From: Wenjunlia vitaminophila DSM 41686
GTDB taxonomy: Bacteria; Actinomycetota; Actinomycetes; Streptomycetales; Streptomycetaceae
Assembly: GCF_000380165.1 (NCBI RefSeq)
Contig: NZ_KB904634.1
Coordinates: 193,051 to 257,050, forward strand
Length of the DNA stretch: 64,000 bases
Reading direction: 5' to 3'
Within the stretch, counting starts at the first letter, position 1, and the number at the start of each line of letters is the position of its first letter. Below the pieces are notes generated by a model. It saw only the letters and a program-made list of their open reading frames with translations, searched no databases and had not been told where the DNA came from. Position numbers and translations under genes: made by a program. Shown piece after piece: positions 1-64,000 of the stretch.

Positions 1-2158
1 GCGCGGCGTCGGCCACGGCCCGCACGGAGGGGAATCCCGCGGCGACGGCGGCCCTGGTCGCGTCGGCGCCGGCGCGGTCGGCCCTGGCGAGGGCGTCGGT
101 GGCGGCGCGGGCGGCCTCGACGGCTGCGGCGCAGCGGTCGGCCAGGTCGCTGAGCCGGGCGACGCGCGCGGCGATGGTCGGGTCGGTGCCACGGAGAGCG
201 GCCAGCCGTTCGGCGAGCTGACGCCGGGCCCGGTCGAGGTCCTCGATCCGGGCGGTGCGGGCGGCCAGCAGCTCCCCGGCCTCCCGGTGTTCCTCGAGCC
301 GACGGGCGTGCTCGGCCTCGAGGCGCTGGAGGTGGGAGGCGGCGGCCACGGCGTCCGCGGCCAGGTCACGGAAGGCGGCGTGCTCGTCGGTGAGCCGGGT
401 GACCCGGTCGGACAGTTCGTCACTGCCCAGACCGCCGCTGGCAGCGCGGGCCAGGGCCGCCTGTTGCTGGGTTTCCCGCAGCTCCTCCGCCGCCGTCCCG
501 GCGGCCCGCTCCAGCTCCCGGTAACGGTCCCTCGCGGCCCGCTCGTCGGCGCCGGTGACCTGGCCCCGGGTGGGCCTGGCGGGGTGGGGGTGGTCGGGGG
601 CGCCACAGACCGGACAGGGCTGGCCGGGGGTGAGCCCGGCGGCGAGTTCCGCGGCCATGCCGTCGAGGCGCTGCTCGCGCAGCGCCAGCCACTGCTCCCC
701 GGCGGTGACCGCCCGGGCCCGGGCGTCGTGTTCGGCCCGTTCCGCGACGGCCACCGCGGTGTCCAGGTGGTCCGCGGCGCGAGCCGCGTCCCGCTGGCGG
801 GTGGCGGTGTCGAGCTGGTCGGCGAGGTCCGTGGCGCGCTGGGCTGCCTCCTCGGCCCGGCGCAGCCTGCCCGTTGCCTGCTCCCGCAGCGTCGGCCACC
901 CGGCGAGCCAGCGGGCGGCCTCGTCCCGTTCCGCCTCGGCCCGTTCGGCCTCGGCGCGCAGCCGGTCCCGTTCCGCCTCGGCCCGGTGCCCTTCCCTCTC
1001 GGCCTCGGCGGCGTCGGCGAGCCGGGCCAGCTCCTGGCGGATGCCCTTCTCGGTGAGGGCCAGTTCCTCGGGGGCGGCCGTGCGGTGCTCCGGGGCGAGC
1101 CGCTCGCGGGCGGCTGCCTCGCGGGTCGCGTCGGCGGCGGCCTCAGCGGTGGCGGTCTCGGCGATCCGGACCAGCGGCAGCACCTCGGCGGCCCGGCGCG
1201 CCCGGTCGCAGCGGTCGGCCACCTCCGCCATCTCCTGTCGCGCCGCGTCCAGCTCCCGGGCGCGGTCCCGGGCCCGGGCGGCGCGGGACTGCCGGTCGGC
1301 CAGGGCCCTGACCCGCTCGGCGTCGAGGGCCGCGGCGCGGTGGCGGCGTTCCGCGCTGGCCAGGGCGATGGCCGCGTGGTCCCGGCGTTCCCGTGCGTCG
1401 CAGCGCAGCCCGGCCGCGGCGGTGGTCACCGACGCGACCAGGTCGGGCCAGGACGGGGCGGAGCCGGCCACTGGCGTCCGTTCCGCGCTCCCCGCGGCCT
1501 GGTGGGTCCGGTGCGCGGTGTGCAGCAGTTCGTCCACGGCGGCACGGGCGGCCTTCTCGGTGGTCAGCCGTCGCTCGGCCAGCCAGCGTTCCACCGCGGA
1601 GAACCGCCCGGTGTCGAAGAGCTGCCCGAGGAGCCTGGCGCGGTCCTTGGCGTCGCCGCGCAGGAACTTGGCGAAGTCCCCCTGCGGAAGCAGCACCACC
1701 TGGCAGAACTGTTCCCGGCTCATCCCGAGCAGCAGTTCGAGCTCCGCGCCGACCTCCTGGTGGGAGCTGCTGATCGCCGTCCAGCCCGGCGGGGGGCCCG
1801 CCCTCCACTCGCGCAGCAGGGTCTGCCCGCTGACGGTGGTGCTGCCGCCCCTGCTGGTGGTGCGCCGGTACGGGGCACGCCGGGTGACTTCCAGGCGCCG
1901 GCCGCGGACGGTGAAGTCGAGCACCACCTCGGTGGGCACGCTCGGCGAGGCGTGGTCACTGCGCAGCGCGCTGCCCTGCCGGGCACCGGGCACCTTCCCG
2001 TACAGGGCGAAGCAGACCGCGTCCAGGACGGAGGTCTTGCCGGCGCCGGTGGCGCCGTGCACCAGGAAGAGGCCGGCCTCGGCGAGCGCGTCGAAGTCGA
2101 CGGTCTCGGTGCCGGCGAAGGGGCCGAACCCCGAGATGACCAGTCGGTGCAGTCGCAT
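1..2158 (-). CDS. sbcC: Exonuclease subunit SbcC (Rad50-like AAA ATPase), 3' end outside window
   Basis: ATPase subunit of the SbcCD nuclease, which trims hairpins and double-strand ends during DNA repair. The protein opens with MRLHRLVISGFGPF and has a Walker A loop at about residues 32-40 (HGATGAGKTS), followed by the conserved LLPQGDFAKFLRG segment, then a very long Ala/Arg/Glu-rich region that fits the SbcC coiled coil. The gene runs leftward off the window at base 1, so the C-terminal Walker B half is not seen. Its ATG overlaps the TGA of sbcD by one base (TGATG), so the two are translationally coupled. The family assignment rests on the N-terminal ATPase motif and on the adjacent sbcD. 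Confidence 0.93.
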   Translation of the reverse strand, partial: MRLHRLVISGFGPFAGTETVDFDALAEAGLFLVHGATGAGKTSVLDAVCFALYGKVPGARQGSALRSDHASPSVPTEVVLDFTVRGRRLEVTRRAPYRRTTSRGGSTTVSGQTLLREWRAGPPPGWTAISSSHQEVGAELELLLGMSREQFCQVVLLPQGDFAKFLRGDAKDRARLLGQLFDTGRFSAVERWLAERRLTTEKAARAAVDELLHTAHRTHQAAGSAERTPVAGSAPSWPDLVASVTTAAAGLRCDARERRDHAAIALASAERRHRAAALDAERVRALADRQSRAARARDRARELDAARQEMAEVADRCDRARRAAEVLPLVRIAETATAEAAADATREAAARERLAPEHRTAAPEELALTEKGIRQELARLADAAEAEREGHRAEAERDRLRAEAERAEAERDEAARWLAGWPTLREQATGRLRRAEEAAQRATDLADQLDTATRQRDAARAADHLDTAVAVAERAEHDARARAVTAGEQWLALREQRLDGMAAELAAGLTPGQPCPVCGAPDHPHPARPTRGQVTGADERAARDRYRELERAAGTAAEELRETQQQAALARAASGGLGSDELSDRVTRLTDEHAAFRDLAADAVAAASHLQRLEAEHARRLEEHREAGELLAARTARIEDLDRARRQLAERLAALRGTDPTIAARVARLSDLADRCAAAVEAARAATDALARADRAGADATRAAVAAGFPSVRAVADAA

Positions 2159-3315
2159 CAGCCCACCGGCCCGGCGCCGTCGAGGCGGGCCGCGTCGAAC
2201 GCGGCGGCCAGCAGGGCCCGTTCGGCCCCGTGGGCCGGGCGGCCCCGCACGTGGGCCACGAAGTCCATGCCGATCTGCACGTCGTCCCGCCCCCGCAGGC
2301 GTGAGCGGTAGCTCGCCCCTTCGTCCTGCGCAGCCGGGCGGTCCGGCTCGAACTCCAGGTGAACGGTGTGCGGGAACCTGCGGCGCAGCCGCTCCATCGG
2401 GGTGGCCGGCCGCTCGGCGTCGGTGAGGGTCACCTGGACCCACGCCTTCTCGTGCCGGGCCAGCGCCGGGTCGGCGAGCAGGTCGGTGAGGGGTCCGCGG
2501 AGCCGGGCCAGCGGGCGGGGCACCGGGCAGTCCACCCGGGTGGCGGTGACCTCGCCGGAGGGGCCGAGGTCCACCAGCCACATGGTCTTGCGGTGGGTGG
2601 CCTCGGAGAAGCTGTAGGCCAGCGGGGAGCCGGAGTAGCGCAGCCGGGGGGTGAGCGTCTGCGCCCCGTGCAGGTGCCCCAGGGCCACGTAGTCCACGCC
2701 GTCGAACACCCGGGCGGGCACGTTCTGGATGCCGCCGACGCTGATGTCCCGTTCGCTGTCGCAGCCCTGCCCGCCGACCACGAACGCGTGCCCGAGGACG
2801 ACGGAACGGGTGCCCGAGCGCGTGGCGACGTCGGCGCGCACCCGGTCCATCGCGGCCCTCAGCACCGCCGTGTGCCTGGCCTTGGGCGCCCCGAGCCGCT
2901 CCCGGACCAGGGTCGGCTCCAGGTAGGGCAGGCCGTAGCAGGCCACCGGCCCGTGGTCGTCGGCCAACAGGACCGGGACCCCGGCGGCCAGCGGGTCGGT
3001 GCGCAGGTGCACCCCGGCCCGGCCGATCAGCCCGGCGGCCACGCCGAGCCGCCTGGCGCTGTCGTGGTTCCCGGAGATCAGCACCGTGGGCACGGCGAGG
3101 TCGGCGAGCCGGTGCAGCACGTCGTCGAAGAGGGCGACCGCGTCCAGGGAGGGCAGCGCCCGGTCGTAGACGTCCCCCGCGACGAGCACCGCCTCCACGC
3201 CCTCGGTGCGCACCACGTCCACCAGGTGGTCAAGGAACGTTTCCTGCGCGGCGAGCAGGCTCTCCCCGTGGAAGGCGCGGCCCAAGTGCCAGTCGGAGGT
3301 GTGCAGCAGGCGCAT
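2158..3315 (-). CDS. sbcD: Exonuclease subunit SbcD (Mre11-like phosphoesterase)
   Basis: Nuclease subunit partner of SbcC, 385 aa. It starts with the calcineurin-like metallophosphoesterase signature MRLLHTSDWHLGR, followed by the metal-ligand blocks LVAGDVYD (about residue 52), ISGNHDSARRL (about 86) and, later, VLGHAFV and ALGHLHG. These are all the blocks expected of SbcD. I chose the ATG at 3315 because the conserved motif begins there. A TAGGGT -10 hexamer lies 8 nt upstream with no room for a Shine-Dalgarno, so the mRNA is probably leaderless. The longer frame upstream carries no conserved sequence. It is first in a two-gene operon with sbcC. Confidence 0.95.
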   Translation of the reverse strand: MRLLHTSDWHLGRAFHGESLLAAQETFLDHLVDVVRTEGVEAVLVAGDVYDRALPSLDAVALFDDVLHRLADLAVPTVLISGNHDSARRLGVAAGLIGRAGVHLRTDPLAAGVPVLLADDHGPVACYGLPYLEPTLVRERLGAPKARHTAVLRAAMDRVRADVATRSGTRSVVLGHAFVVGGQGCDSERDISVGGIQNVPARVFDGVDYVALGHLHGAQTLTPRLRYSGSPLAYSFSEATHRKTMWLVDLGPSGEVTATRVDCPVPRPLARLRGPLTDLLADPALARHEKAWVQVTLTDAERPATPMERLRRRFPHTVHLEFEPDRPAAQDEGASYRSRLRGRDDVQIGMDFVAHVRGRPAHGAERALLAAAFDAARLDGAGPVG

Positions 3316-3323
3316 GGGCCCCG

Positions 3324-3329
3324 ACCCTA
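3324..3329 (-). promoter_or_regulatory. -10 hexamer for leaderless sbcD transcript
   Basis: On the minus strand the sequence reads TAGGGT followed by 8 nt and the sbcD ATG. A TAnnnT hexamer 7-8 nt before the start codon is the usual layout of leaderless actinobacterial genes. No clear -35 element is seen. Confidence 0.5.
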
Positions 3330-3401
3330 ACGCCAGCCACTGACAGCCGGGCACGCCGCCCCAGTGGTGCTGACGCACCGTCACCCATGACGAGCGCGGG
3401 G

Positions 3402-3950
3402 CTACACCTTTTCAAGCGGGCGGTGTGGCGGCGGGGGCAGGATGACCTCGACCGGGTCGCCGGGGCGCACGACGCCCTCGGTGAGCACCACGGCCATCAC
3501 CCCCGCCCTGCGGACCACCCGACCCTGCTCGTCGCGGCCGAGGACCTCGCGGAGCAGGCCCGGCTGGAAGTCGTTGATCTGCTGACAGGGGTTGCGCAGA
3601 CCGGTGATCTCCACCCTGGCGTCGGCGCCGAGGCGCAGCACCGTCCCGGTCGGCAGGTCCAGCAGTCCCACCCCCCGGGTGGTCACGTTCTCGCCCATCT
3701 CGCCGGGGCCGACGTCGAAGCCGGCGGCGCGCAGCTCCTGGTGGAGCTCCTCGTGGATCAGGTGGACCTGCCGCAGGTTGGGCTGGGTCGGGTCCGCCGC
3801 CACCCGGGACCGGTGCTGCACGGTCACCCCCAGGTGCGCGTCACCTTCCACGCCGAGTCCCGCGAGCAGGCGGACGCTGTCCCGCGGCTGCTTGCCGAAG
3901 GTGTGCTCCGGACCTCGGCACACCGCGGTCACCCTTGCGCCGTCTGTCAC
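3402..3950 (-). CDS. MOSC domain-containing protein
   Basis: Protein of 182 aa with a MOSC (Mo-cofactor sulfurase C-terminal) fold, a family that binds sulfur or molybdopterin-type ligands and includes YiiM-like proteins. It shows the MOSC landmarks: an early GLGVEGDAHLG block, the segment GPGEMGENVTTRGVGLLDLPTGTVLRLG, and the ligand cysteine in GLRNPCQQINDF. The substrate cannot be told from the sequence. The start is the GTG at 3950; an internal GTG at 3932 is possible. It is a single gene, with the sbcD promoter on one side and a GNAT gene on the other. Confidence 0.85.
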   Translation of the reverse strand: MTDGARVTAVCRGPEHTFGKQPRDSVRLLAGLGVEGDAHLGVTVQHRSRVAADPTQPNLRQVHLIHEELHQELRAAGFDVGPGEMGENVTTRGVGLLDLPTGTVLRLGADARVEITGLRNPCQQINDFQPGLLREVLGRDEQGRVVRRAGVMAVVLTEGVVRPGDPVEVILPPPPHRPLEKV

Positions 3951-4016
3951 GTTCGTTCCGTTCTCGTTCCGTGCTTGCCGGACGCCGGCGACCTGGTGCC
4001 CGCCCAGCCCGGCCCG

Positions 4017-5006
4017 TCACCCCAGCCGGGGGTCGAGCACCCGGGACAGCCGGTAGGCCACCGGTTTGAACCCGAGGTTCGGCCAGTGACCGGCCGAGAG
4101 CCGCGAACCGCTGCGCCAGCGCGCCGTCACGTACCGGTAGCCGCTGTCGTAGGCCCAGGCCAACGCGGTCGCGAGCAGGACCCGGCTGATCCCCTCACCA
4201 CGGGCGAAGGGTTCCACGAAGGCCTCGGCGACCTCCACGGTATCCGGCGGCACCACGGGGCCGGCCGGCGCGGGGGTCAACACCACCATGCCGACGTCCT
4301 CGCCGTGGCGCAGCGCCAGCCAGGCGGCCTGGCGCGGCTCGCGGAGGGTGTCCGCGTAGCGGTCGCGCAACGCGGCGAGGACGGGCTCGGGCTGCGGCAC
4401 GAACACCGCGGACTGCTCCTGGCAGCGGGCCGACTCCACCGCCATCCGTCCCACCTGCGCCAGGTCCCCCGGACCCGCCCGGCGGATGGCCAGGCCCTCG
4501 ACCTCCCGCGGCTGGCGTCCCCGCACCTTGATCGGCATCAGGCCGCGGACGTGGTCCAGGCCGAACCCCAGTCGGAACCAGGCCATGGCCACCGCGTCGT
4601 CGGCCGGCATGTCCACGTGGTGCACCAACCGGCGCTGGACCACCAACCGGGCCGCGACCGGCACGTACAGCTCCCGCAGCGCCTCCGGTTCGTGTCCGGT
4701 GACCACCGCGAAGCCCCCCATGCCGACGCGGGCCGCACCCGGCTGCACCGACAGGGCCCCCTGGCCGTCCTGGTCCGTGTCCAGGGGCGCCGCCACCAGG
4801 AACCCCGAGGTCGCGGAGCGCCGCGTGACCGCGGCGGCCACGCACCCGGTCTCGGCGAGCCGGGCCTGTACGAGCTCGAGCCCCGGGGGGAACCCCCGGC
4901 CGGACAGGTGCGGCAGGGCCCGCCGGGCCCGGCCGTACCAGTGGTCCACCAGGTCCGCGGCCTCCGGAACCCGCTCGGCGGTCAGCGGCGACAACTCCCA
5001 TGTCAT
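4017..5006 (-). CDS. Two-domain GNAT family N-acetyltransferase
   Basis: Protein of 329 aa that appears to hold two GNAT folds in tandem. The C-terminal half has a clear acetyl-CoA loop, ARGEGISRVLLATALAWAYD (about residues 266-285), then YRYVTARWRSGSRLSAGHWPNLGFKPVAYRL, the usual end of the fold. The N-terminal half (1-160) looks GNAT-like but lacks an obvious Q/RxxGxG/A loop, so it may be the degenerate member of the pair. The substrate is unknown. The ATG at 5006 is preceded by a TAGCGT hexamer (5016-5021, minus strand) at 9 nt and no Shine-Dalgarno, suggesting a very short or absent leader. Confidence 0.8.
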   Translation of the reverse strand: MTWELSPLTAERVPEAADLVDHWYGRARRALPHLSGRGFPPGLELVQARLAETGCVAAAVTRRSATSGFLVAAPLDTDQDGQGALSVQPGAARVGMGGFAVVTGHEPEALRELYVPVAARLVVQRRLVHHVDMPADDAVAMAWFRLGFGLDHVRGLMPIKVRGRQPREVEGLAIRRAGPGDLAQVGRMAVESARCQEQSAVFVPQPEPVLAALRDRYADTLREPRQAAWLALRHGEDVGMVVLTPAPAGPVVPPDTVEVAEAFVEPFARGEGISRVLLATALAWAYDSGYRYVTARWRSGSRLSAGHWPNLGFKPVAYRLSRVLDPRLG

Positions 5007-5165
5007 GGTCGAAGGACGCTAACGGGGCGCCGCCCGGGCCGCAATGCCCGCCGCTGGATCCCCACAAGCCGTCCCCGGACCGGTCCCGTCCGGATGCGGG
5101 TGGGTGAGGCGCCGGGCCACCGCCACCGTCGGCCCCGTCCCGGAACCCAGGACGGCGCCCGGCTC

Positions 5166-5636
5166 CTACAGCGGCTTCCCCATGCAGATGCACGACGGTT
5201 CCGACCGGTAGATCCCGAACTTGGGGACGTCGGTGTAGCCCGACGACGCGTACAGGGCCACCGCCTCGGGTTGCGGGGTGCCCGTCTCGAGCACCATCCG
5301 CGACCGCCCGGCCTGCCGGGCACTGGCCTCGAGGGCGGCCAGGATGCGCCGGGCGAACCCACGACCGCGCATGTCGGTGGCGACGTACATGCGCTTGATC
5401 TCGGCGTCCCCCTCGAGGAACCCCTCAGCGGAGGCGTCCCGGGCGCGCCAGCCCCCGCAGGCCACCGGAGCCCCCTCCGCGTAGCCGAGGAGGAACACAC
5501 CTCGGGGAGGAGCGAACTGGTCCGGGTCCACCGGGGTGCTGTCCTGGCTCCCGTACCGGTCCAGGTAGATCTGCTGCAACTGTTCGGTCAGCTTCAGCGC
5601 GTCCGGGTGGTCGTAGCGGGCCACTTCGATGTTCAC
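5166..5636 (-). CDS. GNAT family N-acetyltransferase
   Basis: Single-domain GNAT protein of about 156 aa. The acetyl-CoA binding motif is DMRGRGFARRILAALE, preceded by the beta-strand AEIKRMYVAT and followed by MVLETGTPQPEAVALYASSGY, the classic motif A/B layout. The substrate is not predictable. The start is uncertain: GTG at 5636 (VNIEVARYDH) is preferred, and a TTG at 5651 would add five residues; neither has a good Shine-Dalgarno. It lies between another GNAT gene and an ankyrin gene on the same strand, with gaps that argue against a tight operon. Confidence 0.82.
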   Translation of the reverse strand: MNIEVARYDHPDALKLTEQLQQIYLDRYGSQDSTPVDPDQFAPPRGVFLLGYAEGAPVACGGWRARDASAEGFLEGDAEIKRMYVATDMRGRGFARRILAALEASARQAGRSRMVLETGTPQPEAVALYASSGYTDVPKFGIYRSEPSCICMGKPL

Positions 5637-5690
5637 CGAGTCATCATACAAACGCCAGTTCGGGGCACGGCCCGTGAAGGAGCCCCCGGG

Positions 5691-6119
5691 TCACTGCGAC
5701 TCGGAGGCGTCGAAAAGGTCCAACAGCGCGTCCCGGCCGAACATCCGGGCGGTGTCGACCGCCGACGGTTGCCCCCGCCGGGGGTCCGCGCCCGCGGACA
5801 GCAGGGCCCGGACCACCTCGTCCTCGCCCTTGAAGACCGCGCCGGCGAGGGGGGTCTGCCCGCGGTCGTTGCTGCGGTTCGGGTCCGCGCCTCGGGTGAG
5901 CAGGGCCGTCACCGCCTCGGTGTGCCCGTGGTAGGCGGCCAGCATGACCAGGGTGTCGCCGCGGTCGTTGGTGAGGTTCGCCGGGACCCCGGCGTCCACG
6001 TAGGCGGCGAGCGTCCCGGCATCTCCCCGCCGGGCCAGCTCGAACACCTTGGCGGCGAGGCGCAGCACCTCGGGGTCGTGCTCCTGCCGCTCGGCCGGCT
6101 GCGCCTGCTCGTCCGTCAT
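5691..6119 (-). CDS. Ankyrin repeat protein
   Basis: Small cytosolic protein of 142 aa built almost wholly of ankyrin repeats, which serve as protein-binding surfaces. At least three repeat units are visible: GDAGTLAAYVDAGVPANLTNDRGDTLVMLAAYHGH, then TEAVTALLTRGADPNRSNDRGQTPLAGAVFKGE, then DEVVRALLSAGADPRRGQPSAVDTARMFGR. The chosen ATG (6119) precedes the repeat region by about 30 residues; the open frame continues upstream without conserved sequence. A TAGGGT hexamer on the minus strand near 6171-6176 is a possible -10. Partner unknown; similar proteins are common as single genes in actinomycetes. Confidence 0.85.
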   Translation of the reverse strand: MTDEQAQPAERQEHDPEVLRLAAKVFELARRGDAGTLAAYVDAGVPANLTNDRGDTLVMLAAYHGHTEAVTALLTRGADPNRSNDRGQTPLAGAVFKGEDEVVRALLSAGADPRRGQPSAVDTARMFGRDALLDLFDASESQ

Positions 6120-6354
6120 CCTCGCCCCGTCCCGCGCCTCGGTCCCGCGTCTCCGCCGTCTGTCAGGACAGACCCTAACCATCCCGTCTCCACCCCGGAC
6201 CGCACGTGCCTCGAGGACACGGGCCGCGCGCCGCCCCCGCACACTCCGAGAGAATCACCCGATCTCCTCTTTTTCTTAATAATTACCATTTGTCACCATA
6301 GAGCCACCGTGTGTACCGCACGCCCCCGCGCCTTCCCTCCCCAGGAGGAACCTC

Positions 6355-6549
6355 ATGGTCCTGTCCATCTCCGGTGTCGTGCTCCTCGGCGTGATCATGT
6401 TCCTGTTCTTCCGCAAGGACGGCATGAAGGTGTCCCACGCCGGGGTGTGCGCCCTCTTCGGCTTCTACCTCGCCGGAACCGCCGTCGCGCCGAGCATCAA
6501 GGCCGGTGGCGCCAGCCTCGCCGGCCTCCTGGGGGGGTTCACCCCCTGA
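6355..6549 (+). CDS. Small conserved membrane protein
   Basis: Protein of 64 aa with two hydrophobic segments: residues 2-19 (SISGVVLLGVIMFLFF) and about 28-46 (HAGVCALFGFYLAGTAVAP), separated by a short charged loop (RKDGMKVS), ending in a Gly-rich tail. This looks like a two-pass membrane peptide. The ATG follows a strong Shine-Dalgarno (CCAGGAGGAACCTC), which supports a real gene despite its length. Upstream, 6270-6300 is unusually AT-rich for this genome and probably holds the promoter. The gene converges on the MocR regulator with only 3 nt between stops. I recognise similar small proteins in actinomycetes but know no function. Confidence 0.75.
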   Translation: MVLSISGVVLLGVIMFLFFRKDGMKVSHAGVCALFGFYLAGTAVAPSIKAGGASLAGLLGGFTP

Positions 6550-6552
6550 CGG

Positions 6553-8019
6553 TCAGGCGACGAACACCTCCGTCTCCTCCGCCGCCCCGCCCTCCCGCAC
6601 CTCGCTCGCAGCCGTGACCAGCCGGGCCACCGCCTCCCGCGCCACCGCCTCCCCCACCGTGAACGGCAACCGCAGGAACGACTCGAACGCGCCGTCCACC
6701 CCGAACCGCGGCCCGGAGGCCAGCCGCACCCCCAGCCGCTCCCCCGCCGCCGCCAACCGCGAACCGGACAGCCCGGCGGTGCGCACCCACAGCGTCATGC
6801 CGCCGCCGGGCACCGTGAACTCCCACTCGGGCAGTTCCCGGCGCAACGCCACGGCCAGGGCGTCCCGGCCGGCCCTGAGCCGATCGCGCTGGGCCCCCAA
6901 CACCGGCTCCAGGTGGTCGGTCAGCAACCGCAGCACCACGAGCTGCTCCAGCACCGGGGTGCCCAGGTCCACACACACCCGCGCCGCCGCCATCCGCCGC
7001 ACCAGCGCCGGAGCCGCCCTGACCCAACCGATCCGCAGCCCGCCCCAGAAGACCTTCCCGGCCGAGCCGACCGTCACCACGGTGCTCCCCGCGCGGTCGA
7101 AGGCCGCCACCGGGCGGGCGGGCGTGATCCACGGGTCCAGGGCCAGGTCCACCATCGTCTCGTCCACCAGCACCACCGCCCCGACCGCCCGCGCCCGCTC
7201 CACCAGCTCCCTGCGCTGGTCGTCGCCGACCAACACCCCGGTGGGGTTGTGGAAGTCCGGGATCACGTACGCCAGGCGCGGCGCGGCCTCCCGCAGCACC
7301 CGGCGCCACGCCTCCATGTCCCAGCCGCCCGCACCGATCCCGACGGGCACCCGCCGCGCCCCGCACCGGGCCAGCATGGCCAGTACGTTGGCGTAGCCCG
7401 GCGCCTCCACCGCCACCCGGTCCGCCGGGCGCACCAGTAGCCCCATCAGCAGCGTCAGGGCGCCCATGGCCCCACCCGAGCTCACCAGGATCTGCTCCGG
7501 TGCCGTGGGCACCCCACGGGCGGTGTACCGCGCCGCGAGCTCTTCGCGGAGGGCCGGCAGCCCCGCCTGGTAGTAGCCGTGGGAGCCGGTGAACGCGGCC
7601 AGTTCCTCGGCGGCCCCGCGTGCCGCGAGGGACAGCCACGGCTCGGGCGCGGCCAACGCCGCGCTGCCCAGGTCGATCACCCGCCCCGCGTGCTCGACGG
7701 CCACCGGGTGGACCCCCTGCGCCGGCTCCACGTGTCCGCTCGGCAACGCCGTCCAACTCCCCGCCCCGCGACGGGAACGGAGGAAGCCCTCCTCCCGCAG
7801 CACCTCGAACGCCGCGGCGACCGTGGTGCGGCTCACCCCGAGGGCACGGGCGAGCTCCCGCTCGGCCGGCAGCCGGGCGCCGACCGGGACGCCGCCCTCG
7901 GTCACCAACGACCGCACCCCCGCCGCCAGCCGCCGATACGCCGGGCCGCGCCCCGGCCCCCCGGATGCCAACAGCCGGGCCATCCGAGCCGCCCCCACTG
8001 AGGAGGTCCACTGCGCCAT
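6553..8019 (-). CDS. MocR-type regulator (GntR DNA-binding domain fused to aminotransferase class I)
   Basis: Protein of 488 aa. Residues about 20-90 are a GntR winged helix (LPAERELARALGVSRTTVAAAFEVLREEGFL); the rest is a PLP-dependent fold type I aminotransferase domain, with VIPDFHNPTG, the substrate/PLP region VLVDETM, and the Schiff-base lysine in GSAGKVFWGGLRIGWV (K322). MocR proteins use the aminotransferase domain to sense PLP or an amino acid. It is divergent from a YczE-family membrane gene (8116), a pairing common in bacteria, so the inference is that it controls itself and that neighbour from the 96-bp gap. The ATG at 8019 is the first plausible start. Confidence 0.92.
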   Translation of the reverse strand: MAQWTSSVGAARMARLLASGGPGRGPAYRRLAAGVRSLVTEGGVPVGARLPAERELARALGVSRTTVAAAFEVLREEGFLRSRRGAGSWTALPSGHVEPAQGVHPVAVEHAGRVIDLGSAALAAPEPWLSLAARGAAEELAAFTGSHGYYQAGLPALREELAARYTARGVPTAPEQILVSSGGAMGALTLLMGLLVRPADRVAVEAPGYANVLAMLARCGARRVPVGIGAGGWDMEAWRRVLREAAPRLAYVIPDFHNPTGVLVGDDQRRELVERARAVGAVVLVDETMVDLALDPWITPARPVAAFDRAGSTVVTVGSAGKVFWGGLRIGWVRAAPALVRRMAAARVCVDLGTPVLEQLVVLRLLTDHLEPVLGAQRDRLRAGRDALAVALRRELPEWEFTVPGGGMTLWVRTAGLSGSRLAAAGERLGVRLASGPRFGVDGAFESFLRLPFTVGEAVAREAVARLVTAASEVREGGAAEETEVFVA

Positions 8020-8115
8020 GGGGAATCAGTCCACTTCGAAGCGATTGGCCATGGAGCCGGCATGACTCCGGGCCACAGAGTGACACGGGCAAGGCCACAC
8101 AGAGAAGGAGCTCCC

Positions 8116-8790
8116 GTGTCGCTCGTCCGTCGCCTCGTCCAGCTCTACGCCGGGCTCGTCCTGTACGGAGCCAGCGTCGGCCTCCAGGTCGAGGCCGGCC
8201 TCGGCCTCGACCCCTGGGACGTGTTCCACCAGGGCGTCGCCGAGCACACCGGGCTGTCCATCGGCACCGTACTGATCGTCACGGGGGCGCTGGTCCTGCT
8301 GCTCTGGATACCCCTGCGGCAGCGCCCGGGTCTCGGCACCGTCTCCAACGTGGTGGTGGTCGGCCTCGCCCTCGACGCCACCGTCGCGCTGCTCCCCAGC
8401 CCCCAGCACCTGGGGGCACGGGTACCGCTGCTGCTCTCGGCCGTGGTGCTCAACGGGCTGGCCACCGGCCTCTACATCAGCGCCGGGCTGGGCCCCGGCC
8501 CCCGGGACGGCCTGATGACCGGACTGCACCGGCGCACCGGGCGCTCCGTCCGGCTGGTCCGCACCGCGGTGGAGCTCACCGTGTTGGCCGTCGGCTTCCT
8601 GCTGGGCGGCAGTGTCGGGGTCGGCACGGTGGTCTACGCGCTGGGCATCGGACCGCTGGCCCAGGTCTTCCTGCGGCTGTTCGCTCCCGCGGAGGGGGCC
8701 CGGGCACCGGGAGCGAACGACGGACCGGAGGCGAAGGGCGGGGAGACCGACGGCGCGGGACCGGTGCCAGCAGCCGAGGGGGCGCGGTAG
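8116..8790 (+). CDS. YczE/YyaS/YitT-family integral membrane protein
   Basis: Membrane protein of 224 aa with five or so hydrophobic segments (LVQLYAGLVLYGASVGLQVEAGLGL; GTVLIVTGALVLLLWIPL; VVVVGLALDATVALL; VPLLLSAVVLNGLATGLYI; TAVELTVLAVGFLLGG) and a hydrophilic Gly/Glu-rich tail. The segments around GLGLDPWDVFHQG and GLGPGPRDGLMTGLHRRTG are the repeated hallmark of this family. Function is unknown, but members are often paired with MocR regulators, as here. The GTG at 8116 is chosen because AGAAGGAG lies 6-13 nt upstream; a longer in-frame start at 8062 lacks a ribosome site and conserved sequence. Confidence 0.85.
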   Translation: MSLVRRLVQLYAGLVLYGASVGLQVEAGLGLDPWDVFHQGVAEHTGLSIGTVLIVTGALVLLLWIPLRQRPGLGTVSNVVVVGLALDATVALLPSPQHLGARVPLLLSAVVLNGLATGLYISAGLGPGPRDGLMTGLHRRTGRSVRLVRTAVELTVLAVGFLLGGSVGVGTVVYALGIGPLAQVFLRLFAPAEGARAPGANDGPEAKGGETDGAGPVPAAEGAR

Positions 8791-8865
8791 CGGGCGGGGC
8801 GCGGGCCGGGCAGGGGGCGGTCCGCGAGCCGTCCGCCCCACCGGCCGGGCTGTCATACTCGCCGG

Positions 8866-9675
8866 GTGATGAGCGCGCCCGGGCCCCGGCACCCGTTCCT
8901 GGACCACCCGCTCCCCCTGGCCTTCGCCCACCGCGGCGGGGGCACCGCCGGGACGGAGAACTCGCTCGCCGCCTTCGCCGACGCGGTGCGCCTGGGCTAC
9001 CGGTACCTGGAGACCGACGTGCACGCCACCCGGGACGGGGTCCTGGTCGCCTTCCACGACCTCACCCTGGACCGGGTCACCGACCGGCAGGGGGCCGTCG
9101 CCGACCTCTCCTGGCACGAGGTGAGCCGGGCCAGGATCGGCGGCACCGAACCGGTGCCGCGGCTGGAGGAGCTGCTCGACGCCTTCCCCGAGGCCCGGCT
9201 GAACATCGACGTCAAGGCCGTCGCCGCCGTGGTCCCGCTGGTGGAGACCGTCCGGCGGGCCAATGCCTGGCACCGCGTCTGCGTCAGCTCGTTCTCCGAG
9301 CAGCGGCTGGCCCGGGTGCGCGCCCTGGCCGGGCCCCGGCTCGCCACCTCGCTCGGCCCGCGGGGCGTGCTCGCGCTGCGCGTGCGGTCGCTCACCGGCC
9401 GGGTGCCGGTCGACCGCCTGCTCGGTCCGGTGCTGCGCCGGGGCGCGGTCTGCGTCCAGGTCCCCGAGCGGTCCTCCGGGGTGACCGTCGTGGACCGGGC
9501 GTTCCTGCGCGCCGCCCACGCCCGGGGGCTCCAGGTCCACGTGTGGACGGTGAACGACGAGCCCTCGATGCGGCGGCTGCTCGACCTGGGCGTGGACGGG
9601 ATCATGACGGACAACGTGCGGGGGCTGCGCGCGGTGCTGGTGGAGCGCGGGAGCTGGCCGGCGACCGGACGGTGA
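8866..9675 (+). CDS. Glycerophosphodiester phosphodiesterase
   Basis: GDPD-family TIM-barrel enzyme of 269 aa that hydrolyses glycerophosphodiesters to glycerol-3-phosphate and an alcohol. The motif LAFAHRGGGTAGTENSLAAF gives the catalytic His-Arg, and LETDVHATRDGVLVAFHDLTLDRVT carries the metal ligands and second His. The C-terminal block VHVWTVNDEPSMRRLLDLGVDGIMTDN is also typical. No signal peptide is seen, so it is probably cytosolic. There is no Shine-Dalgarno; a CATACT hexamer (8854-8859) lies 6 nt before the GTG at 8866 (an ATG follows directly at 8869), so a leaderless transcript is likely. Confidence 0.92.
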   Translation: MMSAPGPRHPFLDHPLPLAFAHRGGGTAGTENSLAAFADAVRLGYRYLETDVHATRDGVLVAFHDLTLDRVTDRQGAVADLSWHEVSRARIGGTEPVPRLEELLDAFPEARLNIDVKAVAAVVPLVETVRRANAWHRVCVSSFSEQRLARVRALAGPRLATSLGPRGVLALRVRSLTGRVPVDRLLGPVLRRGAVCVQVPERSSGVTVVDRAFLRAAHARGLQVHVWTVNDEPSMRRLLDLGVDGIMTDNVRGLRAVLVERGSWPATGR

Positions 9676-9919
9676 GCCGCCGCTGCGGGCGGTTGGACGG
9701 TCTGGTCGGCTGTGGCGGACCTTGAGGCGTTCGCGACGGTATCCCCACACACTGTCCCGGGGACATATGGGTGTGCGTCGGCGGGATCAGGGTAGGGAGC
9801 TGCCAGAAAATGTCTACGCGTCATCGGTGCGGGCGGGTAGTGTACGCCTTCAGCACGCTGGATGAGTCGTTGCTGCGCGTATCTGGTCCGAAAACGCTGG
9901 GTGATATCAGGTGCCGGAT

Positions 9920-9948
9920 GTGACAAAACCGGCGGCTATGGGTACAAC
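9920..9948 (+). promoter_or_regulatory. Housekeeping (HrdB/SigA-like) promoter candidate of rbpA
   Basis: GTGACA at 9920-9925 and TACAAC at 9943-9948 are separated by exactly 17 nt, a close fit to the vegetative consensus. It would make a leader of about 120 nt for rbpA. Confidence 0.55.
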
Positions 9949-9984
9949 AGGGGCGGCACGACGGGCGACGCACGTCCCGAATCG

Positions 9985-10010
9985 GGAATCTTCTCCGCCG
10001 ACCGGACGTT
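9985..10010 (+). promoter_or_regulatory. Sigma-R type promoter of rbpA (GGAAT-N18-GTT)
   Basis: GGAAT at 9985-9989 and GTT at 10008-10010 with an 18-nt spacer match the consensus of sigma-R (SigH in mycobacteria), the thiol-oxidative-stress sigma factor. In Streptomyces coelicolor rbpA is a known sigma-R target, so position and gene context agree. The transcript would have a leader of about 57 nt. Confidence 0.75.
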
Positions 10011-10073
10011 GACCTGACTGACGACGACAGTGGACGACTGTCCTGTGGGCGACAAGCCCGGGAGGCACGATTC

Positions 10074-10448
10074 ATGAGTGAGCGAGCTCTCCGCGGCACG
10101 CGACTCGGCGCCACCAGCTACGAGACCGACCGCGGTATCGACCTGGCGCCCCGCCAGACCGTGGAATACGCGTGTGTGAACGGACATCGGTTCGAGATGC
10201 CGTTCTCGGTGGAGGCCGAGGTACCGCCGCAGTGGGAGTGCCGCGCATGCGGCGCGGAAGCCCTGCTGGTCGACGGTGACGGGCCCGAGGAGAAGAAGAT
10301 CAAACCGGCGCGCACGCACTGGGACATGCTGATGGAAAGGCGCACCCGCGAGGAGCTGGAGGAGGTGCTCGCGGAGCGGCTGGCGATCCTGCGCTCCGGT
10401 GGCATCAACCTGGCCGTGCATCCGCGCGACAACCGGAAGTCCGCCTGA
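10074..10448 (+). CDS. rbpA: RNA polymerase-binding protein RbpA
   Basis: Actinobacterial RNA polymerase-binding protein of 124 aa that stabilises the holoenzyme with the principal sigma factor and helps open-complex formation. The family sequence is clear from the start: MSERALRGTRLGATSYETDRG, then a core with cysteines in YACVNGHRFE and WECRACGAEALL, the basic linker EEKKIKPARTHWDMLMERRT, and a C-terminal sigma-interacting helix EELEEVLAERLAILR. Two stacked promoters precede it, one housekeeping-like and one sigma-R type, and a strong terminator follows, so it is a single-gene transcript inducible by thiol stress. Confidence 0.97.
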   Translation: MSERALRGTRLGATSYETDRGIDLAPRQTVEYACVNGHRFEMPFSVEAEVPPQWECRACGAEALLVDGDGPEEKKIKPARTHWDMLMERRTREELEEVLAERLAILRSGGINLAVHPRDNRKSA

Positions 10449-10509
10449 CCCGACCACCCACCCACGGAACCACCGGCGAGTTCCCCACCACACCGACCCA
10501 CACCGGACC

Positions 10510-10584
10510 GGCCCGCCCCACGGGCGGGCCCCTGATCCCCCGGGCCGCGGCGCATCCCCCCCCTGCGCTGCGGCCCGGGCTTTT
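10510..10584 (+). terminator. Tandem stem-loops ending rbpA transcript
   Basis: The first hairpin is a perfect 9-bp GC stem (10510-10518 with 10522-10530, loop CAC). The second is a 16-bp stem with one G-U-type mismatch (10539-10554 with 10564-10579), followed by CTTTT. The second fits an intrinsic terminator reading rightward, and it also lies at the 3' end of leftward fxsA. Confidence 0.75.
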
Positions 10585-10609
10585 GAGCTGCTCGGGGGCT
10601 TTGAGCCGC

Positions 10610-11137
10610 TCAGGCCCGGGGACCGCCCTCGGGCCCGGCGGGGGCGTCGCGGTCGATGACCTCGCCCTGGATGACCTGGCCCCCGGGGTGGTGGATGCGG
10701 GCCTGCTGGTACGCGGTGCCCAACGGGCCGTGGCCGGTGGGCACCGCGTGCACCGCGCGGCGCAACAGGGCTCGGGTCACGGGGAAGAGCAGGAGCAGGG
10801 CGACGGCGTCGGAGGCGAACCCGGGCAGGATCAGCAGGGCGCCGCCGAGCATCACCAGGCCCGCACCGGTGGACTCCGGGACGGTGGTGGCTCCGGCACG
10901 CACGGCCGCGGACAGCGCGCGCCAGGCACGGACCCCGGCACGCCTGATCACCAGGCCGCCGAGCACCGCGCCCGCGACGAGCAGCCCGAGGGTCGCCGGG
11001 ACACTGGTGGCCTGGCTGACCAGCCCGATGAGCCAGACCTCCAGGACCAACCAGGCGACCAGCAGCAACGGGACGACGATCCGGGCCCGGGAACGCCGGG
11101 CGGGCCGCTGCCCGCGTGAGGTGGAAAAACTGCTCAT
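10610..11137 (-). CDS. fxsA: FxsA family membrane protein
   Basis: Integral membrane protein of 175 aa with three or four hydrophobic segments: IVVPLLLVAWLVLEVWLIGLVS (about 20-41), ATLGLLVAGAVLGGLVIRRAG, GLVMLGGALLILPGFASDAVALLLLFPVTR, and a hydrophilic tail. The motif GALLILPGFASDAVALLLLFPVTR is the FxsA signature. In E. coli FxsA reduces F-plasmid exclusion of phage T7; its normal role is unknown. The ATG follows the ppm1 stop by 3 nt, so it is the last gene of the lnt-ppm1-fxsA operon. Confidence 0.9.
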   Translation of the reverse strand: MSSFSTSRGQRPARRSRARIVVPLLLVAWLVLEVWLIGLVSQATSVPATLGLLVAGAVLGGLVIRRAGVRAWRALSAAVRAGATTVPESTGAGLVMLGGALLILPGFASDAVALLLLFPVTRALLRRAVHAVPTGHGPLGTAYQQARIHHPGGQVIQGEVIDRDAPAGPEGGPRA

Positions 11138-11140
11138 CTT

Positions 11141-11896
11141 TCAATTGTGCCTGTTGCGTCGCATCCGCCGGGTGCGATCGCGGAGCCCCCAGGCGGGAAC
11201 CCGCCAGACCGCTTCGGCGACGATGTCACGGCTCATCTTGCTGTCGCCGAGCTCGCGCTCGACGAACGTCACGGGCACCTCGACCACCCGGTAGCCCGCC
11301 GCCAGCGCCCGTCGGGTGAGGTCGATCTGGAAGCAGTAGCCGTGGGAGGCGACGTCGTCCATGCCGAGGCCGATCAGCGTCTCCTTGCGGAACGCCCGGT
11401 AGCCGGCGGTGACGTCGCGGACCGGGATGCCGAGCAGCAGCCGGGCGTAGGTGCTGCCGCCGCGGGAGAGCACCTGCCGGCGCCTGGGCCAGTTGACCAC
11501 CCGCCCCCCGGTGATCCAGCGGGAGCCGATGACCAGGTCCGCGCCGCGCAGCGCGGTGAGCAGCCGCGGCAGTTCCTCCGGCTGGTGGGAGCCGTCGGCG
11601 TCCATCTCGCACAGCACGTCGTATCCGTGGTCGATCCCCCAGTGGAAGCCGGCGAGGTAGGCGGCGCCCAGTCCCTGCTTGCCCTCGCGGTGCATCACGT
11701 GCACCGAGGAGTCCTCGGCCGCGATGCGGTCCGCGATCTCACCGGTGCCGTCGGGACTGTTGTCGTCGGCCACCAGAACGTGCACCTGGGGTGCCGCCTT
11801 GCGGACCCGGGCGACGATCGACTCGACGTTCTCGGCCTCGTTGTAGGTGGGGATGATCACCAGCACGTCGCCGAGCGGACCGTGGCCCTTGTTCAC
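11141..11896 (-). CDS. ppm1: Polyprenol monophosphomannose synthase
   Basis: GT2-family glycosyltransferase of 251 aa that transfers mannose from GDP-mannose to polyprenyl phosphate, supplying the donor for protein O-mannosylation and mannolipids at the membrane. The motifs are GDVLVIIPTYNEAENV at the N-terminus, ADDNSPDGTGEIAD, and CEMDADGSHQPEELPRL, whose DAD binds the nucleotide-sugar metal. No C-terminal membrane domain is present, as in other actinomycete Ppm1 proteins. The GTG at 11896 overlaps the lnt TGA (GTGA), so translation is coupled; longer starts would overlap lnt without conserved sequence. Confidence 0.93.
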   Translation of the reverse strand: MNKGHGPLGDVLVIIPTYNEAENVESIVARVRKAAPQVHVLVADDNSPDGTGEIADRIAAEDSSVHVMHREGKQGLGAAYLAGFHWGIDHGYDVLCEMDADGSHQPEELPRLLTALRGADLVIGSRWITGGRVVNWPRRRQVLSRGGSTYARLLLGIPVRDVTAGYRAFRKETLIGLGMDDVASHGYCFQIDLTRRALAAGYRVVEVPVTFVERELGDSKMSRDIVAEAVWRVPAWGLRDRTRRMRRNRHN

Positions 11897-13638
11897 GCTT
11901 GCCCCTTCTGTCCGTTGCGTGCCCGCCGGTCGAGGATGGCCACCGCGAGCCAGGCGAGGAGTCCCACGATACTGATCGTCCACTCAGGTGCGGCGCCGAC
12001 GCGGTCGGCAACGGTGGTCCCGTCCCGCAGCGGCAGGCGGGCGGTCAGCACCTCCTGGGTGAACTCGTCGGCGCGCTGCTCGACCGTGCCGTCCGGCGCG
12101 ACCACCGCACTGATGCCGCTGGTGGCCGCGGTGACCACGGCGCGGCCGTGCTCCACCGCCCGCAGCCTGGACATGGCGAGCTGCTGCTCCGGCTGCCCGG
12201 TGCGCCCGTAGGTGGCGTTGTTGGTCTGCACGATCAGGGCGCGGGCCCCGGCGTTGACGGTGTCCCTGACCACGCCGTCGTAGGCCACCTCGAAGCAGAT
12301 CACGTCGCCGAGCCGGGCCGGGCCGACCTGGAGCACCCCGGTCTCGGTGCCGTGCCAGAAGTCGCGGGGGACCCGGTCGAGTCGCGAGATGACCTTGCTG
12401 AGCTGCGCGCGGAACGGCACGTACTCGCCGAACGGCACCGGGTGCTGCTTGGTGTAGCTGGCCCCGGGCCCGGTCCTGGGGTCCCACACGATGCCCTGGT
12501 TCTGCACGTGGGTCTCGTCCGGCCCCTCCACCAGCGCGCCGACCAGGATCGGAACGTCGATGGCGGCGACCGCCTGTTCGATCCGGGCACGCGCCTCGGG
12601 GTTCCGGTACGGGTCGAGGTCGGAGGAGTTCTCCGGCCAGATCACCAGGTCGGGCTTGGCCTTCCGGCCGGCCCTGACGTCCGCGGCGAGGTCCAGGGTG
12701 GCGTTGACGTGGTTGTCGAGGATCATCATGGGGCGGCCCAGGAAGTCCATGCCGGGCTTCTGCACGTTGCCCTGGACCACCGCGATGTCCACGGTGTCGT
12801 CGGCGTCGGTCGGCACCGGGACCGCGAAACCGGCGGCGACGAGGGCACCGGCCCCGGCGGTCGCGGCGACCGCGACCAGGTCGAACCGGCCCCGGGCCCG
12901 CCACAGCCGCCACGCGGCCCAGGCGAGCAGCCCACCGGTCAACGCCACCGCGAAGGTGACCAGCGGCGCACCCCCGAGGGCGGCCAGCGGGGTGTAGGGC
13001 GAAGCGGTGTTGGCGAACGCCAGTCGGCCCCAGGGGAAACCGCCGAACGGCACGCGGTCCCTGGCCCACTCCTGCGCCACCCACAGGCAGGCGCCCCACA
13101 GGGGAGCCCCCGGCAGGCGCCAGGTCACCGCCATGCCGGCGCCCATCAGCACGAAGAACCCGGACTCGATGGCGGAGAGGCCGAAGGTGGCGTCGAGGCC
13201 CACCACCCGCAGCCAGATCAGCAGCCAGCAGAAGAACGGCAGCCCGAACGCGAACCCGAGCCAGGCGCCCTGCCGCGCGGTGCGTCCCCGGACCACCAGG
13301 GCGAACGCCGCCACCGACACCACCGACAGCGGCCAGACGTCGTACGGGGGGAACGCGGCGGCCAGGCCGAGCCCGCTCACCGCCGCCACGGCGCTGCTGG
13401 GGGCCGCGGCCCGGGCCGTGCGGGTGAAGCGCTGCCAGCGGCCGGGCCGCGGACCGCCCGCGGGCTCCTCAGCCGCGGCCACCGGGGGTGCGGTGTCGCT
13501 CCCGGACGACTCCGACCCGACCGCCGCCTGGTCCCGACCGCCGTCGGCCGGCTCGTCAGCGGGAGCCGCGAGGGCTCCGGAGCCGCCGTCGGGGCGTTCG
13601 GGGGGCGCGACGGCGGGGGATTCGGGACGCGAACGCAC
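11893..13638 (-). CDS. lnt: Apolipoprotein N-acyltransferase
   Basis: Integral membrane enzyme of 581 aa that N-acylates the N-terminal cysteine of lipoproteins. It has a hydrophilic N-terminal extension of about 75 residues, then six or so membrane segments (80-275), then a nitrilase-like domain. The Lnt catalytic triad is visible: E336 in LVIWPENSSD, K397 in YTKQHPVPFGEY, and C448 in VICFEVAYD. A final membrane helix closes the protein. The GTG at 13638 is preceded by AGGAAGG. It is first in the operon with ppm1 and fxsA, an order common in actinomycetes, where Lnt and Ppm1 act together or are fused. Confidence 0.94.
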   Translation of the reverse strand: MRSRPESPAVAPPERPDGGSGALAAPADEPADGGRDQAAVGSESSGSDTAPPVAAAEEPAGGPRPGRWQRFTRTARAAAPSSAVAAVSGLGLAAAFPPYDVWPLSVVSVAAFALVVRGRTARQGAWLGFAFGLPFFCWLLIWLRVVGLDATFGLSAIESGFFVLMGAGMAVTWRLPGAPLWGACLWVAQEWARDRVPFGGFPWGRLAFANTASPYTPLAALGGAPLVTFAVALTGGLLAWAAWRLWRARGRFDLVAVAATAGAGALVAAGFAVPVPTDADDTVDIAVVQGNVQKPGMDFLGRPMMILDNHVNATLDLAADVRAGRKAKPDLVIWPENSSDLDPYRNPEARARIEQAVAAIDVPILVGALVEGPDETHVQNQGIVWDPRTGPGASYTKQHPVPFGEYVPFRAQLSKVISRLDRVPRDFWHGTETGVLQVGPARLGDVICFEVAYDGVVRDTVNAGARALIVQTNNATYGRTGQPEQQLAMSRLRAVEHGRAVVTAATSGISAVVAPDGTVEQRADEFTQEVLTARLPLRDGTTVADRVGAAPEWTISIVGLLAWLAVAILDRRARNGQKGQA

Positions 13639-14122
13639 GGGTCGCCGCCTTCCTGCTGTTCCGGTTGGTGGAGTGACCGTACAACGTATGACCGCTCACA
13701 CCGGATTCCGGCTGCGGACGAGGACCCGGAACACCCTTCGGGCCGGCCCGGAACCCGCTGGCTGCGGATCGACGACAAGCCGTTGTCTACTGAGCGTCCG
13801 GGTCCCGTCCGCGTCGCACCCGTCGACCGGACCGGACGGCCACCGTCGAAGTGGTCGGGCGCTGGACCTGGCTCGGACGAGGCGGTACGCCTGTGCGGCG
13901 CGCACCGCCTGTGGCCCAGGGGCGACTGGCACTCCAGGTGTGCGGTTTTCCCGGTCGGACGTCCCGTAGGTGGACGCCGCAGAACCTACTCGCCCGCGCC
14001 CGTTGCCTGTCAACAACCGTCTCACCTGCGTGGATACGGAAAATCAGCAGGTCAGTGCGGGGTTGGCGGGCTCCGCAACACAGGCTGAGGGCACGTCGTT
14101 CGGCGGTATCTCCCGCTCGCGT
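13639..14122. other. 484-bp gene-free region
   Basis: Region between the lnt start and the 3' end of the amidohydrolase gene. It must hold the lnt promoter, but I find no convincing -10/-35 pair, no RNA gene and no frame with a recognisable product. Slightly lower GC than its flanks near 14010-14060. Confidence 0.5.
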
Positions 14123-15757
14123 TCACCCGTTCGGCGCGGTGAACACCGGACGTCCCGCGACCACGGTCCTCAGACAGCGGGGCAGGTCACGGCCCGGGGA
14201 GAGGTCCGGGAGACCCGGGGTCCCCGAGCGCGGGTCGGTGGACCAGCCGGCGACCCGGTCGTCCGGGACCTGGACGACGAGGTCGCCGGCCGCCCAGACC
14301 GCGTAGTGCGCGGGCGCGCCGGGGAGCAGGGCGCCGGTGTCGTCGCGGCCCAGGGCCCGCCAGCCGCCCCTGGTGTGCGCGGTGAACGCGGCACGGACGG
14401 AGATCCGGTGTTCCGGGGTGCGGTGGAACGCCGCGGCGCGGACCGACCCCCACGGGTCGAGCGGGGTGACCGGGGAGTCGGAGCCCAGGGCGAGCGGCAC
14501 CCCGGCCCGCAGCAGGCTCGCGAAGGGGTTGAGGGTGCGGGCCCGGTCGGCGCCGAGCCGCGCGGCGTACATGCCCTCCTCGCCGCCCCACGCCGCGTCG
14601 AAGGCCGGCTGGACGGAGGCGATCAGCCCGAGCTCGGCGAAGGCGTCGACGGTCGCCGGGGTGAGCATCTCGGCGTGCTCCACCCGGTGCCTGGCGGCTG
14701 CCAGCCGGGTCGGCCCCAGACGTTCCGCGACCCGCCTGGCGCCGGCGACGACGCTCTCCACGGCGGCGTCGCCGATCGCGTGGAACCCGCCCTGCAGGCC
14801 GGCCTCCGCGCACGCCGTCAGGTGTTCCGCGACGCCGTCCGCGTCGAGGAACGCGGTTCCCCGCCGTCCTTCGGCGTCGGCGTAGGGCTGGTTGAGCAGC
14901 GCGGTGTGCGAGCCCAGCGCACCGTCCACGAACAGGTCGCCCGCCGCCCCGACGGCACCGAGGTCACGGATTCGGGCCGCCCCGTCGGCGTCGCCCGCGG
15001 TCAGCGCCTGGGCCCAGTAGCCGAAGACCAGCGGGCCGGGTTCCTCCGCGGCGAGCCGCAGCAGGTCCGTGAGGTCGTCCTCGTCGGAGATGTCCGGTCC
15101 CGCGCACTCGTGCAGTGCCCCGATGCCCAGGCCGGCGGCGTGGCGCAGGGCGGCGCGCTGGGCGTCCCTGCGCTGTGCCGGGGGCACCGCGGCGCGGGCG
15201 GCCCGCCGGGCGGCGTGGTGGGCGTCCCGGGTGAGGGTCCCGTCGGCCTCGTGCCCGGGCAGGGCCGCGATGTCGGGGACGGCGGCGAGCAGCGCCGGGG
15301 ACACCGCTGCGGAGTGCATGTCCGTACGGGTGAGGTAGACGGCCCTGCCGGGCGCGGCGGCGTCGAGCTCGGCGGGGCTGGGGGCGCGGCGCTCGGGCCA
15401 GCGCGCCGAGTCCCAGCCGTGGCCCAGCACCACCCGGTGGTGCGGGTGCGCGGCGGCGTGCGCGGCGACCCGGTCCAGCGCGGTGGTCAGCGAGGGGCAG
15501 TCGGTCAGGTCGAGGCCGGTGAGGGCCAGCCCGGTGGCGGTGGCGTGCACGTGGGCGTCGGTGAACGCGGCGGTGACCAGCGCCCCGTGGAGGTCCACGC
15601 ACTCGTCCGCCCCGTCGGCGAACGAGGCGGCGGCGTCGTCCGAGCCGATCCAGGCGATCCGCTCGCCCTGGACGAGCATCGCGGTGGCGAACGGGTCGGC
15701 GGGGCTGTGGACGGTGCCACCGCGCAGCAGCACGGTGCGGGCCGGGTGCTCAGTCAT
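14123..15757 (-). CDS. Amidohydrolase family protein (YtcJ-like)
   Basis: Metal-dependent hydrolase of 544 aa. The first metal site is FTDAHVHATATG (HxH after the first beta strand), further family blocks are VVLGHGWDSARW, HAIGDAAVESVVAGARR and HRVEHAEMLTP, and the C-terminal motif ALGSDSPVTPLDPWGSVRAA carries the catalytic Asp. It closes with the composite domain GALLPGAPAHYAVWAAGDL. These are the features of the YtcJ/AepA branch of the amidohydrolase superfamily. The substrate is unknown. The ATG at 15757 starts the conserved N-terminus; it lies just downstream of an AsnC regulator on the same strand. Confidence 0.88.
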   Translation of the reverse strand: MTEHPARTVLLRGGTVHSPADPFATAMLVQGERIAWIGSDDAAASFADGADECVDLHGALVTAAFTDAHVHATATGLALTGLDLTDCPSLTTALDRVAAHAAAHPHHRVVLGHGWDSARWPERRAPSPAELDAAAPGRAVYLTRTDMHSAAVSPALLAAVPDIAALPGHEADGTLTRDAHHAARRAARAAVPPAQRRDAQRAALRHAAGLGIGALHECAGPDISDEDDLTDLLRLAAEEPGPLVFGYWAQALTAGDADGAARIRDLGAVGAAGDLFVDGALGSHTALLNQPYADAEGRRGTAFLDADGVAEHLTACAEAGLQGGFHAIGDAAVESVVAGARRVAERLGPTRLAAARHRVEHAEMLTPATVDAFAELGLIASVQPAFDAAWGGEEGMYAARLGADRARTLNPFASLLRAGVPLALGSDSPVTPLDPWGSVRAAAFHRTPEHRISVRAAFTAHTRGGWRALGRDDTGALLPGAPAHYAVWAAGDLVVQVPDDRVAGWSTDPRSGTPGLPDLSPGRDLPRCLRTVVAGRPVFTAPNG

Positions 15758-15798
15758 GCGCCCAGTGTGCCCGGCGGGTCCCGGGCCGCGGGGACCGG

Positions 15799-16239
15799 TC
15801 AGGTGATCGGCGGCCTGGCCTCGTACGGGGTGCTGAGCACCACGGTGGTGCGGGTGGAGACGCCGGCCAGGGACCTGATCCTGGCCAGCAGGTGCTCCAG
15901 TTCGCCGGGGGCGGCCACCCGGACCTTGAGGATGTAGTTCTCGTCTCCCGCGACGCTGTGGCACGCCTCGATCTCCCGCACCTGCGAGAGCCGTTCCGGC
16001 AGGTCGTCGGGGGCGCTGGGGTCGAACGGCTTGACCGAGATGAACGCGGTCAGCGGCAGCCCCACCGCCTCGCAGTCCACCACCGCGGTGTAGCCGCGGA
16101 TCACCCCCCGCTGCTCGAGTCGGCGCACCCGCTGGTGCACCGCCGAGGTGGACAGGCCGGTGGACCTGCCCAGGTCCGTGTAGCTCATCCGCCCGTCGGC
16201 GAGGAGCAGTCGTACGATCTGCCGGTCGAGGTCCTCCAC
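15799..16239 (-). CDS. Lrp/AsnC family transcriptional regulator
   Basis: Protein of 146 aa with an N-terminal helix-turn-helix (LDRQIVRLLLADGRMSYTDLGRSTGLSTSAVHQRVRRLEQRGVI) and a C-terminal RAM/AsnC ligand domain containing the diagnostic VAGDENYILKVRV. It probably senses an amino acid and may act on the neighbouring amidohydrolase gene, though that is inference from position. The GTG at 16239 has no Shine-Dalgarno; TAGGTT on the minus strand 8 nt upstream suggests a leaderless transcript. Confidence 0.92.
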   Translation of the reverse strand: MEDLDRQIVRLLLADGRMSYTDLGRSTGLSTSAVHQRVRRLEQRGVIRGYTAVVDCEAVGLPLTAFISVKPFDPSAPDDLPERLSQVREIEACHSVAGDENYILKVRVAAPGELEHLLARIRSLAGVSTRTTVVLSTPYEARPPIT

Positions 16240-16247
16240 AGCGGATC

Positions 16248-16253
16248 AACCTA
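16248..16253 (-). promoter_or_regulatory. -10 hexamer for leaderless Lrp/AsnC gene
   Basis: The minus strand reads TAGGTT, 8 nt, GTG start. No ribosome-binding site fits between, so transcription probably begins at the start codon. Confidence 0.45.
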
Positions 16254-16380
16254 CTCGGGTCAGCGGGGTCGGCGCACCCACCGAGCTGCGCGGTCTCGAT
16301 CCGTGGACCCCGCGCACCGGACCGCCGGCCGGACGGGGAGGTGCCCCCGGAGGACGGCACGGGCTGTCGGAGGTGCCGGT

Positions 16381-16386
16381 TACCTT
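16381..16386 (+). promoter_or_regulatory. -10 hexamer for leaderless recombinase-like gene
   Basis: TACCTT followed by 7 nt and the ATG at 16394. This spacing is typical of leaderless actinobacterial genes and is the main reason for preferring the 16394 start over the GTG at 16373. Confidence 0.45.
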
Positions 16387-16393
16387 GACGCCC

Positions 16394-17515
16394 ATGGCTG
16401 CTGTGACCAGGTTCTCCGGCGTGCGGGGGGACAGCCCGGGCTCCTCCGGGCCCGCGGGTCCCCGCGGACCGCGCAGGGACGGAGCGGACGGCACCGGCGG
16501 TGCGGCGGACACCGGTGGTGGGGGGATCAACGGGGGGTCCGGTGGGCCCGGTGGTCGTGGGGGGCCCGGCGACGCGGGCGGCCCCCGCGACGCCGGTCTC
16601 GCCGAGCTGGACCGGGTGGTGGGCGAGTTGGTGGAGCGCCCCGGGGTGAGCGGTGCGCGGGCGCGTCAGCTCCGCTGGGTCGCCGGTGAGATCCGGCGCG
16701 CCAGCGGGCACCGGGAGTTCCCCGCCGGCGCGGGCGCCTCACTGGCCGCTCTGCTCGACTCCCCCGCCGTGACCGCCTACCTGGCCCTGGCCCGCCGGGG
16801 GGAGCTGCGTACCCGGGTGGTGCCGGACCCGGCCCGGGTGTCCGACGCCAGCATGCGGGTGCGCGCCGACTGCCTGGAGTTGGTGGCGGGGGCGGCGGGG
16901 CTGCCGCCGCCCCCCGCCCAGCGGCCGGTGGCGCCCGACCCCAGGCCGGTGGTGCCGTCGCGGCAGCGGTCGCTGCTGCGACGGCACCTGGCGGACCAGG
17001 CCGGGCACCGGGACGCGGACGCGGGGCGGGTGCGCCTGCTGGCCCTGGTGGGGGTGGTGCTCGACACCGGGGCACGGGCGGGTGAGTTGTGCGCCCTGCG
17101 CGTGGACGACCTGGCGGATGACCTCACGACGGTGCGGATCGTGCGCCGCCCCCAGGCCCGGTCGGTGAGTCCGCCGGTCACCGAGGTGTTGCCGCTGTCC
17201 GCGCCGTCCCGCGCGGCCCTTCGGCACTGGCTCCCCGCCCGCGAGGAGTTGGTGGCCGGTCTGCAGGGCGCGAAGACGGCGCTGTGGGTGTCGGTGCGGA
17301 GCAACCACGCGGGCGTCCTCGACGAGGACGGGAGGGCCAGTCGGCGCCCTGCCGGCATGCCGTTGATGCCGCGTGGTCTGGCCCGCGCCTACACCCGGGC
17401 GGTGGTGCGGCTGAACGCCGAGATGGCTGGCCGTGCCGGCTGGGAGCCGCTGCCCTACCGCCTGGAGCAGCTCCGCAGGGCGGTCCTCCAGGACCCCCGC
17501 ACCAGCCCGCCGTGA
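16394..17515 (+). CDS. Tyrosine recombinase-like protein without a recognisable active-site C-terminus
   Basis: Protein of about 373 aa. After a Gly/Pro-rich low-complexity N-terminus (to about residue 65) comes a helical region like the core-binding domain. The segment LLALVGVVLDTGARAGELCALRVDDL then matches box I of tyrosine recombinases (TGaRxgEL), carrying the first catalytic Arg. The second half has VLPLSAPSRAALRHWL and MPRGLARAYTRAV as expected, but no HxLRHxFAT block and no terminal catalytic Tyr; only LPYRLEQLRRAVLQ lies near that place. It is therefore probably not an active integrase and more likely a chromosomal paralogue with a DNA-binding or structural role. No att-like repeats were noticed. 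Confidence 0.65.
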   Translation: MAAVTRFSGVRGDSPGSSGPAGPRGPRRDGADGTGGAADTGGGGINGGSGGPGGRGGPGDAGGPRDAGLAELDRVVGELVERPGVSGARARQLRWVAGEIRRASGHREFPAGAGASLAALLDSPAVTAYLALARRGELRTRVVPDPARVSDASMRVRADCLELVAGAAGLPPPPAQRPVAPDPRPVVPSRQRSLLRRHLADQAGHRDADAGRVRLLALVGVVLDTGARAGELCALRVDDLADDLTTVRIVRRPQARSVSPPVTEVLPLSAPSRAALRHWLPAREELVAGLQGAKTALWVSVRSNHAGVLDEDGRASRRPAGMPLMPRGLARAYTRAVVRLNAEMAGRAGWEPLPYRLEQLRRAVLQDPRTSPP

Positions 17516-17681
17516 CCGCCGCGCGGTGGCCGGCGGGCAGCTCGGTGACGCTTCGTGTGACGAACGCCACACCGAGTGCGATCCACGGCGTGAGACCACG
17601 GGATTAGCCAGGTCACGGGACGGGAAATGCTCGCTATGGCCGAGGCAGAAGGCCCGCCAGGCCCACCTCGAGGGGGAAGTC

Positions 17682-18083
17682 ATGCGCAGTTCTGAGCCAT
17701 TGCGCCCATCCACCAGCGACCAGTCCGCCGACCCCGGTGACGGTTTCGCAGGAACGGGCACGACCGATGAGGACATGTGGGAGATCTTCCGCGTGGTCTG
17801 TCCCGACTGCCGGCAGCCGATCGCGCTCCTGGCCGACGAGGAGGTGCTGCCCGAGCACGCCCTGTGTCCCACACCCTGGAACCCGTTCGGCCTGAGCGTG
17901 TGCCGGGGCTCCGGGCGCCCGGTGGAGGACGCGGGCCCGGTGGTGGACGTCCTGGACACCGAGGACGAGCACGTCGCCGCCGCACTGCTCACCCTCCCCG
18001 AGGGCCTCGACTGGAGGACGCAGCCGTTCTCCCACGCCAGCGGCGCCGTCTGCCGCCCCATCAGGGTGCCCCGGCACGGCTGA
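17682..18083 (+). CDS. Conserved hypothetical protein with a CPDC motif
   Basis: Protein of 133 aa. After an acidic, disordered-looking 30 residues comes DEDMWEIFRVVCPDCRQPIALLADEEVLPEHALCPTPWNPFGLSVCRGSGRP. The CPDC pair plus two later cysteines could form a zinc site. The rest is acidic and Pro-rich. I do not recognise a function. The ATG follows GAGGGGGAAG at a good distance. It ends 13 bp before the GH114-like lipoprotein gene, but that gene appears to have its own promoter. Confidence 0.7.
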   Translation: MRSSEPLRPSTSDQSADPGDGFAGTGTTDEDMWEIFRVVCPDCRQPIALLADEEVLPEHALCPTPWNPFGLSVCRGSGRPVEDAGPVVDVLDTEDEHVAAALLTLPEGLDWRTQPFSHASGAVCRPIRVPRHG

Positions 18084-18089
18084 TACCTT
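18084..18089 (+). promoter_or_regulatory. -10 hexamer for leaderless GH114-like gene
   Basis: TACCTT followed by 7 nt and the GTG at 18097, with no Shine-Dalgarno between. The hexamer begins directly after the stop codon of the preceding gene. Confidence 0.45.
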
Positions 18090-18096
18090 CCCGTAC

Positions 18097-18930
18097 GTGC
18101 GTACCTCCGACCGGGTCGCCGCCGCACTGGCCATGGCCGCGGTAGCCACCGTCGCCCTCCTGGCCGGCGGCTGTTCCCCGGAGCCCACCACGAAGACGCC
18201 GCCGCGACCCGCGGTCGAACCGCCCCCCACGGGCGGCGCGTTCGACTACCAGATCACCGAGGGCTACCCGCCGGCCGACGGTGTCCGGGTGGTCGCCCGC
18301 GACCGCAGGGACCGGCCGGCGCCCGGCGCCTACTCCATCTGCTACGTCAACGCCTTCCAGGCGCAGCCCGACGAGCTGGCCTGGTGGCGGCGGAACCATC
18401 CCGACCTGCTGCTCAGGGACGAGCAGGGCTCCCTGGTGATCGACCGCGACTGGGACGAGGCGTTGCTCGACCTGTCCACCGCGGCGAAGCGCGGACGCGT
18501 CGCCACGGTGGTGGGCGGCTGGACCGACGGCTGCGCCAGCAACGGTTTCCAGGCCGTGGAGTTCGACAACCTGGACTCGTACTCCCGCTCAGGGGGTCGG
18601 CTCACCCAGGAGCACGCCGCCGACATGGCCCGACTGCTGGTGCGCCGAGCCCACCTGCGCGGCCTCGCCGCCGCCCAGAAGAACACCGTTGAGCTGCTCG
18701 ACCGGCGTTCCCGGATCGGCTTCGACTTCGCGGTGGTCGAGGACTGCGCGCGGTACCGGGAGTGCGGCGCCTACCTCGACGCCTACCCCGGCCGGGTGTT
18801 GGACGTGGAGTACCGCACGGTGGACTTCCGCCGGGCGTGCGACACCTGGGGAGAACGGCTCGCGGTGGTCCAGCGGGACCTCGCGGTGTCCACCCCGGGT
18901 GACCCCGGTTACGTTCACCGCTCCTGCTGA
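18097..18930 (+). CDS. Secreted lipoprotein with GH114-like (endo-alpha-1,4-polygalactosaminidase) domain
   Basis: Protein of 277 aa with a lipoprotein signal peptide ending in LLAGGC (C26), then a TIM-barrel domain of the GH114/TM1410 type. Recognisable blocks are FDYQITEGYPPADGVRVVARDRRDRPAPGAYSICYVNAFQAQP, LVIDRDWDEALLDLS, FQAVEFDNLDSYSRS (acidic pair in the active-site strand), GLAAAQKNTVELL, FDFAVVEDCARYRECGAYLDAYPGRVLDVEY. Members cleave galactosaminoglycans; the substrate here is inferred only from the family. Its 3' end overlaps the convergent transporter gene by 16 bp. Confidence 0.82.
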   Translation: MRTSDRVAAALAMAAVATVALLAGGCSPEPTTKTPPRPAVEPPPTGGAFDYQITEGYPPADGVRVVARDRRDRPAPGAYSICYVNAFQAQPDELAWWRRNHPDLLLRDEQGSLVIDRDWDEALLDLSTAAKRGRVATVVGGWTDGCASNGFQAVEFDNLDSYSRSGGRLTQEHAADMARLLVRRAHLRGLAAAQKNTVELLDRRSRIGFDFAVVEDCARYRECGAYLDAYPGRVLDVEYRTVDFRRACDTWGERLAVVQRDLAVSTPGDPGYVHRSC

Positions 18931-19910
18931 CCCGGGGCGGCCCGGGTCGCGGCGACCTCCTTCCGGCCGGGGGCCAGGGCCAGCGCCGCGGTCCTGAGCT
19001 GCGGACCGACCAGGATCACCGCGTTGGCGGCCAGCACCACCGCGACCCCGACGAAGGCCAGCGCCGACCACGAGTAGTCCTCGAAGATCGTCGAAAGCAG
19101 CAGGGACACCAGCGGGAAGACCACGGTGGCGAACGCGGCGCGGTCCGGGCCGATCCAGCCGAGCAGGGTGAGGTAGGCGACGTAGGCGAACGCGGAGCCG
19201 AACAGTGCGAGGTAGGCGAGTCCGGCGAGGTACGACCAACTCATCTCCACGGTGAACCGCTGGCCGGTGGCCAGACAGCCGAGGGAGGTGAACAGCGAGC
19301 CGTAGAGCATGCTCCACGCGGTGGCCTGCACCACCGGCAGCCCCGCCTGGTGGTTCTTGGCCGAGACGATGTTCCCCAGGGAGAACGAGGCGGTGCCGCC
19401 CACCCCCAGCAGCACCCCGATGGCCAGGGTGTCCGAGCCGCCCGCCGCGGAGATCTCCTGCCAGAACACCAACACGAGCCCCAGCACCCCGGAGCCGGCC
19501 GCGGCGACCACGGACAGCGTGACCTTGCGTCCGAGGAACGCCACCCCGCCGAGGATGTTGAAGCCCACCGACAGGGCGAAGACGATGGAGACCAGGCCGG
19601 ACACCATGTGGTCGGAGGCGTAGTAGAAGAGCACGTAGTTGCCGCAGTACTGGAGCAGGCCGACCAGGGCGAACCGCAGGTGCGTGGTCCCCGGGAACCG
19701 CAACGGCAACCGGCGGGCGAAGCACCACGCGAACATGCACGCCTGGGCGAGCAGGAAGCGGTAGGCCACCGACACCGCCGGGTCCACACTGCCGAGTTGG
19801 AGCTGGATGCCGATCCAGGTGGAGCCCCACAACGCCACGATCAGCGCGAACAGCAGGACGGGCAGGGTCTTGCGCTGCACCGTGGGCCCGGATGCGGGGG
19901 CGCCGGCCAT
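18915..19910 (-). CDS. EamA/DMT-family transporter
   Basis: Membrane protein of 331 aa with ten hydrophobic segments in two EamA repeats. The first opens with LLFALIVALWGSTWIGIQLQLGSVDPAVSVAYRF (the GSTW motif of the DMT superfamily) and the second with GVLLGVGGTASFSLGNIVSAKNHQ. Members export amino acids and related metabolites. It follows the four-gene 4-hydroxyphenylglycine operon on the same strand after 122 bp, so it is the likely exporter of its product, although that link is inference. The ATG at 19910 has AGGAGAG upstream. Its last 16 bp overlap the opposing lipoprotein gene. Confidence 0.88.
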   Translation of the reverse strand: MAGAPASGPTVQRKTLPVLLFALIVALWGSTWIGIQLQLGSVDPAVSVAYRFLLAQACMFAWCFARRLPLRFPGTTHLRFALVGLLQYCGNYVLFYYASDHMVSGLVSIVFALSVGFNILGGVAFLGRKVTLSVVAAAGSGVLGLVLVFWQEISAAGGSDTLAIGVLLGVGGTASFSLGNIVSAKNHQAGLPVVQATAWSMLYGSLFTSLGCLATGQRFTVEMSWSYLAGLAYLALFGSAFAYVAYLTLLGWIGPDRAAFATVVFPLVSLLLSTIFEDYSWSALAFVGVAVVLAANAVILVGPQLRTAALALAPGRKEVAATRAAPGQQER

Positions 19911-20032
19911 CAACTCTCCTTCGTTACTGGCCCGATGACGGTGAACGGGCGTGGCGTCAGGGGTGGTGCGGGGGGTTGCTCAGTGCCGCGGGCGGTGCCC
20001 CGGGTGGCGCGGCCCGCGGCGGCGGGCGGCCG

Positions 20033-21355
20033 TCATCCGACGGCCAGGCGCTCGTGCACCAGGGCGGCGAGCCGGTCCAGGCCCTCGTCGATCTCGCTCG
20101 GGGTCAACGAGCTGCAAGCCAGCCTGAGCTGGGTGCGTCCGCCGTCGCCCTCGTAGAAGTGGCTCATCGGCGTCCACAGGACCCCGTGCCGCCGTGCCGA
20201 GTGCTCCAGCAGCGTATCGTCCGCCGCGAAGGGCACCGTGACCACCACGAAGAACCCTCCGGCCGGCGTGTTCCAGCTCACCGTCGGGACCCCGGCGAAC
20301 CGCTGCCGCAGCCCGTCGAGGACCCGGGCGAGGTTCTTCCGGTAGATCTCGGCCTCCCGGGCGCTGGCCCGCAGCAGGCTGCCGTCGTGCTCGAGCAGCT
20401 TGCCCGCGGCGACCGCCTGGCTCACCGGCGAGGTGTTCACCGTGAGCATGCTCTTGACCTTTGACAGCTCGTCGGCGAACAGGGACTCCGTGCCGTCCGC
20501 GGCCACGACCCGCTGGTCGGCGACGGCGAAGCCGATCCTGGCCCCGGGGAAGCAGGTCTTGGCGAGCGAACCCAGGTAGACGACGCCGCGTTCGGTGTCG
20601 AGCGCCTTGAGCGTGGGGGGGTGGGTCCCGTCGGCGGAGAACAGGCCGTAGGGGTTGTCCTCGAGCAGCAGCACCCCCTCGTCGGCGGCGACCCGCAGCA
20701 GCTCCCGGCGGGTCGCCGCCGACAGGCTGACCCCGGCCGGGTTGGAGAAGTCCGGCACCAGGTACAGCGCCCGGGGGCGGACGCCGGCCTGCCTGGCCGT
20801 GCCGATCTTCGCCCGGAGGTCGTCCAGGTCCACCCCGGTGCCGTCCTCGCGCACCGGCAGCACCGGCATGTCGAGCAGCCGGGCCGCCCCGGTGAGCCCG
20901 ACGTAGGTCGGGGAGACGGCCAGGACGGCGTCCCGTTCGTCCGCGCGCAGGGCACGCAGCGTCAGGAAGAGCGCCTCCTGGCAGCCCACGGTCACCACGA
21001 TGGACTCCGGGTCCACCTCGATCCCCTCGTCCACCGCCAGGTTCCTCGCGATCAGGTGGTGGATGACGCCCTTGGTGCGGCCGTACTGGAACAGGGTGCG
21101 GCGCACCCGCTCGTCGTCGTAGTGCAGGTCCCGCGCCAGGTGGTCGCAGAAGCGGTCCAGGTACCGGTGGAGGTCCGCGACGTCGAACCCCGCCTCGCTG
21201 GGCCGACCGGGCGCGAACGAGACGGCGTCGGGGAACCGGTTGGCCACCTCGTTGAGGAAGTTCATCGACAGCAGGGCCGGATCGCCGAGCGACGGGTGCA
21301 GGTCGTGCAGGTGGAGGCGCCCGGCGGCCACGGCCGGCTCGACACGGCTGGTCAT
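20033..21355 (-). CDS. hpgT: 4-Hydroxyphenylglycine aminotransferase (HpgT-type)
   Basis: PLP-dependent class I aminotransferase of 440 aa that would convert 4-hydroxyphenylglyoxylate to 4-hydroxyphenylglycine (Hpg). It carries sequence typical of HpgT: ALLSMNFLNEVANRFPDAV, LFQYGRTKGVIHHLIARNLA, IVVTVGCQEALFLTLRAL, YLVPDFSNPAGVSLS, LEDNPYGLF, and the Schiff-base lysine in YLGSLAKTCFPGARIGF (K266). The C-terminal WNTPAGGFFVVVTVPF and GVLWTPMSHFY also fit. Its ATG overlaps the stop of the dioxygenase gene (ATGA). The specific assignment leans on the two upstream genes, which make the matching keto acid. Confidence 0.85.
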   Translation of the reverse strand: MTSRVEPAVAAGRLHLHDLHPSLGDPALLSMNFLNEVANRFPDAVSFAPGRPSEAGFDVADLHRYLDRFCDHLARDLHYDDERVRRTLFQYGRTKGVIHHLIARNLAVDEGIEVDPESIVVTVGCQEALFLTLRALRADERDAVLAVSPTYVGLTGAARLLDMPVLPVREDGTGVDLDDLRAKIGTARQAGVRPRALYLVPDFSNPAGVSLSAATRRELLRVAADEGVLLLEDNPYGLFSADGTHPPTLKALDTERGVVYLGSLAKTCFPGARIGFAVADQRVVAADGTESLFADELSKVKSMLTVNTSPVSQAVAAGKLLEHDGSLLRASAREAEIYRKNLARVLDGLRQRFAGVPTVSWNTPAGGFFVVVTVPFAADDTLLEHSARRHGVLWTPMSHFYEGDGGRTQLRLACSSLTPSEIDEGLDRLAALVHERLAVG

Positions 21356-22266
21356 GCGGTCGGGCCCGCCCACGTCTGCGGGCAGTAGCGCGGGTCGGTG
21401 TAGTCCGGGTTGCCCTGCGCGTCGCGGCGCACCACGTGGTCGTGGTTGTAGCTGAGCACCGACCCGTCGGCCAGGGGGTACCGCTGCCAACGGTTGTCGC
21501 CGTCCTGGAGGTGCAGGGAGATGGCCCGACGGGGCCGGTCGCTGCGGTTGGCTCCGCTGCCGTGGTAGGTCTTGCAGTGGTGGAAGCTCATGTGTCCCCG
21601 GGGGATCACCATCGGGACCTTGGTCACCTCGGCCCCGTTGTGCTCGGCGTTGGCGGCGAGCATGGCCTCCAGCTCGGACCGGTCCCGGTCGGCGAAGTGC
21701 CGGGTCACCGAGTCGTCCGCGCCGATCTCCTTCCACTGGTGACTGCCGTCCACCATGGTGATGGTGCCCATCTCCTCGGTGCAGTCGTGGAACGGTATGA
21801 AGGCGGTGAGCATCCGCTCCGAGGTGCTGGTGGACCAGTAGTGCTTGTCGAAGTGCCAGGGCACGATGTTGCTCTGCTCCTCGGGCCGCGGCGGCTTGTA
21901 GATCATCGTGGCCTGGAAGACCCGTATCGCCTCGGCGCCGGCCAGGCGGGCCGCCACCGCGCCGATCAAGGGCTTGGTGAGGACGCGGCGGATGGCGTCC
22001 ACCTCGACGTGCACGTAGTCGTTGTGCCGCTGTACCTCGCCGTGCTCCGGGGTCCAGTAGGCGATGCGCGGGGGGTGGGTGGGCAGCGGGTGGTCGCGGT
22101 GGCCGGCGTAGAAGTCGTCGCTGGCCCGGGTCAGGGCGTCCACCTCGTCATCGGTGAGCAGCTTCTTGCTCAGGTACCAGCCGTGTTCCTGGTAGAAGCG
22201 CACGTCCTCGTCGGTGGGCAGCAGGTCGAGTTCGGTGTCGGTGAGCACGAACGGGTTCGTCGTCAT
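21352..22266 (-). CDS. Phytanoyl-CoA dioxygenase (PhyH)-family Fe(II)/2-oxoglutarate oxygenase
   Basis: Protein of 304 aa with a PhyH-type double-stranded beta-helix. The iron ligands are visible as the HxD of IVPWHFDKHYW and the distal His in MSFHHCKTYHGSGANRS, followed by RPRRAISLHLQ, whose Arg should bind 2-oxoglutarate. The N-terminus (EDVRFYQEHGWYLSKKLLTDDEVDAL) is the usual PhyH opening. It sits between the 4-hydroxymandelate oxidase and the Hpg aminotransferase with ATGA overlaps on both sides, so it is made with the pathway; an oxygenase is not needed to make Hpg. The substrate is unknown: Hpg, a pathway intermediate, or a further amino acid are possible. Confidence 0.85.
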   Translation of the reverse strand: MTTNPFVLTDTELDLLPTDEDVRFYQEHGWYLSKKLLTDDEVDALTRASDDFYAGHRDHPLPTHPPRIAYWTPEHGEVQRHNDYVHVEVDAIRRVLTKPLIGAVAARLAGAEAIRVFQATMIYKPPRPEEQSNIVPWHFDKHYWSTSTSERMLTAFIPFHDCTEEMGTITMVDGSHQWKEIGADDSVTRHFADRDRSELEAMLAANAEHNGAEVTKVPMVIPRGHMSFHHCKTYHGSGANRSDRPRRAISLHLQDGDNRWQRYPLADGSVLSYNHDHVVRRDAQGNPDYTDPRYCPQTWAGPTA

Positions 22267-23489
22267 CGGGGTTCCTCCGTGGATGCCCCGCCCTCCGGGC
22301 GGACGGGGGACGAGATCGGTTCCCAGCGCGCCCGGGGCGGTGCGTCGGGGGTGTGGCACGGCCCGTTGACCAGCCGCAGGCGCCGGACGGCGGACGGGTC
22401 GGCGCAGCCGGACAGGGCCATGGCCTCGCGCAGTTCCTCGTCGAGCAGCGACAGCGCGGTACGCACCCCCTCCTGCCCACCCGCGGCCAGGCCCCACAGG
22501 GCGGGGCGGCCGATCAGCACCCCGCTGGCGCCCAGCGCCAGGGCCTTGAGCACGTCGGTCCCGTGGCGCACCCCGCTGTCCAGCAGCAGGGCGCACCGCC
22601 CGGCGACCGCGTCGCGCACCGCGGGGAGGGCGTCGACGGAGGCCACCGCGCCGTCGAACTGTCGGCCGCCGTGGTTGGACACGACCAGGGCGGCGACGCC
22701 CAGGTCGGCTGCCCGGTCGGCGTCGTCGGGGTGGAGCACTCCCTTGAGGATCAGCGGCAGCCGGGTCCGCTCCCGCAGTCGGGCCAGGTCGTCCCAGCTC
22801 AGGGTCGGGTCGAAGGCGGAGCTCGTGTGGTCGGCGACGGCGGACGCCCCGGCCCGGCGGTCCTGGGGTCCGCGGGCGACCTCGGGGCTGAGGTTGACCG
22901 CGCTGACGCCGACCGGCAGGGCGAAGTCGTTGCGGATGTCCCGCAGCCGCCGGCCCATCCGGGGGACGTCCACGGTGACCATCAGCGCCCGGCACCCGCT
23001 GTCCTCGGCCCGCTGGACCAGGTCGTGCACGAGCCCCCGGTCCCGGAGCCAGTAGAGCTGGAACCAGGGCGTGCCGCCGAGCGCGGTGATGTCCTCGATG
23101 CGCTGGCTGCTGAGGGTGCTGATGGTGAACGGGACCCCGGCGGCTGCCGCGGCCCCGGCGGTGGCCAGTTCTCCCCGCGGGTGCAGCATCCGCTGGTAGG
23201 CCATGGGTGCGATGGCCAGGGGGAGCCGGGCGCGGACGCCGACCAGGTCCCACGCCCCGGGGCCCTCGGGCTGGCCGGCGAGCACCCGGGGCACCGCGCG
23301 CAGCCGGTCGAAGGCGGCCCGGTTGCCGGCGAGGGCGGACTCGGTGCCGCTGCCGCCGCTGACGAAGTCCCACACGTCGCGGGGCAGTGCCCGTCTGGCG
23401 GCGTCGGCGAGGTCGTCCAGACGCAGGGCGCGCCCGACGGCGTCGGGGACGGGCGGGGAGGGGGTGACGGCGGCCGCGTCGGGGGTCAC
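22263..23489 (-). CDS. hmo: 4-Hydroxymandelate oxidase (FMN-dependent alpha-hydroxy acid oxidase)
   Basis: FMN enzyme of 408 aa in the lactate/glycolate/mandelate oxidase family, here predicted to oxidise 4-hydroxymandelate to 4-hydroxyphenylglyoxylate. Motifs in order: WDFVSGGSGTESALAGNR, PLAIAPMAYQRMLHPRGE, FTISTLSSQRIEDI, FQLYWLRDRGL, MVTVDVPRMGRRLRDIRNDF, LPLILKGVLHPDDA (FMN-site Lys), and VVSNHGGRQFDGAVASVDAL, which holds the catalytic His and substrate-binding Arg. GTG at 23489 overlaps the hmaS stop (GTGA) and its own stop overlaps the next ATG. The gene follows hmaS directly, as in glycopeptide-type Hpg pathways. Confidence 0.88.
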   Translation of the reverse strand: MTPDAAAVTPSPPVPDAVGRALRLDDLADAARRALPRDVWDFVSGGSGTESALAGNRAAFDRLRAVPRVLAGQPEGPGAWDLVGVRARLPLAIAPMAYQRMLHPRGELATAGAAAAAGVPFTISTLSSQRIEDITALGGTPWFQLYWLRDRGLVHDLVQRAEDSGCRALMVTVDVPRMGRRLRDIRNDFALPVGVSAVNLSPEVARGPQDRRAGASAVADHTSSAFDPTLSWDDLARLRERTRLPLILKGVLHPDDADRAADLGVAALVVSNHGGRQFDGAVASVDALPAVRDAVAGRCALLLDSGVRHGTDVLKALALGASGVLIGRPALWGLAAGGQEGVRTALSLLDEELREAMALSGCADPSAVRRLRLVNGPCHTPDAPPRARWEPISSPVRPEGGASTEEPR

Positions 23490-24562
23490 GCCGGGGTTCC
23501 CTGGGCCCTGAGCCGCTCGGCCTCCACGGCCTCGTAGAGCGCCTTGATGTTGCCGCTGCCGAAGGTCCGCGCCCCGCACCGTTCGATGACCTCGAAGAAC
23601 AGGGTGCCGCGCGGGTGGGTGGAACGGGTGAAGATCTGGAAGAGCTGACCGTCGTGGTCCTCGTCGGCCAGGACGTTCAGGTCGCGGAGCTGCTCCACGT
23701 CGTGGGCGACCAGTTCGAGGCGCCCGCGCATCAGGTCGTAGTAGGCGTCCGGGGTGCTCAGGAACCGCACCCCCGCCTCTCGCAGCGTCCCCACGGCCCC
23801 GACGACGTCGTCGGTGCGGAACGCCAGGTGCTGGACGCCGGGGCCGCCGTGGTCCCGGAGGAACTCGTCGATCTGTCCGGGGGCGGCGGAGGTGTCCGGC
23901 TCGATCAGGGTCAGCACCACCTCACCCGCGGCGCTGCGCACCACCTTGGAGTTCATCGCCTGGCGGCCGACGGCTATGTGCTCGGTGAAGATCGTCGTGA
24001 AGCCGAGGACCGTCTCGTAGAACCGCACGGTCGGTTCGAGCTGCCCGGGTTCCAGGCACACCGCGAGGTGGTCCAGGGCGTTGAGCAGGTGGGTCCGCGG
24101 TTGGTCCTGGAGGTCCGGAACCGGGGTGAAGCCCGGCGGCAGCCCGTCCGGGGTGTCCGCGGACCGCTGCACCAGGGTGTGCGTGACGTCCCCGAAACCG
24201 CTGATGGTGGCGGTGACGCTGCCGTCGGCGAGGGTGTCGGGGCCGGCCACCACCCGGCCGCCGGCGCGGGTCGCCTCCCGCACCGCCGCGGGGACGTCTC
24301 CGGTGGTCAGGGCGATGTCGGCGACACCGTTCCCATGGGCCAGGACGTAGCGGCTGGCGGGGTGGTCCTGGCTGAGTCCCCTGGTCAGCACCAGTGAGAT
24401 GGCTCCCTGACGCAGCGCGAGGGAGTAGCTGTCCCCCTCGGCCCCCCGTGATCCGGCCCAGCCGACCGGCTGGAATCCGTACCGTGCGACCAGGTCGGCT
24501 CCGGTGGCGGCGATGTCGGTGACGAAGAACTCGATGTGTCCGAGCCCCAGATCTAATGGCAT
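23486..24562 (-). CDS. hmaS: 4-Hydroxymandelate synthase
   Basis: Non-haem iron dioxygenase of 358 aa that converts 4-hydroxyphenylpyruvate to 4-hydroxymandelate, the first step of Hpg synthesis. It belongs to the two-domain HPPD superfamily; the iron ligands are H165 (NALDHLAVCL), H245 (PGVQHLAFRT) and E324 (FFEVIERCG). It is HmaS rather than the tyrosine-catabolic HPPD because the segment AMNSKVVRSAAGEVVLTLIEPD has the LTLIEPD of mandelate synthases instead of the FPINEP of HPPD, and because the oxidase and aminotransferase of the same pathway follow. First gene of the operon. The ATG at 24562 has GGAGGAG upstream. Confidence 0.9.
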   Translation of the reverse strand: MPLDLGLGHIEFFVTDIAATGADLVARYGFQPVGWAGSRGAEGDSYSLALRQGAISLVLTRGLSQDHPASRYVLAHGNGVADIALTTGDVPAAVREATRAGGRVVAGPDTLADGSVTATISGFGDVTHTLVQRSADTPDGLPPGFTPVPDLQDQPRTHLLNALDHLAVCLEPGQLEPTVRFYETVLGFTTIFTEHIAVGRQAMNSKVVRSAAGEVVLTLIEPDTSAAPGQIDEFLRDHGGPGVQHLAFRTDDVVGAVGTLREAGVRFLSTPDAYYDLMRGRLELVAHDVEQLRDLNVLADEDHDGQLFQIFTRSTHPRGTLFFEVIERCGARTFGSGNIKALYEAVEAERLRAQGTPA

Positions 24563-24911
24563 GCGCAAAACCGCTCTCCTCCAGGCGATGCGTCGGGCAC
24601 CGGTCGGAGAGGGAAAGGACATGCCGCGATGGCGGCGTGGCCGGTACCGATCCCCCATTCGCCGCCGACGCAGTGCTCGTGGATCTCACGTGGTGTGTCG
24701 TAACGACAGCGGGCAGTACTCAGGAATCCTGGGCCTGGGCGGTCCGGAGTGTCAATGTGACAAGATCACGACCAATATTGACCAGAAGTCAACTCAAACA
24801 TGAACCGCATATTTATGCACCCATGTCAGTTTTGTTGCTTTGCAAAGTTGCCGGTCGTTACGGTGCTCCCTGCCACTTCCGCTGACACATTTTCAGCCAA
24901 GGGAGCGAACG
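24563..24911. promoter_or_regulatory. Divergent control region between hmaS and the GH89 gene
   Basis: Gene-free 349 bp whose right half is strikingly AT-rich for this genome. It contains two overlapping short inverted repeats: TGTCA-ATG-TGACA (24749-24761) and GTGA-N5-TCAC (24756-24768), followed by CAATATTG (24772-24779). These look like a regulator-binding site shared by the two divergent transcripts. Clear -10/-35 pairs could not be fixed with confidence. No coding sequence is seen. Confidence 0.55.
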
Positions 24912-27900
24912 ATGACGGAGCTTTCCAGGCGCACCGTGCTGGGCACGGCGGCCATCCTCGGTGCCGGCACCGCGCTGGGCGGCTACGCGCCCGCGGGCGC
25001 CACGGACCAACCGTTCGCCACCGCTTCGGCGAACGAGGCGCTGGTGCGGTTGCTCGGCCCCACCCACGCGGCGCAGTTCCAGCTCGTTCCGGTCCCGCGC
25101 TCCGACTCCCAGGAGGAGTTCGTGGTCTCCGGCCCCGCCGGACGGATCGAGGTGCGGGGCACCTCCCCGACCACGTTGTTGACCGGTGTCCACTGGTACC
25201 TGAAATACGTGTGTCGGGCCCAGGTCTCCTGGACCAACGACCAACTCGACCTGCCGGACACGCTGCCCGCGGTGGGCCAGACCCTGCGGCAGCGGACGAC
25301 GGTGCCACACCGGTTCGCGCTGAACGACACCAACGACGGCTACACCAGGCCGTACGGCGACTGGTCGCACTGGGAGCGGCTGATCGACGTGCTGGCCCTG
25401 CACGGCTGCAACGAGGTCCTGGTGATCGCGGGGATGGAGGCGGTCTACCACCGGGCACTGATGGAATTCGGCTACTCCGACGCCGAGGCGCGGGCCTGGA
25501 TTCCCGCCCCCACCCACCAGCCCTGGTGGCTGTTGCAGAACCTCAGCGGCTACGGCGGACCCATCAGCGAGGAGTTGCTGGCCACCCGCATCGAGCTGGG
25601 CCAACGGATCGCGGAGCGGCTGCGGGCCCTGGAGATGGAACCGGTGTTCCCCGGCTACTTCGGGCAGGTTCCGGAGGGGTTCGTGGACCGCAACCCCGGT
25701 GCGCGGGTGGTGCCCCAGGGCACGTGGCAGGGGTTCCGCCGCCCGGACTGGCAGGACCCGCGCACGGCGGTGTTCGGGGAGTTCGCCGCCTCGTTCTACC
25801 GGCACCAGAGGGACCTGTTCGGATCGGCCCGGTACTTCAAGATGGACCTGTTGCACGAGGGCGGCACCCCCGGTGACGTCCCGGTGGGGGACGCGGCCCG
25901 CGGCGTGGAACGGGCACTGCGCGCCGCCCACCCGCAGAGCACCTGGGTGATCCTGGGCTGGCAGAACAACCCGCGCCGGCAGTTGCTCGACGCGATCGAC
26001 AAGCAGCAGATGCTCATCGTGGACGGGCTCTCCGACCGGTACGACGCGGAGGCCGACCGGGACGTGGACTGGGGCGGCACGCCCTACGCGTTCGGCACCA
26101 TCCCCAACTACGGCGGACGCACCACCCTCGGCGCCAGGACCCACCGGTGGCTGGACAGGTACTTCGCCTGGCGCGACAAGCCCGGCAGCGCCCTGGTGGG
26201 CACCGCCTACCTCCCCGAGGCGGTGGACCGCGACCCGGCGGCGTTCGAGTTCTTCAGCGAGTTGGCCTGGCGGGACGAGCCCATGGACGCCGAGCAGTGG
26301 TTCGCGGAGTACGCGGACCTGCGCTACGGAGACCGCGACGGACACGCCAGGAAGGCCTGGTCGGCGCTGCACCTCAGCGCGTACCAGCACTCCGCGCGCC
26401 AGCGCAGCGACCCGCACGACAGCCTGTTCCAGGCACGCCCCTCGCTCACGGCCAACTCGGCCGCCGTGTTCGCACCCCAGACGCTCACGTACGACCCCTC
26501 CGTGCTGGACACCGCGCTGGACGAGTTGCTGCGGGTGCGCCCGGAGCTGCGGGAGCGGGACTCGTACCGCCAGGACCTGGTGGACGTCGCCCGCCAGGCG
26601 CTGGCCAACCGGAGCCGGCAGTTGCTGCCGGTGCTCAGGACGGCCTACGCGCGCAAGGACCTGGAGACGTTCCGCGACATCACCGAGCTGTGGCTGCGGC
26701 TGATGCGGCTCAGCGACGAACTCGCCGGCACCCACCGGCACTTCCTGCTCGGTCCCTGGCTGGCCGACGCCCAGCGCATGGCGTCGAGCGCGTCGGAGTC
26801 GGCGGAGCTGGAGCGCACCGCCCGGGTGCTGGTGACCACCTGGGGCCACCGGGCGGCGGCGGACGCCGGCGACCTGGCCGAGTACGCGAACCGGGAGTGG
26901 CACGGCCTGATCAGCGACTTCTACCTGCCCCGCTGGCAGCGGTACTTCACGGAGCTGGAGGACGCGCTGGTCGAGGGCAGGGCCCCCAGGTCGATCGACT
27001 GGTACGCCATGGAGGAGCCGTGGACCAGGGACCGCACGCCCTACCCGCAGCGGCCGGTGGCGCTCCCCCACCCGGCGGCGCAGCGGGTGCGCGACGTGCT
27101 CGCCCGCGCCCCCCACCAGGGGAACGTGACGATCAGCGCGGAGCCCACCACCCTGTCCCCCGACCGGCTCACCCTGCTCACCGCCACCTTCACCAACGTC
27201 AACGGTCTCGCCCCCACCGGCAGGGTGGACCTGGAGCTGACCGGTCCCGACGCCCGGCCCGAGGGCCCGACCTGGCTGCCGCAGGTCCCCGCGGGCGGGC
27301 AGGGAACGGTGCGGTGGCAGGCCACCGCACCCCAGGGGCCGCTCGACCGCCCGCTGCGCCCGCTGCCGTACGAGTTGACCGCCACCTACGGGCCGCAGGG
27401 CCAGCCCCGGGTGCGGACGGTGCGTTCGGGCAGCCTCTACGTGGCCGGGCCGCTGGACGCGGCGCTGACCACGGTCACCAACAACGACGCGGTCTTCGGG
27501 CAGCTCGGTGAGCGGTACGCGATCGACGGCGCGGGCAACGACCTGTGGACCGCGCAGGCCCACTTCGGGGCGATCGTGCGGGCCGGCGCGATGGGCGACG
27601 GGACCTCGGTGACCACCCGGGTGGACAGCCAGGCCGTCACCGGTCCGTGGGCGCGGGCCGGGATCATCGTCCGGGACAGTCTGGCGACCGCCGGCTCCCG
27701 GGGGTTCGTGAACCTGTCAGTGACCCCGGCGAACGGCGTGGTGCTGTCGTTCGACGCCAACGGCGACGGAACCCTGGACACCTACCGGCGGGTCACCGGG
27801 GTCAAGGCCCCGGTGACCCTGCGGCTGACCCGGTCCGGCGCCGCGTACACCGGCGAGTTCTCCACCGACGACGGGGTGACCTGGCGGACCGTCGCCACCG

Positions 27901-28019
27901 TCACCGCGCCCGGCGGCACGGCCGGCGGACAGGACGTGGGCCTGTTCATGTCGGCGGCCAACGGCGGCAGCGGGGCCAGGGGGCTGGTGGAGTTCACCGG
28001 TTTCACCGTCAACTCGTGA
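24912..28019 (+). CDS. Secreted GH89 alpha-N-acetylglucosaminidase
   Basis: Exported glycosidase of 1,035 aa. A twin-arginine signal (LSRRTVLGTAAILGAGTALGG) covers residues 4-30. The GH89 (NAGLU-type) core follows: TTLLTGVHWYLKYVC, HRFALNDTNDGYTRPYGDWSHWERLIDVLALHGCNEVLV, EPVFPGYFGQVPEGF, YFKMDLLHEGG (catalytic-acid region), TWVILGWQNNPRRQLLDAI and MLIVDGLSDR, then the helical C-terminal part of NAGLU. After about residue 730 come a NEW3-like beta domain (VTISAEPTTLSPDRLTLLTATF) and a final concanavalin-like or carbohydrate-binding domain. It removes terminal alpha-GlcNAc from glycans outside the cell. The ATG at 24912 has AAGGGAG upstream. It is divergent from the Hpg operon. Confidence 0.88.
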   Translation: MTELSRRTVLGTAAILGAGTALGGYAPAGATDQPFATASANEALVRLLGPTHAAQFQLVPVPRSDSQEEFVVSGPAGRIEVRGTSPTTLLTGVHWYLKYVCRAQVSWTNDQLDLPDTLPAVGQTLRQRTTVPHRFALNDTNDGYTRPYGDWSHWERLIDVLALHGCNEVLVIAGMEAVYHRALMEFGYSDAEARAWIPAPTHQPWWLLQNLSGYGGPISEELLATRIELGQRIAERLRALEMEPVFPGYFGQVPEGFVDRNPGARVVPQGTWQGFRRPDWQDPRTAVFGEFAASFYRHQRDLFGSARYFKMDLLHEGGTPGDVPVGDAARGVERALRAAHPQSTWVILGWQNNPRRQLLDAIDKQQMLIVDGLSDRYDAEADRDVDWGGTPYAFGTIPNYGGRTTLGARTHRWLDRYFAWRDKPGSALVGTAYLPEAVDRDPAAFEFFSELAWRDEPMDAEQWFAEYADLRYGDRDGHARKAWSALHLSAYQHSARQRSDPHDSLFQARPSLTANSAAVFAPQTLTYDPSVLDTALDELLRVRPELRERDSYRQDLVDVARQALANRSRQLLPVLRTAYARKDLETFRDITELWLRLMRLSDELAGTHRHFLLGPWLADAQRMASSASESAELERTARVLVTTWGHRAAADAGDLAEYANREWHGLISDFYLPRWQRYFTELEDALVEGRAPRSIDWYAMEEPWTRDRTPYPQRPVALPHPAAQRVRDVLARAPHQGNVTISAEPTTLSPDRLTLLTATFTNVNGLAPTGRVDLELTGPDARPEGPTWLPQVPAGGQGTVRWQATAPQGPLDRPLRPLPYELTATYGPQGQPRVRTVRSGSLYVAGPLDAALTTVTNNDAVFGQLGERYAIDGAGNDLWTAQAHFGAIVRAGAMGDGTSVTTRVDSQAVTGPWARAGIIVRDSLATAGSRGFVNLSVTPANGVVLSFDANGDGTLDTYRRVTGVKAPVTLRLTRSGAAYTGEFSTDDGVTWRTVATVTAPGGTAGGQDVGLFMSAANGGSGARGLVEFTGFTVNS

Positions 28020-28590
28020 CAGCGGGGTGAATCCCTCCGGGTGTCGCCGCCGTACAACCCCTGCAAGGGGGCACACCTCGGCGACGACCTCGGAGGAACC
28101 GCGTGGAAGCCACCGACTACCGGCTGACCGGTGCCGGCCCGCCGGGTCTGCGACTCGGGTACCCCCGGCAGCGGGCGGGGCGCCCGTACCCGGCGCCGGA
28201 GGAGGGCCCGGGTCCGGGCGCCCCCTTCCACCGCACTCCGCGGCACCGTCGGCCCCTCCCCGTCACCCCACCGCCCACCGGCACCGGTGCCCAGGGGCCG
28301 AACCCGCGGACGGACTGGGACTCCTCCCTCTCCGCCGCGGGGCCCCGGGCGGTGTGACCCGTGGCGGCGCTGTCCCCGCAGGAGGGGGAAGGGACCGCCC
28401 GGGCCCACCCCGCCCAGGAGGTGTACGACGTCCTCCCCGGCGGTGCCCACCGCCGGGGGCTCCGGGCCACCGCTGGCCGTGTCCGACGACCGGCTCGGGG
28501 CGGACCCGGTCGACGCGGCGGGCCGGCTCCGACATGATGCGGCGACGACAGGAGGGCGGGAGCGATGTCCACGCGTGGGGCAGGAGACCG
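28020..28590 (+). other. 571-bp region upstream of the ECF sigma factor gene
   Basis: Apart from one possible small gene (28103-28357) no product is recognised here. The left edge carries GTGAATCC and, about 20 nt on, CGTAC, a pair that could be an ECF-type promoter serving an autoregulated sigma operon, but I cannot assign it to a known consensus. No terminator for the GH89 gene is clear. Confidence 0.4.
28103..28357 (+). CDS. Possible small protein upstream of the sigma factor
   Basis: Frame of 84 codons beginning GTG at 28103 with an excellent Shine-Dalgarno (GGAGG, 6 nt spacing). The product starts VEATDYRLTGAGPPGLRLGY and continues as a Pro/Gly/Arg-rich sequence with no domain or membrane segment. 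The ribosome site argues for translation; the composition argues that it may be chance in GC-rich DNA. If real it would be a leader gene for the sigma/anti-sigma operon. Confidence 0.3.
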   Translation: MEATDYRLTGAGPPGLRLGYPRQRAGRPYPAPEEGPGPGAPFHRTPRHRRPLPVTPPPTGTGAQGPNPRTDWDSSLSAAGPRAV

Positions 28591-29139
28591 GTGGGAGCGC
28601 TGACAGACGAGTCTTTACTGGCCGGAATGGCCACCCGGGACCCCGAGGCCACGGCGGCGTTCGTGCGCCGCTACCAGTCCCGGGTGTTCGGCATGGCGAT
28701 GGCCATCGTCGGGTCCCGGGCGGTGGCCGAGGAGGTGGCCCAGGAGGCGTTCGTCCGCGCCTGGCGGCACGCCGCCACCTATGACCCGCGCCGGGGCCGG
28801 GTGGCCACCTGGCTGTTGACCATCACCAGGAACCTCGCCATCGACACGCTCCGGCTGCGCGGCGAACGTCCCATGGACCCGCACGTGCTGACCGCGGCGC
28901 TGGTGTCGGGGGAGAGCGGCACCGAGACGGCGTCGGACTACGCGGAGCGGGAGCACCTCCGCACGGCGCTGCGGGCGCTTCCCCCGGAACAGCGCACGCC
29001 CATCGTGCTATCGGTGTTCCATGGCATGACGGCCAGGGAGATCGCGGAGAAGGAGGGCATCCCGCTGGGTACGGTGAAGACCCGGATCAGGCGCGGCCTC
29101 GCGAAGCTGCGGGATGTGCTGGGAGTGGTTGATGACTGA
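28591..29139 (+). CDS. ECF RNA polymerase sigma factor
   Basis: Extracytoplasmic-function sigma factor of 182 aa. Region 2 is AAFVRRYQSRVFGMAMAIVGSRAVAEEVAQEAFVRAWRHAATYDPRRGRVATWLLTITRNLAIDTLR; region 4 is LRALPPEQRTPIVLSVFHGMTAREIAEKEGIPLGTVKTRIRRGLAKLRDVL. The start is uncertain: GTG at 28591 has AGGAG close upstream and suits the family length; in-frame ATGs at 28534 and 28537 would add about 19 residues without a ribosome site. The downstream gene overlaps it by 8 bp and encodes its zinc-type anti-sigma factor. Confidence 0.9.
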   Translation: MGALTDESLLAGMATRDPEATAAFVRRYQSRVFGMAMAIVGSRAVAEEVAQEAFVRAWRHAATYDPRRGRVATWLLTITRNLAIDTLRLRGERPMDPHVLTAALVSGESGTETASDYAEREHLRTALRALPPEQRTPIVLSVFHGMTAREIAEKEGIPLGTVKTRIRRGLAKLRDVLGVVDD

Positions 29140-29938
29140 GCGGCCGGAGTGCGCGGTGACGCGGCAACTCGTCCCCGAGCTCGCGGCCGGCACGGCCGCG
29201 GGGGACGAGCGCGCGGACGCCCTGGCGCACCTCGGCAGGTGTCTCGACTGCCGGCGTGAGCTGGCCGCGACCACGGACCTGATGGACGAGTTGCTGCTGC
29301 TCGTCCCGGAGGAGGAGCCAGGCACCGGCTTCGAGTGCTCCGTCCTGGCCCGGTTGAACGAGGAGGACGACGCCGGCGCGCCCGTCCCGTCGCCCGTCCC
29401 GTCGCCCGTCCCGGCGCCCACCGCCCCGGTGGCGGCCTCCGCGGTCCCCCCCGGGCGTCCGTCGCGCTGGTCGCGCCTGGCCTGGCTCCCACCGCCGGGC
29501 CGGAACCGGTTGACCCTGCTGGGCGTGGTGGCAGCGGCGACGGTCGCGCTGGCCCTGCTCGCCGCCGGTCTCGTCTGGCGGGCCACCGAGGACGACCGGG
29601 AGTTGGCCGCGGCCTACCGGCACACCCTGGAGGTGGCACACGGTCAGGGGCTCAGCGCCGCACCGCTGCGGACCCGCAAGGGAACCGAGATCGGGACCCT
29701 CTTCGCCTACCAGGGCGAGCCCTCCTGGGTCTACGCCACCTTCCGCAGCCCGCCCGACCCCGGCAACTACCAGGTGCACCTGTTGTCGAAGGACGGCCGT
29801 TGCCTGGCGCTGCGGCCGTTCGAGGCGTCCACGAAGGCGATCGCCTGGGGCGGCAAGATCCCCGTGCGGGTCAGCGACATCCAGTCGGTTGCCTTCATCC
29901 AGTCAGACACTCCGGTACTGACCGCCCACTTCGGCTGA
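29132..29938 (+). CDS. Membrane-anchored zinc-type anti-sigma factor
   Basis: Anti-sigma factor of 268 aa. The N-terminal ZAS domain holds the HxxxCxxC motif as HLGRCLDC (about residues 31-38), which binds zinc and the sigma factor. A Pro-rich linker with repeated PSPVP units follows, then one membrane helix (LLGVVAAATVALALLAAGLVW) and an extracytoplasmic domain ending FRSPPDPGNYQVHLLSKDGRCLALRPF, resembling the RskA C-terminal sensor. The ATG lies inside the last codons of the sigma gene (8-bp overlap), so the pair is coupled and the protein presumably holds the ECF factor at the membrane until a signal arrives. Confidence 0.88.
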   Translation: MTERPECAVTRQLVPELAAGTAAGDERADALAHLGRCLDCRRELAATTDLMDELLLLVPEEEPGTGFECSVLARLNEEDDAGAPVPSPVPSPVPAPTAPVAASAVPPGRPSRWSRLAWLPPPGRNRLTLLGVVAAATVALALLAAGLVWRATEDDRELAAAYRHTLEVAHGQGLSAAPLRTRKGTEIGTLFAYQGEPSWVYATFRSPPDPGNYQVHLLSKDGRCLALRPFEASTKAIAWGGKIPVRVSDIQSVAFIQSDTPVLTAHFG

Positions 29939-30182
29939 GACGCACCGCTCGATCGAACCCCAGCCGCCCGCCGCACCCGCGCGCCGGGGTTCGTCCACGC
30001 CCGTGGCGCCGCGCCAGCGCGAGCGGAACCCCTGGTTTCCCCAGTGGTTCCGGCGCGGAAACGGCGTGGGCGGTAACACTTCGGCGACGTGATACCGGAA
30101 TTCGCTCCCCCGTGCGCCTGCCCACTCTTCCCGCTGCGACGATGTGCACCGGAAACCTCCACCCGAAAGAAGCGGAGCACAG

Positions 30183-31169
30183 GTGATATCTCGTACCTCC
30201 GGAGCGAAGCGGCTCGGCGCGGCGGTCATCGCGTCCGGCCTGCTGGTGACCGGGGCACCGGCCGTGTCGGCCTACGCGGCCGACTCGCCACAGCCGTCGA
30301 CCTCGACGGCGACGACCACCGCGACCTCGTCGTCCGCCTCCACCCTGGCGACACTGCCCAGCATCTCGGCCAAGGGCGCTTACCTGCTGGACGTCAGCGC
30401 CAACAGGACGCGGTACAGCAAGGCCGGCACCACGAAGCGGCCACTGGCCAGCACGACCAAGATCATGACTGCGATCGTGGTCCTGGAGCAGTCCAACCTC
30501 AACCTCGACCGGCTGGTCACCATCAAGCAGACCTACCGCGACTACGTGGTCCGCGAGGGGGCGAGCACGGCGGACCTCAAGGCAGGGGACAAGCTGACGG
30601 TTCGCCAGCTCCTGGACGCGCTGATGCTGCCCTCGGGCTGTGACGCGGCGTACGCGCTCGCCGACACCTTCGGCCGGGGCACCAGCATCAAGGCCCGCAC
30701 CACCTCGTTCATCAGCCAGATGAACAGCAAGGCGGTGGCGTTGGGGATGACCAGGACCAAGTTCGACTCCTTCGACGGCATCTCCCCCAACGGCTACACC
30801 TACTCCACCCCGCAGGACATGGCCAGGCTCGCCAGGCGCGCGATCACCAACAAGACGCTGCGCGCGGTGACGACGAAGAAGAAGTCGGTGCAGAGGGCCA
30901 CCAACGGCCGCACCTACACCTGGTACAACACCAACAAGCTGCTGGGCTCCTACACCGGGGCGATCGGCATCAAGACCGGAACCGGCACCGCCGCCGGGCC
31001 CTGCCTGGTCTTCGCCGCCAGCCGCAACGGCCACGTGGTGGCCGGTGTGGTCCTCAACGACACCAACCGGTACACCGACGCGGCCAAGCTACTGGACTAC
31101 GCCTACGGCAGCAGCACCGCGAGCACGATGACGCTGCGGCAGCTCCCGGCGGGCGCCCAGCAGGACTAG
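30183..31169 (+). CDS. D-alanyl-D-alanine carboxypeptidase (peptidase S11)
   Basis: Low-molecular-mass penicillin-binding protein of 328 aa, exported (signal GAAVIASGLLVTGAPAVSAYA), trimming stem peptides of peptidoglycan. All three active-site motifs are present: SxxK as ASTTKIM, the SxN equivalent as PSGCDAAY, and KTG as IKTGTG. The SGC in place of SGN is that of the Streptomyces K15 DD-transpeptidase type, so the cysteine is normal for this branch. A Ser/Thr-rich linker follows the signal, and no C-terminal membrane anchor is seen. GTG at 30183 fits a signal peptide of usual length. Strong terminators follow. Confidence 0.92.
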   Translation: MISRTSGAKRLGAAVIASGLLVTGAPAVSAYAADSPQPSTSTATTTATSSSASTLATLPSISAKGAYLLDVSANRTRYSKAGTTKRPLASTTKIMTAIVVLEQSNLNLDRLVTIKQTYRDYVVREGASTADLKAGDKLTVRQLLDALMLPSGCDAAYALADTFGRGTSIKARTTSFISQMNSKAVALGMTRTKFDSFDGISPNGYTYSTPQDMARLARRAITNKTLRAVTTKKKSVQRATNGRTYTWYNTNKLLGSYTGAIGIKTGTGTAAGPCLVFAASRNGHVVAGVVLNDTNRYTDAAKLLDYAYGSSTASTMTLRQLPAGAQQD

Positions 31170-31183
31170 GGTCCGTCCCCGTT

Positions 31184-31240
31184 CGGGCACCCCCGCGGGG
31201 GTGCCCGAGCACGACCGCCGCCCCGCCAGGGGCGGCGGTC
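31184..31240. terminator. Two consecutive GC-rich hairpins between convergent genes
   Basis: The first is a perfect 24-nt self-complementary sequence at 31184-31207 (CGGGCACCCCC arms around GC). The second has a 12-bp stem at 31213-31224 with 31229-31240, loop GCCA. There is no long T tract. They sit 15 bp after the carboxypeptidase stop and 67 bp before the convergent DUF402 stop, so they probably end both transcripts. Confidence 0.7.
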
Positions 31241-31306
31241 CCTCGTCCCGGGCCGAAGGACCCAGCCCGCCGGGGAGCGGGCCGCGTGGGGCAGGGCGCC
31301 CGCGTG

Positions 31307-31789
31307 CTACGCCAGCAGGTCCCCGAGTCCGGCGCCGTTCGCCCGCAGTTCGAGCTCGTCGAGGGCCCGACGGGCGTGGTCGGCCGCCGCCGGGTCCCGG
31401 TCGGCCAGGCCGCTCGCGGCGAACTCGTCCTCGTCAAGGCGCAGCACGGTGGCACCGTCCGCCGAGACCCACAGGTCCAGGTCCAGGTCCTCGGAGACCA
31501 CCTCCCCGCCGGCGATCGCGGCCGGGCGGGTCACGTCGCAGTACCAGCCCTTCAGCGTGCCGTCGCCCGCGCGGACCTCTTTCACCGCGTACCAGCGGTC
31601 CCTCCAGTAGTGCTCGGTGAGGACGTCACCCGGCTCGAAGCGGACGAAGCCGAAGTCCCGCGCCCCCTCGGCGGCCCAGGCCGCGCGCACCGTGAGCCGG
31701 GTGCCGTCGTCGGAGACGACGGTCGCGGGATAGCGGAGCTTGGTGCGGCCGGCCTTCACCAGCACCACGTCAACCGAACTGCCGAACAC
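31307..31789 (-). CDS. DUF402 family protein (possible nucleotide phosphatase)
   Basis: Protein of 160 aa with the DUF402 fold. Key blocks are VRFEPGDVLTEHYWRDRWYAVKEV, WYCDVTRP and VVSEDLDLDLWVSADGATVLRLDEDEFAASGL, whose acidic residues form the metal site of the family. Characterised relatives act on nucleotides or cytidylylated phosphonates (for example FomD), but the substrate here cannot be told. GTG at 31789 has a full GGAGGT five nt upstream, which fixes the start against longer frames. Confidence 0.83.
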   Translation of the reverse strand: MFGSSVDVVLVKAGRTKLRYPATVVSDDGTRLTVRAAWAAEGARDFGFVRFEPGDVLTEHYWRDRWYAVKEVRAGDGTLKGWYCDVTRPAAIAGGEVVSEDLDLDLWVSADGATVLRLDEDEFAASGLADRDPAAADHARRALDELELRANGAGLGDLLA

Positions 31790-31986
31790 GACGCACCTCC
31801 GTCGCACAGACGTCGCCACCGAACCGGCCCTCGCCGTCGGGCGGTGCCTCCGGCGGCGGCAGCATACCGTTGGCCGGGGCTGCCCGCCCCGTGCTCGTCG
31901 CGGCCCCCACCGCTGGACGAGTCGGTTGGCGTGCCGTCCGCCGCCGGACGGCGGCCACGTCCGCCGACGTGGCCGCCGGGTGTCGG

Positions 31987-33693
31987 TCAGACCGGCACGA
32001 CGAAGATGGGGTTGGCGTAGAACCACAGGTCCAGCCACGGGTCGGCGTCAGCGACGACGTCCTGGGCGGGGCCCGCGGGGTCCACGTCGGCCCCCATCAG
32101 GCCGGGCGCGGTGCGGTTCCCGTCGCTGCCGCGCACCCGCAGGTACAACGGCTCCTCCACCGGACCGAGCGAGTAGACCAGCCGGAACGCCCCGGTCTGG
32201 GTGCTGGCGTCGTAGGACTTCACCACCCGGGTCCTGGGGGTGGTGAAGGTGTCCTTGTCCCTGACCGGTCCGGTCACCGCGCCCTGGATCACGTCCACCT
32301 TGGCCAGTTTGGGTACGAACCCGGCCCAGTTGGGCCGGTTGGCCGGGGTGATGTCCATCACCAGGTCCACACTGGTGCCGCGGGCGACGGTGAGGGTGCC
32401 GCCGAGGCCGGCCAGCCGGCCGCCGCCCCGGGCCCGGATGTTCAGGTCCTTCAGCAGCGCGCCGTGGTCCACCCAGACGCGGCCCGCCCGGATTCCCGCC
32501 ATGACCGCGAGGTACCCGAAGCTGTCCGCTCCCACGTGGGTGCGGGTGTACTGGCCGGGCCAGAAGTCCACGCCATCCAGGTCGAGCGTGCCGCTGTACA
32601 CCGGGTCGTTGAGCTTCCCGTTGGTCGCGAAGTCGCTGCCCGGGCCGACCTTCGTGGTGTCCGCGTACACCGTGTGGGAGTCGGAGTTGGCGGTGATCCA
32701 CCAGGGCTTGCCCTCGGCGAGCAGGCTGTCCCACAGGCCGCCGACCGTGGCGGTCATCCAGTCGAACCCCCCGTGGGTCCGGTAGCACTCCGCGGGGTAG
32801 TCGGGGAAGGAGTCCACGGTGGGCTCCATCCCGTACAGGCCGCGGGCCTGTCCCGGACCGAGCGGCTTGGGGATGCCGGCCGCCTGGTGCCCGGGGGCGG
32901 CCTCCATGCCGACGGCGATGTGCGGTGCGGTGTCCCTCCAGGCACGCAGTTCGTGCGGGGAGTCGATGCCGCGGCGCGCCGGGTGGTTGGCGACGAACAG
33001 CGCGTCCTGGATGCGCTTGGCGCGCACGGCGTCAGCGAGCCAGTTGACGCCGGCGATGGCCAGCGCCTCGTTGGTGGGGGTGGAGCTGGTGGCCCGGTTG
33101 ACGAGGCCGTCGTAGGCGAGTTCGAAGTCCTTGAGGACCGACACCTCCTGGGAGCTGGGGGGAATGATCACGGTGCCGTGCTCGGCCGCCGGGATGTTCC
33201 ACTCCAGGCCGTGGAAGACGAGCGCCCTCGGGTACTCCTGCCGGGCCGTCCTGATCTCCGGGTTGATCTTGTCCACGCCGATCTTGACGTGGGCGTCGTA
33301 GCCGTGGTCGGTGATCACCATCCAGTCCAGGCCGTGCAGGTGGCCCTGGCGCACCTGGTCGATCACCCGGTACTTGCCGTCCGGGGAGTACTGGGTGTGT
33401 ATGTGGTGGTCACCGGTGAGCCACTGGTAGCCGCCGCTGTTGGTCTCCGTGGTGGCGGCGCCCCCGCTGTCCTCGGCCGCCGCGGTCCCCTGGCCCTGCA
33501 GCACGCTGCCGGCGGCCACCGCGGCCCCCAGCAGGCCGGCGGAGCGCAGCATCCCCCGCCGGGACACCTTCTTGGGGTCCAGCTCGGAGTCGGGGATCGA
33601 GGTGTCCAGCAGCTCCGGCAGGTCCGTGGACCCATGGTGCTCGTGGTGGCTGTGGTCGTGGTGGTGTCCGTGAGGGTGATGGTGGTGACCCAT
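31987..33693 (-). CDS. Tat-exported PHP-domain phosphoesterase with His-rich N-terminus
   Basis: Protein of 568 aa. It begins with an unusual stretch rich in histidine (residues 2-20, MGHHHHPHGHHHDHSHHEHHG read in two parts), then about 20 acidic residues, then a twin-arginine signal (VSRRGMLRSAGLLGAAVAAGS). The PHP domain has the metal ligands LTGDHHIHTQYSPDG, MVITDHGYDAHV, FHGLEWNIP, LFVANHPARRG and TANSDSHTVY. The C-terminal third is a beta-rich domain ending WLDLWFYANPIFV. PHP enzymes hydrolyse phosphoesters with metal ions; substrate unknown. The ATG at 33693 has AGGAGAAC upstream. The His-rich segment before the Tat signal may bind metal in the cytosol before export. Confidence 0.82.
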   Translation of the reverse strand: MGHHHHPHGHHHDHSHHEHHGSTDLPELLDTSIPDSELDPKKVSRRGMLRSAGLLGAAVAAGSVLQGQGTAAAEDSGGAATTETNSGGYQWLTGDHHIHTQYSPDGKYRVIDQVRQGHLHGLDWMVITDHGYDAHVKIGVDKINPEIRTARQEYPRALVFHGLEWNIPAAEHGTVIIPPSSQEVSVLKDFELAYDGLVNRATSSTPTNEALAIAGVNWLADAVRAKRIQDALFVANHPARRGIDSPHELRAWRDTAPHIAVGMEAAPGHQAAGIPKPLGPGQARGLYGMEPTVDSFPDYPAECYRTHGGFDWMTATVGGLWDSLLAEGKPWWITANSDSHTVYADTTKVGPGSDFATNGKLNDPVYSGTLDLDGVDFWPGQYTRTHVGADSFGYLAVMAGIRAGRVWVDHGALLKDLNIRARGGGRLAGLGGTLTVARGTSVDLVMDITPANRPNWAGFVPKLAKVDVIQGAVTGPVRDKDTFTTPRTRVVKSYDASTQTGAFRLVYSLGPVEEPLYLRVRGSDGNRTAPGLMGADVDPAGPAQDVVADADPWLDLWFYANPIFVVPV

Positions 33694-33990
33694 GGATCGT
33701 GTTCTCCTGAGTTGCGAAATGACATGTCCGCACAGGACGGACGGCTCGAGAGGGCCTCTCGGGCCGGGGTGGCGGGGCGCGGGGCGGGATCGGTCCCGGG
33801 GGTGCACCTCTCGGCCCCGCGCGGCGGCCGTGGCGCGGTGACCCGCGCACCGTGCCGCGCGATGGGGCAGCGCGGGCAGGCGGGTACCGCTCGTGGTGGG
33901 TGAACCGGGCCTGGCGGCTGGCGGCTCGTCAGTCACCCCAGTACGGGTCCCCACACCGGGACCCGTTGGGCAACGGGGGTCGGCGGCAGG

Positions 33991-35601
33991 TCAGAACCGG
34001 AAGCGCAGGGTGCGACGGAACAGGTCCAGCACCTCGTCGCCCCAGGCCAGCACGGACAGCGAGGAGTCCAGGTTCGCCGGCGGCCGGTTGATCAACGTGT
34101 CCCGCCTGATCAACCGGCGGAAGTCCACGGTGACCGGCGCGGTGCGCGGCGTGCGGCCGTCAGGGCGGCGGAACTCCACGCCCGCCCCCTGCATGACGTT
34201 GATCAGTTCCTGGGCGATCAGGCCGTAGCCGACGGTGGTGGGGTGCACCCCGTCCAGGGAGAACAGCCCGCCGCGGCAGCGACGGCCGCCGTCCACGGAC
34301 AGGAACCGGGAGTCGGGCGGCGGGTCGAGGGCGGCCACTTCCGGCGGCAGGGGGTAGGGCTCCCACCAGTCGGGCCTGGCCAGCGGGTCCTCCAGGTAAC
34401 GCCGGCAGGCGAGGCGGTCCAGGACCCCGGCGACATCCAGCAGCAACCAGTCCCGGCCCTCGCGGCGGGCCGCCCGCACCACGGCCGTGATGTCCTCGTT
34501 GTACTGGTCCACGGCCAGGTCGATGTCCCGCGCCTGGGCTCCCGTCAGGTGGGGGTCCTGGTCCGGGTCGAAGTCGTCGTCGCTGATCCAGGGGCGGGTG
34601 TAGTAGGGGAAGTACCGGGAACCCGGGCGGACCTTGGCCCGCACACCGCGCGCGATGGGGGCGATGGTGACGTGCGGGACCGTGCACCAGATGACGTGCC
34701 TGGCCCGGATGGCGAGCACCTGCGCGGCGAGCTCGGCCAGCTCGGCCCGGAAGTGGCTGGGCCGCCACACCGTGAAGTCGCGCTTGCGCTCGAGGTCGTC
34801 ATAGCCGTCGTCGCTCCAGACCACCTTGAGCTGACTCACCGCGGACAGGGCGTTGTTGGCGCCGAGGAAGACGACCAGCGTCTCCACCCCGTGGTCGGGG
34901 TCGCCGCCCGGGCCACCGACCTCCTCGCCGAGTTGGGCTGCCGCCGCGGGGACGGTCAGGGAACGCTCCTCCGGGGTCATCGACGGCAGGACCCGCAGCG
35001 CGGCGCGGGCGTTGTTGTGCTCGATGACCTGCCTCAGCAGGTGGTCCTTGGGCCTGCGCAGTTCGTCCGCGCAGCTCTTGGCCGTGCGGTCGAGCACGTC
35101 CCGCAGGTCCCAGCCGTAGATCCCCAGGTTGTGGTTGATCCCCTGGGTGAGGGGCCGGACGGTGCCGGGGCCGCGCTCCCAGTAGTCCTCCACCCTGTCC
35201 ATCAGGTCCCGGGCGTGGAAGACCGCCCCTGGCGCCTCCCACCAGTCCAGTTCGGCGCCGTACCGCCGTTCGAGGTCGCGCAGCAGCACCTCGATGTTGA
35301 GCGGGAGTCCGCCGAGTCCGGGGTAGTTCGGCCGCCGGAAGTGTTCGCTCCAGCCCAGCTCGTGGGCGATGATCGCCGGGTAGGAGAGGTCGGTGGCGAA
35401 GACGGCGCCGCTCTGGAAGCCGTGGGTGAGGGAGTCGCCGATGGTGACCAGGCGGTGCCTCGGTGCGCCCTGCCAGGTGGGCCGCAGCGGAACGCCCACG
35501 GTGGGATCGGTCACCGGCGCCCTGGGCCCTGATCCCGCGAGCCGCCGGACCTCGTCCGGAGTGTCCGGAGCGTGCTCCGGGCCCCCTGTCGAACCAGCCA
35601 T
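33991..35601 (-). CDS. SGNH/GDSL-family hydrolase
   Basis: Esterase/lipase-like protein of 536 aa. Block I is VTIGDSLTHGF (catalytic Ser, about residue 57); the oxyanion blocks are around GLGGLPLNIEVLLRD and VVFLGANNALSAV; the catalytic Asp/His pair is SLDGVHPTTVGYGLIAQELINVM near the end. It is longer than most SGNH enzymes, with an insertion of about 200 aa between block III and the DxxH block. No clear signal peptide is seen, so its location is uncertain. Substrate unknown. A perfect 16-bp palindrome lies 21 bp upstream of the ATG. Confidence 0.83.
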   Translation of the reverse strand: MAGSTGGPEHAPDTPDEVRRLAGSGPRAPVTDPTVGVPLRPTWQGAPRHRLVTIGDSLTHGFQSGAVFATDLSYPAIIAHELGWSEHFRRPNYPGLGGLPLNIEVLLRDLERRYGAELDWWEAPGAVFHARDLMDRVEDYWERGPGTVRPLTQGINHNLGIYGWDLRDVLDRTAKSCADELRRPKDHLLRQVIEHNNARAALRVLPSMTPEERSLTVPAAAAQLGEEVGGPGGDPDHGVETLVVFLGANNALSAVSQLKVVWSDDGYDDLERKRDFTVWRPSHFRAELAELAAQVLAIRARHVIWCTVPHVTIAPIARGVRAKVRPGSRYFPYYTRPWISDDDFDPDQDPHLTGAQARDIDLAVDQYNEDITAVVRAARREGRDWLLLDVAGVLDRLACRRYLEDPLARPDWWEPYPLPPEVAALDPPPDSRFLSVDGGRRCRGGLFSLDGVHPTTVGYGLIAQELINVMQGAGVEFRRPDGRTPRTAPVTVDFRRLIRRDTLINRPPANLDSSLSVLAWGDEVLDLFRRTLRFRF

Positions 35602-35621
35602 GCGCCCTCCCCCGGGGTTCC

Positions 35622-35637
35622 CGTGGACGCGTCCACG
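35622..35637. promoter_or_regulatory. Perfect 16-bp palindrome upstream of SGNH hydrolase gene
   Basis: CGTGGACGCGTCCACG reads the same on both strands. At 21 bp before the start codon of the leftward SGNH hydrolase it is well placed to be an operator. It could also be a chance palindrome; the rest of 35638-35861 shows no gene or clear promoter. Confidence 0.4.
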
Positions 35638-35861
35638 AGATGGTGATTCCCGCCGGGCAGGGGTCTGTCACGTCCTGGGCAACATGAACATGACTTCGAC
35701 CACTGACACGGCTCCCCGCGAGCCACTGACACCATGGCACATCCACGGGCGCGTCGGCCGGCGCGGCGACCGAAGGACGCTCGAATCCCGCTCGAGAGAC
35801 CGGGCCGTCGCCTTGTTGACATGAGCACAGGGGCCCGGCCCGGCGTCGGCAGGCCCCGGGC

Positions 35862-36734
35862 TCAGCCGGCGAAGGCGTGCCCCGGGAGCCCCTGGCCCGC
35901 GTCGGGGATGACGAGAACCGACCCGGCCAGGGGCTGCTCGGCGCGGGCCGTCCGGTCGAGCCCCAGGGAGGCCGAGGTGACGAACAGGTCGTGGAGCCCG
36001 GGGCCACCGAAGGCGCAGGCGGTGGGGAACTGCACCGGGAGGTCGAGAACCCGGTCGAGGGTGCCGTCCGGGGCGTAGCGGTGCACGGCGTACCCGTCCC
36101 AGAGCGCCACCCAGACGCAGCCGTCGGCGTCCACGGTCAGGCCGTCGGGCGAACCGGCGGTGTCGTCGGGCAGCACCACCAGCGGACGGCGGTTCCGCAC
36201 GTCACCGCTGTCCGGGTCCACGTCGAAGACGTCGATCCGGCGGGTGGGGGTGTCCACGTAGTACATCAGCCGCCCGTCGGGGCTCCAGCCCAGCCCGTTG
36301 CTGCACGTCACCTCGTCGAGTACCGTCACCGCGGCGCCGGACGGGGCGACCCGGACCAGGGCGCCGCCGCCCGGGGCGTTGTCGTAGCGCATGCTGCCGG
36401 CCCACAGCGTGCCCAGGGCGTCCACCGCGGCGTCGTTGCCGCGGCGCCCCGGCACCGGGTCGTAGTGCAGCCAGGCGAAGCCTCCCGCGGCGTCGTAGGT
36501 GCCGACGCCGTCCCGCAGGTTCACCACCAGACCGCCGCCGGCCCGGGGTTTGGCCGCCCCCACGTGCTGTTCGGTCCGCAGGACGGTGTCCTCGCCGGTG
36601 CTCGGGTCGGTGGTGTGGACCTCGCAGCCCAGGATGTCCACCCAGACCAGCCGGTTGCCCACCGGGTCCCAGGTCGGGCCCTCTGCCAACTCGGCGGCCG
36701 GGACGGGCAGGCGGTCGGGGGTTTCGCTGTTCAT
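35862..36734 (-). CDS. SMP-30/gluconolactonase/LRE family protein
   Basis: Six-bladed beta-propeller lactonase of 290 aa. Typical blocks: LAEGPTWDPVGNRLVWVDI (first blade with the metal-ligand Glu), GRRGNDAAVDALGTLWAGSM (conserved Asn/Asp), TCSNGLGWSPDGRLMYYVDT (second Asn), and PDGLTVDADGCVWVALWDG with the catalytic Asp. Members hydrolyse sugar lactones using a divalent metal. The ATG at 36734 has GGAGG upstream. No sugar-catabolic partner is adjacent; it lies beside the siderophore locus but carries no iron box and is probably unrelated to it. Confidence 0.87.
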   Translation of the reverse strand: MNSETPDRLPVPAAELAEGPTWDPVGNRLVWVDILGCEVHTTDPSTGEDTVLRTEQHVGAAKPRAGGGLVVNLRDGVGTYDAAGGFAWLHYDPVPGRRGNDAAVDALGTLWAGSMRYDNAPGGGALVRVAPSGAAVTVLDEVTCSNGLGWSPDGRLMYYVDTPTRRIDVFDVDPDSGDVRNRRPLVVLPDDTAGSPDGLTVDADGCVWVALWDGYAVHRYAPDGTLDRVLDLPVQFPTACAFGGPGLHDLFVTSASLGLDRTARAEQPLAGSVLVIPDAGQGLPGHAFAG

Positions 36735-36880
36735 CGGGCCTCCGGGGACCTGGTCGCGCTGGCGGTTCCGCCGGGTCGACCCGTCGTTCGGTACGACGCA
36801 CAACGTATCCGGGGCTCCCGGCCGGGGCAACGCCCACCGGGCGCTGGTCCGGGCGGGCGGCCCCGGGCCGTCGCCGCCGT

Positions 36881-37828
36881 TCAGGGGCGGTCGGTGAGGT
36901 AGCCGCCCATGGTGCGGAAGTACGCGAGGGCGTCGAGGTCCCTGCCGTCCTCGGTGCGCACCCGGCGCAGCACCAGTCCGGGGTTCCGCCCGCGGTGGGC
37001 GTCCGCCCCGGTCACGATGACCACCCCGTCGTCCTCCGGGATGAAGATCCGGCCGGGGGTACCGCCGTACGCCTGGCGGGAGACCCGGGCTGACAGCACC
37101 CGCAGCCGCTGCCCCCGGTGGTGGGTGAACGCGTTGGGATAGGGGTCGGACTGGGCCCTGACCAGGCGTTCGATGGCGGCGGCCGGCCAGGTCCAGTCGA
37201 TCAGGCTGTCCCTCAGGGCCCGCTTGTGGAAGAAGCTGGCCCTGCCGCGGTCCTGGGGGGTCCAGTCGGTGCGCCCGGAGGCGATCAGTGCCAGCGACTC
37301 GGTGACGATCGGACCGATCAGGTCGCAGGTGCGGTGGAACAGGTCGGTGGCGGTGTCCTCGGGCCCCACCGGAACGGCGCGTTGCAGCACGATGTCACCG
37401 GCGTCGAGTTCGTCGTTCATCAGGTGCGCGGTGACCCCGACCTCGGGCTCGCCGTTGATCAGTGCCCAGATCAGGGGGGAGAAGCCCGCGTAGGCGGGCA
37501 GCAGCGAGTCGTGCACGTTGAGGGTGCCGTGCCGGGGCAGGGTGTGGATGGCGGGCGGCAGCCAGGTGCGCCAGTTGTTGGCGACGATGAGGTCCAGGTC
37601 CGCCGCCCTGAGCGCCGCCATCAGTTCCTCGTCGTCGGGGCGGTTCCGCAGTAGCACCGGGACTCCGTGGTCGCGGGCGAGGTCGGCGACCGAGTCGTCC
37701 CAGATCTTCTCGTAGGCGTGGTCGCTCCTGGGATGGGTGACCACGAGGACCACCTGGTGCCCGGACCCGAGCAGGGCCGTCAGAGTGCGGTGTCCCCAGG
37801 TCTGGTAGCCGAACAGGGCGACGCGCAT
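36881..37828 (-). CDS. N5-hydroxyornithine formyltransferase of siderophore synthesis
   Basis: Protein of 315 aa related to methionyl-tRNA formyltransferase. The catalytic Asn/His are in LNVHDSLLPAYAGFSP and the Asp in MNDELDAGDIVLQRAV; a C-terminal OB-like domain follows. In coelichelin synthesis such an enzyme transfers a formyl group from 10-formyl-tetrahydrofolate to N5-hydroxyornithine. Its place back-to-back with the ornithine monooxygenase, sharing an iron box, supports that role rather than initiator-tRNA formylation. The ATG at 37828 has AGGAG upstream; the iron box lies 47-65 bp before it. Confidence 0.88.
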   Translation of the reverse strand: MRVALFGYQTWGHRTLTALLGSGHQVVLVVTHPRSDHAYEKIWDDSVADLARDHGVPVLLRNRPDDEELMAALRAADLDLIVANNWRTWLPPAIHTLPRHGTLNVHDSLLPAYAGFSPLIWALINGEPEVGVTAHLMNDELDAGDIVLQRAVPVGPEDTATDLFHRTCDLIGPIVTESLALIASGRTDWTPQDRGRASFFHKRALRDSLIDWTWPAAAIERLVRAQSDPYPNAFTHHRGQRLRVLSARVSRQAYGGTPGRIFIPEDDGVVIVTGADAHRGRNPGLVLRRVRTEDGRDLDALAYFRTMGGYLTDRP

Positions 37829-37874
37829 GAGGGGAACTCCTCGTTCCGGGAGGGGATTGACGATCCGCGTCAAG

Positions 37875-37893
37875 TTAAGCAAGCCTTACCTAA
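37875..37893. promoter_or_regulatory. DtxR/IdeR-type iron box, divergent formyltransferase/monooxygenase promoter
   Basis: The 19-mer TTAAGCAAGCCTTACCTAA, read on the minus strand as TTAGGTAAGGCTTGCTTAA, matches the IdeR/DmdR consensus TTAGGTTAGGCTAACCTAA at 15 of 19 positions. It lies between two divergent siderophore genes and should repress both when iron is sufficient. Confidence 0.8.
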
Positions 37894-37969
37894 CTAAGCA
37901 ATGCCCGGACGGCGTCGGCACGTTGGGACGGCCGCCGGGTTCCGGTGTCCGCCGAGCGATGGGACAGTC

Positions 37970-39292
37970 ATGTCAGCTCCTTCCGGCGGCGAGGTCGACG
38001 TCCACGACCTCGTCGGTGTCGGTTTCGGCCCCTCCAACCTCGCGTTGGCCGTCGCGGTCAGCGAGCACAACGCCCGGGTGGGGACGAGCGGGGCCGTCCG
38101 GGCGCGGTTCGTGGAGCGGCAGCGGGAGTTCGGCTGGCACCGGGGCATGCTGATCGACGACGCCACCATGCAGGTCTCGTTCCTCAAGGACCTGGTCACC
38201 CTGCGGAACCCGGCCAGCGACTTCAGCTTCCTGAGCTACCTGCACCAACGGGACCGGTTGGTGGACTTCATCAACCACAAGACGCTGTTCCCCCTTCGGG
38301 TGGAGTTCCACGACTACCTGCGGTGGGCCGCGGACCGGGTCTCCCCGGTGGTGGACTACGGCCACGAGGTGGTCGCGGTGGAACCCGCGGCGGAGGGGAC
38401 CTGCGTCGACGTGGTGGTCCGCGCGGCCGGATCGGCGGCGCCCGTCCGCCACCGGACGCGCAACCTGGTGATCGGCACCGGACTCGTCCCGCGGCTGCCG
38501 GACGGCGTGGTCCGCACCGACCGCGTCTGGCACACCAGTGAGCTGCTGCCCCGGATCGCCGAGCGCGCCGGCACCGCGCCCTCCCGGTTCGTGGTGGTGG
38601 GCGCCGGACAGAGCGCGGCGGAGGCGGTGGCGCACCTGCACCGGGAGTTCCCCCGGGCGGAGGTGTGCGCGGTGTTCTCCCGGTACGGCTACAGCCCCGC
38701 GGACGACTCGGCGTTCGCCAACCGGATCTTCGACCCGGAGGCGGTGGGGCTGTTCCACGCCGCTCCCGAGGAGGTGAAGGAGATGTTGCTGCGCTACCAC
38801 GGCAACACCAACTACTCGGTGGTGGACACCGACCTCATCGACGACCTGTACCGCCGGGTCTACCGGGAGAAGGTGCTGGGGACCGCACGGCTGCGGCTGT
38901 TCAACGTCGCCCGGCTCGCCGAGGTGGTGGACACCGGGTCGCGGGTGCGGGTCACGGTGGAGTCCAGCGCCACCGGGGCCACGACGGTGCTCGACGCGGA
39001 CGCGCTGGTCTGCTCGACCGGCTACCGTCCGATGGACCCGGGCCGGCTGCTCGGCCCGGCGGCGCGGCACTGCCACCGGGACGACGCCGGGCGGCTCGTG
39101 GTGGAACGGGACTACCGGGTGCGCACCGGGCCCGGACTGCGCTGCGGGATCTACCTCCAGGGCGGCACCGAGCACTCCCACGGCATCACCTCGTCGCTGC
39201 TGTCCAACACCGCGGTGCGGGTGGGCGAGATCCTGCGTTCCCTGCTGGACCGCCGACCGGCCCGCCGGCCCTACGCGATGGCCGGCGAGTAG
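37970..39292 (+). CDS. L-ornithine N5-monooxygenase
   Basis: Flavoprotein of 440 aa of the SidA/PvdA/CchB family, which hydroxylates the side-chain amine of ornithine with FAD, NADPH and O2, the first committed step to the hydroxamate. FAD site: DLVGVGFGPSNLALAVA (about 10-27). Substrate region: HRGMLIDDATMQVSFLKDLVTLRNPASDFSFLSYLHQRDRL. NADPH site: FVVVGAGQSAAEAVAHL. Later blocks: YSPADDSAFANRIFDPEAV, NTNYSVVDTDLIDDLYRRVY, LVCSTGYRPMDP and GTEHSHGITSSLLSNTAVR. Divergent from the formyltransferase with a shared iron box 77 bp upstream. Confidence 0.94.
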   Translation: MSAPSGGEVDVHDLVGVGFGPSNLALAVAVSEHNARVGTSGAVRARFVERQREFGWHRGMLIDDATMQVSFLKDLVTLRNPASDFSFLSYLHQRDRLVDFINHKTLFPLRVEFHDYLRWAADRVSPVVDYGHEVVAVEPAAEGTCVDVVVRAAGSAAPVRHRTRNLVIGTGLVPRLPDGVVRTDRVWHTSELLPRIAERAGTAPSRFVVVGAGQSAAEAVAHLHREFPRAEVCAVFSRYGYSPADDSAFANRIFDPEAVGLFHAAPEEVKEMLLRYHGNTNYSVVDTDLIDDLYRRVYREKVLGTARLRLFNVARLAEVVDTGSRVRVTVESSATGATTVLDADALVCSTGYRPMDPGRLLGPAARHCHRDDAGRLVVERDYRVRTGPGLRCGIYLQGGTEHSHGITSSLLSNTAVRVGEILRSLLDRRPARRPYAMAGE

Positions 39293-39340
39293 ACGAGCCG
39301 TCCTGGAGCGCAGCCGGTCCGGGGCGCCAAGCCGCCGGCC

Positions 39341-40237
39341 TCAGCCCGGCTCGGCCCCGTGGTGCCGGCCCATCGGCACCACCAGGGGGGTGCCGCTGAC
39401 CGGGTCGGCGGTGACCTGGCAACGCAGTCCGAAGACCGTCCGCACCAGCTCCGCGTCGATCACGTCGGCCGGGGGCCCCTGGGCCACGATGCCGCCGGAA
39501 CGCATGGCGATCACGTGATCGGCGTAGCGGCACGCCTGGTTGAGGTCGTGCAGGACCATCACCACGGTGCGGCCCTGTTGACGGTTGAGATCGACGATCA
39601 GGTCGAGCACGTCGATCTGGTGAGCCAGGTCCAGGAACGTGGTGGGCTCGTCGAGGAGGAGCACCTCGGTGCCCTGGGCGACCGCCATGGCGATCCAGGC
39701 GCGTTGCCGCTGGCCCCCGGAGAGCTCGTCCACCGGCCGTTCGGCGTGCTCCTCCATGGAGGTGGCGCGCAGTGCGCCGAGCACCGCCTCCTCGTCCGCG
39801 GCCGACCACTGCCGCCAGAGCGTCTGGTGCGGGGCGCGGCCCCGGCTCACCAGGTCGATGACGGTCAGTCCCGCGGGGGCCACCGGTGACTGCGGGAGGA
39901 TGCCGAGCTGGCGGGCCAGCCTGCGGGTGGGGATGGACGCCAGGGCCCGCCCGTCCAGGGTGACCGTGCCCGACCTCGGGGTGAGCAGCCGGGCCAGGGC
40001 CCGCAGCAGCGTGGACTTCCCGCAGGCGTTGGCGCCGACGATGACGCTGATCCGGCCCGGGGGCACCGCCAGGTCCAGGTCGTTCACCACGACCCGCCCG
40101 TCGTAGGCGAGCGTGAGGCCGGTGGCGCGCAGTTCCGCCCGGCCTCCCGCGCCACCCCGGTCGGGAGCACCGGCCCCGGGGCGACGCGGGTCGCCGGACG
40201 GGCGGGGGGAACCGCTGGACGCTGTCCCGGTGGTCAC
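39341..40237 (-). CDS. Iron-siderophore ABC transporter, ATP-binding protein
   Basis: FecE/FepC-type ATPase of 298 aa. Walker A is VGANACGKSTLLRAL, signature ELSGGQRQRAWIAMA, Walker B VLLLDEPTTFLDLAHQIDVL, and the switch His is in VMVLHDLNQACRYADHV. The N-terminal 35 residues are a Pro/Gly/Arg-rich extension. GTG at 40237 follows AGGAGG, which overlaps the end of the permease gene. It forms the importer with the two permeases and the binding lipoprotein and powers uptake of the ferric siderophore. Confidence 0.93.
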   Translation of the reverse strand: MTTGTASSGSPRPSGDPRRPGAGAPDRGGAGGRAELRATGLTLAYDGRVVVNDLDLAVPPGRISVIVGANACGKSTLLRALARLLTPRSGTVTLDGRALASIPTRRLARQLGILPQSPVAPAGLTVIDLVSRGRAPHQTLWRQWSAADEEAVLGALRATSMEEHAERPVDELSGGQRQRAWIAMAVAQGTEVLLLDEPTTFLDLAHQIDVLDLIVDLNRQQGRTVVMVLHDLNQACRYADHVIAMRSGGIVAQGPPADVIDAELVRTVFGLRCQVTADPVSGTPLVVPMGRHHGAEPG

Positions 40238-40239
40238 GA

Positions 40240-41316
40240 TCAGCCTCCTGAACCGGCACGGTTGGCACGGACGAGCAGCCAGAGCAGCAGGGGCGCGCCC
40301 AGCACCCCGGTGACCACGCCGACCGGCAGTTCGGTGCCCGGCAGCTCGCGGGCGACCAGGTCGCCGCAGAGCACCACCAGGGAGCCGGTGAGCGCGGAGG
40401 CCAGCAGCGGCGGGGCCGCGGTCCCGCACAGGCGCTGGGCGATCTGTGGCGAGGCCAGCGCCACGAAGGTGACCGGGCCCGCGGCGGCGGTACCGAAGGC
40501 GACCAAGGCGACGCCGGTCAGCAGCAGGGCGAGCCGGGCGGTCTGCACCGGGGTGCCGAGGCCCGTGGCCACCTCGTCCCCGAGTTGGAGGGTGCGCACC
40601 CAGTGGTGCAGCAGCAGCGCGACGGGGAACAGCAGGGCCACGGCGAGGGCGAGCGGGCGCACCTGGGTCCAGGTGCGCCCGTTGAGGTTGCCGACCAGCC
40701 ATCCCAGTGCCTTGTGCGCCTCGTGGATCTCGGCCTCGGTGAGCAGGTACTCCGTGGCGCTGGTGCACATCCAGGACATCCCGATGCCGACCAGGACGAT
40801 GCGGTAGCCGGTGGTGCCGCGGTTCCAGGCGAGCAGGTAGATGAGGGCGGCGACCAGCAACCCGCCGACGAGCCCCAGGGTCTGGGTGCCGAGACCAGGA
40901 CCGACCCCCAGCACCATCCCGGCGACCACCGCGGCGCCGGCACCCTGGGTGATACCGATCATGTCGGGGCTGGCCAGGGGGTTGCGGGTCAGGTTCTGGA
41001 ACAACGAGCCGGACAGTCCGAACGCGGCACCGGCGAGCAGCCCGACCAGCGCCCTGGGCAGGCGCAGCTCCCGGACGACCAGCAGGGTGGTCCGGTCGCC
41101 GGAACCCCACAGCGCGGGGATCACGTCGAGGACGGGCACGGACAGCCCGCCCCTGGCGACGCCGAGGCAGAAGACGGCGCCCACGGCGACCGCGAGGCCG
41201 GCGTTGGCCAGGAGCAGCCTGGGTCGCAGCACCACGGAGACCCGCGGGCGGGTCAGCCGGACCACGGTGCGGCCGGCGACCTCGCGGGTGGGGATCGGCT
41301 GCTGGGTCACGGTCAC
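40240..41316 (-). CDS. FecCD-family iron-siderophore permease
   Basis: Integral membrane permease of 358 aa with about nine or ten helices. FecCD blocks include RELRLPRALVGLLAGAAFGLSGSLFQNLTRNPLASPDMIGITQGAGAAVV and the cytoplasmic coupling loop ALVAFGTAAAGPVTFVALASPQIAQRL, ending ELPVGVVTGVLGAPLLLWLLVR. Starts at GTG 41316, overlapping the previous permease stop by 4 bp (GTGA); the ATPase follows after 2 bp. Second membrane half of the importer. Confidence 0.93.
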   Translation of the reverse strand: MTVTQQPIPTREVAGRTVVRLTRPRVSVVLRPRLLLANAGLAVAVGAVFCLGVARGGLSVPVLDVIPALWGSGDRTTLLVVRELRLPRALVGLLAGAAFGLSGSLFQNLTRNPLASPDMIGITQGAGAAVVAGMVLGVGPGLGTQTLGLVGGLLVAALIYLLAWNRGTTGYRIVLVGIGMSWMCTSATEYLLTEAEIHEAHKALGWLVGNLNGRTWTQVRPLALAVALLFPVALLLHHWVRTLQLGDEVATGLGTPVQTARLALLLTGVALVAFGTAAAGPVTFVALASPQIAQRLCGTAAPPLLASALTGSLVVLCGDLVARELPGTELPVGVVTGVLGAPLLLWLLVRANRAGSGG

Positions 41317-42455
41317 AGCTCCGCGAGTCGACGGCGGCGGACGAGCGCGATGAAGAACGGCCCACCGAGGAAGGCCATGACGATGCCGACGGCCATCTCC
41401 CCCGGCTGGGCGACGAGGCGGCCCAGGACGTCCGCGGCGAGCAGCAGGCCGGGGGCGATCACCATGGACAGCGGCAGCAGCCAGCGGTGGTCGGGGCCGA
41501 CGCCGGCACGAGCCGTCAGCGCCCTGGCGAGGTGCGGGACGACCAGGCCGACGAAGACCAGTGGCCCGACCACGGCGACCGCCCCGCCGGTGAGCAGCGT
41601 CACCGCCACGGCGCCCTGGACCCTGACCCAGCCCGTCCTGCGCCCCAGGGCGACCGCGACCTCGTCACCGAGCGCCAGGCTGTTCAGCGCCGGGGCCAGC
41701 GCCAGCGCCCCCAGGAGCCCGCACACCAGGAAGGGGGCCAGCCGCAGCACCACGGAGGTCTCCTGCCCGGCCAAGGACCCTGCCGCCCAGAACCGGTGAC
41801 GGTTCAGCGCCTCGGTGTCGGTGAGGGTCACCGCGCTGGTCAGCGAGTTGAGCATGGCGGTGACGGCCATCCCGGCGAGGGCCAGTTTGACCGGGGTCAT
41901 GCCGGTCCGGCCCACCCCGCCGAGCAGGTACACCAGGGCGCCGGCGGCCAGCGCCCCGGCGAACGCGAACCAGACGTAGCCGTAGAGGGAGCTGACGCCG
42001 AGCACCCCGACGGCGAGCACCACCGCGAACGAGGCGCCGCCGGTGACCCCGAGGATGCCGGGGTCGGCCAGGGGGTTGCGGGTCAACGCCTGCATCAACG
42101 TCCCGGAGACGCCGAGCGCGGCGCCGGCGCTGAGCCCGAGCAGGGTGCGCGGGACCCGCACCGACCGGACGACGGCCTCGACCTCCGGGTCGTGGGGGTC
42201 CACCAGCGCCTGCCACACGTCGCCGGGCGGGATGTGCCGGGCGCCCACGGCGAGGGAGAGCGCGCAGAGCAGGAGCAGCACGCCCGTGGCGCCCAGCAGC
42301 AGCGCCCAGAGTCGGCGCGTGGCCGGCCCCGGGGGGCCGGCGCGTTCGCGCCCGGAGGGTGGTTCCGTCACGTGCGACACGTCGTCACCGCCGCTGGCTC
42401 CCAGGTCAGATGGGGTGTCGTCGGAGGGTTCACGGTGGCGGGGGCGCTCGGTCAC
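41313..42455 (-). CDS. FecCD-family iron-siderophore permease
   Basis: Integral membrane permease of 380 aa, first gene of the leftward import operon. A hydrophilic N-terminus of about 45 residues precedes the helices. Family blocks: RVPRTLLGLSAGAALGVSGTLMQALTRNPLADPGILGVTGGASFAVV and GAVAVVGPLVFVGLVVPHLARAL, ending GEMAVGIVMAFLGGPFFIALVRRRR. GTG at 42455 has GGAAGGG just upstream, and an iron box lies 34 bp further up, shared with the divergent binding-protein gene. Confidence 0.93.
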   Translation of the reverse strand: MTERPRHREPSDDTPSDLGASGGDDVSHVTEPPSGRERAGPPGPATRRLWALLLGATGVLLLLCALSLAVGARHIPPGDVWQALVDPHDPEVEAVVRSVRVPRTLLGLSAGAALGVSGTLMQALTRNPLADPGILGVTGGASFAVVLAVGVLGVSSLYGYVWFAFAGALAAGALVYLLGGVGRTGMTPVKLALAGMAVTAMLNSLTSAVTLTDTEALNRHRFWAAGSLAGQETSVVLRLAPFLVCGLLGALALAPALNSLALGDEVAVALGRRTGWVRVQGAVAVTLLTGGAVAVVGPLVFVGLVVPHLARALTARAGVGPDHRWLLPLSMVIAPGLLLAADVLGRLVAQPGEMAVGIVMAFLGGPFFIALVRRRRLAEL

Positions 42456-42488
42456 GGCCCTTCCACCCCGAAGTGACCCTCTTTCAAA

Positions 42489-42507
42489 TTAGGTAAACCT
42501 TACCTTA
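42489..42507. promoter_or_regulatory. DtxR/IdeR-type iron box between permease operon and binding-protein gene
   Basis: TTAGGTAAACCTTACCTTA, close to a perfect inverted repeat (TTAGGTAA / TTACCTTA arms) and matching the iron-box consensus at about 14 of 19 positions. It lies 34 bp from the permease start and 44 bp from the binding-protein start and should control both. Confidence 0.8.
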
Positions 42508-42550
42508 GTATGCGCCGTGACCCGTTGTGGAACCCGACGACGAGGAACCC

Positions 42551-43606
42551 ATGCCACCCATGTCACCGCCCACCGGGCGGTTCGCGCGGACCGCCCGGAA
42601 GCTACCGTCAGCCGCCGCCGCCCTGACCCTGGCCCTGACCACGGCCGCCTGCGGAGGTGACGGCTCCCCGGCCCCCGAGGGCGCGGACCGTTCCGCGGAC
42701 TCCGCCCCGGCCTCCCCCGGGGCGGCGGACTTCCCGGTCACGATCGAGCACGTCCACGGCGTCACGCAGATCAGGGAAGAACCCAGACGGGTGGTCACCG
42801 TGGGACTGGCCGACCAGGACGCCGCGCTGGCCCTCGGGGTCAGGCCGGTGGGCGTCGTGGACTGGCTCGGGGAACGCCCCTACGGCACGTGGCCCTGGAC
42901 CAAGGAGCTGTGGGGCGACACCAGGCCGGTGATCGTGGGTGAACGCGAGGACTTCGACTACGAAGAGATCATCGAACTCCGACCCGATCTGATCCTGGGG
43001 CTCTACACGGGCATTGACGAGGAGAAGTACCGGACGCTGTCGAAGATCGCGCCCACCGTCGCGTGGAACGGCGACCACCCGCCCTACGGAACGCCCTGGC
43101 AGGACATGACGCGGACGGCGGGCCGGGCCCTGGGCAAGGAAGCCGAGGCCGACCGGCTCATCGAGGACGTCGACCGGAAGTTCGCCGCGGTGCGCACCCG
43201 GCACCCGGAGTTCGCCCGGCAGACGGCGCTGGTGGCCGACACCTACCAGCCGGGTGAGTACTCCGGGTTCGCCCCGCACGATCCCAAGTCGGTGTTCGTG
43301 AAGGAACTCGGCTTCGAGCTGTCCGAGCCCATCGCGGACCTGGCCGGGGAGGAGAACGCCGCGACGGTCGGTTCCGAGCGGCTCGACCTGTTCGACGTGG
43401 ACCGGCTGATCTGGCTGAACTGGGACGCCACGAGCCAGAAGCGGATCGAGGCGGACGACGTGTACCGACAGCTCCGGGTGGCCAAAGAGGGCCGTGACGT
43501 CTTCCTCAGCTACTTCGACCCGCCCGTCGGCGCGGCCATCACCTACAACACCGTGCTGAGCATCCCCTACGCCATCGATCAGACGGTGCCGCTGCTCGCC
43601 GACTAG
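42551..43606 (+). CDS. Iron-siderophore ABC transporter, substrate-binding lipoprotein
   Basis: FepB/FhuD-type binding protein of 351 aa. The signal peptide ends in a lipobox, LTTAAC (C34), so it is a membrane-anchored surface lipoprotein. The mature part has [27 protein letters not shown], the helix-backbone hinge of class III binding proteins, and [36 protein letters not shown] 42551 is preferred because GAGGA lies 6 nt upstream; a GTG at 42527 would add eight residues. It ends 149 bp before the NRPS start and may be cotranscribed with it. Confidence 0.92.
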
Positions 43607-43754
43607 CGGGCACCACCGTTACCCCCTCCCGTTGCCGGTGCCGGTGCCGGTGCCGGACGGCGCCGACGGGCCGCTCCCGGTCCGTTCGCGCGGGTGCCGT
43701 GCCGACGGCACCCCGATCCTCGGCCCCCACACTGCCGGAAAGGCGTGGTCACCC

Positions 43755-46700
43755 ATGTCCGAGAACGTGACGGCGCACCGCTGCGCGCGGGACCTGGAGC
43801 ACTGGCGGCGGCGACTCACCCCGCCGCCCCAGGAGTTGGCGCTGCCCACCGACCTCCCGCACCCGCGGGTCCCGGGGCGTCACCGCCGCCACCGCACCCT
43901 GCGACTTCCCGCCGGACTGTCCGCGTCGCTGTCCGCGTTCGCCGACGGCCGCGGGGCGACCGTGCCCGAGGTGCTGCTGGCCGCGTTCTGTGCCCTTCTG
44001 CACCGGTACTCGGGCGCGGCGGACATCACGGTGGCCGGTCCGGTGGACGACGCGCCCGGGGCCCAGGTGCTGCCGCTGCGGCTGGACCTGGGTGGCCGGC
44101 CGTGCCTGGGGGAGGTGGTGCGCAGGGCCGTTGGCTGCCGCGACGAGGCCCGCCGGCACGCCGCCGTGACGCTGGACGCCCTGGTGGAGGAGCTGGAGCC
44201 GGAGCCCACCCGCGGCGGCGCCCGACTGTGCCACGTCGGCTTCGCGGCCCCGGACACCAACCCCCTGGACCTGGTGCTGACCGTGGTCGTCGGCCAGGGG
44301 GGTCACACCCGTCTGGGGTTGCGGTACCGCCAGGACCTGTTCCTGGACGCCACCGCCGACCGGGTGCTGGGCCACCTGCGGACCCTGCTCGCCGACGGGC
44401 TCGCCCGGCCCGAGGTGCCGGTTGCCGACCTGGAGGTGCTGCCGGAGGCCGAGCGGGAGCTGATCCTCACCGGCTGGAACGACACCGCGCACACCGTCCC
44501 GGCCACCACCCTGCCCGCCCTGTTCGAGTCGCGGGTGGCCGCGGCACCCCGGGACGTCGCCCTGGTCCTCGGGGAAGCCGAACTGAGCTACGCGGAGCTG
44601 AACGCGCGGTCCAACCGTCTGGCGCACGCGCTGATCGCCCGCGGTGTCGGCCCGGAGCGGGTGGTCGCCCTCGCCCTGCCCCGCTCCCCCGACCTGGTCG
44701 TCGCCGAACTGGCCGTGCTCAAGGCCGGCGGCGCCTACCTGCCGATCGACCCGGAACACCCCGCGGACAGGATCGCCTTCCAACTCGCCGACGCCGCCCC
44801 GCTGTGCCTGGTCACCACCACCGAACTGGGTCCGTCGGTCCCCCGCGCCGAGGGGGTCACCCGGCTGCTCCTCGACGCCCCCGACACCGTGGCGGAGTTG
44901 GCCGACCGCTCCACCGCCGACCCCGACGACACCGACCGCGGCGTGCCGCTGACCGTGCACAACGCCGCCTACGTGATCTACACCTCCGGCTCCACCGGCC
45001 GGCCCAAGGGGGTGGTCCTCTCCCACTCGGGCGTGGCCAAGCTGGTGGCCACCCAGACCGAGCGGCTCGGCGTCGGACCGCACTCCCGGGTGCTCCAGTT
45101 CGCCTCGCCCAGCTTCGACGTGGCGTTCTGGGACCTGTGCCTGGGGCTGCTCTCCGGTGGCCGGCTCGTCATGGTCCCGTCCGAGCTGCGCTTCCCCGGG
45201 GCGGAGCTCGCCGACTACGCACGGGCGCACGGTGCCACGTTCATGATCCTTCCGCCGGCCCTGCTCGCCGCCCTCCCGGACCACGCCGCGCTCCCCGCGC
45301 CCGCCACCCTGCTCGCCGGCACCGAGCGGGTCTCCCCCGAACTGGTGGCCAGGTTCGCGCCCGGCCGGCGCATGTTCAACGCCTACGGGCCGACCGAGGC
45401 CACCGTCAACTCCACCCTCGGCGCCTGCGACCCGCGGGAGCCCACCGGGTCCACGGTGCCGATCGGCGTCCCCGACCCCGGCACCCGCGCCCATGTGCTG
45501 GACGCCGCGCTGAGGCCGGTGCCGGCCGGCGTGGTGGGCGAGCTCTACCTCGCCGGGGACGGGTTGGCGCGCGGCTACCTGCGGCGGCCCGGGCTCACCG
45601 CTGAACGGTTCGTGGCGAACCCCTTCGGCGCCCCGGGCGAGCGGCTGTACCGCACCGGCGACCTGGTGCGGTGGCGCGCCGACGGGCGGCTCGAGTTCGT
45701 CGGACGGGCCGACGACCAGGTGAAGATCCGCGGTTTCCGGGTGGAGCCCGGCGAGGTCGAGCACGTCCTGTCCCAGCACCCCCTGGTGGACCAGGTCGCG
45801 GTGGTCGCCAGGGAGGTCCGTCCCGGCGAACGGTGCCTCGCCGCGTACGTCGTCCCCGCGACCACCGCCCGCACCGAAGGACACCACGTCGGGGGCGGGG
45901 CAGAACGGGGCGCGGGCACCGGGGCGGACCGCGCGGACGGACGGGACCGGGACGCCGAGCACCGACAGGTGGACCAGTGGCGACGGACCCACGACCTGCT
46001 CTACGCCGCCGCCGGGTCCGAGAGGCTCCGCGAGAACTTCGCCGGTTGGAACAGCACCTACGACGGCCGCCCCATCCCGTTGCCCGAGATGCGGGACTGG
46101 CGCGCGGCCACGGTGCGGCGGATCGCCGCGCTGCGGCCCCGCCGGGTGCTGGAGATCGGCGTCGGCAGCGGCCTGGTCCTCGGCCAGATCGCGCCGCGGT
46201 GCGACAGCTACTGGGGGCTCGACGCCTCCGCGCAGGCCATCGCCTCGTTGCGGCGGCAACTCGCGGCGGAGCCCACGCTCAACGACCGGGTGGAGCTCCG
46301 TGCCCAGCCGGCGCACGACACCTCGGGCCTGCCCACCGGCTTCTTCGACACCGTGGTGGTCAACTCCGTCGTCCAGTACTTCCCCGGCGTGGAGTACCTG
46401 GTGGACGTGGTGCGGGCGGCGGTGGACCTGCTGGTGCCCGGCGGCGCCCTCTTCGTCGGGGACGTGCGGAACCTGCGGTTGCTGCGCTGTCTGCGGGCCG
46501 GCGTGGAGGCCGCGCGGAGCTCCAGGGACGTCACGGGCGACGCCGTCGAGCGTGCGGTGCGGTGGGAGGGTGAGCTCCTGCTGGACCCCGACCTGTTCCC
46601 CGCCCTCGGCGCGGCGCTCCCCACGGTGGCCGGCGTGGACCTGCGGATCAAGCGGGCCACGGCACACAACGAGCTGAGCCGCTACCGCTACGACGTGGTC

Positions 46701-49700
46701 GTGCGCACCCACCCGGAGCCGGGAACGGCCCACCCGGACCCCGGCCCTGAGCCGGACACCGTGGTGTGGGCCTGGGACGGGGAGCTGGGCGACCCGGCGG
46801 GCCTGGCCGCCCGGCTGGCCGAGCGGCGGCCGGGCCGGCTGCGGGTGACCGGGATACCCAACGCCCGGCTCGCGCGGGACCTCTCGGCGCTGCGCGCCCT
46901 GGACGGCGGCGGGCAACCGGTACCGCCCGGGGTTGACCCCGAGGCGCTGCACGCGCTGGGGGCACGCCTGGGCTACCGGACGGCCACCACCTGGACGGGC
47001 ACGGCGGACGACGGCCGCGTCGACGCGGTGTTCACCGCCCTGGGGGTGCCGCTCGCGCAGGTGTACCGGCCGGGCCGCACCGCGCCCGGAGCGTGGGACC
47101 GGCTGGCCAACCGGCCGGTGGCCTTCCGGGACACCGCCACCCTGGTGCGCACCCTGCGCGCCCACACCGCCGATCGGCTCCCCGCCCCGCTGGTGCCCGC
47201 CGCGTTCGTGCCGCTGCTGCGACTGCCGGTGACCCCCAGCGGCAAGCTGGACGCCCGGGCGCTGCCCGCCCCCGACCTCTCCGTCGCCCGTACCGGTCGG
47301 CCACCGGTCAACGCCCGCCAGGAGACGCTGTGCCGGCTGTACGCCGAGGTGCTCGGCGTGGACGGGGTCGGGGTGGACGACGACTTCTTCGCCCTCGGCG
47401 GGGACAGCATCGTCGCGATCCGCCTGCTGGCCGCGGCCCGTGCCGCCGGTGTCGCGCTGACCTCCCGCGACGTCTTCCAGCACCGGACGGTGGCGGCGCT
47501 CGCCGCGGTCGCGGGCGAGTGGCGGCCACGGGCGCCCCGGGACGCGGCGGCACCGGACGGGGACGCGGCCCTGGTCACCGTGGACCCCGAGGAGCTCGAC
47601 CGGCTCGGGGCCGGACTGCCGGGGCCCGTGGAGGTGCTGCCGCTGGCGCCGCTCCAGGAGGGGTTGTTCTTCCACGCCCAGCTCGACGACGCGCCCGTCG
47701 ACGTCTACCTGGTGCAGCAGGTGCTGGAGCTGAGCGGGCCGCTGGACTCCGGGGCCCTGCGCCTGGCCGCCCAACGGCTGCTGGACCGGCACCCCCCGCT
47801 GCGGGCCGGCTTCCACCAGGTCGCCGACGGACGGGTGGTGCAGGTGGTGCCGGGGAAGGTCACCCTGCCCTGGCGGGAGGTGGACCTCACCGGGGACCCG
47901 CGGGGGTTCGCCGGGGTCGCCGCCGAGGACCGGGCGACCCGGTTCGACCTGGCGGACCCCCCGCTGGTGCGGTGCGTCCTGGCGCGGACGGCGCCGGAGC
48001 GGCACCGTCTGCTGCTGACGTTCCACCACATCGTCGCCGACGGGTGGTCGGTGCCGGTGATGCTGCGGGAGCTGCTCGCCGGTTACGGGGGGACCAGCCC
48101 CTCCGCCCCGCCGCCCCCGTACCGGGACTACCTCGCGTTGCTGGCCCGCCGGGACCCGCGGCCGGCCAGCACGGCCTGGCGGCGGGCCCTGGCCGGGGTG
48201 GAGGGGCCGACCCGGCTCGCGCCGGCGCTGCCGCGGGCCACCCCCGCGTGCCCGGACCACCTGGAGGTGAAGCTGTCCCCCGGGGACACCGAGGGCCTGC
48301 GGTCACTGGCCGTGCGGCACGGGCTGACCCTGGGCACGGTGGTGCAGGGCGCCTGGGGACTGCTGCTCGGGCGGCTGACCGGCCGCCGCGACGTGGTGTT
48401 CGGCACCACCGTCTCCGGCCGGGACGCCCCGCTGGACCGGATCGAGTCCATGGTGGGGCTGTTCATCAACACCGTGCCGGTGCGGCTGCGCTGGCACCCC
48501 GGCCAGTCGCCGGTGGACGTCCTGACCCGGTTGCAGCGGGAGCAGGCCGCCCTGCTGGACCACCAGCACCTCGGTCTGGCCGAGATCCAGCGGGCCGCGG
48601 GGGTCGGCGGCGACCTCTTCGACACCCTCGTGGTGTTCGAGAACTATCCGGACGACGACCCGCTCCGCGACCCCACCGGGACCCTGCGCGTGCGCGACCT
48701 GGACTTCACCAGCCCGGGTCACTACCCGCTGTCGTTGCTGGTGCTACCCGGCCGCCGCCTGCGGCTGCGGCTCGGCCACGACGCCCACCGGATCGACCGG
48801 GCCGGCGCGCGGCGGATCGCCGACCAGTTCGTCCGCCTGCTGGAACAGGTGGTGGCCGCGCCGACCCGTCCGGTGGGCCGGGTGGACCTGCTGTCCGAGG
48901 AGGCCGGGGTCCGGCAGGCGGCCCAGCTCACCGGCGCCGTGGAACCCGTACCGACGACGTCCCTCGCCCAGACGTTCTCCGCCCAGGTGGCCCGCACCCC
49001 ACGGGCCACCGCGGTGATCGCCGCTGACGGCACCGCGGTCGGCTACGCCGAGCTGGACCGTGAGGTGGACGCCCTCGCCCGGCGGTTGCGGGCCCACGGT
49101 GCCGGCGCGGAGACCGTGGTGGCGGTGGCGCTGCCCCGCTCGGTCGAGCTGGTGGCGGCGCTGCTCGCGGTGGTTCGGGCCGGTGCCGCCTACCTCCCCC
49201 TGGACGTGGACCACCCGGCGGAGCGCCTCTCCTTCCTGTTGACCGACTCGGGCGCCCGGATCGTGCTGACCACCCGGGAGGTGCTGCCCGGGCTGCCGGA
49301 GGTGCCCGGCGTGACCCCGTTGCTCGTCCAGGACGACGCCCCGGCGGCCGTGGGCGCCCCCGGGGCCCTCCCGGACGGGGCGGGCCCGCCCCCGATCGAC
49401 CCGGAGCACCCCGCCTACCTGCTGTACACCTCGGGCTCCACCGGCCGTCCCAAGGGTGTCCTGGTGCCCCACCGGGCGATCTGCCACCAGATCGCCACCA
49501 CCCAGGCCCGACACCGGCTCGGCCCGGGCGACCGCATGCTCCAGAAGGCGTCGGCCGGCTTCGACGCCTCCGTGTGGGAGATCTTCTGGGCCCTCGGCAG
49601 CGGCGCCGCCCTGGTGCTCACCCGCCCGCGGGACCACCACGACCCGGTGTACCTCGCCGAGCTGGTCCGCCGGCACCGGGTCACCACGCTGCTGTTCGTC

Positions 49701-52700
49701 CCGTCGCAGATCGAGGCGTTCCTGCGCACCGGGGAGGTCACCGGCGACCCGTCGTGGAACGCGAGCCTGCGGCACACCTTCAGCGGTGGCGAGGCGCTCG
49801 GCGGTCCGACCGCCCGGCGCTGGCAGGAGCTGACCGGGGCCCCGCTGCACAACCTGTACGGGCCCACCGAGGCGGCGGTGGCGACCACCCGTTTCCCGTA
49901 CGACGGCTCCGCGGGGGCGACGGTGCCGATCGGCCGTCCGGTGGGGAACACCGGGTTGCGGGTGCTCGACACCTGTCTGCGCCCGGTGCCGCCCGGGGTG
50001 CCGGGCGAGCTGTACCTGGCCGGGCCCCAGCTCGCACGCGGCTACCACGGCCGCCCGGGGCTCACCGCGGAACGCTTCGTCGCCGACCCCTGCGGTCCTC
50101 CGGGCACCCGGATGTACCGCACCGGGGACCTGGTGTGCCTGCGCGACGACGGCGCGCTGGTGTTCCTCGGCCGCACCGACCACCAGGTGGAGGTCCACGG
50201 GGTCAGGGTGGAACCGGGAGAGATCGAGAGCTGGCTGACCGCCAGGGCCGGGGTCTCCCAGGCGGTGGTGTCGCTGCACCGGGACGGGCCCGGCGGGGGC
50301 GCGCGGTTGGTCGCCCACGTGGTGCCCGCGGCCGGGCACCGCCCGGACCCCGAGGAGCTGCGGGCGGCGGCGACCGCGGCGTTGCCCGGGCCGCTGGTGC
50401 CCGGCGCCTTCGTGGTGCTCGACGCGTTGCCGTTGAACGCGGCGGGGAAGCTGGACCGGGCGGCGCTTCCGGCGCCGACGGTCCCGGTGGCCCCGTCCCG
50501 GCCCCCCCGCGACGACGTGGAGCGGTTGCTGACCCGGATCTTCGCTGAGGTCCTCGAGCTCCCCGGGGTCGGGGTGGACGACGACTTCTTCGTGCTCGGC
50601 GGGGACAGCATCTCCTCGATCGCGGTGGCCGGTCGGGCCCGCCGGGCCGGGCTCGCGTTCGGTCCGCGGGAGGTGTTCGAACACCGCACCCCCGCGGGGC
50701 TGGCCGCGGCGCTCCGGCACCCGGGCCCCGGCCGGCGGTCGGCGGCGGCGGAGACGGCCGGGGAACCAACCGCGGAACCGACCGCCGGGGCGGCCCGGGG
50801 GACGGCCGGGGCGCACGGGGCCGCACGGTCCCGCCGGGGTCGGTTGGCCACGGGTCGGGAACCGCTGCTCGCCCTCACCCAGGACGAGATCGACCGGGTG
50901 GCGCGCGGGAGTCGGCGGCCCCTGGCGGACGTCTGGCCGCTCTCCCCGCTCCAGGAGGGCCTGTACTTCCACGCCACGTACGACCGTGGCGGCCTCGACG
51001 TCTACACCGCGCAGCACACGTTCGACCTGGACCACCGGGTGGACGCCGGCCGGATGCGGGCCGCCCTCGCCGCGCTGGTGGCCCGCAACGCGGCGCTGCG
51101 GGCCGGCTTCACCAACGAGGGGCTCGACCGTCCCGTGCAGTTCGTCACGGCCACCGCCGACGTCCCGTTGACCGAGGTGGACCTGACCGGACTGCCCGAG
51201 GAGGAGCGCGGCGCCGCGGCGCGGGACCTGCTGGACGCCGACCGCACCCGCAGGTTCGACCTGGCCGACCCGCCGCTGTGCCGGGCGCTGCTGGTCCGGC
51301 TCGGCCCCGGCCGGGACCGGCTGGCGTTCACCGTCCACCTGATGCTCTGGGACGGCTGGTCCGCCTGGCTCTTCATCGAGCAGTTGTTCACTCTCTACTC
51401 CCAGGGTGGCGACGACCGTGCGCTGCCCACCCCCGGCACCTACCGGGACTACCTGGCCTGGTTGACCGACCAGGACGGCGGTGCCGCCCGCCGGGTCTGG
51501 CGCGAGGCCCTGTCCGGGCTCGCCGAACCGACGCTGCTCGCCCCGGACCCCACCGGTCGGGACCCGGTGATCCCCGAGCGCCGGGAGCTGGAGCTGACCG
51601 AGGAGCTGAGCGAGCGGCTGCGCGGGGAGACCCGCCGGCACGGACTCACCCTCAACACGGTGCTCAACGCCGCCTGGGGACTGGTGCTCAGCGGGCTCAC
51701 CGGTCGGGCCGACGTGGTGTTCGGCCAGACCGTGGCGGGCCGCCCGGCCGCGGTTCCCGCGGTAGAGGACACCATCGGCCTCTTCCTCAACACCGTGCCC
51801 ACCCGGATCACGTTCCGCCCCGAGGAGGCCGTCCTTGACCTGCTGCGCCGGATACAGTCCGAGCGCGCCGCGCTGATCCCGTACGAGTACGCCGGCCTTG
51901 GGGAGCTCCAGCGTGAGGCCGGGCACCGACGCCTGTTCGACACGCTGTTCGTGCTGCGGAACGTCGGTGGGGGCGCCGCCCGGCTCGACGAGCTCCGCCG
52001 CCGGCACGGCGTCACCGGCTCCGAAGGGGTGGACGCCACCCACTACCCGGTCACCCTGGTGGTCTCGGCGGAACGGCGGCTGCGCGTCCTGCTCGACCAC
52101 CGCCCGGACGTGCTCACCGAGCCCGCGGCGCGGGGGCTGCTGGCCCGGTTCGCCGCGGTGCTCGACCGACTGGTCGCGGACGTCACCGCCCCGGTGGGCA
52201 GGGTGGACCTGCTCGTCGAGGAGGAGCGGGGGGCCCTGACCGCCGAGTGGTCGGCCGCCGAGCACCCACTGCCCGGCACGACCGTGGCCGAACTGCTGTC
52301 CGCGCAGGCCCTGCGGACCCCGAACGAGGTGGCTCTGGTCTTCGGGTCCACCCGGCTCACCTACGCGGAACTCGACGCCCGGGTCAACCGGCTCGCCCGC
52401 TTCCTGCTGGCCAGGGGCGCCGGCCCGGAACGGGTGGTGGCGCTGGCGCTGCCCAGGTCCGCGTCGGTGGTGGTCGCGCTGTTCGCGGTGCTGCGCACCG
52501 GTGCCGCCTACCTGCCGCTCGAACTGGACCACCCCGAACGGCGACTGGCCCGGATGCTCGAGGACACCGAGCCGATGTGCGTGCTGACCACGGCGTCGGT
52601 GCGGCTGCCCGAGACAGCCGCCGAGGCGGTGCGGCTCGACGACCCCCGGGTGGTCTCCGAGGTGGCGGGACTGCCGGCGGAACCGCTGACGGACGACGAG

Positions 52701-55700
52701 AACCCGGCGTTCGCCGCCTCGGTTCCGGGCCGCCTCGACCACCCGGCGTACGTGATCTACACCTCCGGCTCCACCGGCCGGCCCAAGGGCGTGGTCGTCC
52801 CCCACCGCGGGCTGACCAACATGCACCTCAACCACCTGGACACGATCTTCGAACCGGCGGTGGCCGCGGCGGGCGGGCGACGGCTGCGGGTGGCGCACAC
52901 CGTGTCGTTCGCCTTCGACATGTCCTGGGAGGAACTCCTCTGGCTGGTCCAGGGCCACGAGGTGCACGTCTGCGACGAGGAACTGCGGCGCGACGCCGAG
53001 GCGCTGGTCGCCTACTGCGACCGGCACCGGGTGGACGTCGTCAACGTGACCCCCACCTACGCCCACCACCTGATCGAACAGGGCCTGCTGGAACGGGGCC
53101 CGGGGCGGTGGCGCCCCACGCTGGTGCTGCTCGGCGGCGAGGCGGTGTCCGACGCGGTGTGGGCCCGACTGCGGGACACCGAGGGGACCTTCGGCTACAA
53201 CCTGTACGGGCCGACCGAGTACACCATCAACACCCTGGGCGGCGGCACCACAGACAGCGCCACCCCGACCGTCGGCCGGCCCGTCCGGAACACCCGGGCG
53301 CACGTCCTGGACGGGGCGCTGCGCCCGGTCCCGCCCGGTACCCCCGGCGAGCTGTACGTCGCCGGGGTGGGGCTGGCCCGCGGCTACCACCGGCAGCCCG
53401 CGCTGACCGCCCAACGGTTCGTCGCCGACCCGTTCTCCACCGTCCCGGGGGCACGGATGTACCGCACCGGCGACCTGGTCAGGCGACGGCCGGACGGGAA
53501 CCTGGACTTCCTGGGCCGCACCGACGACCAGGTGAAGATCCGTGGCTACCGGGTGGAACCCGGAGAGGTCGAGGCGGTCCTCGACGCCCACCCCCGGGTG
53601 GCGCACTGCGCGGTGGTCGCCGACGCCTCGGCGCCGGACGGGGTGCGCCGGCTCGTGGGGTACCTGGTGCCCGCGAACGGCGACCGGCGGACCGCCCCGC
53701 GGGGCGGTCCCGCGGCGGACGACACCGACGCGCTGCTGCGTGAGGTGCGCGCCCACGCCCGGCGGCACCTGCCCGACCACATGGTCCCGGCCGGGCTGCT
53801 GGCCGTGGACCGCCTGCCGCTGACCGTCAACGGCAAACTGGACGTACGGGCGCTCCCCACACCACAACCACCCGCCCGGACGGACGGCCGCAGGCCGCGC
53901 GACCAGCGGGAGGAAGTGCTGTGCGGGCTCTTCGCCGACGTCCTCGGGGTTCCCCGGGTCGGCATCGACGACGACTTCTTCGCACTCGGCGGCCACTCCC
54001 TGCTGGCCACCCGGCTGGTCGGCAGGGCCCGTGCCGCGCTGGCCGCCACGCTGACGATCCGTGACCTGTTCGAAGCGCCGACGGTGGCCCAACTGGTCGG
54101 GCGCTGCACGGGCACCGACACCCGTCCGGCGCTGCGGACCCGCCCCCAACCGGCCCGACCGCCGCTGTCCTTCGCCCAACGGCGGCTGTGGCTGCTCCAC
54201 CAACTGGACGGCGGCTCCGCGGCCTACAACTTCCCGATCGTGGTGCGGCTGCGCGGCCCCCTGGACGTGACCGCGCTGCGGACGGCGGTGACCGACGTCG
54301 CGGCCCGGCACGAGCCGCTGCGCACCGTGTTCGCGGAGCACCGGGGCGAGCCGTACCAGCGGGTGCTGCCGGTGGACCGGGCCCGGGTGGTGACCGAGGT
54401 CGTGCCGCCGGGGCCGCGCGGGGTGGCCGGGGTGGTCCGGGACGCCGTGACCCGTCCGTTCGCCCTCGACCGGGAGCTGCCGCTGCGGGTGACCGTGGTC
54501 CCGGTCGCCGCGGACGAGCACGTCCTGGTGGTCCTGCTGCACCACATCACCACCGACGCGTGGTCCGACGGTCCGTTCCTGCGCGACCTGGCCACGGCGT
54601 ACCGGGCCAGGTGCGCGGGCGGGGCACCCGACTGGCGCCCGTTGCCGGTCACCTACGCCGACTACGCGCTGTGGCAGCGGGAGCTCCTCGGTGACGTCGC
54701 GGACCCCAACGGCCTGGCGGCACGTCAGCTCGACTACTGGCGCGCGACGCTGGCCGACCTCCCCGAGGAGATCCCCCTGCCGGTCGACCGGCGGCGCGGC
54801 GCCGGGGCCGCGACCGGTGGGGCAGCGGTCCACGTCCGGCTCCCGGCCGCCGCGGGCGCCGGGCTGCGCGCGGTGGCCCGGCGGAGCGGGGCCAGCATGT
54901 TCATGGTGCTCCAGGCCGCGGTCGCGGCCCTGCTGCACCGGCTGGGCTGCGGCCCGGACATCCCGCTGGGTGCCGCGGTCACCGGGCGGTCCGACGCGGC
55001 CCTCGACGACCTGGTGGGGTTCTTCGTCAACACGCTGGTCCTGCGCACCGACCTGTCCGGGGACCCCGGGTTCACCGAGCTGGTGGCCCGGGTGCGCCGG
55101 GCGGACCTGGCCGCGTTCGCCCACCAGGACCTGCCGTTCGAAGCGGTGGTGGAGGAGCTGAACCCGTCCAGGGCCCTGGGTCGCAACCCGCTGTTCCAGG
55201 TGATGGTGGGGTACCGGGACCGCACCGACGTGACGTTCCGGCTCGGCGAGTTGACGGTGCGGGACGAGCCGTTCGACGTCGGTACCGCCGTGTTCGACCT
55301 GGTCTTCGCGTTCCACGAGTACGGGCCCGCCGACCCCGGTGCCCGGCCCCCCGGGGGACCGGCCGACCCGGGGGCGGACGCCGGTGTGGGGTGCCGGATC
55401 GAGTACCGGACCGACCTGTTCGACCGGGACACCGTGGAACTGCTCGGTGAGCGGCTGGTGGCCCTGGTCGAGGCCGTGGTCGCGGACCCGGACCGGCCGG
55501 TGGGCGCGGTGGACGTCCTGGTGCGGGACGAACGGCACCGGGTGCTCGCGGAGTTCAACGACACCCGGCGCCCGGTGCCCGAGGCGACCCTGGCCGAGCT
55601 GTTCGAGGCCCAGGCGGCACGGACGCCCGGGGCCGTCGCCGTGGTGGACGCCGACGGGGAGCTGGGGTACGCCGCGCTGGACCTGCGGGCCAACCAGCTC

Positions 55701-58613
55701 GCCCGGCTGCTGCTGCGCAGGGGCGTGGGGCCGCGCGACGTGGTGGGCGTCGCCCTGCCCCGCACCGCGGAGATGGTCGCCGCGGTCCTCGCCGTGCTCA
55801 AGGTGGGCGCGGCGTACCTGCCGCTGGACCTGGGCCACCCCCGGGAGCGGATCGGCTACCTCCTCGAGGACTCCGGGGCGTGCCTGGTGGTCACCGACCT
55901 GACGACGGTCTCCGTGGTCCCCCCGGTCGCCCCGCCGGTCGTGCTGGACGACCCGGCGACGGCGTCGGAGGTCGCAGCGCTGGCCACCGGCCCCCTGGCC
56001 CCTCACGAGAGGTTCTTCCCGCCGGGCCTGGACCACGCCGCCTACGTCATCTACACCTCGGGTTCCACCGGCCGGCCCAAGGGCGTCGTCGTCACCCACG
56101 AGGGCATCGGCTCGCTGGTCGCCACGGCCGTGGACCGGATGGGCGTGACGTCCCGGAGCCGGGTGTTGCAGTTCGCGTCGCTCGGTTTCGACGTGGCGGT
56201 CTTCGAACTGTCCATGGCGCTGTGCACCGGCGCCGGTCTGGTGCTGGTCCCGGAGCCGGCCCGCACGGACCACCGCGCGCTCACCGCCTTCGTGAACGAG
56301 CAGCGGATCACCCACCTGGTGCTGCCGCCGTCCCTGGTGTCCGCGCTGCCCGCCGACTGCGGGCTGCCGGAGGGCGCCACCGTGCTGGTGGGCACCGAGA
56401 CGGTGCCGCCTGACCTGGTCGCCCGGTGGGCGGGCAGGCTGCGGCTGTTCGCCGCGTACGGGCTGACCGAGGCGACGGTCAACTCCACGCTGTGGACGGC
56501 AGAACCCGGGTGGCGGGGGGCCGTCCCGATCGGCCGCCCGGACCCCAACACCAGGGTGTACGTGCTGGACGAGCGGCTGCGCCCGGTGCCGCCCGGTGTC
56601 GCCGGGGAGCTGTACGTCTCGGGCCGCGGCCTGGCCCGCGGCTACCTGGGCCGGCCCGGACTCACCGCGGAACGGTTCGTGGCGGACCCGTTCGGGCCGC
56701 CGGGCGGCCGGATGTACCGCACCGGGGACCGCGCCCGCTGGCGGGCCGACGGGAACCTGGACTTCCTCGGGCGGGTGGACGACCAGGTGAAGGTCCGCGG
56801 CGTGCGGGTCGAGCCGGGCGAGGTGGAGGCCGTCCTCGCCGCCCACCCGGGGGTGGCGCAGGCGGTGGTGGTGGCCGACCGCGGCGGCGAGGTGACCCGT
56901 CTCGTCGGCTACGCGGTGCCGGCGGCCGGTGCCCGACCGGACCCCGGCGACCTGAGGGGATGGGTGGCCGGGCGGCTCCCGGGGCACATGGTCCCGGCCG
57001 TGGTGGTCGTACTGGACGGGCCGCTGCCGCTCACCAGGAACGGCAAGCTGGACCGGGCGGCCCTGCCGGCCCCCGAGTGGGCGGCGGGGACCGGGGACGC
57101 CCGCCCCGTCGGGTACCGCCAGCGCACCCTGGCCCGGCTCTTCGCCGAGGTGCTGCGGCTGCCCGAGGTGGGTGCGCACGACGACTTCTTCGCGCTGGGC
57201 GGCCACTCCATGGCGGCGATGCGGCTGCTCGCCCGGGTTCGTTCGGCCTTCGGGGTGGACCTGTCGGTCCGCGACGTCTTCGACACACCGACCGTGGCCG
57301 GCCTCGCCGACCTGTTGGCGGAGGCGGGCGCCGCTCGCCCCGAGCCGGTTCCGCTGCCCCGCCCTGAGGTGCTGCCGCTGGCCCCCGGCCAGCGGCGGCT
57401 GTGGGAGCGGTACCGGGCGGCAGGGGACCGGGCGCACTGGGACCTGGCGTTCGCCGTGCGCGCGCCGGGCGGGTTCGACGTGCGGGCGCTCAGCGCGGGA
57501 GTCGCTGACGTGGTGGCGCGTCACGAACCCCTGCGCACCAGGTTCCTCGAGGACGCCTCCGGGGTGCGGCAGGTGCCGGTGGAGCCGGGCCGGCCGGTTC
57601 TGGACGTCCTGCCGGCGACCGACGGCCCGCTCGGTGCCCGTCTCGCCGAACTGGCCGGCACGGCTCCGGACCTGACTCGGGAGCCGCCGTTCCGGGCCCG
57701 CCTGGTCACCGCGTCCGACGGCGACCAGGCGCTGCTGGTGACCGTGCACCACCTGGGCGTGGACGAGTGGTCAACGGTGCCGCTGCTGCGCGACCTGACC
57801 GTCGCCTACCGGGCCAGGGTCGCCGGTCGCGCCCCGGCCCTCGAGCCGCTGCCGGTCGGCTACCCGGACTACACCCAGTGGGCCCACCGGGCGCTGGGCG
57901 ACCCGACCGACCCGGCCAGCCCGTACGCCCGCCAACTCGCCTACTGGACCCGGACGCTGGCCGGTCTGCCGGAGGGGCTGCCGCTGCCGGTGGACCGACC
58001 GCGTACCCCCACGCGGAGCCCGCACGGGGACGCCGTGGAGTTCGCCCTGCCGCCCGCGCTGCACGCCGGGATCGACCGGCTCGCCCACGCCACCGGCACC
58101 AGCATGTTCATGGTGGTCCAGGCGGCGTTGGCCACGCTGCTGACCCGGCTCGGGGCGGGGACCGACCTGCCGATCGCGACCTGGGTGGCGGCCCGTCCCT
58201 CGGACCGGCTGGACGACCTGGTGGGCTCGTTCTTCAACACGGTGGTGTTGCGCACGGACACCTCGGGGGACCCCGACCCGGCGACGCTGCTGGCCCGGAC
58301 ACGGGAGACCGACCTGACCGCCCTGGACCACCAGGACGTCCCGTTCCAGGACGTCGTCAACGCCCTGGACCTGCCCGCGCCCCGGGTGCTGCTGATCCAC
58401 CACGAGCAGGCCGGACTCGCCGATCTGGGCGCCCTCACTCCCGTGCCGACCGGGGCGGCGCCCGCTGACCTGACGTTGAGCTTCTACGAGCCGGTGGGCG
58501 AGGGACCGGTGGACTGCGTGCTGCGTTACGCCACGGACCTGTTCGACCGGTCCACCGCGGAACGCCTGGCGCGGGACCTGGTCGGGGTCCTCGCCGACAT
58601 CGTCACACCGTGA
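43755..58613 (+). CDS. Tetramodular siderophore NRPS with N-methyltransferase and terminal condensation domain
   Basis: Non-ribosomal peptide synthetase of 4,952 aa. Domains with approximate residues: C-terminal lobe only of a condensation domain (10-215); A1 (220-1170, ATP loop near 408) with an inserted N-methyltransferase (710-1010, VLEIGVGSG at about 798); T1 (Ser about 1217); C2 (HHIVADGWS, about 1424); A2 (1740-2230); T2 (about 2284); C3 (HLMLWDGWS, about 2528, second His missing); A3 (2845-3360); T3 (about 3414); C4 (HHITTDAWS, about 3596); A4 (3945-4440); T4 (about 4484); C5 (HHLGVDEWS, about 4665) to the end. No epimerase, no thioesterase. Specificity residues by eye: A1 DVWILGAVN, A2 DAWLFGLVA, A3 DMENLGLIN, A4 DVFVLGAVN. 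A3 equals the hydroxyornithine code of coelichelin synthetase. ATG 43755 has GGAAAGG upstream. Confidence 0.93.
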
Positions 58614-58675
58614 CACCTCCAACACCTCCAACACCGTGAACACCGCCAACACCGCCAACACCGTGAACACCGAGG
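58613..58675 (+). repeat. Seven degenerate 9-bp tandem units between NRPS and mbtH
   Basis: Units follow ACACCnnnn: ACACCTCCA twice, ACACCGTGA, ACACCGCCA twice, ACACCGTGA, ACACCGAGG. The last unit runs into the GAGGAGAGG of the mbtH leader. It begins at the NRPS stop codon and fills nearly the whole intergenic gap. It may arise by slippage or bind something in DNA or RNA. Confidence 0.8.
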
Positions 58676-58691
58676 AGAGGACGACAACGCC

Positions 58692-58913
58692 ATGACCAAC
58701 CCCTTCGAGGACCCGGACGCCCGCTACCTGGTGCTGGTCAACGAGGAGGAACAGCACTCCCTGTGGCCGGCGTTCGCCGAGGTGCCTGCCGGGTGGACGG
58801 CCGTCTTCGGCGAGGACTCCCGCGAGGCGTGCCTGCGGTACGTGGAGACGCACTGGACCGATCTGCGCCCCAGGAGCCTGCGGCTGGCGATGGAGGGCGG
58901 CGCGGGCGGCTGA
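58692..58913 (+). CDS. MbtH family protein
   Basis: MbtH-like protein of 73 aa, the chaperone and activator bound by many NRPS adenylation domains. The family signature is intact: [39 protein letters not shown], with the conserved NxExQxSLWP and the later tryptophan in [17 protein letters not shown]. It follows the NRPS by 78 bp in the same direction, so both belong to one transcript. GAGGAGAGG precedes the ATG. Confidence 0.95.
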
Positions 58914-58978
58914 CCCCCGGCCCCCGGCCCCCGACCCCCGGGCGCGGGGACCGGCTGGGCGGCTCAGCGCTGGGCGGC

Positions 58979-60814
58979 TCAGCGCTGGGCGGACCAGGCC
59001 TCCCACAGCGCGGCGTAGTGGCCCCGTGCCGCGACCAACTCCAGGTGCGTCCCGGTCTCCACGACCCGCCCCCGGTCCAGCACCACGATCCGGTCCGCCG
59101 TCCTCGCCTGGGTGAGCCGGTGGGCGACGACCAGTGCCGTCCTGCCCTCCAGCGCGACCGACGCGGCGTCCTCCAGGGTCCGGGCCCCCGCGCTGCCGGC
59201 CTCCGCCGTGGCCTCGTCCAGGACGACGATCGGCGGGTCGGCGAGCAGCAGCCGGGCGAGGGCGAGCTGCTGCGCCTGGGCCACCGTCAGCCGGTGCCCG
59301 CCGGCACCGACCACGGTGGCCAGTCCCTCCGGCAGGGCCAGCGCCCACGGAAGGGCCCCCACCCGGCGAAGCGCCTCGGTCAGCTCCGCGTCCGTGGCGT
59401 CGGGGCGGGCCAGCCGCAGGTCCTCGGCGAGCCGGCCGGCGAAGACGTGCACCTCCTGGGTGATCAGGGCGACGGTCCCGCGGAGCACCTCGGGTCCGAG
59501 GTCGGCCGGGGACGCCCCACCGAGCAGCACGCTCCCCCGCTCCGGCCGGTGCACCCCGGCGACCAGCCTGGCCAGGGTGCTCTTGCCCGCCCCGCTCGCC
59601 CCGACCAGGGCCACCCGCTCCCCCGGCGCCAGGCTCAGGGTGACGTCCCGCAGCACCGGGTGACCGGGCCGGTAGGCGTGGCCGAGCCCGCGGACGACGA
59701 CCGAGGCGTCGGCGGGGGCGGCGGACCGGGGGGACCGTCCCGGAGGGGCGAGGTCGGCGACCCCCACGAGCCGGGCCAGTCCCGCGGTTGCCGCCTGGGC
59801 GTCGTCCACGAGGCCCAGCGCGGTGTTGACCGGGCCGAACAGGCCGTGGACGTACAGGGCGGCGGCGGTGGCCGTGCCGATCGACACCGCGTCCTGGCGC
59901 ACCAACCAGAACCCGCTGGCCACGACGGCGACCAGGCCGAGGTACTCGGCGACGTGCAGGCGGCTGTAGAAGCGCAGCACCAACCGGATGCCGGCGAGCG
60001 CCAGTTCCACCGCCGCCGCGGACCGGCGGGCGACCCGTTCGGTGTGCTGGTCGGCCAGCCGCAGGGCCCGGACGGTCGCCGCCCCGCCCACCGTGTCGAG
60101 GAGCTGCTGCTGTTGGGCGCCGGTGGCCACCCGCTGCCGGGCGTACAACGGCACGGCACGGCGGGCGTACCAGCGCGCGGTGTGGAGCTGAACCGGAACC
60201 GCGAGCAGGGCGGCCAGCAGGAACCGCCAGTCCAGCACGGCCAGGCCGACCAGGGTCAGCGCGACGGTGAGCAGGGAACGGGCCAACTCCGGCAGGGCGT
60301 TGCGCACGGCCCGGGCGACCACCGCCACATCACCGGTGACCCGGGAGGTGAGGTCGCCGGACCCGGCCCGTTCGACCTGTTCGAGCGGCAGGTGCAGGGC
60401 GCGTTCCACGAAGCGTTCCCGCAGGTCGGCCAGGACCGTCTCGCCGAGCCCGGCGATCCGGGTGAGGCCGAGGCCGGTCGCCGCGCCCTGGACCACGGCC
60501 ACCAGCGCCAGGGCCACGGCACAGGCGGTGATCTCGCCGGTGCTGCCACGGGTGGCCGCGTCCACGACCCGGCCGAGCAGCGGCGCGGTGAGCATGCCGG
60601 CGGCCGTCGCGGCCACCAGGACACCGAAGCCGACCAGGGCCGGCCGCCGCCGCGGGCGGAGCAGTTCGACGACGACGGCGCGGCTGCGGGCTCCCGTGGC
60701 GACGGGAAGCAGCTCGCGTTCCCCGCCCGGCGCGGCGTGCCCTGGTGCGGGCAGGGCCGGGCCGGTGGCGTCGGGGACGGTCGCCGCGAGGGCCGGCTCC
60801 GGGGCGGGTGTCAT
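58979..60814 (-). CDS. ABC exporter half-transporter (intact Walker A, degenerate signature)
   Basis: Fused membrane-plus-ATPase exporter of 611 aa, likely secreting the siderophore. Six membrane helices lie at about 55-310. The ATPase has a good Walker A (VALVGASGAGKSTLARL) and Walker B with catalytic Glu (IVVLDEATAEAGS), but the signature is LTVAQAQQLAL instead of LSGGQ. Its ATG overlaps the stop of the upstream half-transporter by 4 bp (ATGA), so the two form a heterodimer. The N-terminal 45 residues are a Pro/Ala-rich extension. Related pairs occur in many actinomycete siderophore clusters. Confidence 0.9.
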   Translation of the reverse strand: MTPAPEPALAATVPDATGPALPAPGHAAPGGERELLPVATGARSRAVVVELLRPRRRPALVGFGVLVAATAAGMLTAPLLGRVVDAATRGSTGEITACAVALALVAVVQGAATGLGLTRIAGLGETVLADLRERFVERALHLPLEQVERAGSGDLTSRVTGDVAVVARAVRNALPELARSLLTVALTLVGLAVLDWRFLLAALLAVPVQLHTARWYARRAVPLYARQRVATGAQQQQLLDTVGGAATVRALRLADQHTERVARRSAAAVELALAGIRLVLRFYSRLHVAEYLGLVAVVASGFWLVRQDAVSIGTATAAALYVHGLFGPVNTALGLVDDAQAATAGLARLVGVADLAPPGRSPRSAAPADASVVVRGLGHAYRPGHPVLRDVTLSLAPGERVALVGASGAGKSTLARLVAGVHRPERGSVLLGGASPADLGPEVLRGTVALITQEVHVFAGRLAEDLRLARPDATDAELTEALRRVGALPWALALPEGLATVVGAGGHRLTVAQAQQLALARLLLADPPIVVLDEATAEAGSAGARTLEDAASVALEGRTALVVAHRLTQARTADRIVVLDRGRVVETGTHLELVAARGHYAALWEAWSAQR

Positions 60815-62529
60815 GCCAGGACCGCCGTCCGGTAGTCGTGGCGGCGGGTGACGAGTTCGGCGTGGGGTGCCTGGTCGGTGACGGTGCCCCGGTCCAGCAG
60901 GACGACCCGGTCGGTCACCGCGAGCAGGGTCGGGCTGCCGGTGAGCAGGATCGTGGTGCGGCCGGCGCGGAAGGCGCGCAGACCGTGCGCCACCCTGGCC
61001 TCGGTCACCGGGTCCACCGCGGTGGTCGGGTCGTGCAGCACCAGCACGGGCGGGTCGGCGGCGAGTGCCCGGGCGAGGGCGACCCGTTGCCGCTGCCCGC
61101 CGGACAGGGACCGACCGCGCTCAGTGAGGTGCGTCGCGGCGCCGTCCGGCAGGCTCCGGCAGACCTCGTCGGCGCCCGAGGCGGCGAGCACCGCGTCCAG
61201 ACCGCGGCCCGGGTCGGCGGTGCCGGCGATGTTCTCCCGCACCGTCCCCTCGAACAGGTCGGCGTCGTGCGCGGCCACCAGCACGGCGCCGTGCAGCCAG
61301 GCGGGGTCGAGCGAGGTCAGCGGAACGCCGTCGAGTTCCACCGTCCCGGCTCGCGGATCGGTGTCCCTGGTCAGGCACCGCAGCAGGTCACCGGTGGCGG
61401 CCTGGTCGGTGGCCACGACACCGAGCAGTTCCCCCGGCGCCGCCTCGAAGTCCACCCCGTGCAGGGCGTCGTGGTGCACGGCGCGGAACCGGACCCGACC
61501 CGGTACCGGACCGGCCGGGGCCAGGCCGCCGGACCCCACCCCCCAGGGCGCGGTCAGCACGGAGGCCACCCGGGCCGCCGAGGCCCGGCCCTGCGCGAGC
61601 TCGGCGTTGGCCCAGGCCAGCACCTGGAGCGGGCCGAGCAGGAACTGCGCGAGGCCGACCGCGGCGACGAGTTCCCCGACGCTGATCTGCCCGCGTGCGG
61701 CGAGCCGGCCACCGGCCAGGGCGACCAGGGCGATCACCAGCCCGGTCATGGCGAGCACCGCGCCGTCGTGCCAGGCCTCGGCCCGGGCCGCCCGCACGGT
61801 CGCGGTCAGCGCGCCCCGGCTGGTGTGCCGGTAGCGCGCCACCGCGGCCGGCTCCGCCCCGACGCCCTTGAGCACCCGCAGCCCGGCCACCAGGTCGGCG
61901 GCGACACCGGAGGCGTGGGCGGCACGCTCCTGTTCCGCGGCGCTGCGCCGCTGGAGCGGCCGGCCGAGCAGGTGGGTGAGCCCCAGTAGCACCGGCACGC
62001 CGACCAGCACCAGCAGACCCAGTGGGAGTGAGACCCGCAGCAGCGCCACCGCGCTGACGACGAGTCCGGTCAGCGCGGCGAGCGCCGCCGACACGGCCAT
62101 GGTGACCCGGCCGACCCGCTGGGCGTCGGACGTGGCCACGTTGGTGAGTTCCCCGGGGAGCCGACCGGTCCCGGCGCCGCCCCTGGGGTGCAGCACCCGG
62201 GCGGTCAGCTCCATCCGGACGGCGTGTCCGGCCAGTTCCGCGGACCGCTCGCCGAACCTGATGCCGTATCGGAAACAGAGCGACAGGGCGGTGTGGACCC
62301 CCGCGAGGACCAGGCACCACCGCAGCAGTTCCCCGCCGTCGCCGGGACCGACGGCCCGGTCGATGATGACGCCGACCAGCACCGGGACCAGGGCCTCTCC
62401 GGCCTGGTGGCCGGCGGCCAGCACCGACCCCGCGGCCACGAGGCGCCACTGGCCCCTGATGGCACGGCCCAGCACGCCGGGGCCGTCCCGCCCTCGCGTT
62501 CGCACCCGCTTCCCTCCCGTCCCGCGCAC
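60811..62529 (-). CDS. ABC exporter half-transporter (degenerate Walker A, intact signature)
   Basis: Fused membrane-plus-ATPase exporter of 572 aa and first gene of the export operon. Six helices lie at about 25-310. In the ATPase the Walker A position reads LLGVVATDQAATGDLL, with no GKS/T, and Walker B is VLVLHDPTTAVD, with Pro in place of the catalytic Glu; the signature is an intact RSLSGGQRQRVALARAL. It therefore cannot hydrolyse ATP at its own site but can complete that of its partner. The GTG at 62529 is the likely start. An iron box lies 54 bp upstream, tying the exporter to iron starvation. Confidence 0.9.
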   Translation of the reverse strand: MRGTGGKRVRTRGRDGPGVLGRAIRGQWRLVAAGSVLAAGHQAGEALVPVLVGVIIDRAVGPGDGGELLRWCLVLAGVHTALSLCFRYGIRFGERSAELAGHAVRMELTARVLHPRGGAGTGRLPGELTNVATSDAQRVGRVTMAVSAALAALTGLVVSAVALLRVSLPLGLLVLVGVPVLLGLTHLLGRPLQRRSAAEQERAAHASGVAADLVAGLRVLKGVGAEPAAVARYRHTSRGALTATVRAARAEAWHDGAVLAMTGLVIALVALAGGRLAARGQISVGELVAAVGLAQFLLGPLQVLAWANAELAQGRASAARVASVLTAPWGVGSGGLAPAGPVPGRVRFRAVHHDALHGVDFEAAPGELLGVVATDQAATGDLLRCLTRDTDPRAGTVELDGVPLTSLDPAWLHGAVLVAAHDADLFEGTVRENIAGTADPGRGLDAVLAASGADEVCRSLPDGAATHLTERGRSLSGGQRQRVALARALAADPPVLVLHDPTTAVDPVTEARVAHGLRAFRAGRTTILLTGSPTLLAVTDRVVLLDRGTVTDQAPHAELVTRRHDYRTAVLA

Positions 62530-62582
62530 CCCTGGCAGCGGCGGCCCCGACCGGGCGGCTCCGGCCCCAGAACCAAGGGAAC

Positions 62583-62601
62583 TTAGGTAAGGCTAGTCTA
62601 A
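62583..62601. promoter_or_regulatory. DtxR/IdeR-type iron box of the exporter operon
   Basis: TTAGGTAAGGCTAGTCTAA matches the consensus TTAGGTTAGGCTAACCTAA at 16 of 19 positions, the best of the three in this window. It lies 54-72 bp upstream of the exporter start, on its promoter side. Confidence 0.82.
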
Positions 62602-62694
62602 CTTCGAGAGGGTGTGCAGACGGTGCCCTCCGGGCAACGGCGGGCGCGGAGCGGGGCGCGGCGGCCCCGGCGTGGGAGCGTCACCGGTCGCAGA

Positions 62695-64000
62695 TCAGAA
62701 CGGGTACACCGGGGACTGGGCCCTGCGGGTGATCCACTGCCACTCGGTGTACGCCTCCGGGTCGGCCGGCCCCCCGAAGACGTCACCGCTGCCGGAGGCG
62801 CCCATGCCTCCGATCGGCGCCTGCACGTCGTAGTTGACGGTCTGGTCGTTGACGTGGACGACACCGCTGCGCAACCGGTCGGCGATCGCCGCGGCGCGTG
62901 ACTCGGAGCCACTGAGCACCGCGGCGGCGAGCCCGTACTCACCGTGGTTGGCGATGGCGACCGCCTCGTCGTCGCTGTCCACCGCGATGATCGGCGCGAC
63001 CGGCCCGAAGATCTCCTCGGTGAAGACCGGCATGTCGGTGGTGACCCCGGTGAGCACGGTGGGCTGGTACATCGGCCCGTCGTGGCTGCCCCCGGTGAGC
63101 AGGGTGGCCCCCGCGGCCACGCTCTCGGTGACCAACCGGTGCACCCGGGCCACCTGGTTCTCGTTGACCAGGGGCCCCAGGTGGACGTCGGCGCGCGCCG
63201 GGTCGCCGACCCGCAGGGCCCGCGCCCGGCGGGTGAGCTTCTCGGCGTAGGCCTCGACCACCCCGCGGTGCACGACGTGCCGGCCGACGGTCATGCAGAG
63301 CTGCCCCTGGTAGTTGAAGGTCCCCCAGGCTCCGGCGGACGAGGCCAGCTCCAGGTCGGCGTCCTCCAGCACGACCAGCGGGTTGTTACCGCCCAACTCG
63401 AGCACGCACTTCTTCAGCAGCGGCGCGCAGTCCGCGGCCACCTGGCGGCCGACGGCGGTGGAACCGGTGAACGAGATCATGTCCACGTTGCGGTCGATGA
63501 CCAGCGCCCGACCCGCCTCGGCCTCCCCGGGCAGCACCTGGAGCAGCCCGGGCGGCAGCCCCGCCTCGGCGAACAGCCGGGCCAGCGCGACACCACCGGT
63601 CACCGGGGTCTGGGGGTTGGGCTTGAGGACCACGGCGTTGCCGAGGGCCAGCGCCGGTCCCAACATCCGCAGGGCGAGCGTCAACGGGAAGTTCCACGGG
63701 GTGATGACGCCGACCACTCCCCTGGGCACTCGGCGGGCGAGGCTCGTCACCCCGGGAGGCGAGGGCAACGTCCCGCCCGCCGAGCGCGTCGTGAGGGCCG
63801 CGGCCTGGAGGAGGTTCTCACGGCTCTTGAGGAGTTCGAACTCGGCCTTGTGGCGCACCCCGCCGGTCTCCCGGATCAGCCAGTCGGCAAGCTCCTCGTG
63901 GTGGGTGGCCAGCACGTCCGCGGCGCGTAAGAACACCTCCCTGCGGCGCTCGGCCGCGGTCGCCGCCCACTCCGGCTGGGCCGCCGCCGCCGAAGCCGTG
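62695..64000 (-). CDS. Aldehyde dehydrogenase (NAD(P)-dependent), 5' end outside window
   Basis: C-terminal 435 residues or so of an aldehyde dehydrogenase that oxidises an aldehyde to the acid. Visible blocks: VVGVITPWNFPLTLALRMLGPALALGNAVVLKPNPQTP (cofactor Lys), ISFTGSTAVGRQVA, the catalytic Glu in LELGGNNPLVV, the catalytic Cys in YQGQLCMTVGRHVV, EEIFGPVAPII, and the C-terminal APIGGMGASGSGDVFGG. This pattern resembles benzaldehyde or vanillin dehydrogenases, but substrate cannot be fixed. The frame stays open to base 64000, so the start lies outside. Its 3' end faces the exporter promoter. Confidence 0.9.
   Translation of the reverse strand, partial: TASAAAAQPEWAATAAERRREVFLRAADVLATHHEELADWLIRETGGVRHKAEFELLKSRENLLQAAALTTRSAGGTLPSPPGVTSLARRVPRGVVGVITPWNFPLTLALRMLGPALALGNAVVLKPNPQTPVTGGVALARLFAEAGLPPGLLQVLPGEAEAGRALVIDRNVDMISFTGSTAVGRQVAADCAPLLKKCVLELGGNNPLVVLEDADLELASSAGAWGTFNYQGQLCMTVGRHVVHRGVVEAYAEKLTRRARALRVGDPARADVHLGPLVNENQVARVHRLVTESVAAGATLLTGGSHDGPMYQPTVLTGVTTDMPVFTEEIFGPVAPIIAVDSDDEAVAIANHGEYGLAAAVLSGSESRAAAIADRLRSGVVHVNDQTVNYDVQAPIGGMGASGSGDVFGGPADPEAYTEWQWITRRAQSPVYPF

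Follow-up and report, generated by a model that had tools for sequence, protein, structure and literature searches.

Within the window, as the whole 64,000-nucleotide stretch of DNA analysed here is called, five minus-strand genes form an operon that probably encodes a self-contained amino-acid pathway, in which the enzymes HmaS, Hmo and HpgT would make L-4-hydroxyphenylglycine (Hpg), a PhyH-family oxygenase would add oxygen, and a DMT-family carrier would export the free product. With an oxygenase and a transporter beside the trio but no peptide-assembly machine, the operon's probable output is a new, secreted oxidised amino acid and not a building block for an antibiotic. The trio itself is already known, and genes for Hpg enzymes are normally taken to indicate a peptide antibiotic; that an NRPS-free Hpg operon with a conserved oxygenase and a transporter recurs suggests a small secreted amino acid instead, which NRPS-centred genome mining would overlook. 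A first-pass annotation had suggested free Hpg, or an oxidised form of it, as a product that the operon might make and export, and this cautious proposal has passed all tests that the sequence permits; its product and direction of transport are ones that we infer.

Operon layout and the Hpg enzymes

The genome containing the window is 6.43 Mb in size, assembled in 111 contigs and 99% complete. Open reading frames and family profile matches confirmed all five genes on the minus strand. The first gene encodes HmaS, the (S)-4-hydroxymandelate synthase (24562-23486; ATG start, Shine-Dalgarno sequence AGGAGAG), and is followed by the genes for Hmo, the FMN-dependent 4-hydroxymandelate oxidase (23489-22263; GTG start), the PhyH-family Fe(II)/2-oxoglutarate (2OG) oxygenase (22266-21352; ATG start) and the HpgT-type PLP aminotransferase (21355-20033; ATG start). 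The coordinates bear out the previously annotated order and 4-bp overlaps, which are GTGA between HmaS and Hmo and ATGA at both later junctions. The fifth gene, encoding an EamA/DMT-family transporter as the candidate product exporter (19910-18915; ATG start, its own Shine-Dalgarno sequence AAGGAGAG), lies outside the overlap chain, 122 bp downstream of HpgT; in the operons at loci L113 and L118, the transporter gene overlaps HpgT by 4 bp. The intergenic region upstream of HmaS (24563-24839, minus strand) is where the operon promoter is expected, and a promoter scan of this region found no match to the sigma-70 consensus upstream of the HmaS ATG. Both flanks are unrelated to the operon, with a GH114 gene converging on the transporter gene and an alpha-N-acetylglucosaminidase gene diverging from HmaS.

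HmaS is a homologue of HPPD, and the operon protein scores above the 4HPPD cut-off of TIGR01263 (349 bits in the profile search), as might be expected if it were a homogentisate-forming HPPD and the operon served tyrosine catabolism. However, its best PDB match is 2R5V, the HmaS of A. orientalis (382 bits, versus 212 bits for the S. avermitilis HPPD 1T47), its gene is clustered with those for Hmo and HpgT, and a homogentisate dioxygenase is missing among the adjacent genes. In an alignment with the genome's own paralogues, the two other full-length members of the HmaS/HPPD superfamily both show PLNEP and GNFxALFEA, where the operon protein has the HmaS-type residues LTLIEP and GNIKALYEA. PMC3720870 states that there are residues by which HmaS and HPPD can be told apart. 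Tyrosine catabolism was rejected on these active-site residues and is hardly credible as the role of the operon, and the original assignment as HmaS rather than a homogentisate-forming homologue stands.

The best PDB matches of Hmo are all 4-hydroxymandelate oxidases (5ZZP, 385 bits, versus 288 bits for hydroxyacid oxidase 1), and the protein matches FMN_dh (PF01070, 422 bits) and contains the SNHGGR motif. The aminotransferase matches Aminotran_1_2 (PF00155, 110 bits) and has the lysine motif SLAKTCFPGAR; its closest relatives (67-68% identical) include aminotransferases encoded between HmaS/Hmo and NRPS genes with the code DIYHLGLLCK, and in a tree it groups in one clade with aminotransferases encoded beside HmaS/Hmo and Hpg-coded NRPS genes.

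The PhyH oxygenase as a partner of HmaS

The oxygenase matches PF05721 (88.7 bits), and its residues H138-x-D140, H235 and R246/R247 align with those of human PAHX and are invariant across 19 homologues. With the HxD...H iron site, the 2OG arginine and the DSBH fold all present, it is, judged by sequence, an intact Fe/2OG oxygenase. The nearest folds to its AF2 model (pLDDT 89) are SnoK/SnoN, MysH, Pro hydroxylase H11, GriE and EctD, of which GriE and Pro hydroxylase H11 are hydroxylases of free amino acids. A SyrB2-like Fe/2OG halogenase was rejected, since the Asp of HxD is kept, with D140 invariant in the 19 homologues and no Gly/Ala in its place.

At E<=1e-30, this PhyH was found in 30 of the 294 genomes of the order, and identity falls sharply from approximately 60% to 41% outside the family. 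A scan of 84,980 species, each represented by one genome, yielded 258 relatives, and the 80 best-scoring ones were retrieved. Besides the window, 110 distinct loci were examined: 108 of them have HmaS on the same strand within 2.5 kb of PhyH, and in 99 the two are direct neighbours. Throughout Actinomycetota, PhyH thus accompanies HmaS almost obligately and is not an accessory, and its initial description as an extra oxygenase was not borne out.

The majority of PhyH loci are clusters encoding KS, AMP-ligase and E1-alpha-beta proteins, many of them with DUF3050, and each of the 12 KS-type genomes checked has one HpgT, with Hmo beside it, in or near the PhyH cluster. With PhyH paired to HmaS and the other two enzymes encoded close by, the conserved unit is one of four enzymes rather than three, and the near-obligate pairing suggests that phenylglycine metabolism has a fourth step not yet described. 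Other contexts include L104-type clusters, with three ATP-grasp ligases (two of which have an L-amino-acid-ligase C-terminal domain), a luciferase-like monooxygenase and a flavin reductase, and loci L129 and L130, where a PLP decarboxylase accompanies PhyH. In S. djakartensis-type clusters, ATP-grasp L-amino-acid ligases occur together with HmaS, Hmo, PhyH and HpgT, which would be expected if the product were a free amino acid. In the literature searched, to which most subscription papers do not belong, we found no description of HmaS paired with PhyH (phytanoyl-CoA dioxygenase), no match to the KS-type PhyH cluster, and neither the four-enzyme unit nor an NRPS-free operon with a dedicated transporter.

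PhyH is tied more tightly to HmaS than to Hmo or HpgT, which is what would be seen if it diverted 4-hydroxymandelate or 4-hydroxyphenylglyoxylate into a product other than an amino acid, with HpgT only recycling tyrosine. Yet every stand-alone operon, like each of the 12 KS-type genomes tested, retains Hmo and HpgT alongside HmaS and PhyH, and L-amino-acid ligases accompany the four genes in the S. djakartensis-type clusters, so such a diversion appears quite improbable.

Recurrence of the operon and the search for an Hpg-using NRPS

A search for the order HmaS-Hmo-PhyH-HpgT-DMT, which had been proposed along with the first annotation, found it in five other genomes, Longimycelium tulufanense and four Streptomyces-type genomes (G049, G246, G275 and G037), with no Hpg-coded NRPS found nearby and a non-Hpg NRPS approximately 9 kb away in G246. 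An identical five-gene order in five further genomes, extending to Longimycelium (Pseudonocardiaceae), is far beyond chance. The Longimycelium proteins are 62% (HmaS), 65% (Hmo), 75% (PhyH), 73% (HpgT) and 71% (DMT) identical to those of the window, and the operon lies there between cytochrome oxidase/CPBP and MoxR/DUF58 genes (names read from sequences), which are housekeeping genes. The DMT proteins of the other four genomes are 43-46% identical to that of the window, and in three of the four, genes for TyrA and a CHMI-family tautomerase trail the operon. Three additional Streptomyces genomes (NRRL S-337, S. endophytica and S. nigrescens) have HmaS-Hmo-PhyH-HpgT-TyrA without the DMT gene.

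The transporter matches EamA (PF00892, 81 bits, two repeats) above the cut-off and a carboxylate/amino acid/amine transporter model at 65 bits, and falls under the curated cut-offs of every named exporter. At E<=1e-45, it was detected in 5 of the 294 genomes of the order, each time as the fifth gene of the operon, and these are the same five genomes of the panel that have the stand-alone gene order; it therefore represents a dedicated subfamily and not a chance neighbour. Against the proposed export stand the ability of DMT proteins to import and the 122-bp gap ahead of the gene here; the carrier is a candidate exporter, putatively of the operon product.

Quick maximum-likelihood trees, with SH-aLRT as the only support measure, placed HmaS and HpgT of the window and Longimycelium with the NRPS-type genes of loci L251 and L253; the Hmo proteins of the window and Longimycelium likewise fall on the NRPS-type side. 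The first-pass identities of the three enzymes hold, with the correction that the genes belong to this NRPS-type lineage. The trio of G049, G246, G275 and G037 forms a separate lineage from that of the window and Longimycelium, whereas a single clade (SH-aLRT 97) unites PhyH from all nine stand-alone operons. These trees suggest that an NRPS-type trio came to replace the Hpg trio, with PhyH staying within one lineage. The simplest reading would be that PhyH, probably together with the transporter, defines the pathway and that the trio has been swapped; that one and the same PhyH lineage goes with two different trios argues for a PhyH substrate which both trios make.

NRPS modules occur on a handful of contigs in the window's genome. 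Stachelhaus codes were derived by aligning A domains to GrsA PheA, using its reference sequence and code positions. The Hpg code (DxxHLGLLCK) is absent among the readable A domains of the 111 contigs; contig ends truncate a few A domains (at the start of C35 and the end of C61), whose codes are not fully readable, so this absence is strong rather than absolute. Positive controls at L251, L253 and L256, where Hpg trios sit among NRPS genes, were read correctly as DIYHLGLLCK and DAYHLGLLCK. A search that used the protein of an Hpg A domain as query is not discriminating by itself, since every A domain of the genome matches at 45-62%. A remote Hpg-using NRPS, which the first-pass annotation had recognized as evidence that would count against it, was rejected, with none found among the readable A domains.

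The flanking genes and the codes also bear out the earlier statement that no NRPS is adjacent to the operon and that the sole NRPS of the window has no Hpg code. This NRPS (43632-58613), 19 kb from the operon, lies beside genes for an ornithine/lysine N-monooxygenase, a formyltransferase and iron transport, and looks like a hydroxamate siderophore cluster from its gene content. Such a neighbourhood on the same contig might indicate that the siderophore NRPS cluster uses the operon product as a ligand or precursor, but the NRPS codes are not Hpg-like, unrelated genes intervene, and an NRPS with a similar code set in Longimycelium is on a different contig from the operon. The link, which is not conserved in Longimycelium, was rejected, and we regard it as very improbable.

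The main rival to a secreted product is that an assembly line encoded at another place in the genome takes up the Hpg of the operon, modified or not, by means of a non-NRPS ligase or an A domain whose code is unrecognised; the DMT protein would then have a different role. A new code might serve a modified Hpg, most relatives that contain PhyH lie inside KS/AMP-ligase or ATP-grasp clusters, a Saccharothrix PhyH cluster includes an Hpg-like A domain (DVLHLGLVWG), and the three genomes with the four enzymes and TyrA but no DMT gene also count against a secreted product. In addition, the NRPS near the G246 operon has 10 modules and relatives in G275 and S. nigrescens. However, NRPSs of this type at at least 70% identity are present in approximately 30 of the 294 genomes, only two of which have the DMT-type operon, and absent from the window's genome (G000); a functional link was rejected because this giant NRPS is common in genomes without the operon. 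Moreover, no Hpg-like code was read in the A domains of either G000 or Longimycelium, housekeeping genes flank the operon in Longimycelium, and the transporter is confined to stand-alone operons. Supply to a remote assembly line is thus unlikely, and a free, secreted amino acid is the reading carried forward here.

Proposed pathway and comparison with known systems

The reactions, the substrate of PhyH and the site that it attacks, the direction of export and the product are all predicted. HmaS would convert 4-hydroxyphenylpyruvate to (S)-4-hydroxymandelate, Hmo would oxidise this to 4-hydroxyphenylglyoxylate, and HpgT would transaminate the latter to L-4-hydroxyphenylglycine. In the known Hpg pathway, tyrosine is the amino donor and 4-hydroxyphenylpyruvate is recycled (PMC8773403); if the same applies here, 4-hydroxyphenylpyruvate would be regenerated and a prephenate dehydrogenase would be unneeded. 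PhyH, with Fe(II) and 2-oxoglutarate, would add oxygen to an intermediate or to Hpg, giving an oxygenated phenylglycine. Ring hydroxylation by 2OG enzymes is rare, and to name it as one possible outcome is a guess. The DMT carrier would then export the oxygenated phenylglycine in free form, given that none of the genome's readable A domains has an Hpg code.

More broadly, it is quite possible, although we advance this tentatively, that HmaS, PhyH, Hmo and HpgT form an unrecognised route, shared by hundreds of Actinomycetota, whose four enzymes make an oxygenated phenylglycine that is not yet a known natural building block. Operons of the window type would release it through the dedicated DMT exporter as a free secreted amino acid (an antimetabolite, signal or metal ligand), and other lineages would feed it into KS-, ATP-grasp-ligase- or decarboxylase-based clusters.

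The Hpg supply genes of glycopeptide, CDA and related NRPS clusters share the HmaS/Hmo/HpgT trio with the window, whose trio is of the NRPS-flanking lineage. Unlike in those clusters, the PhyH gene separates Hmo from HpgT here, the operon ends with the gene for a dedicated DMT carrier, and no Hpg NRPS was found for the operon among readable A domains. The KS/AMP-ligase/E1/DUF3050 clusters of Micromonospora, Salinispora, Kribbella and Catellatospora have the same four enzymes, with PhyH 60-73% identical to that of the window, but embed them in an assembly cluster, whereas the window has a transporter instead of assembly genes. The fold, HxD...H iron site and 2OG arginine of PhyH are common to SnoK/SnoN, MysH, GriE, Pro hydroxylase H11 and EctD, from which it differs in belonging to a separate, HmaS-tied clade with at most 26% identity in fold alignments. 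Similarly, the transporter shares two EamA repeats with EamA/DMT metabolite exporters such as the YedA and 2A78 types but, unlike these, belongs to a subfamily that is confined to this operon in the 294-genome panel.

Genes associated with the stand-alone operons

In the window, the 3′ ends of the transporter gene and a convergent GH114 gene (18097-18930) overlap by 16 bp (18915-18930). In addition to the operon HmaS, the same genome (G000) encodes two separate HPPD-type paralogues (C101:186290-187351 and C33:12923-13939). In the second lineage of stand-alone operons, a CHMI-family tautomerase gene lies a short distance 3′ of the DMT transporter and TyrA genes (loci L118:14247-14609, L113:14011-14388, and L120:5616-5975), and its product might be involved in 4-hydroxyphenylpyruvate tautomerisation.

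NRPSs and their adenylation codes

The window NRPS (43632-58613; codes DVWILGAVN, DAWLFGLVAK, DM(E/W)NLGLINK, and DVFVLGAVNK) is adjoined by N-monooxygenase, formyltransferase, and iron-uptake genes (36881-42455), together with which it probably produces a hydroxamate siderophore. A giant multi-module NRPS with the unusual repeated codes DALLIGSVVK and DVFSVAIVYK was found in G246 (C59:1-20000; L298), G275 (L303 and L304), and S. nigrescens (L307 and L308); it occurs in approximately 30 of 294 genomes of the order. In Saccharothrix deserti (L187), a PhyH-type cluster contains an A domain with the Hpg-like code DVLHLGLVWG, in an open frame from base 2433.

Other clusters containing HmaS and PhyH

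The gene order KS, AMP-ligase, ACP, KS, AMP-ligase, KS, HmaS, PhyH, DUF3050, E1-alpha, E1-beta, exemplified by L213 from Salinispora pacifica, was also observed in L141, L139, and approximately 70 more loci, and is widespread in actinobacteria. These clusters also have an ABM-family monooxygenase and a PPTase, with Hmo/HpgT farther out; we know of no product assigned to them.

In L129 (7366-9205) and L130 (7386-9168), PhyH-HmaS is directly preceded by a PLP-dependent amino-acid decarboxylase, which suggests a decarboxylated, benzylamine-type product, and by a small protein with no Pfam match.

In L104 (1679-13845), HmaS-PhyH-TyrA-HpgT-Hmo lies downstream of three ATP-grasp ligases, a luciferase-like monooxygenase, an MFS transporter, and a flavin reductase. 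This arrangement, present too in L107, L108, and L178, is likely to represent a small-peptide pathway of Streptomyces djakartensis/monashensis-type strains.
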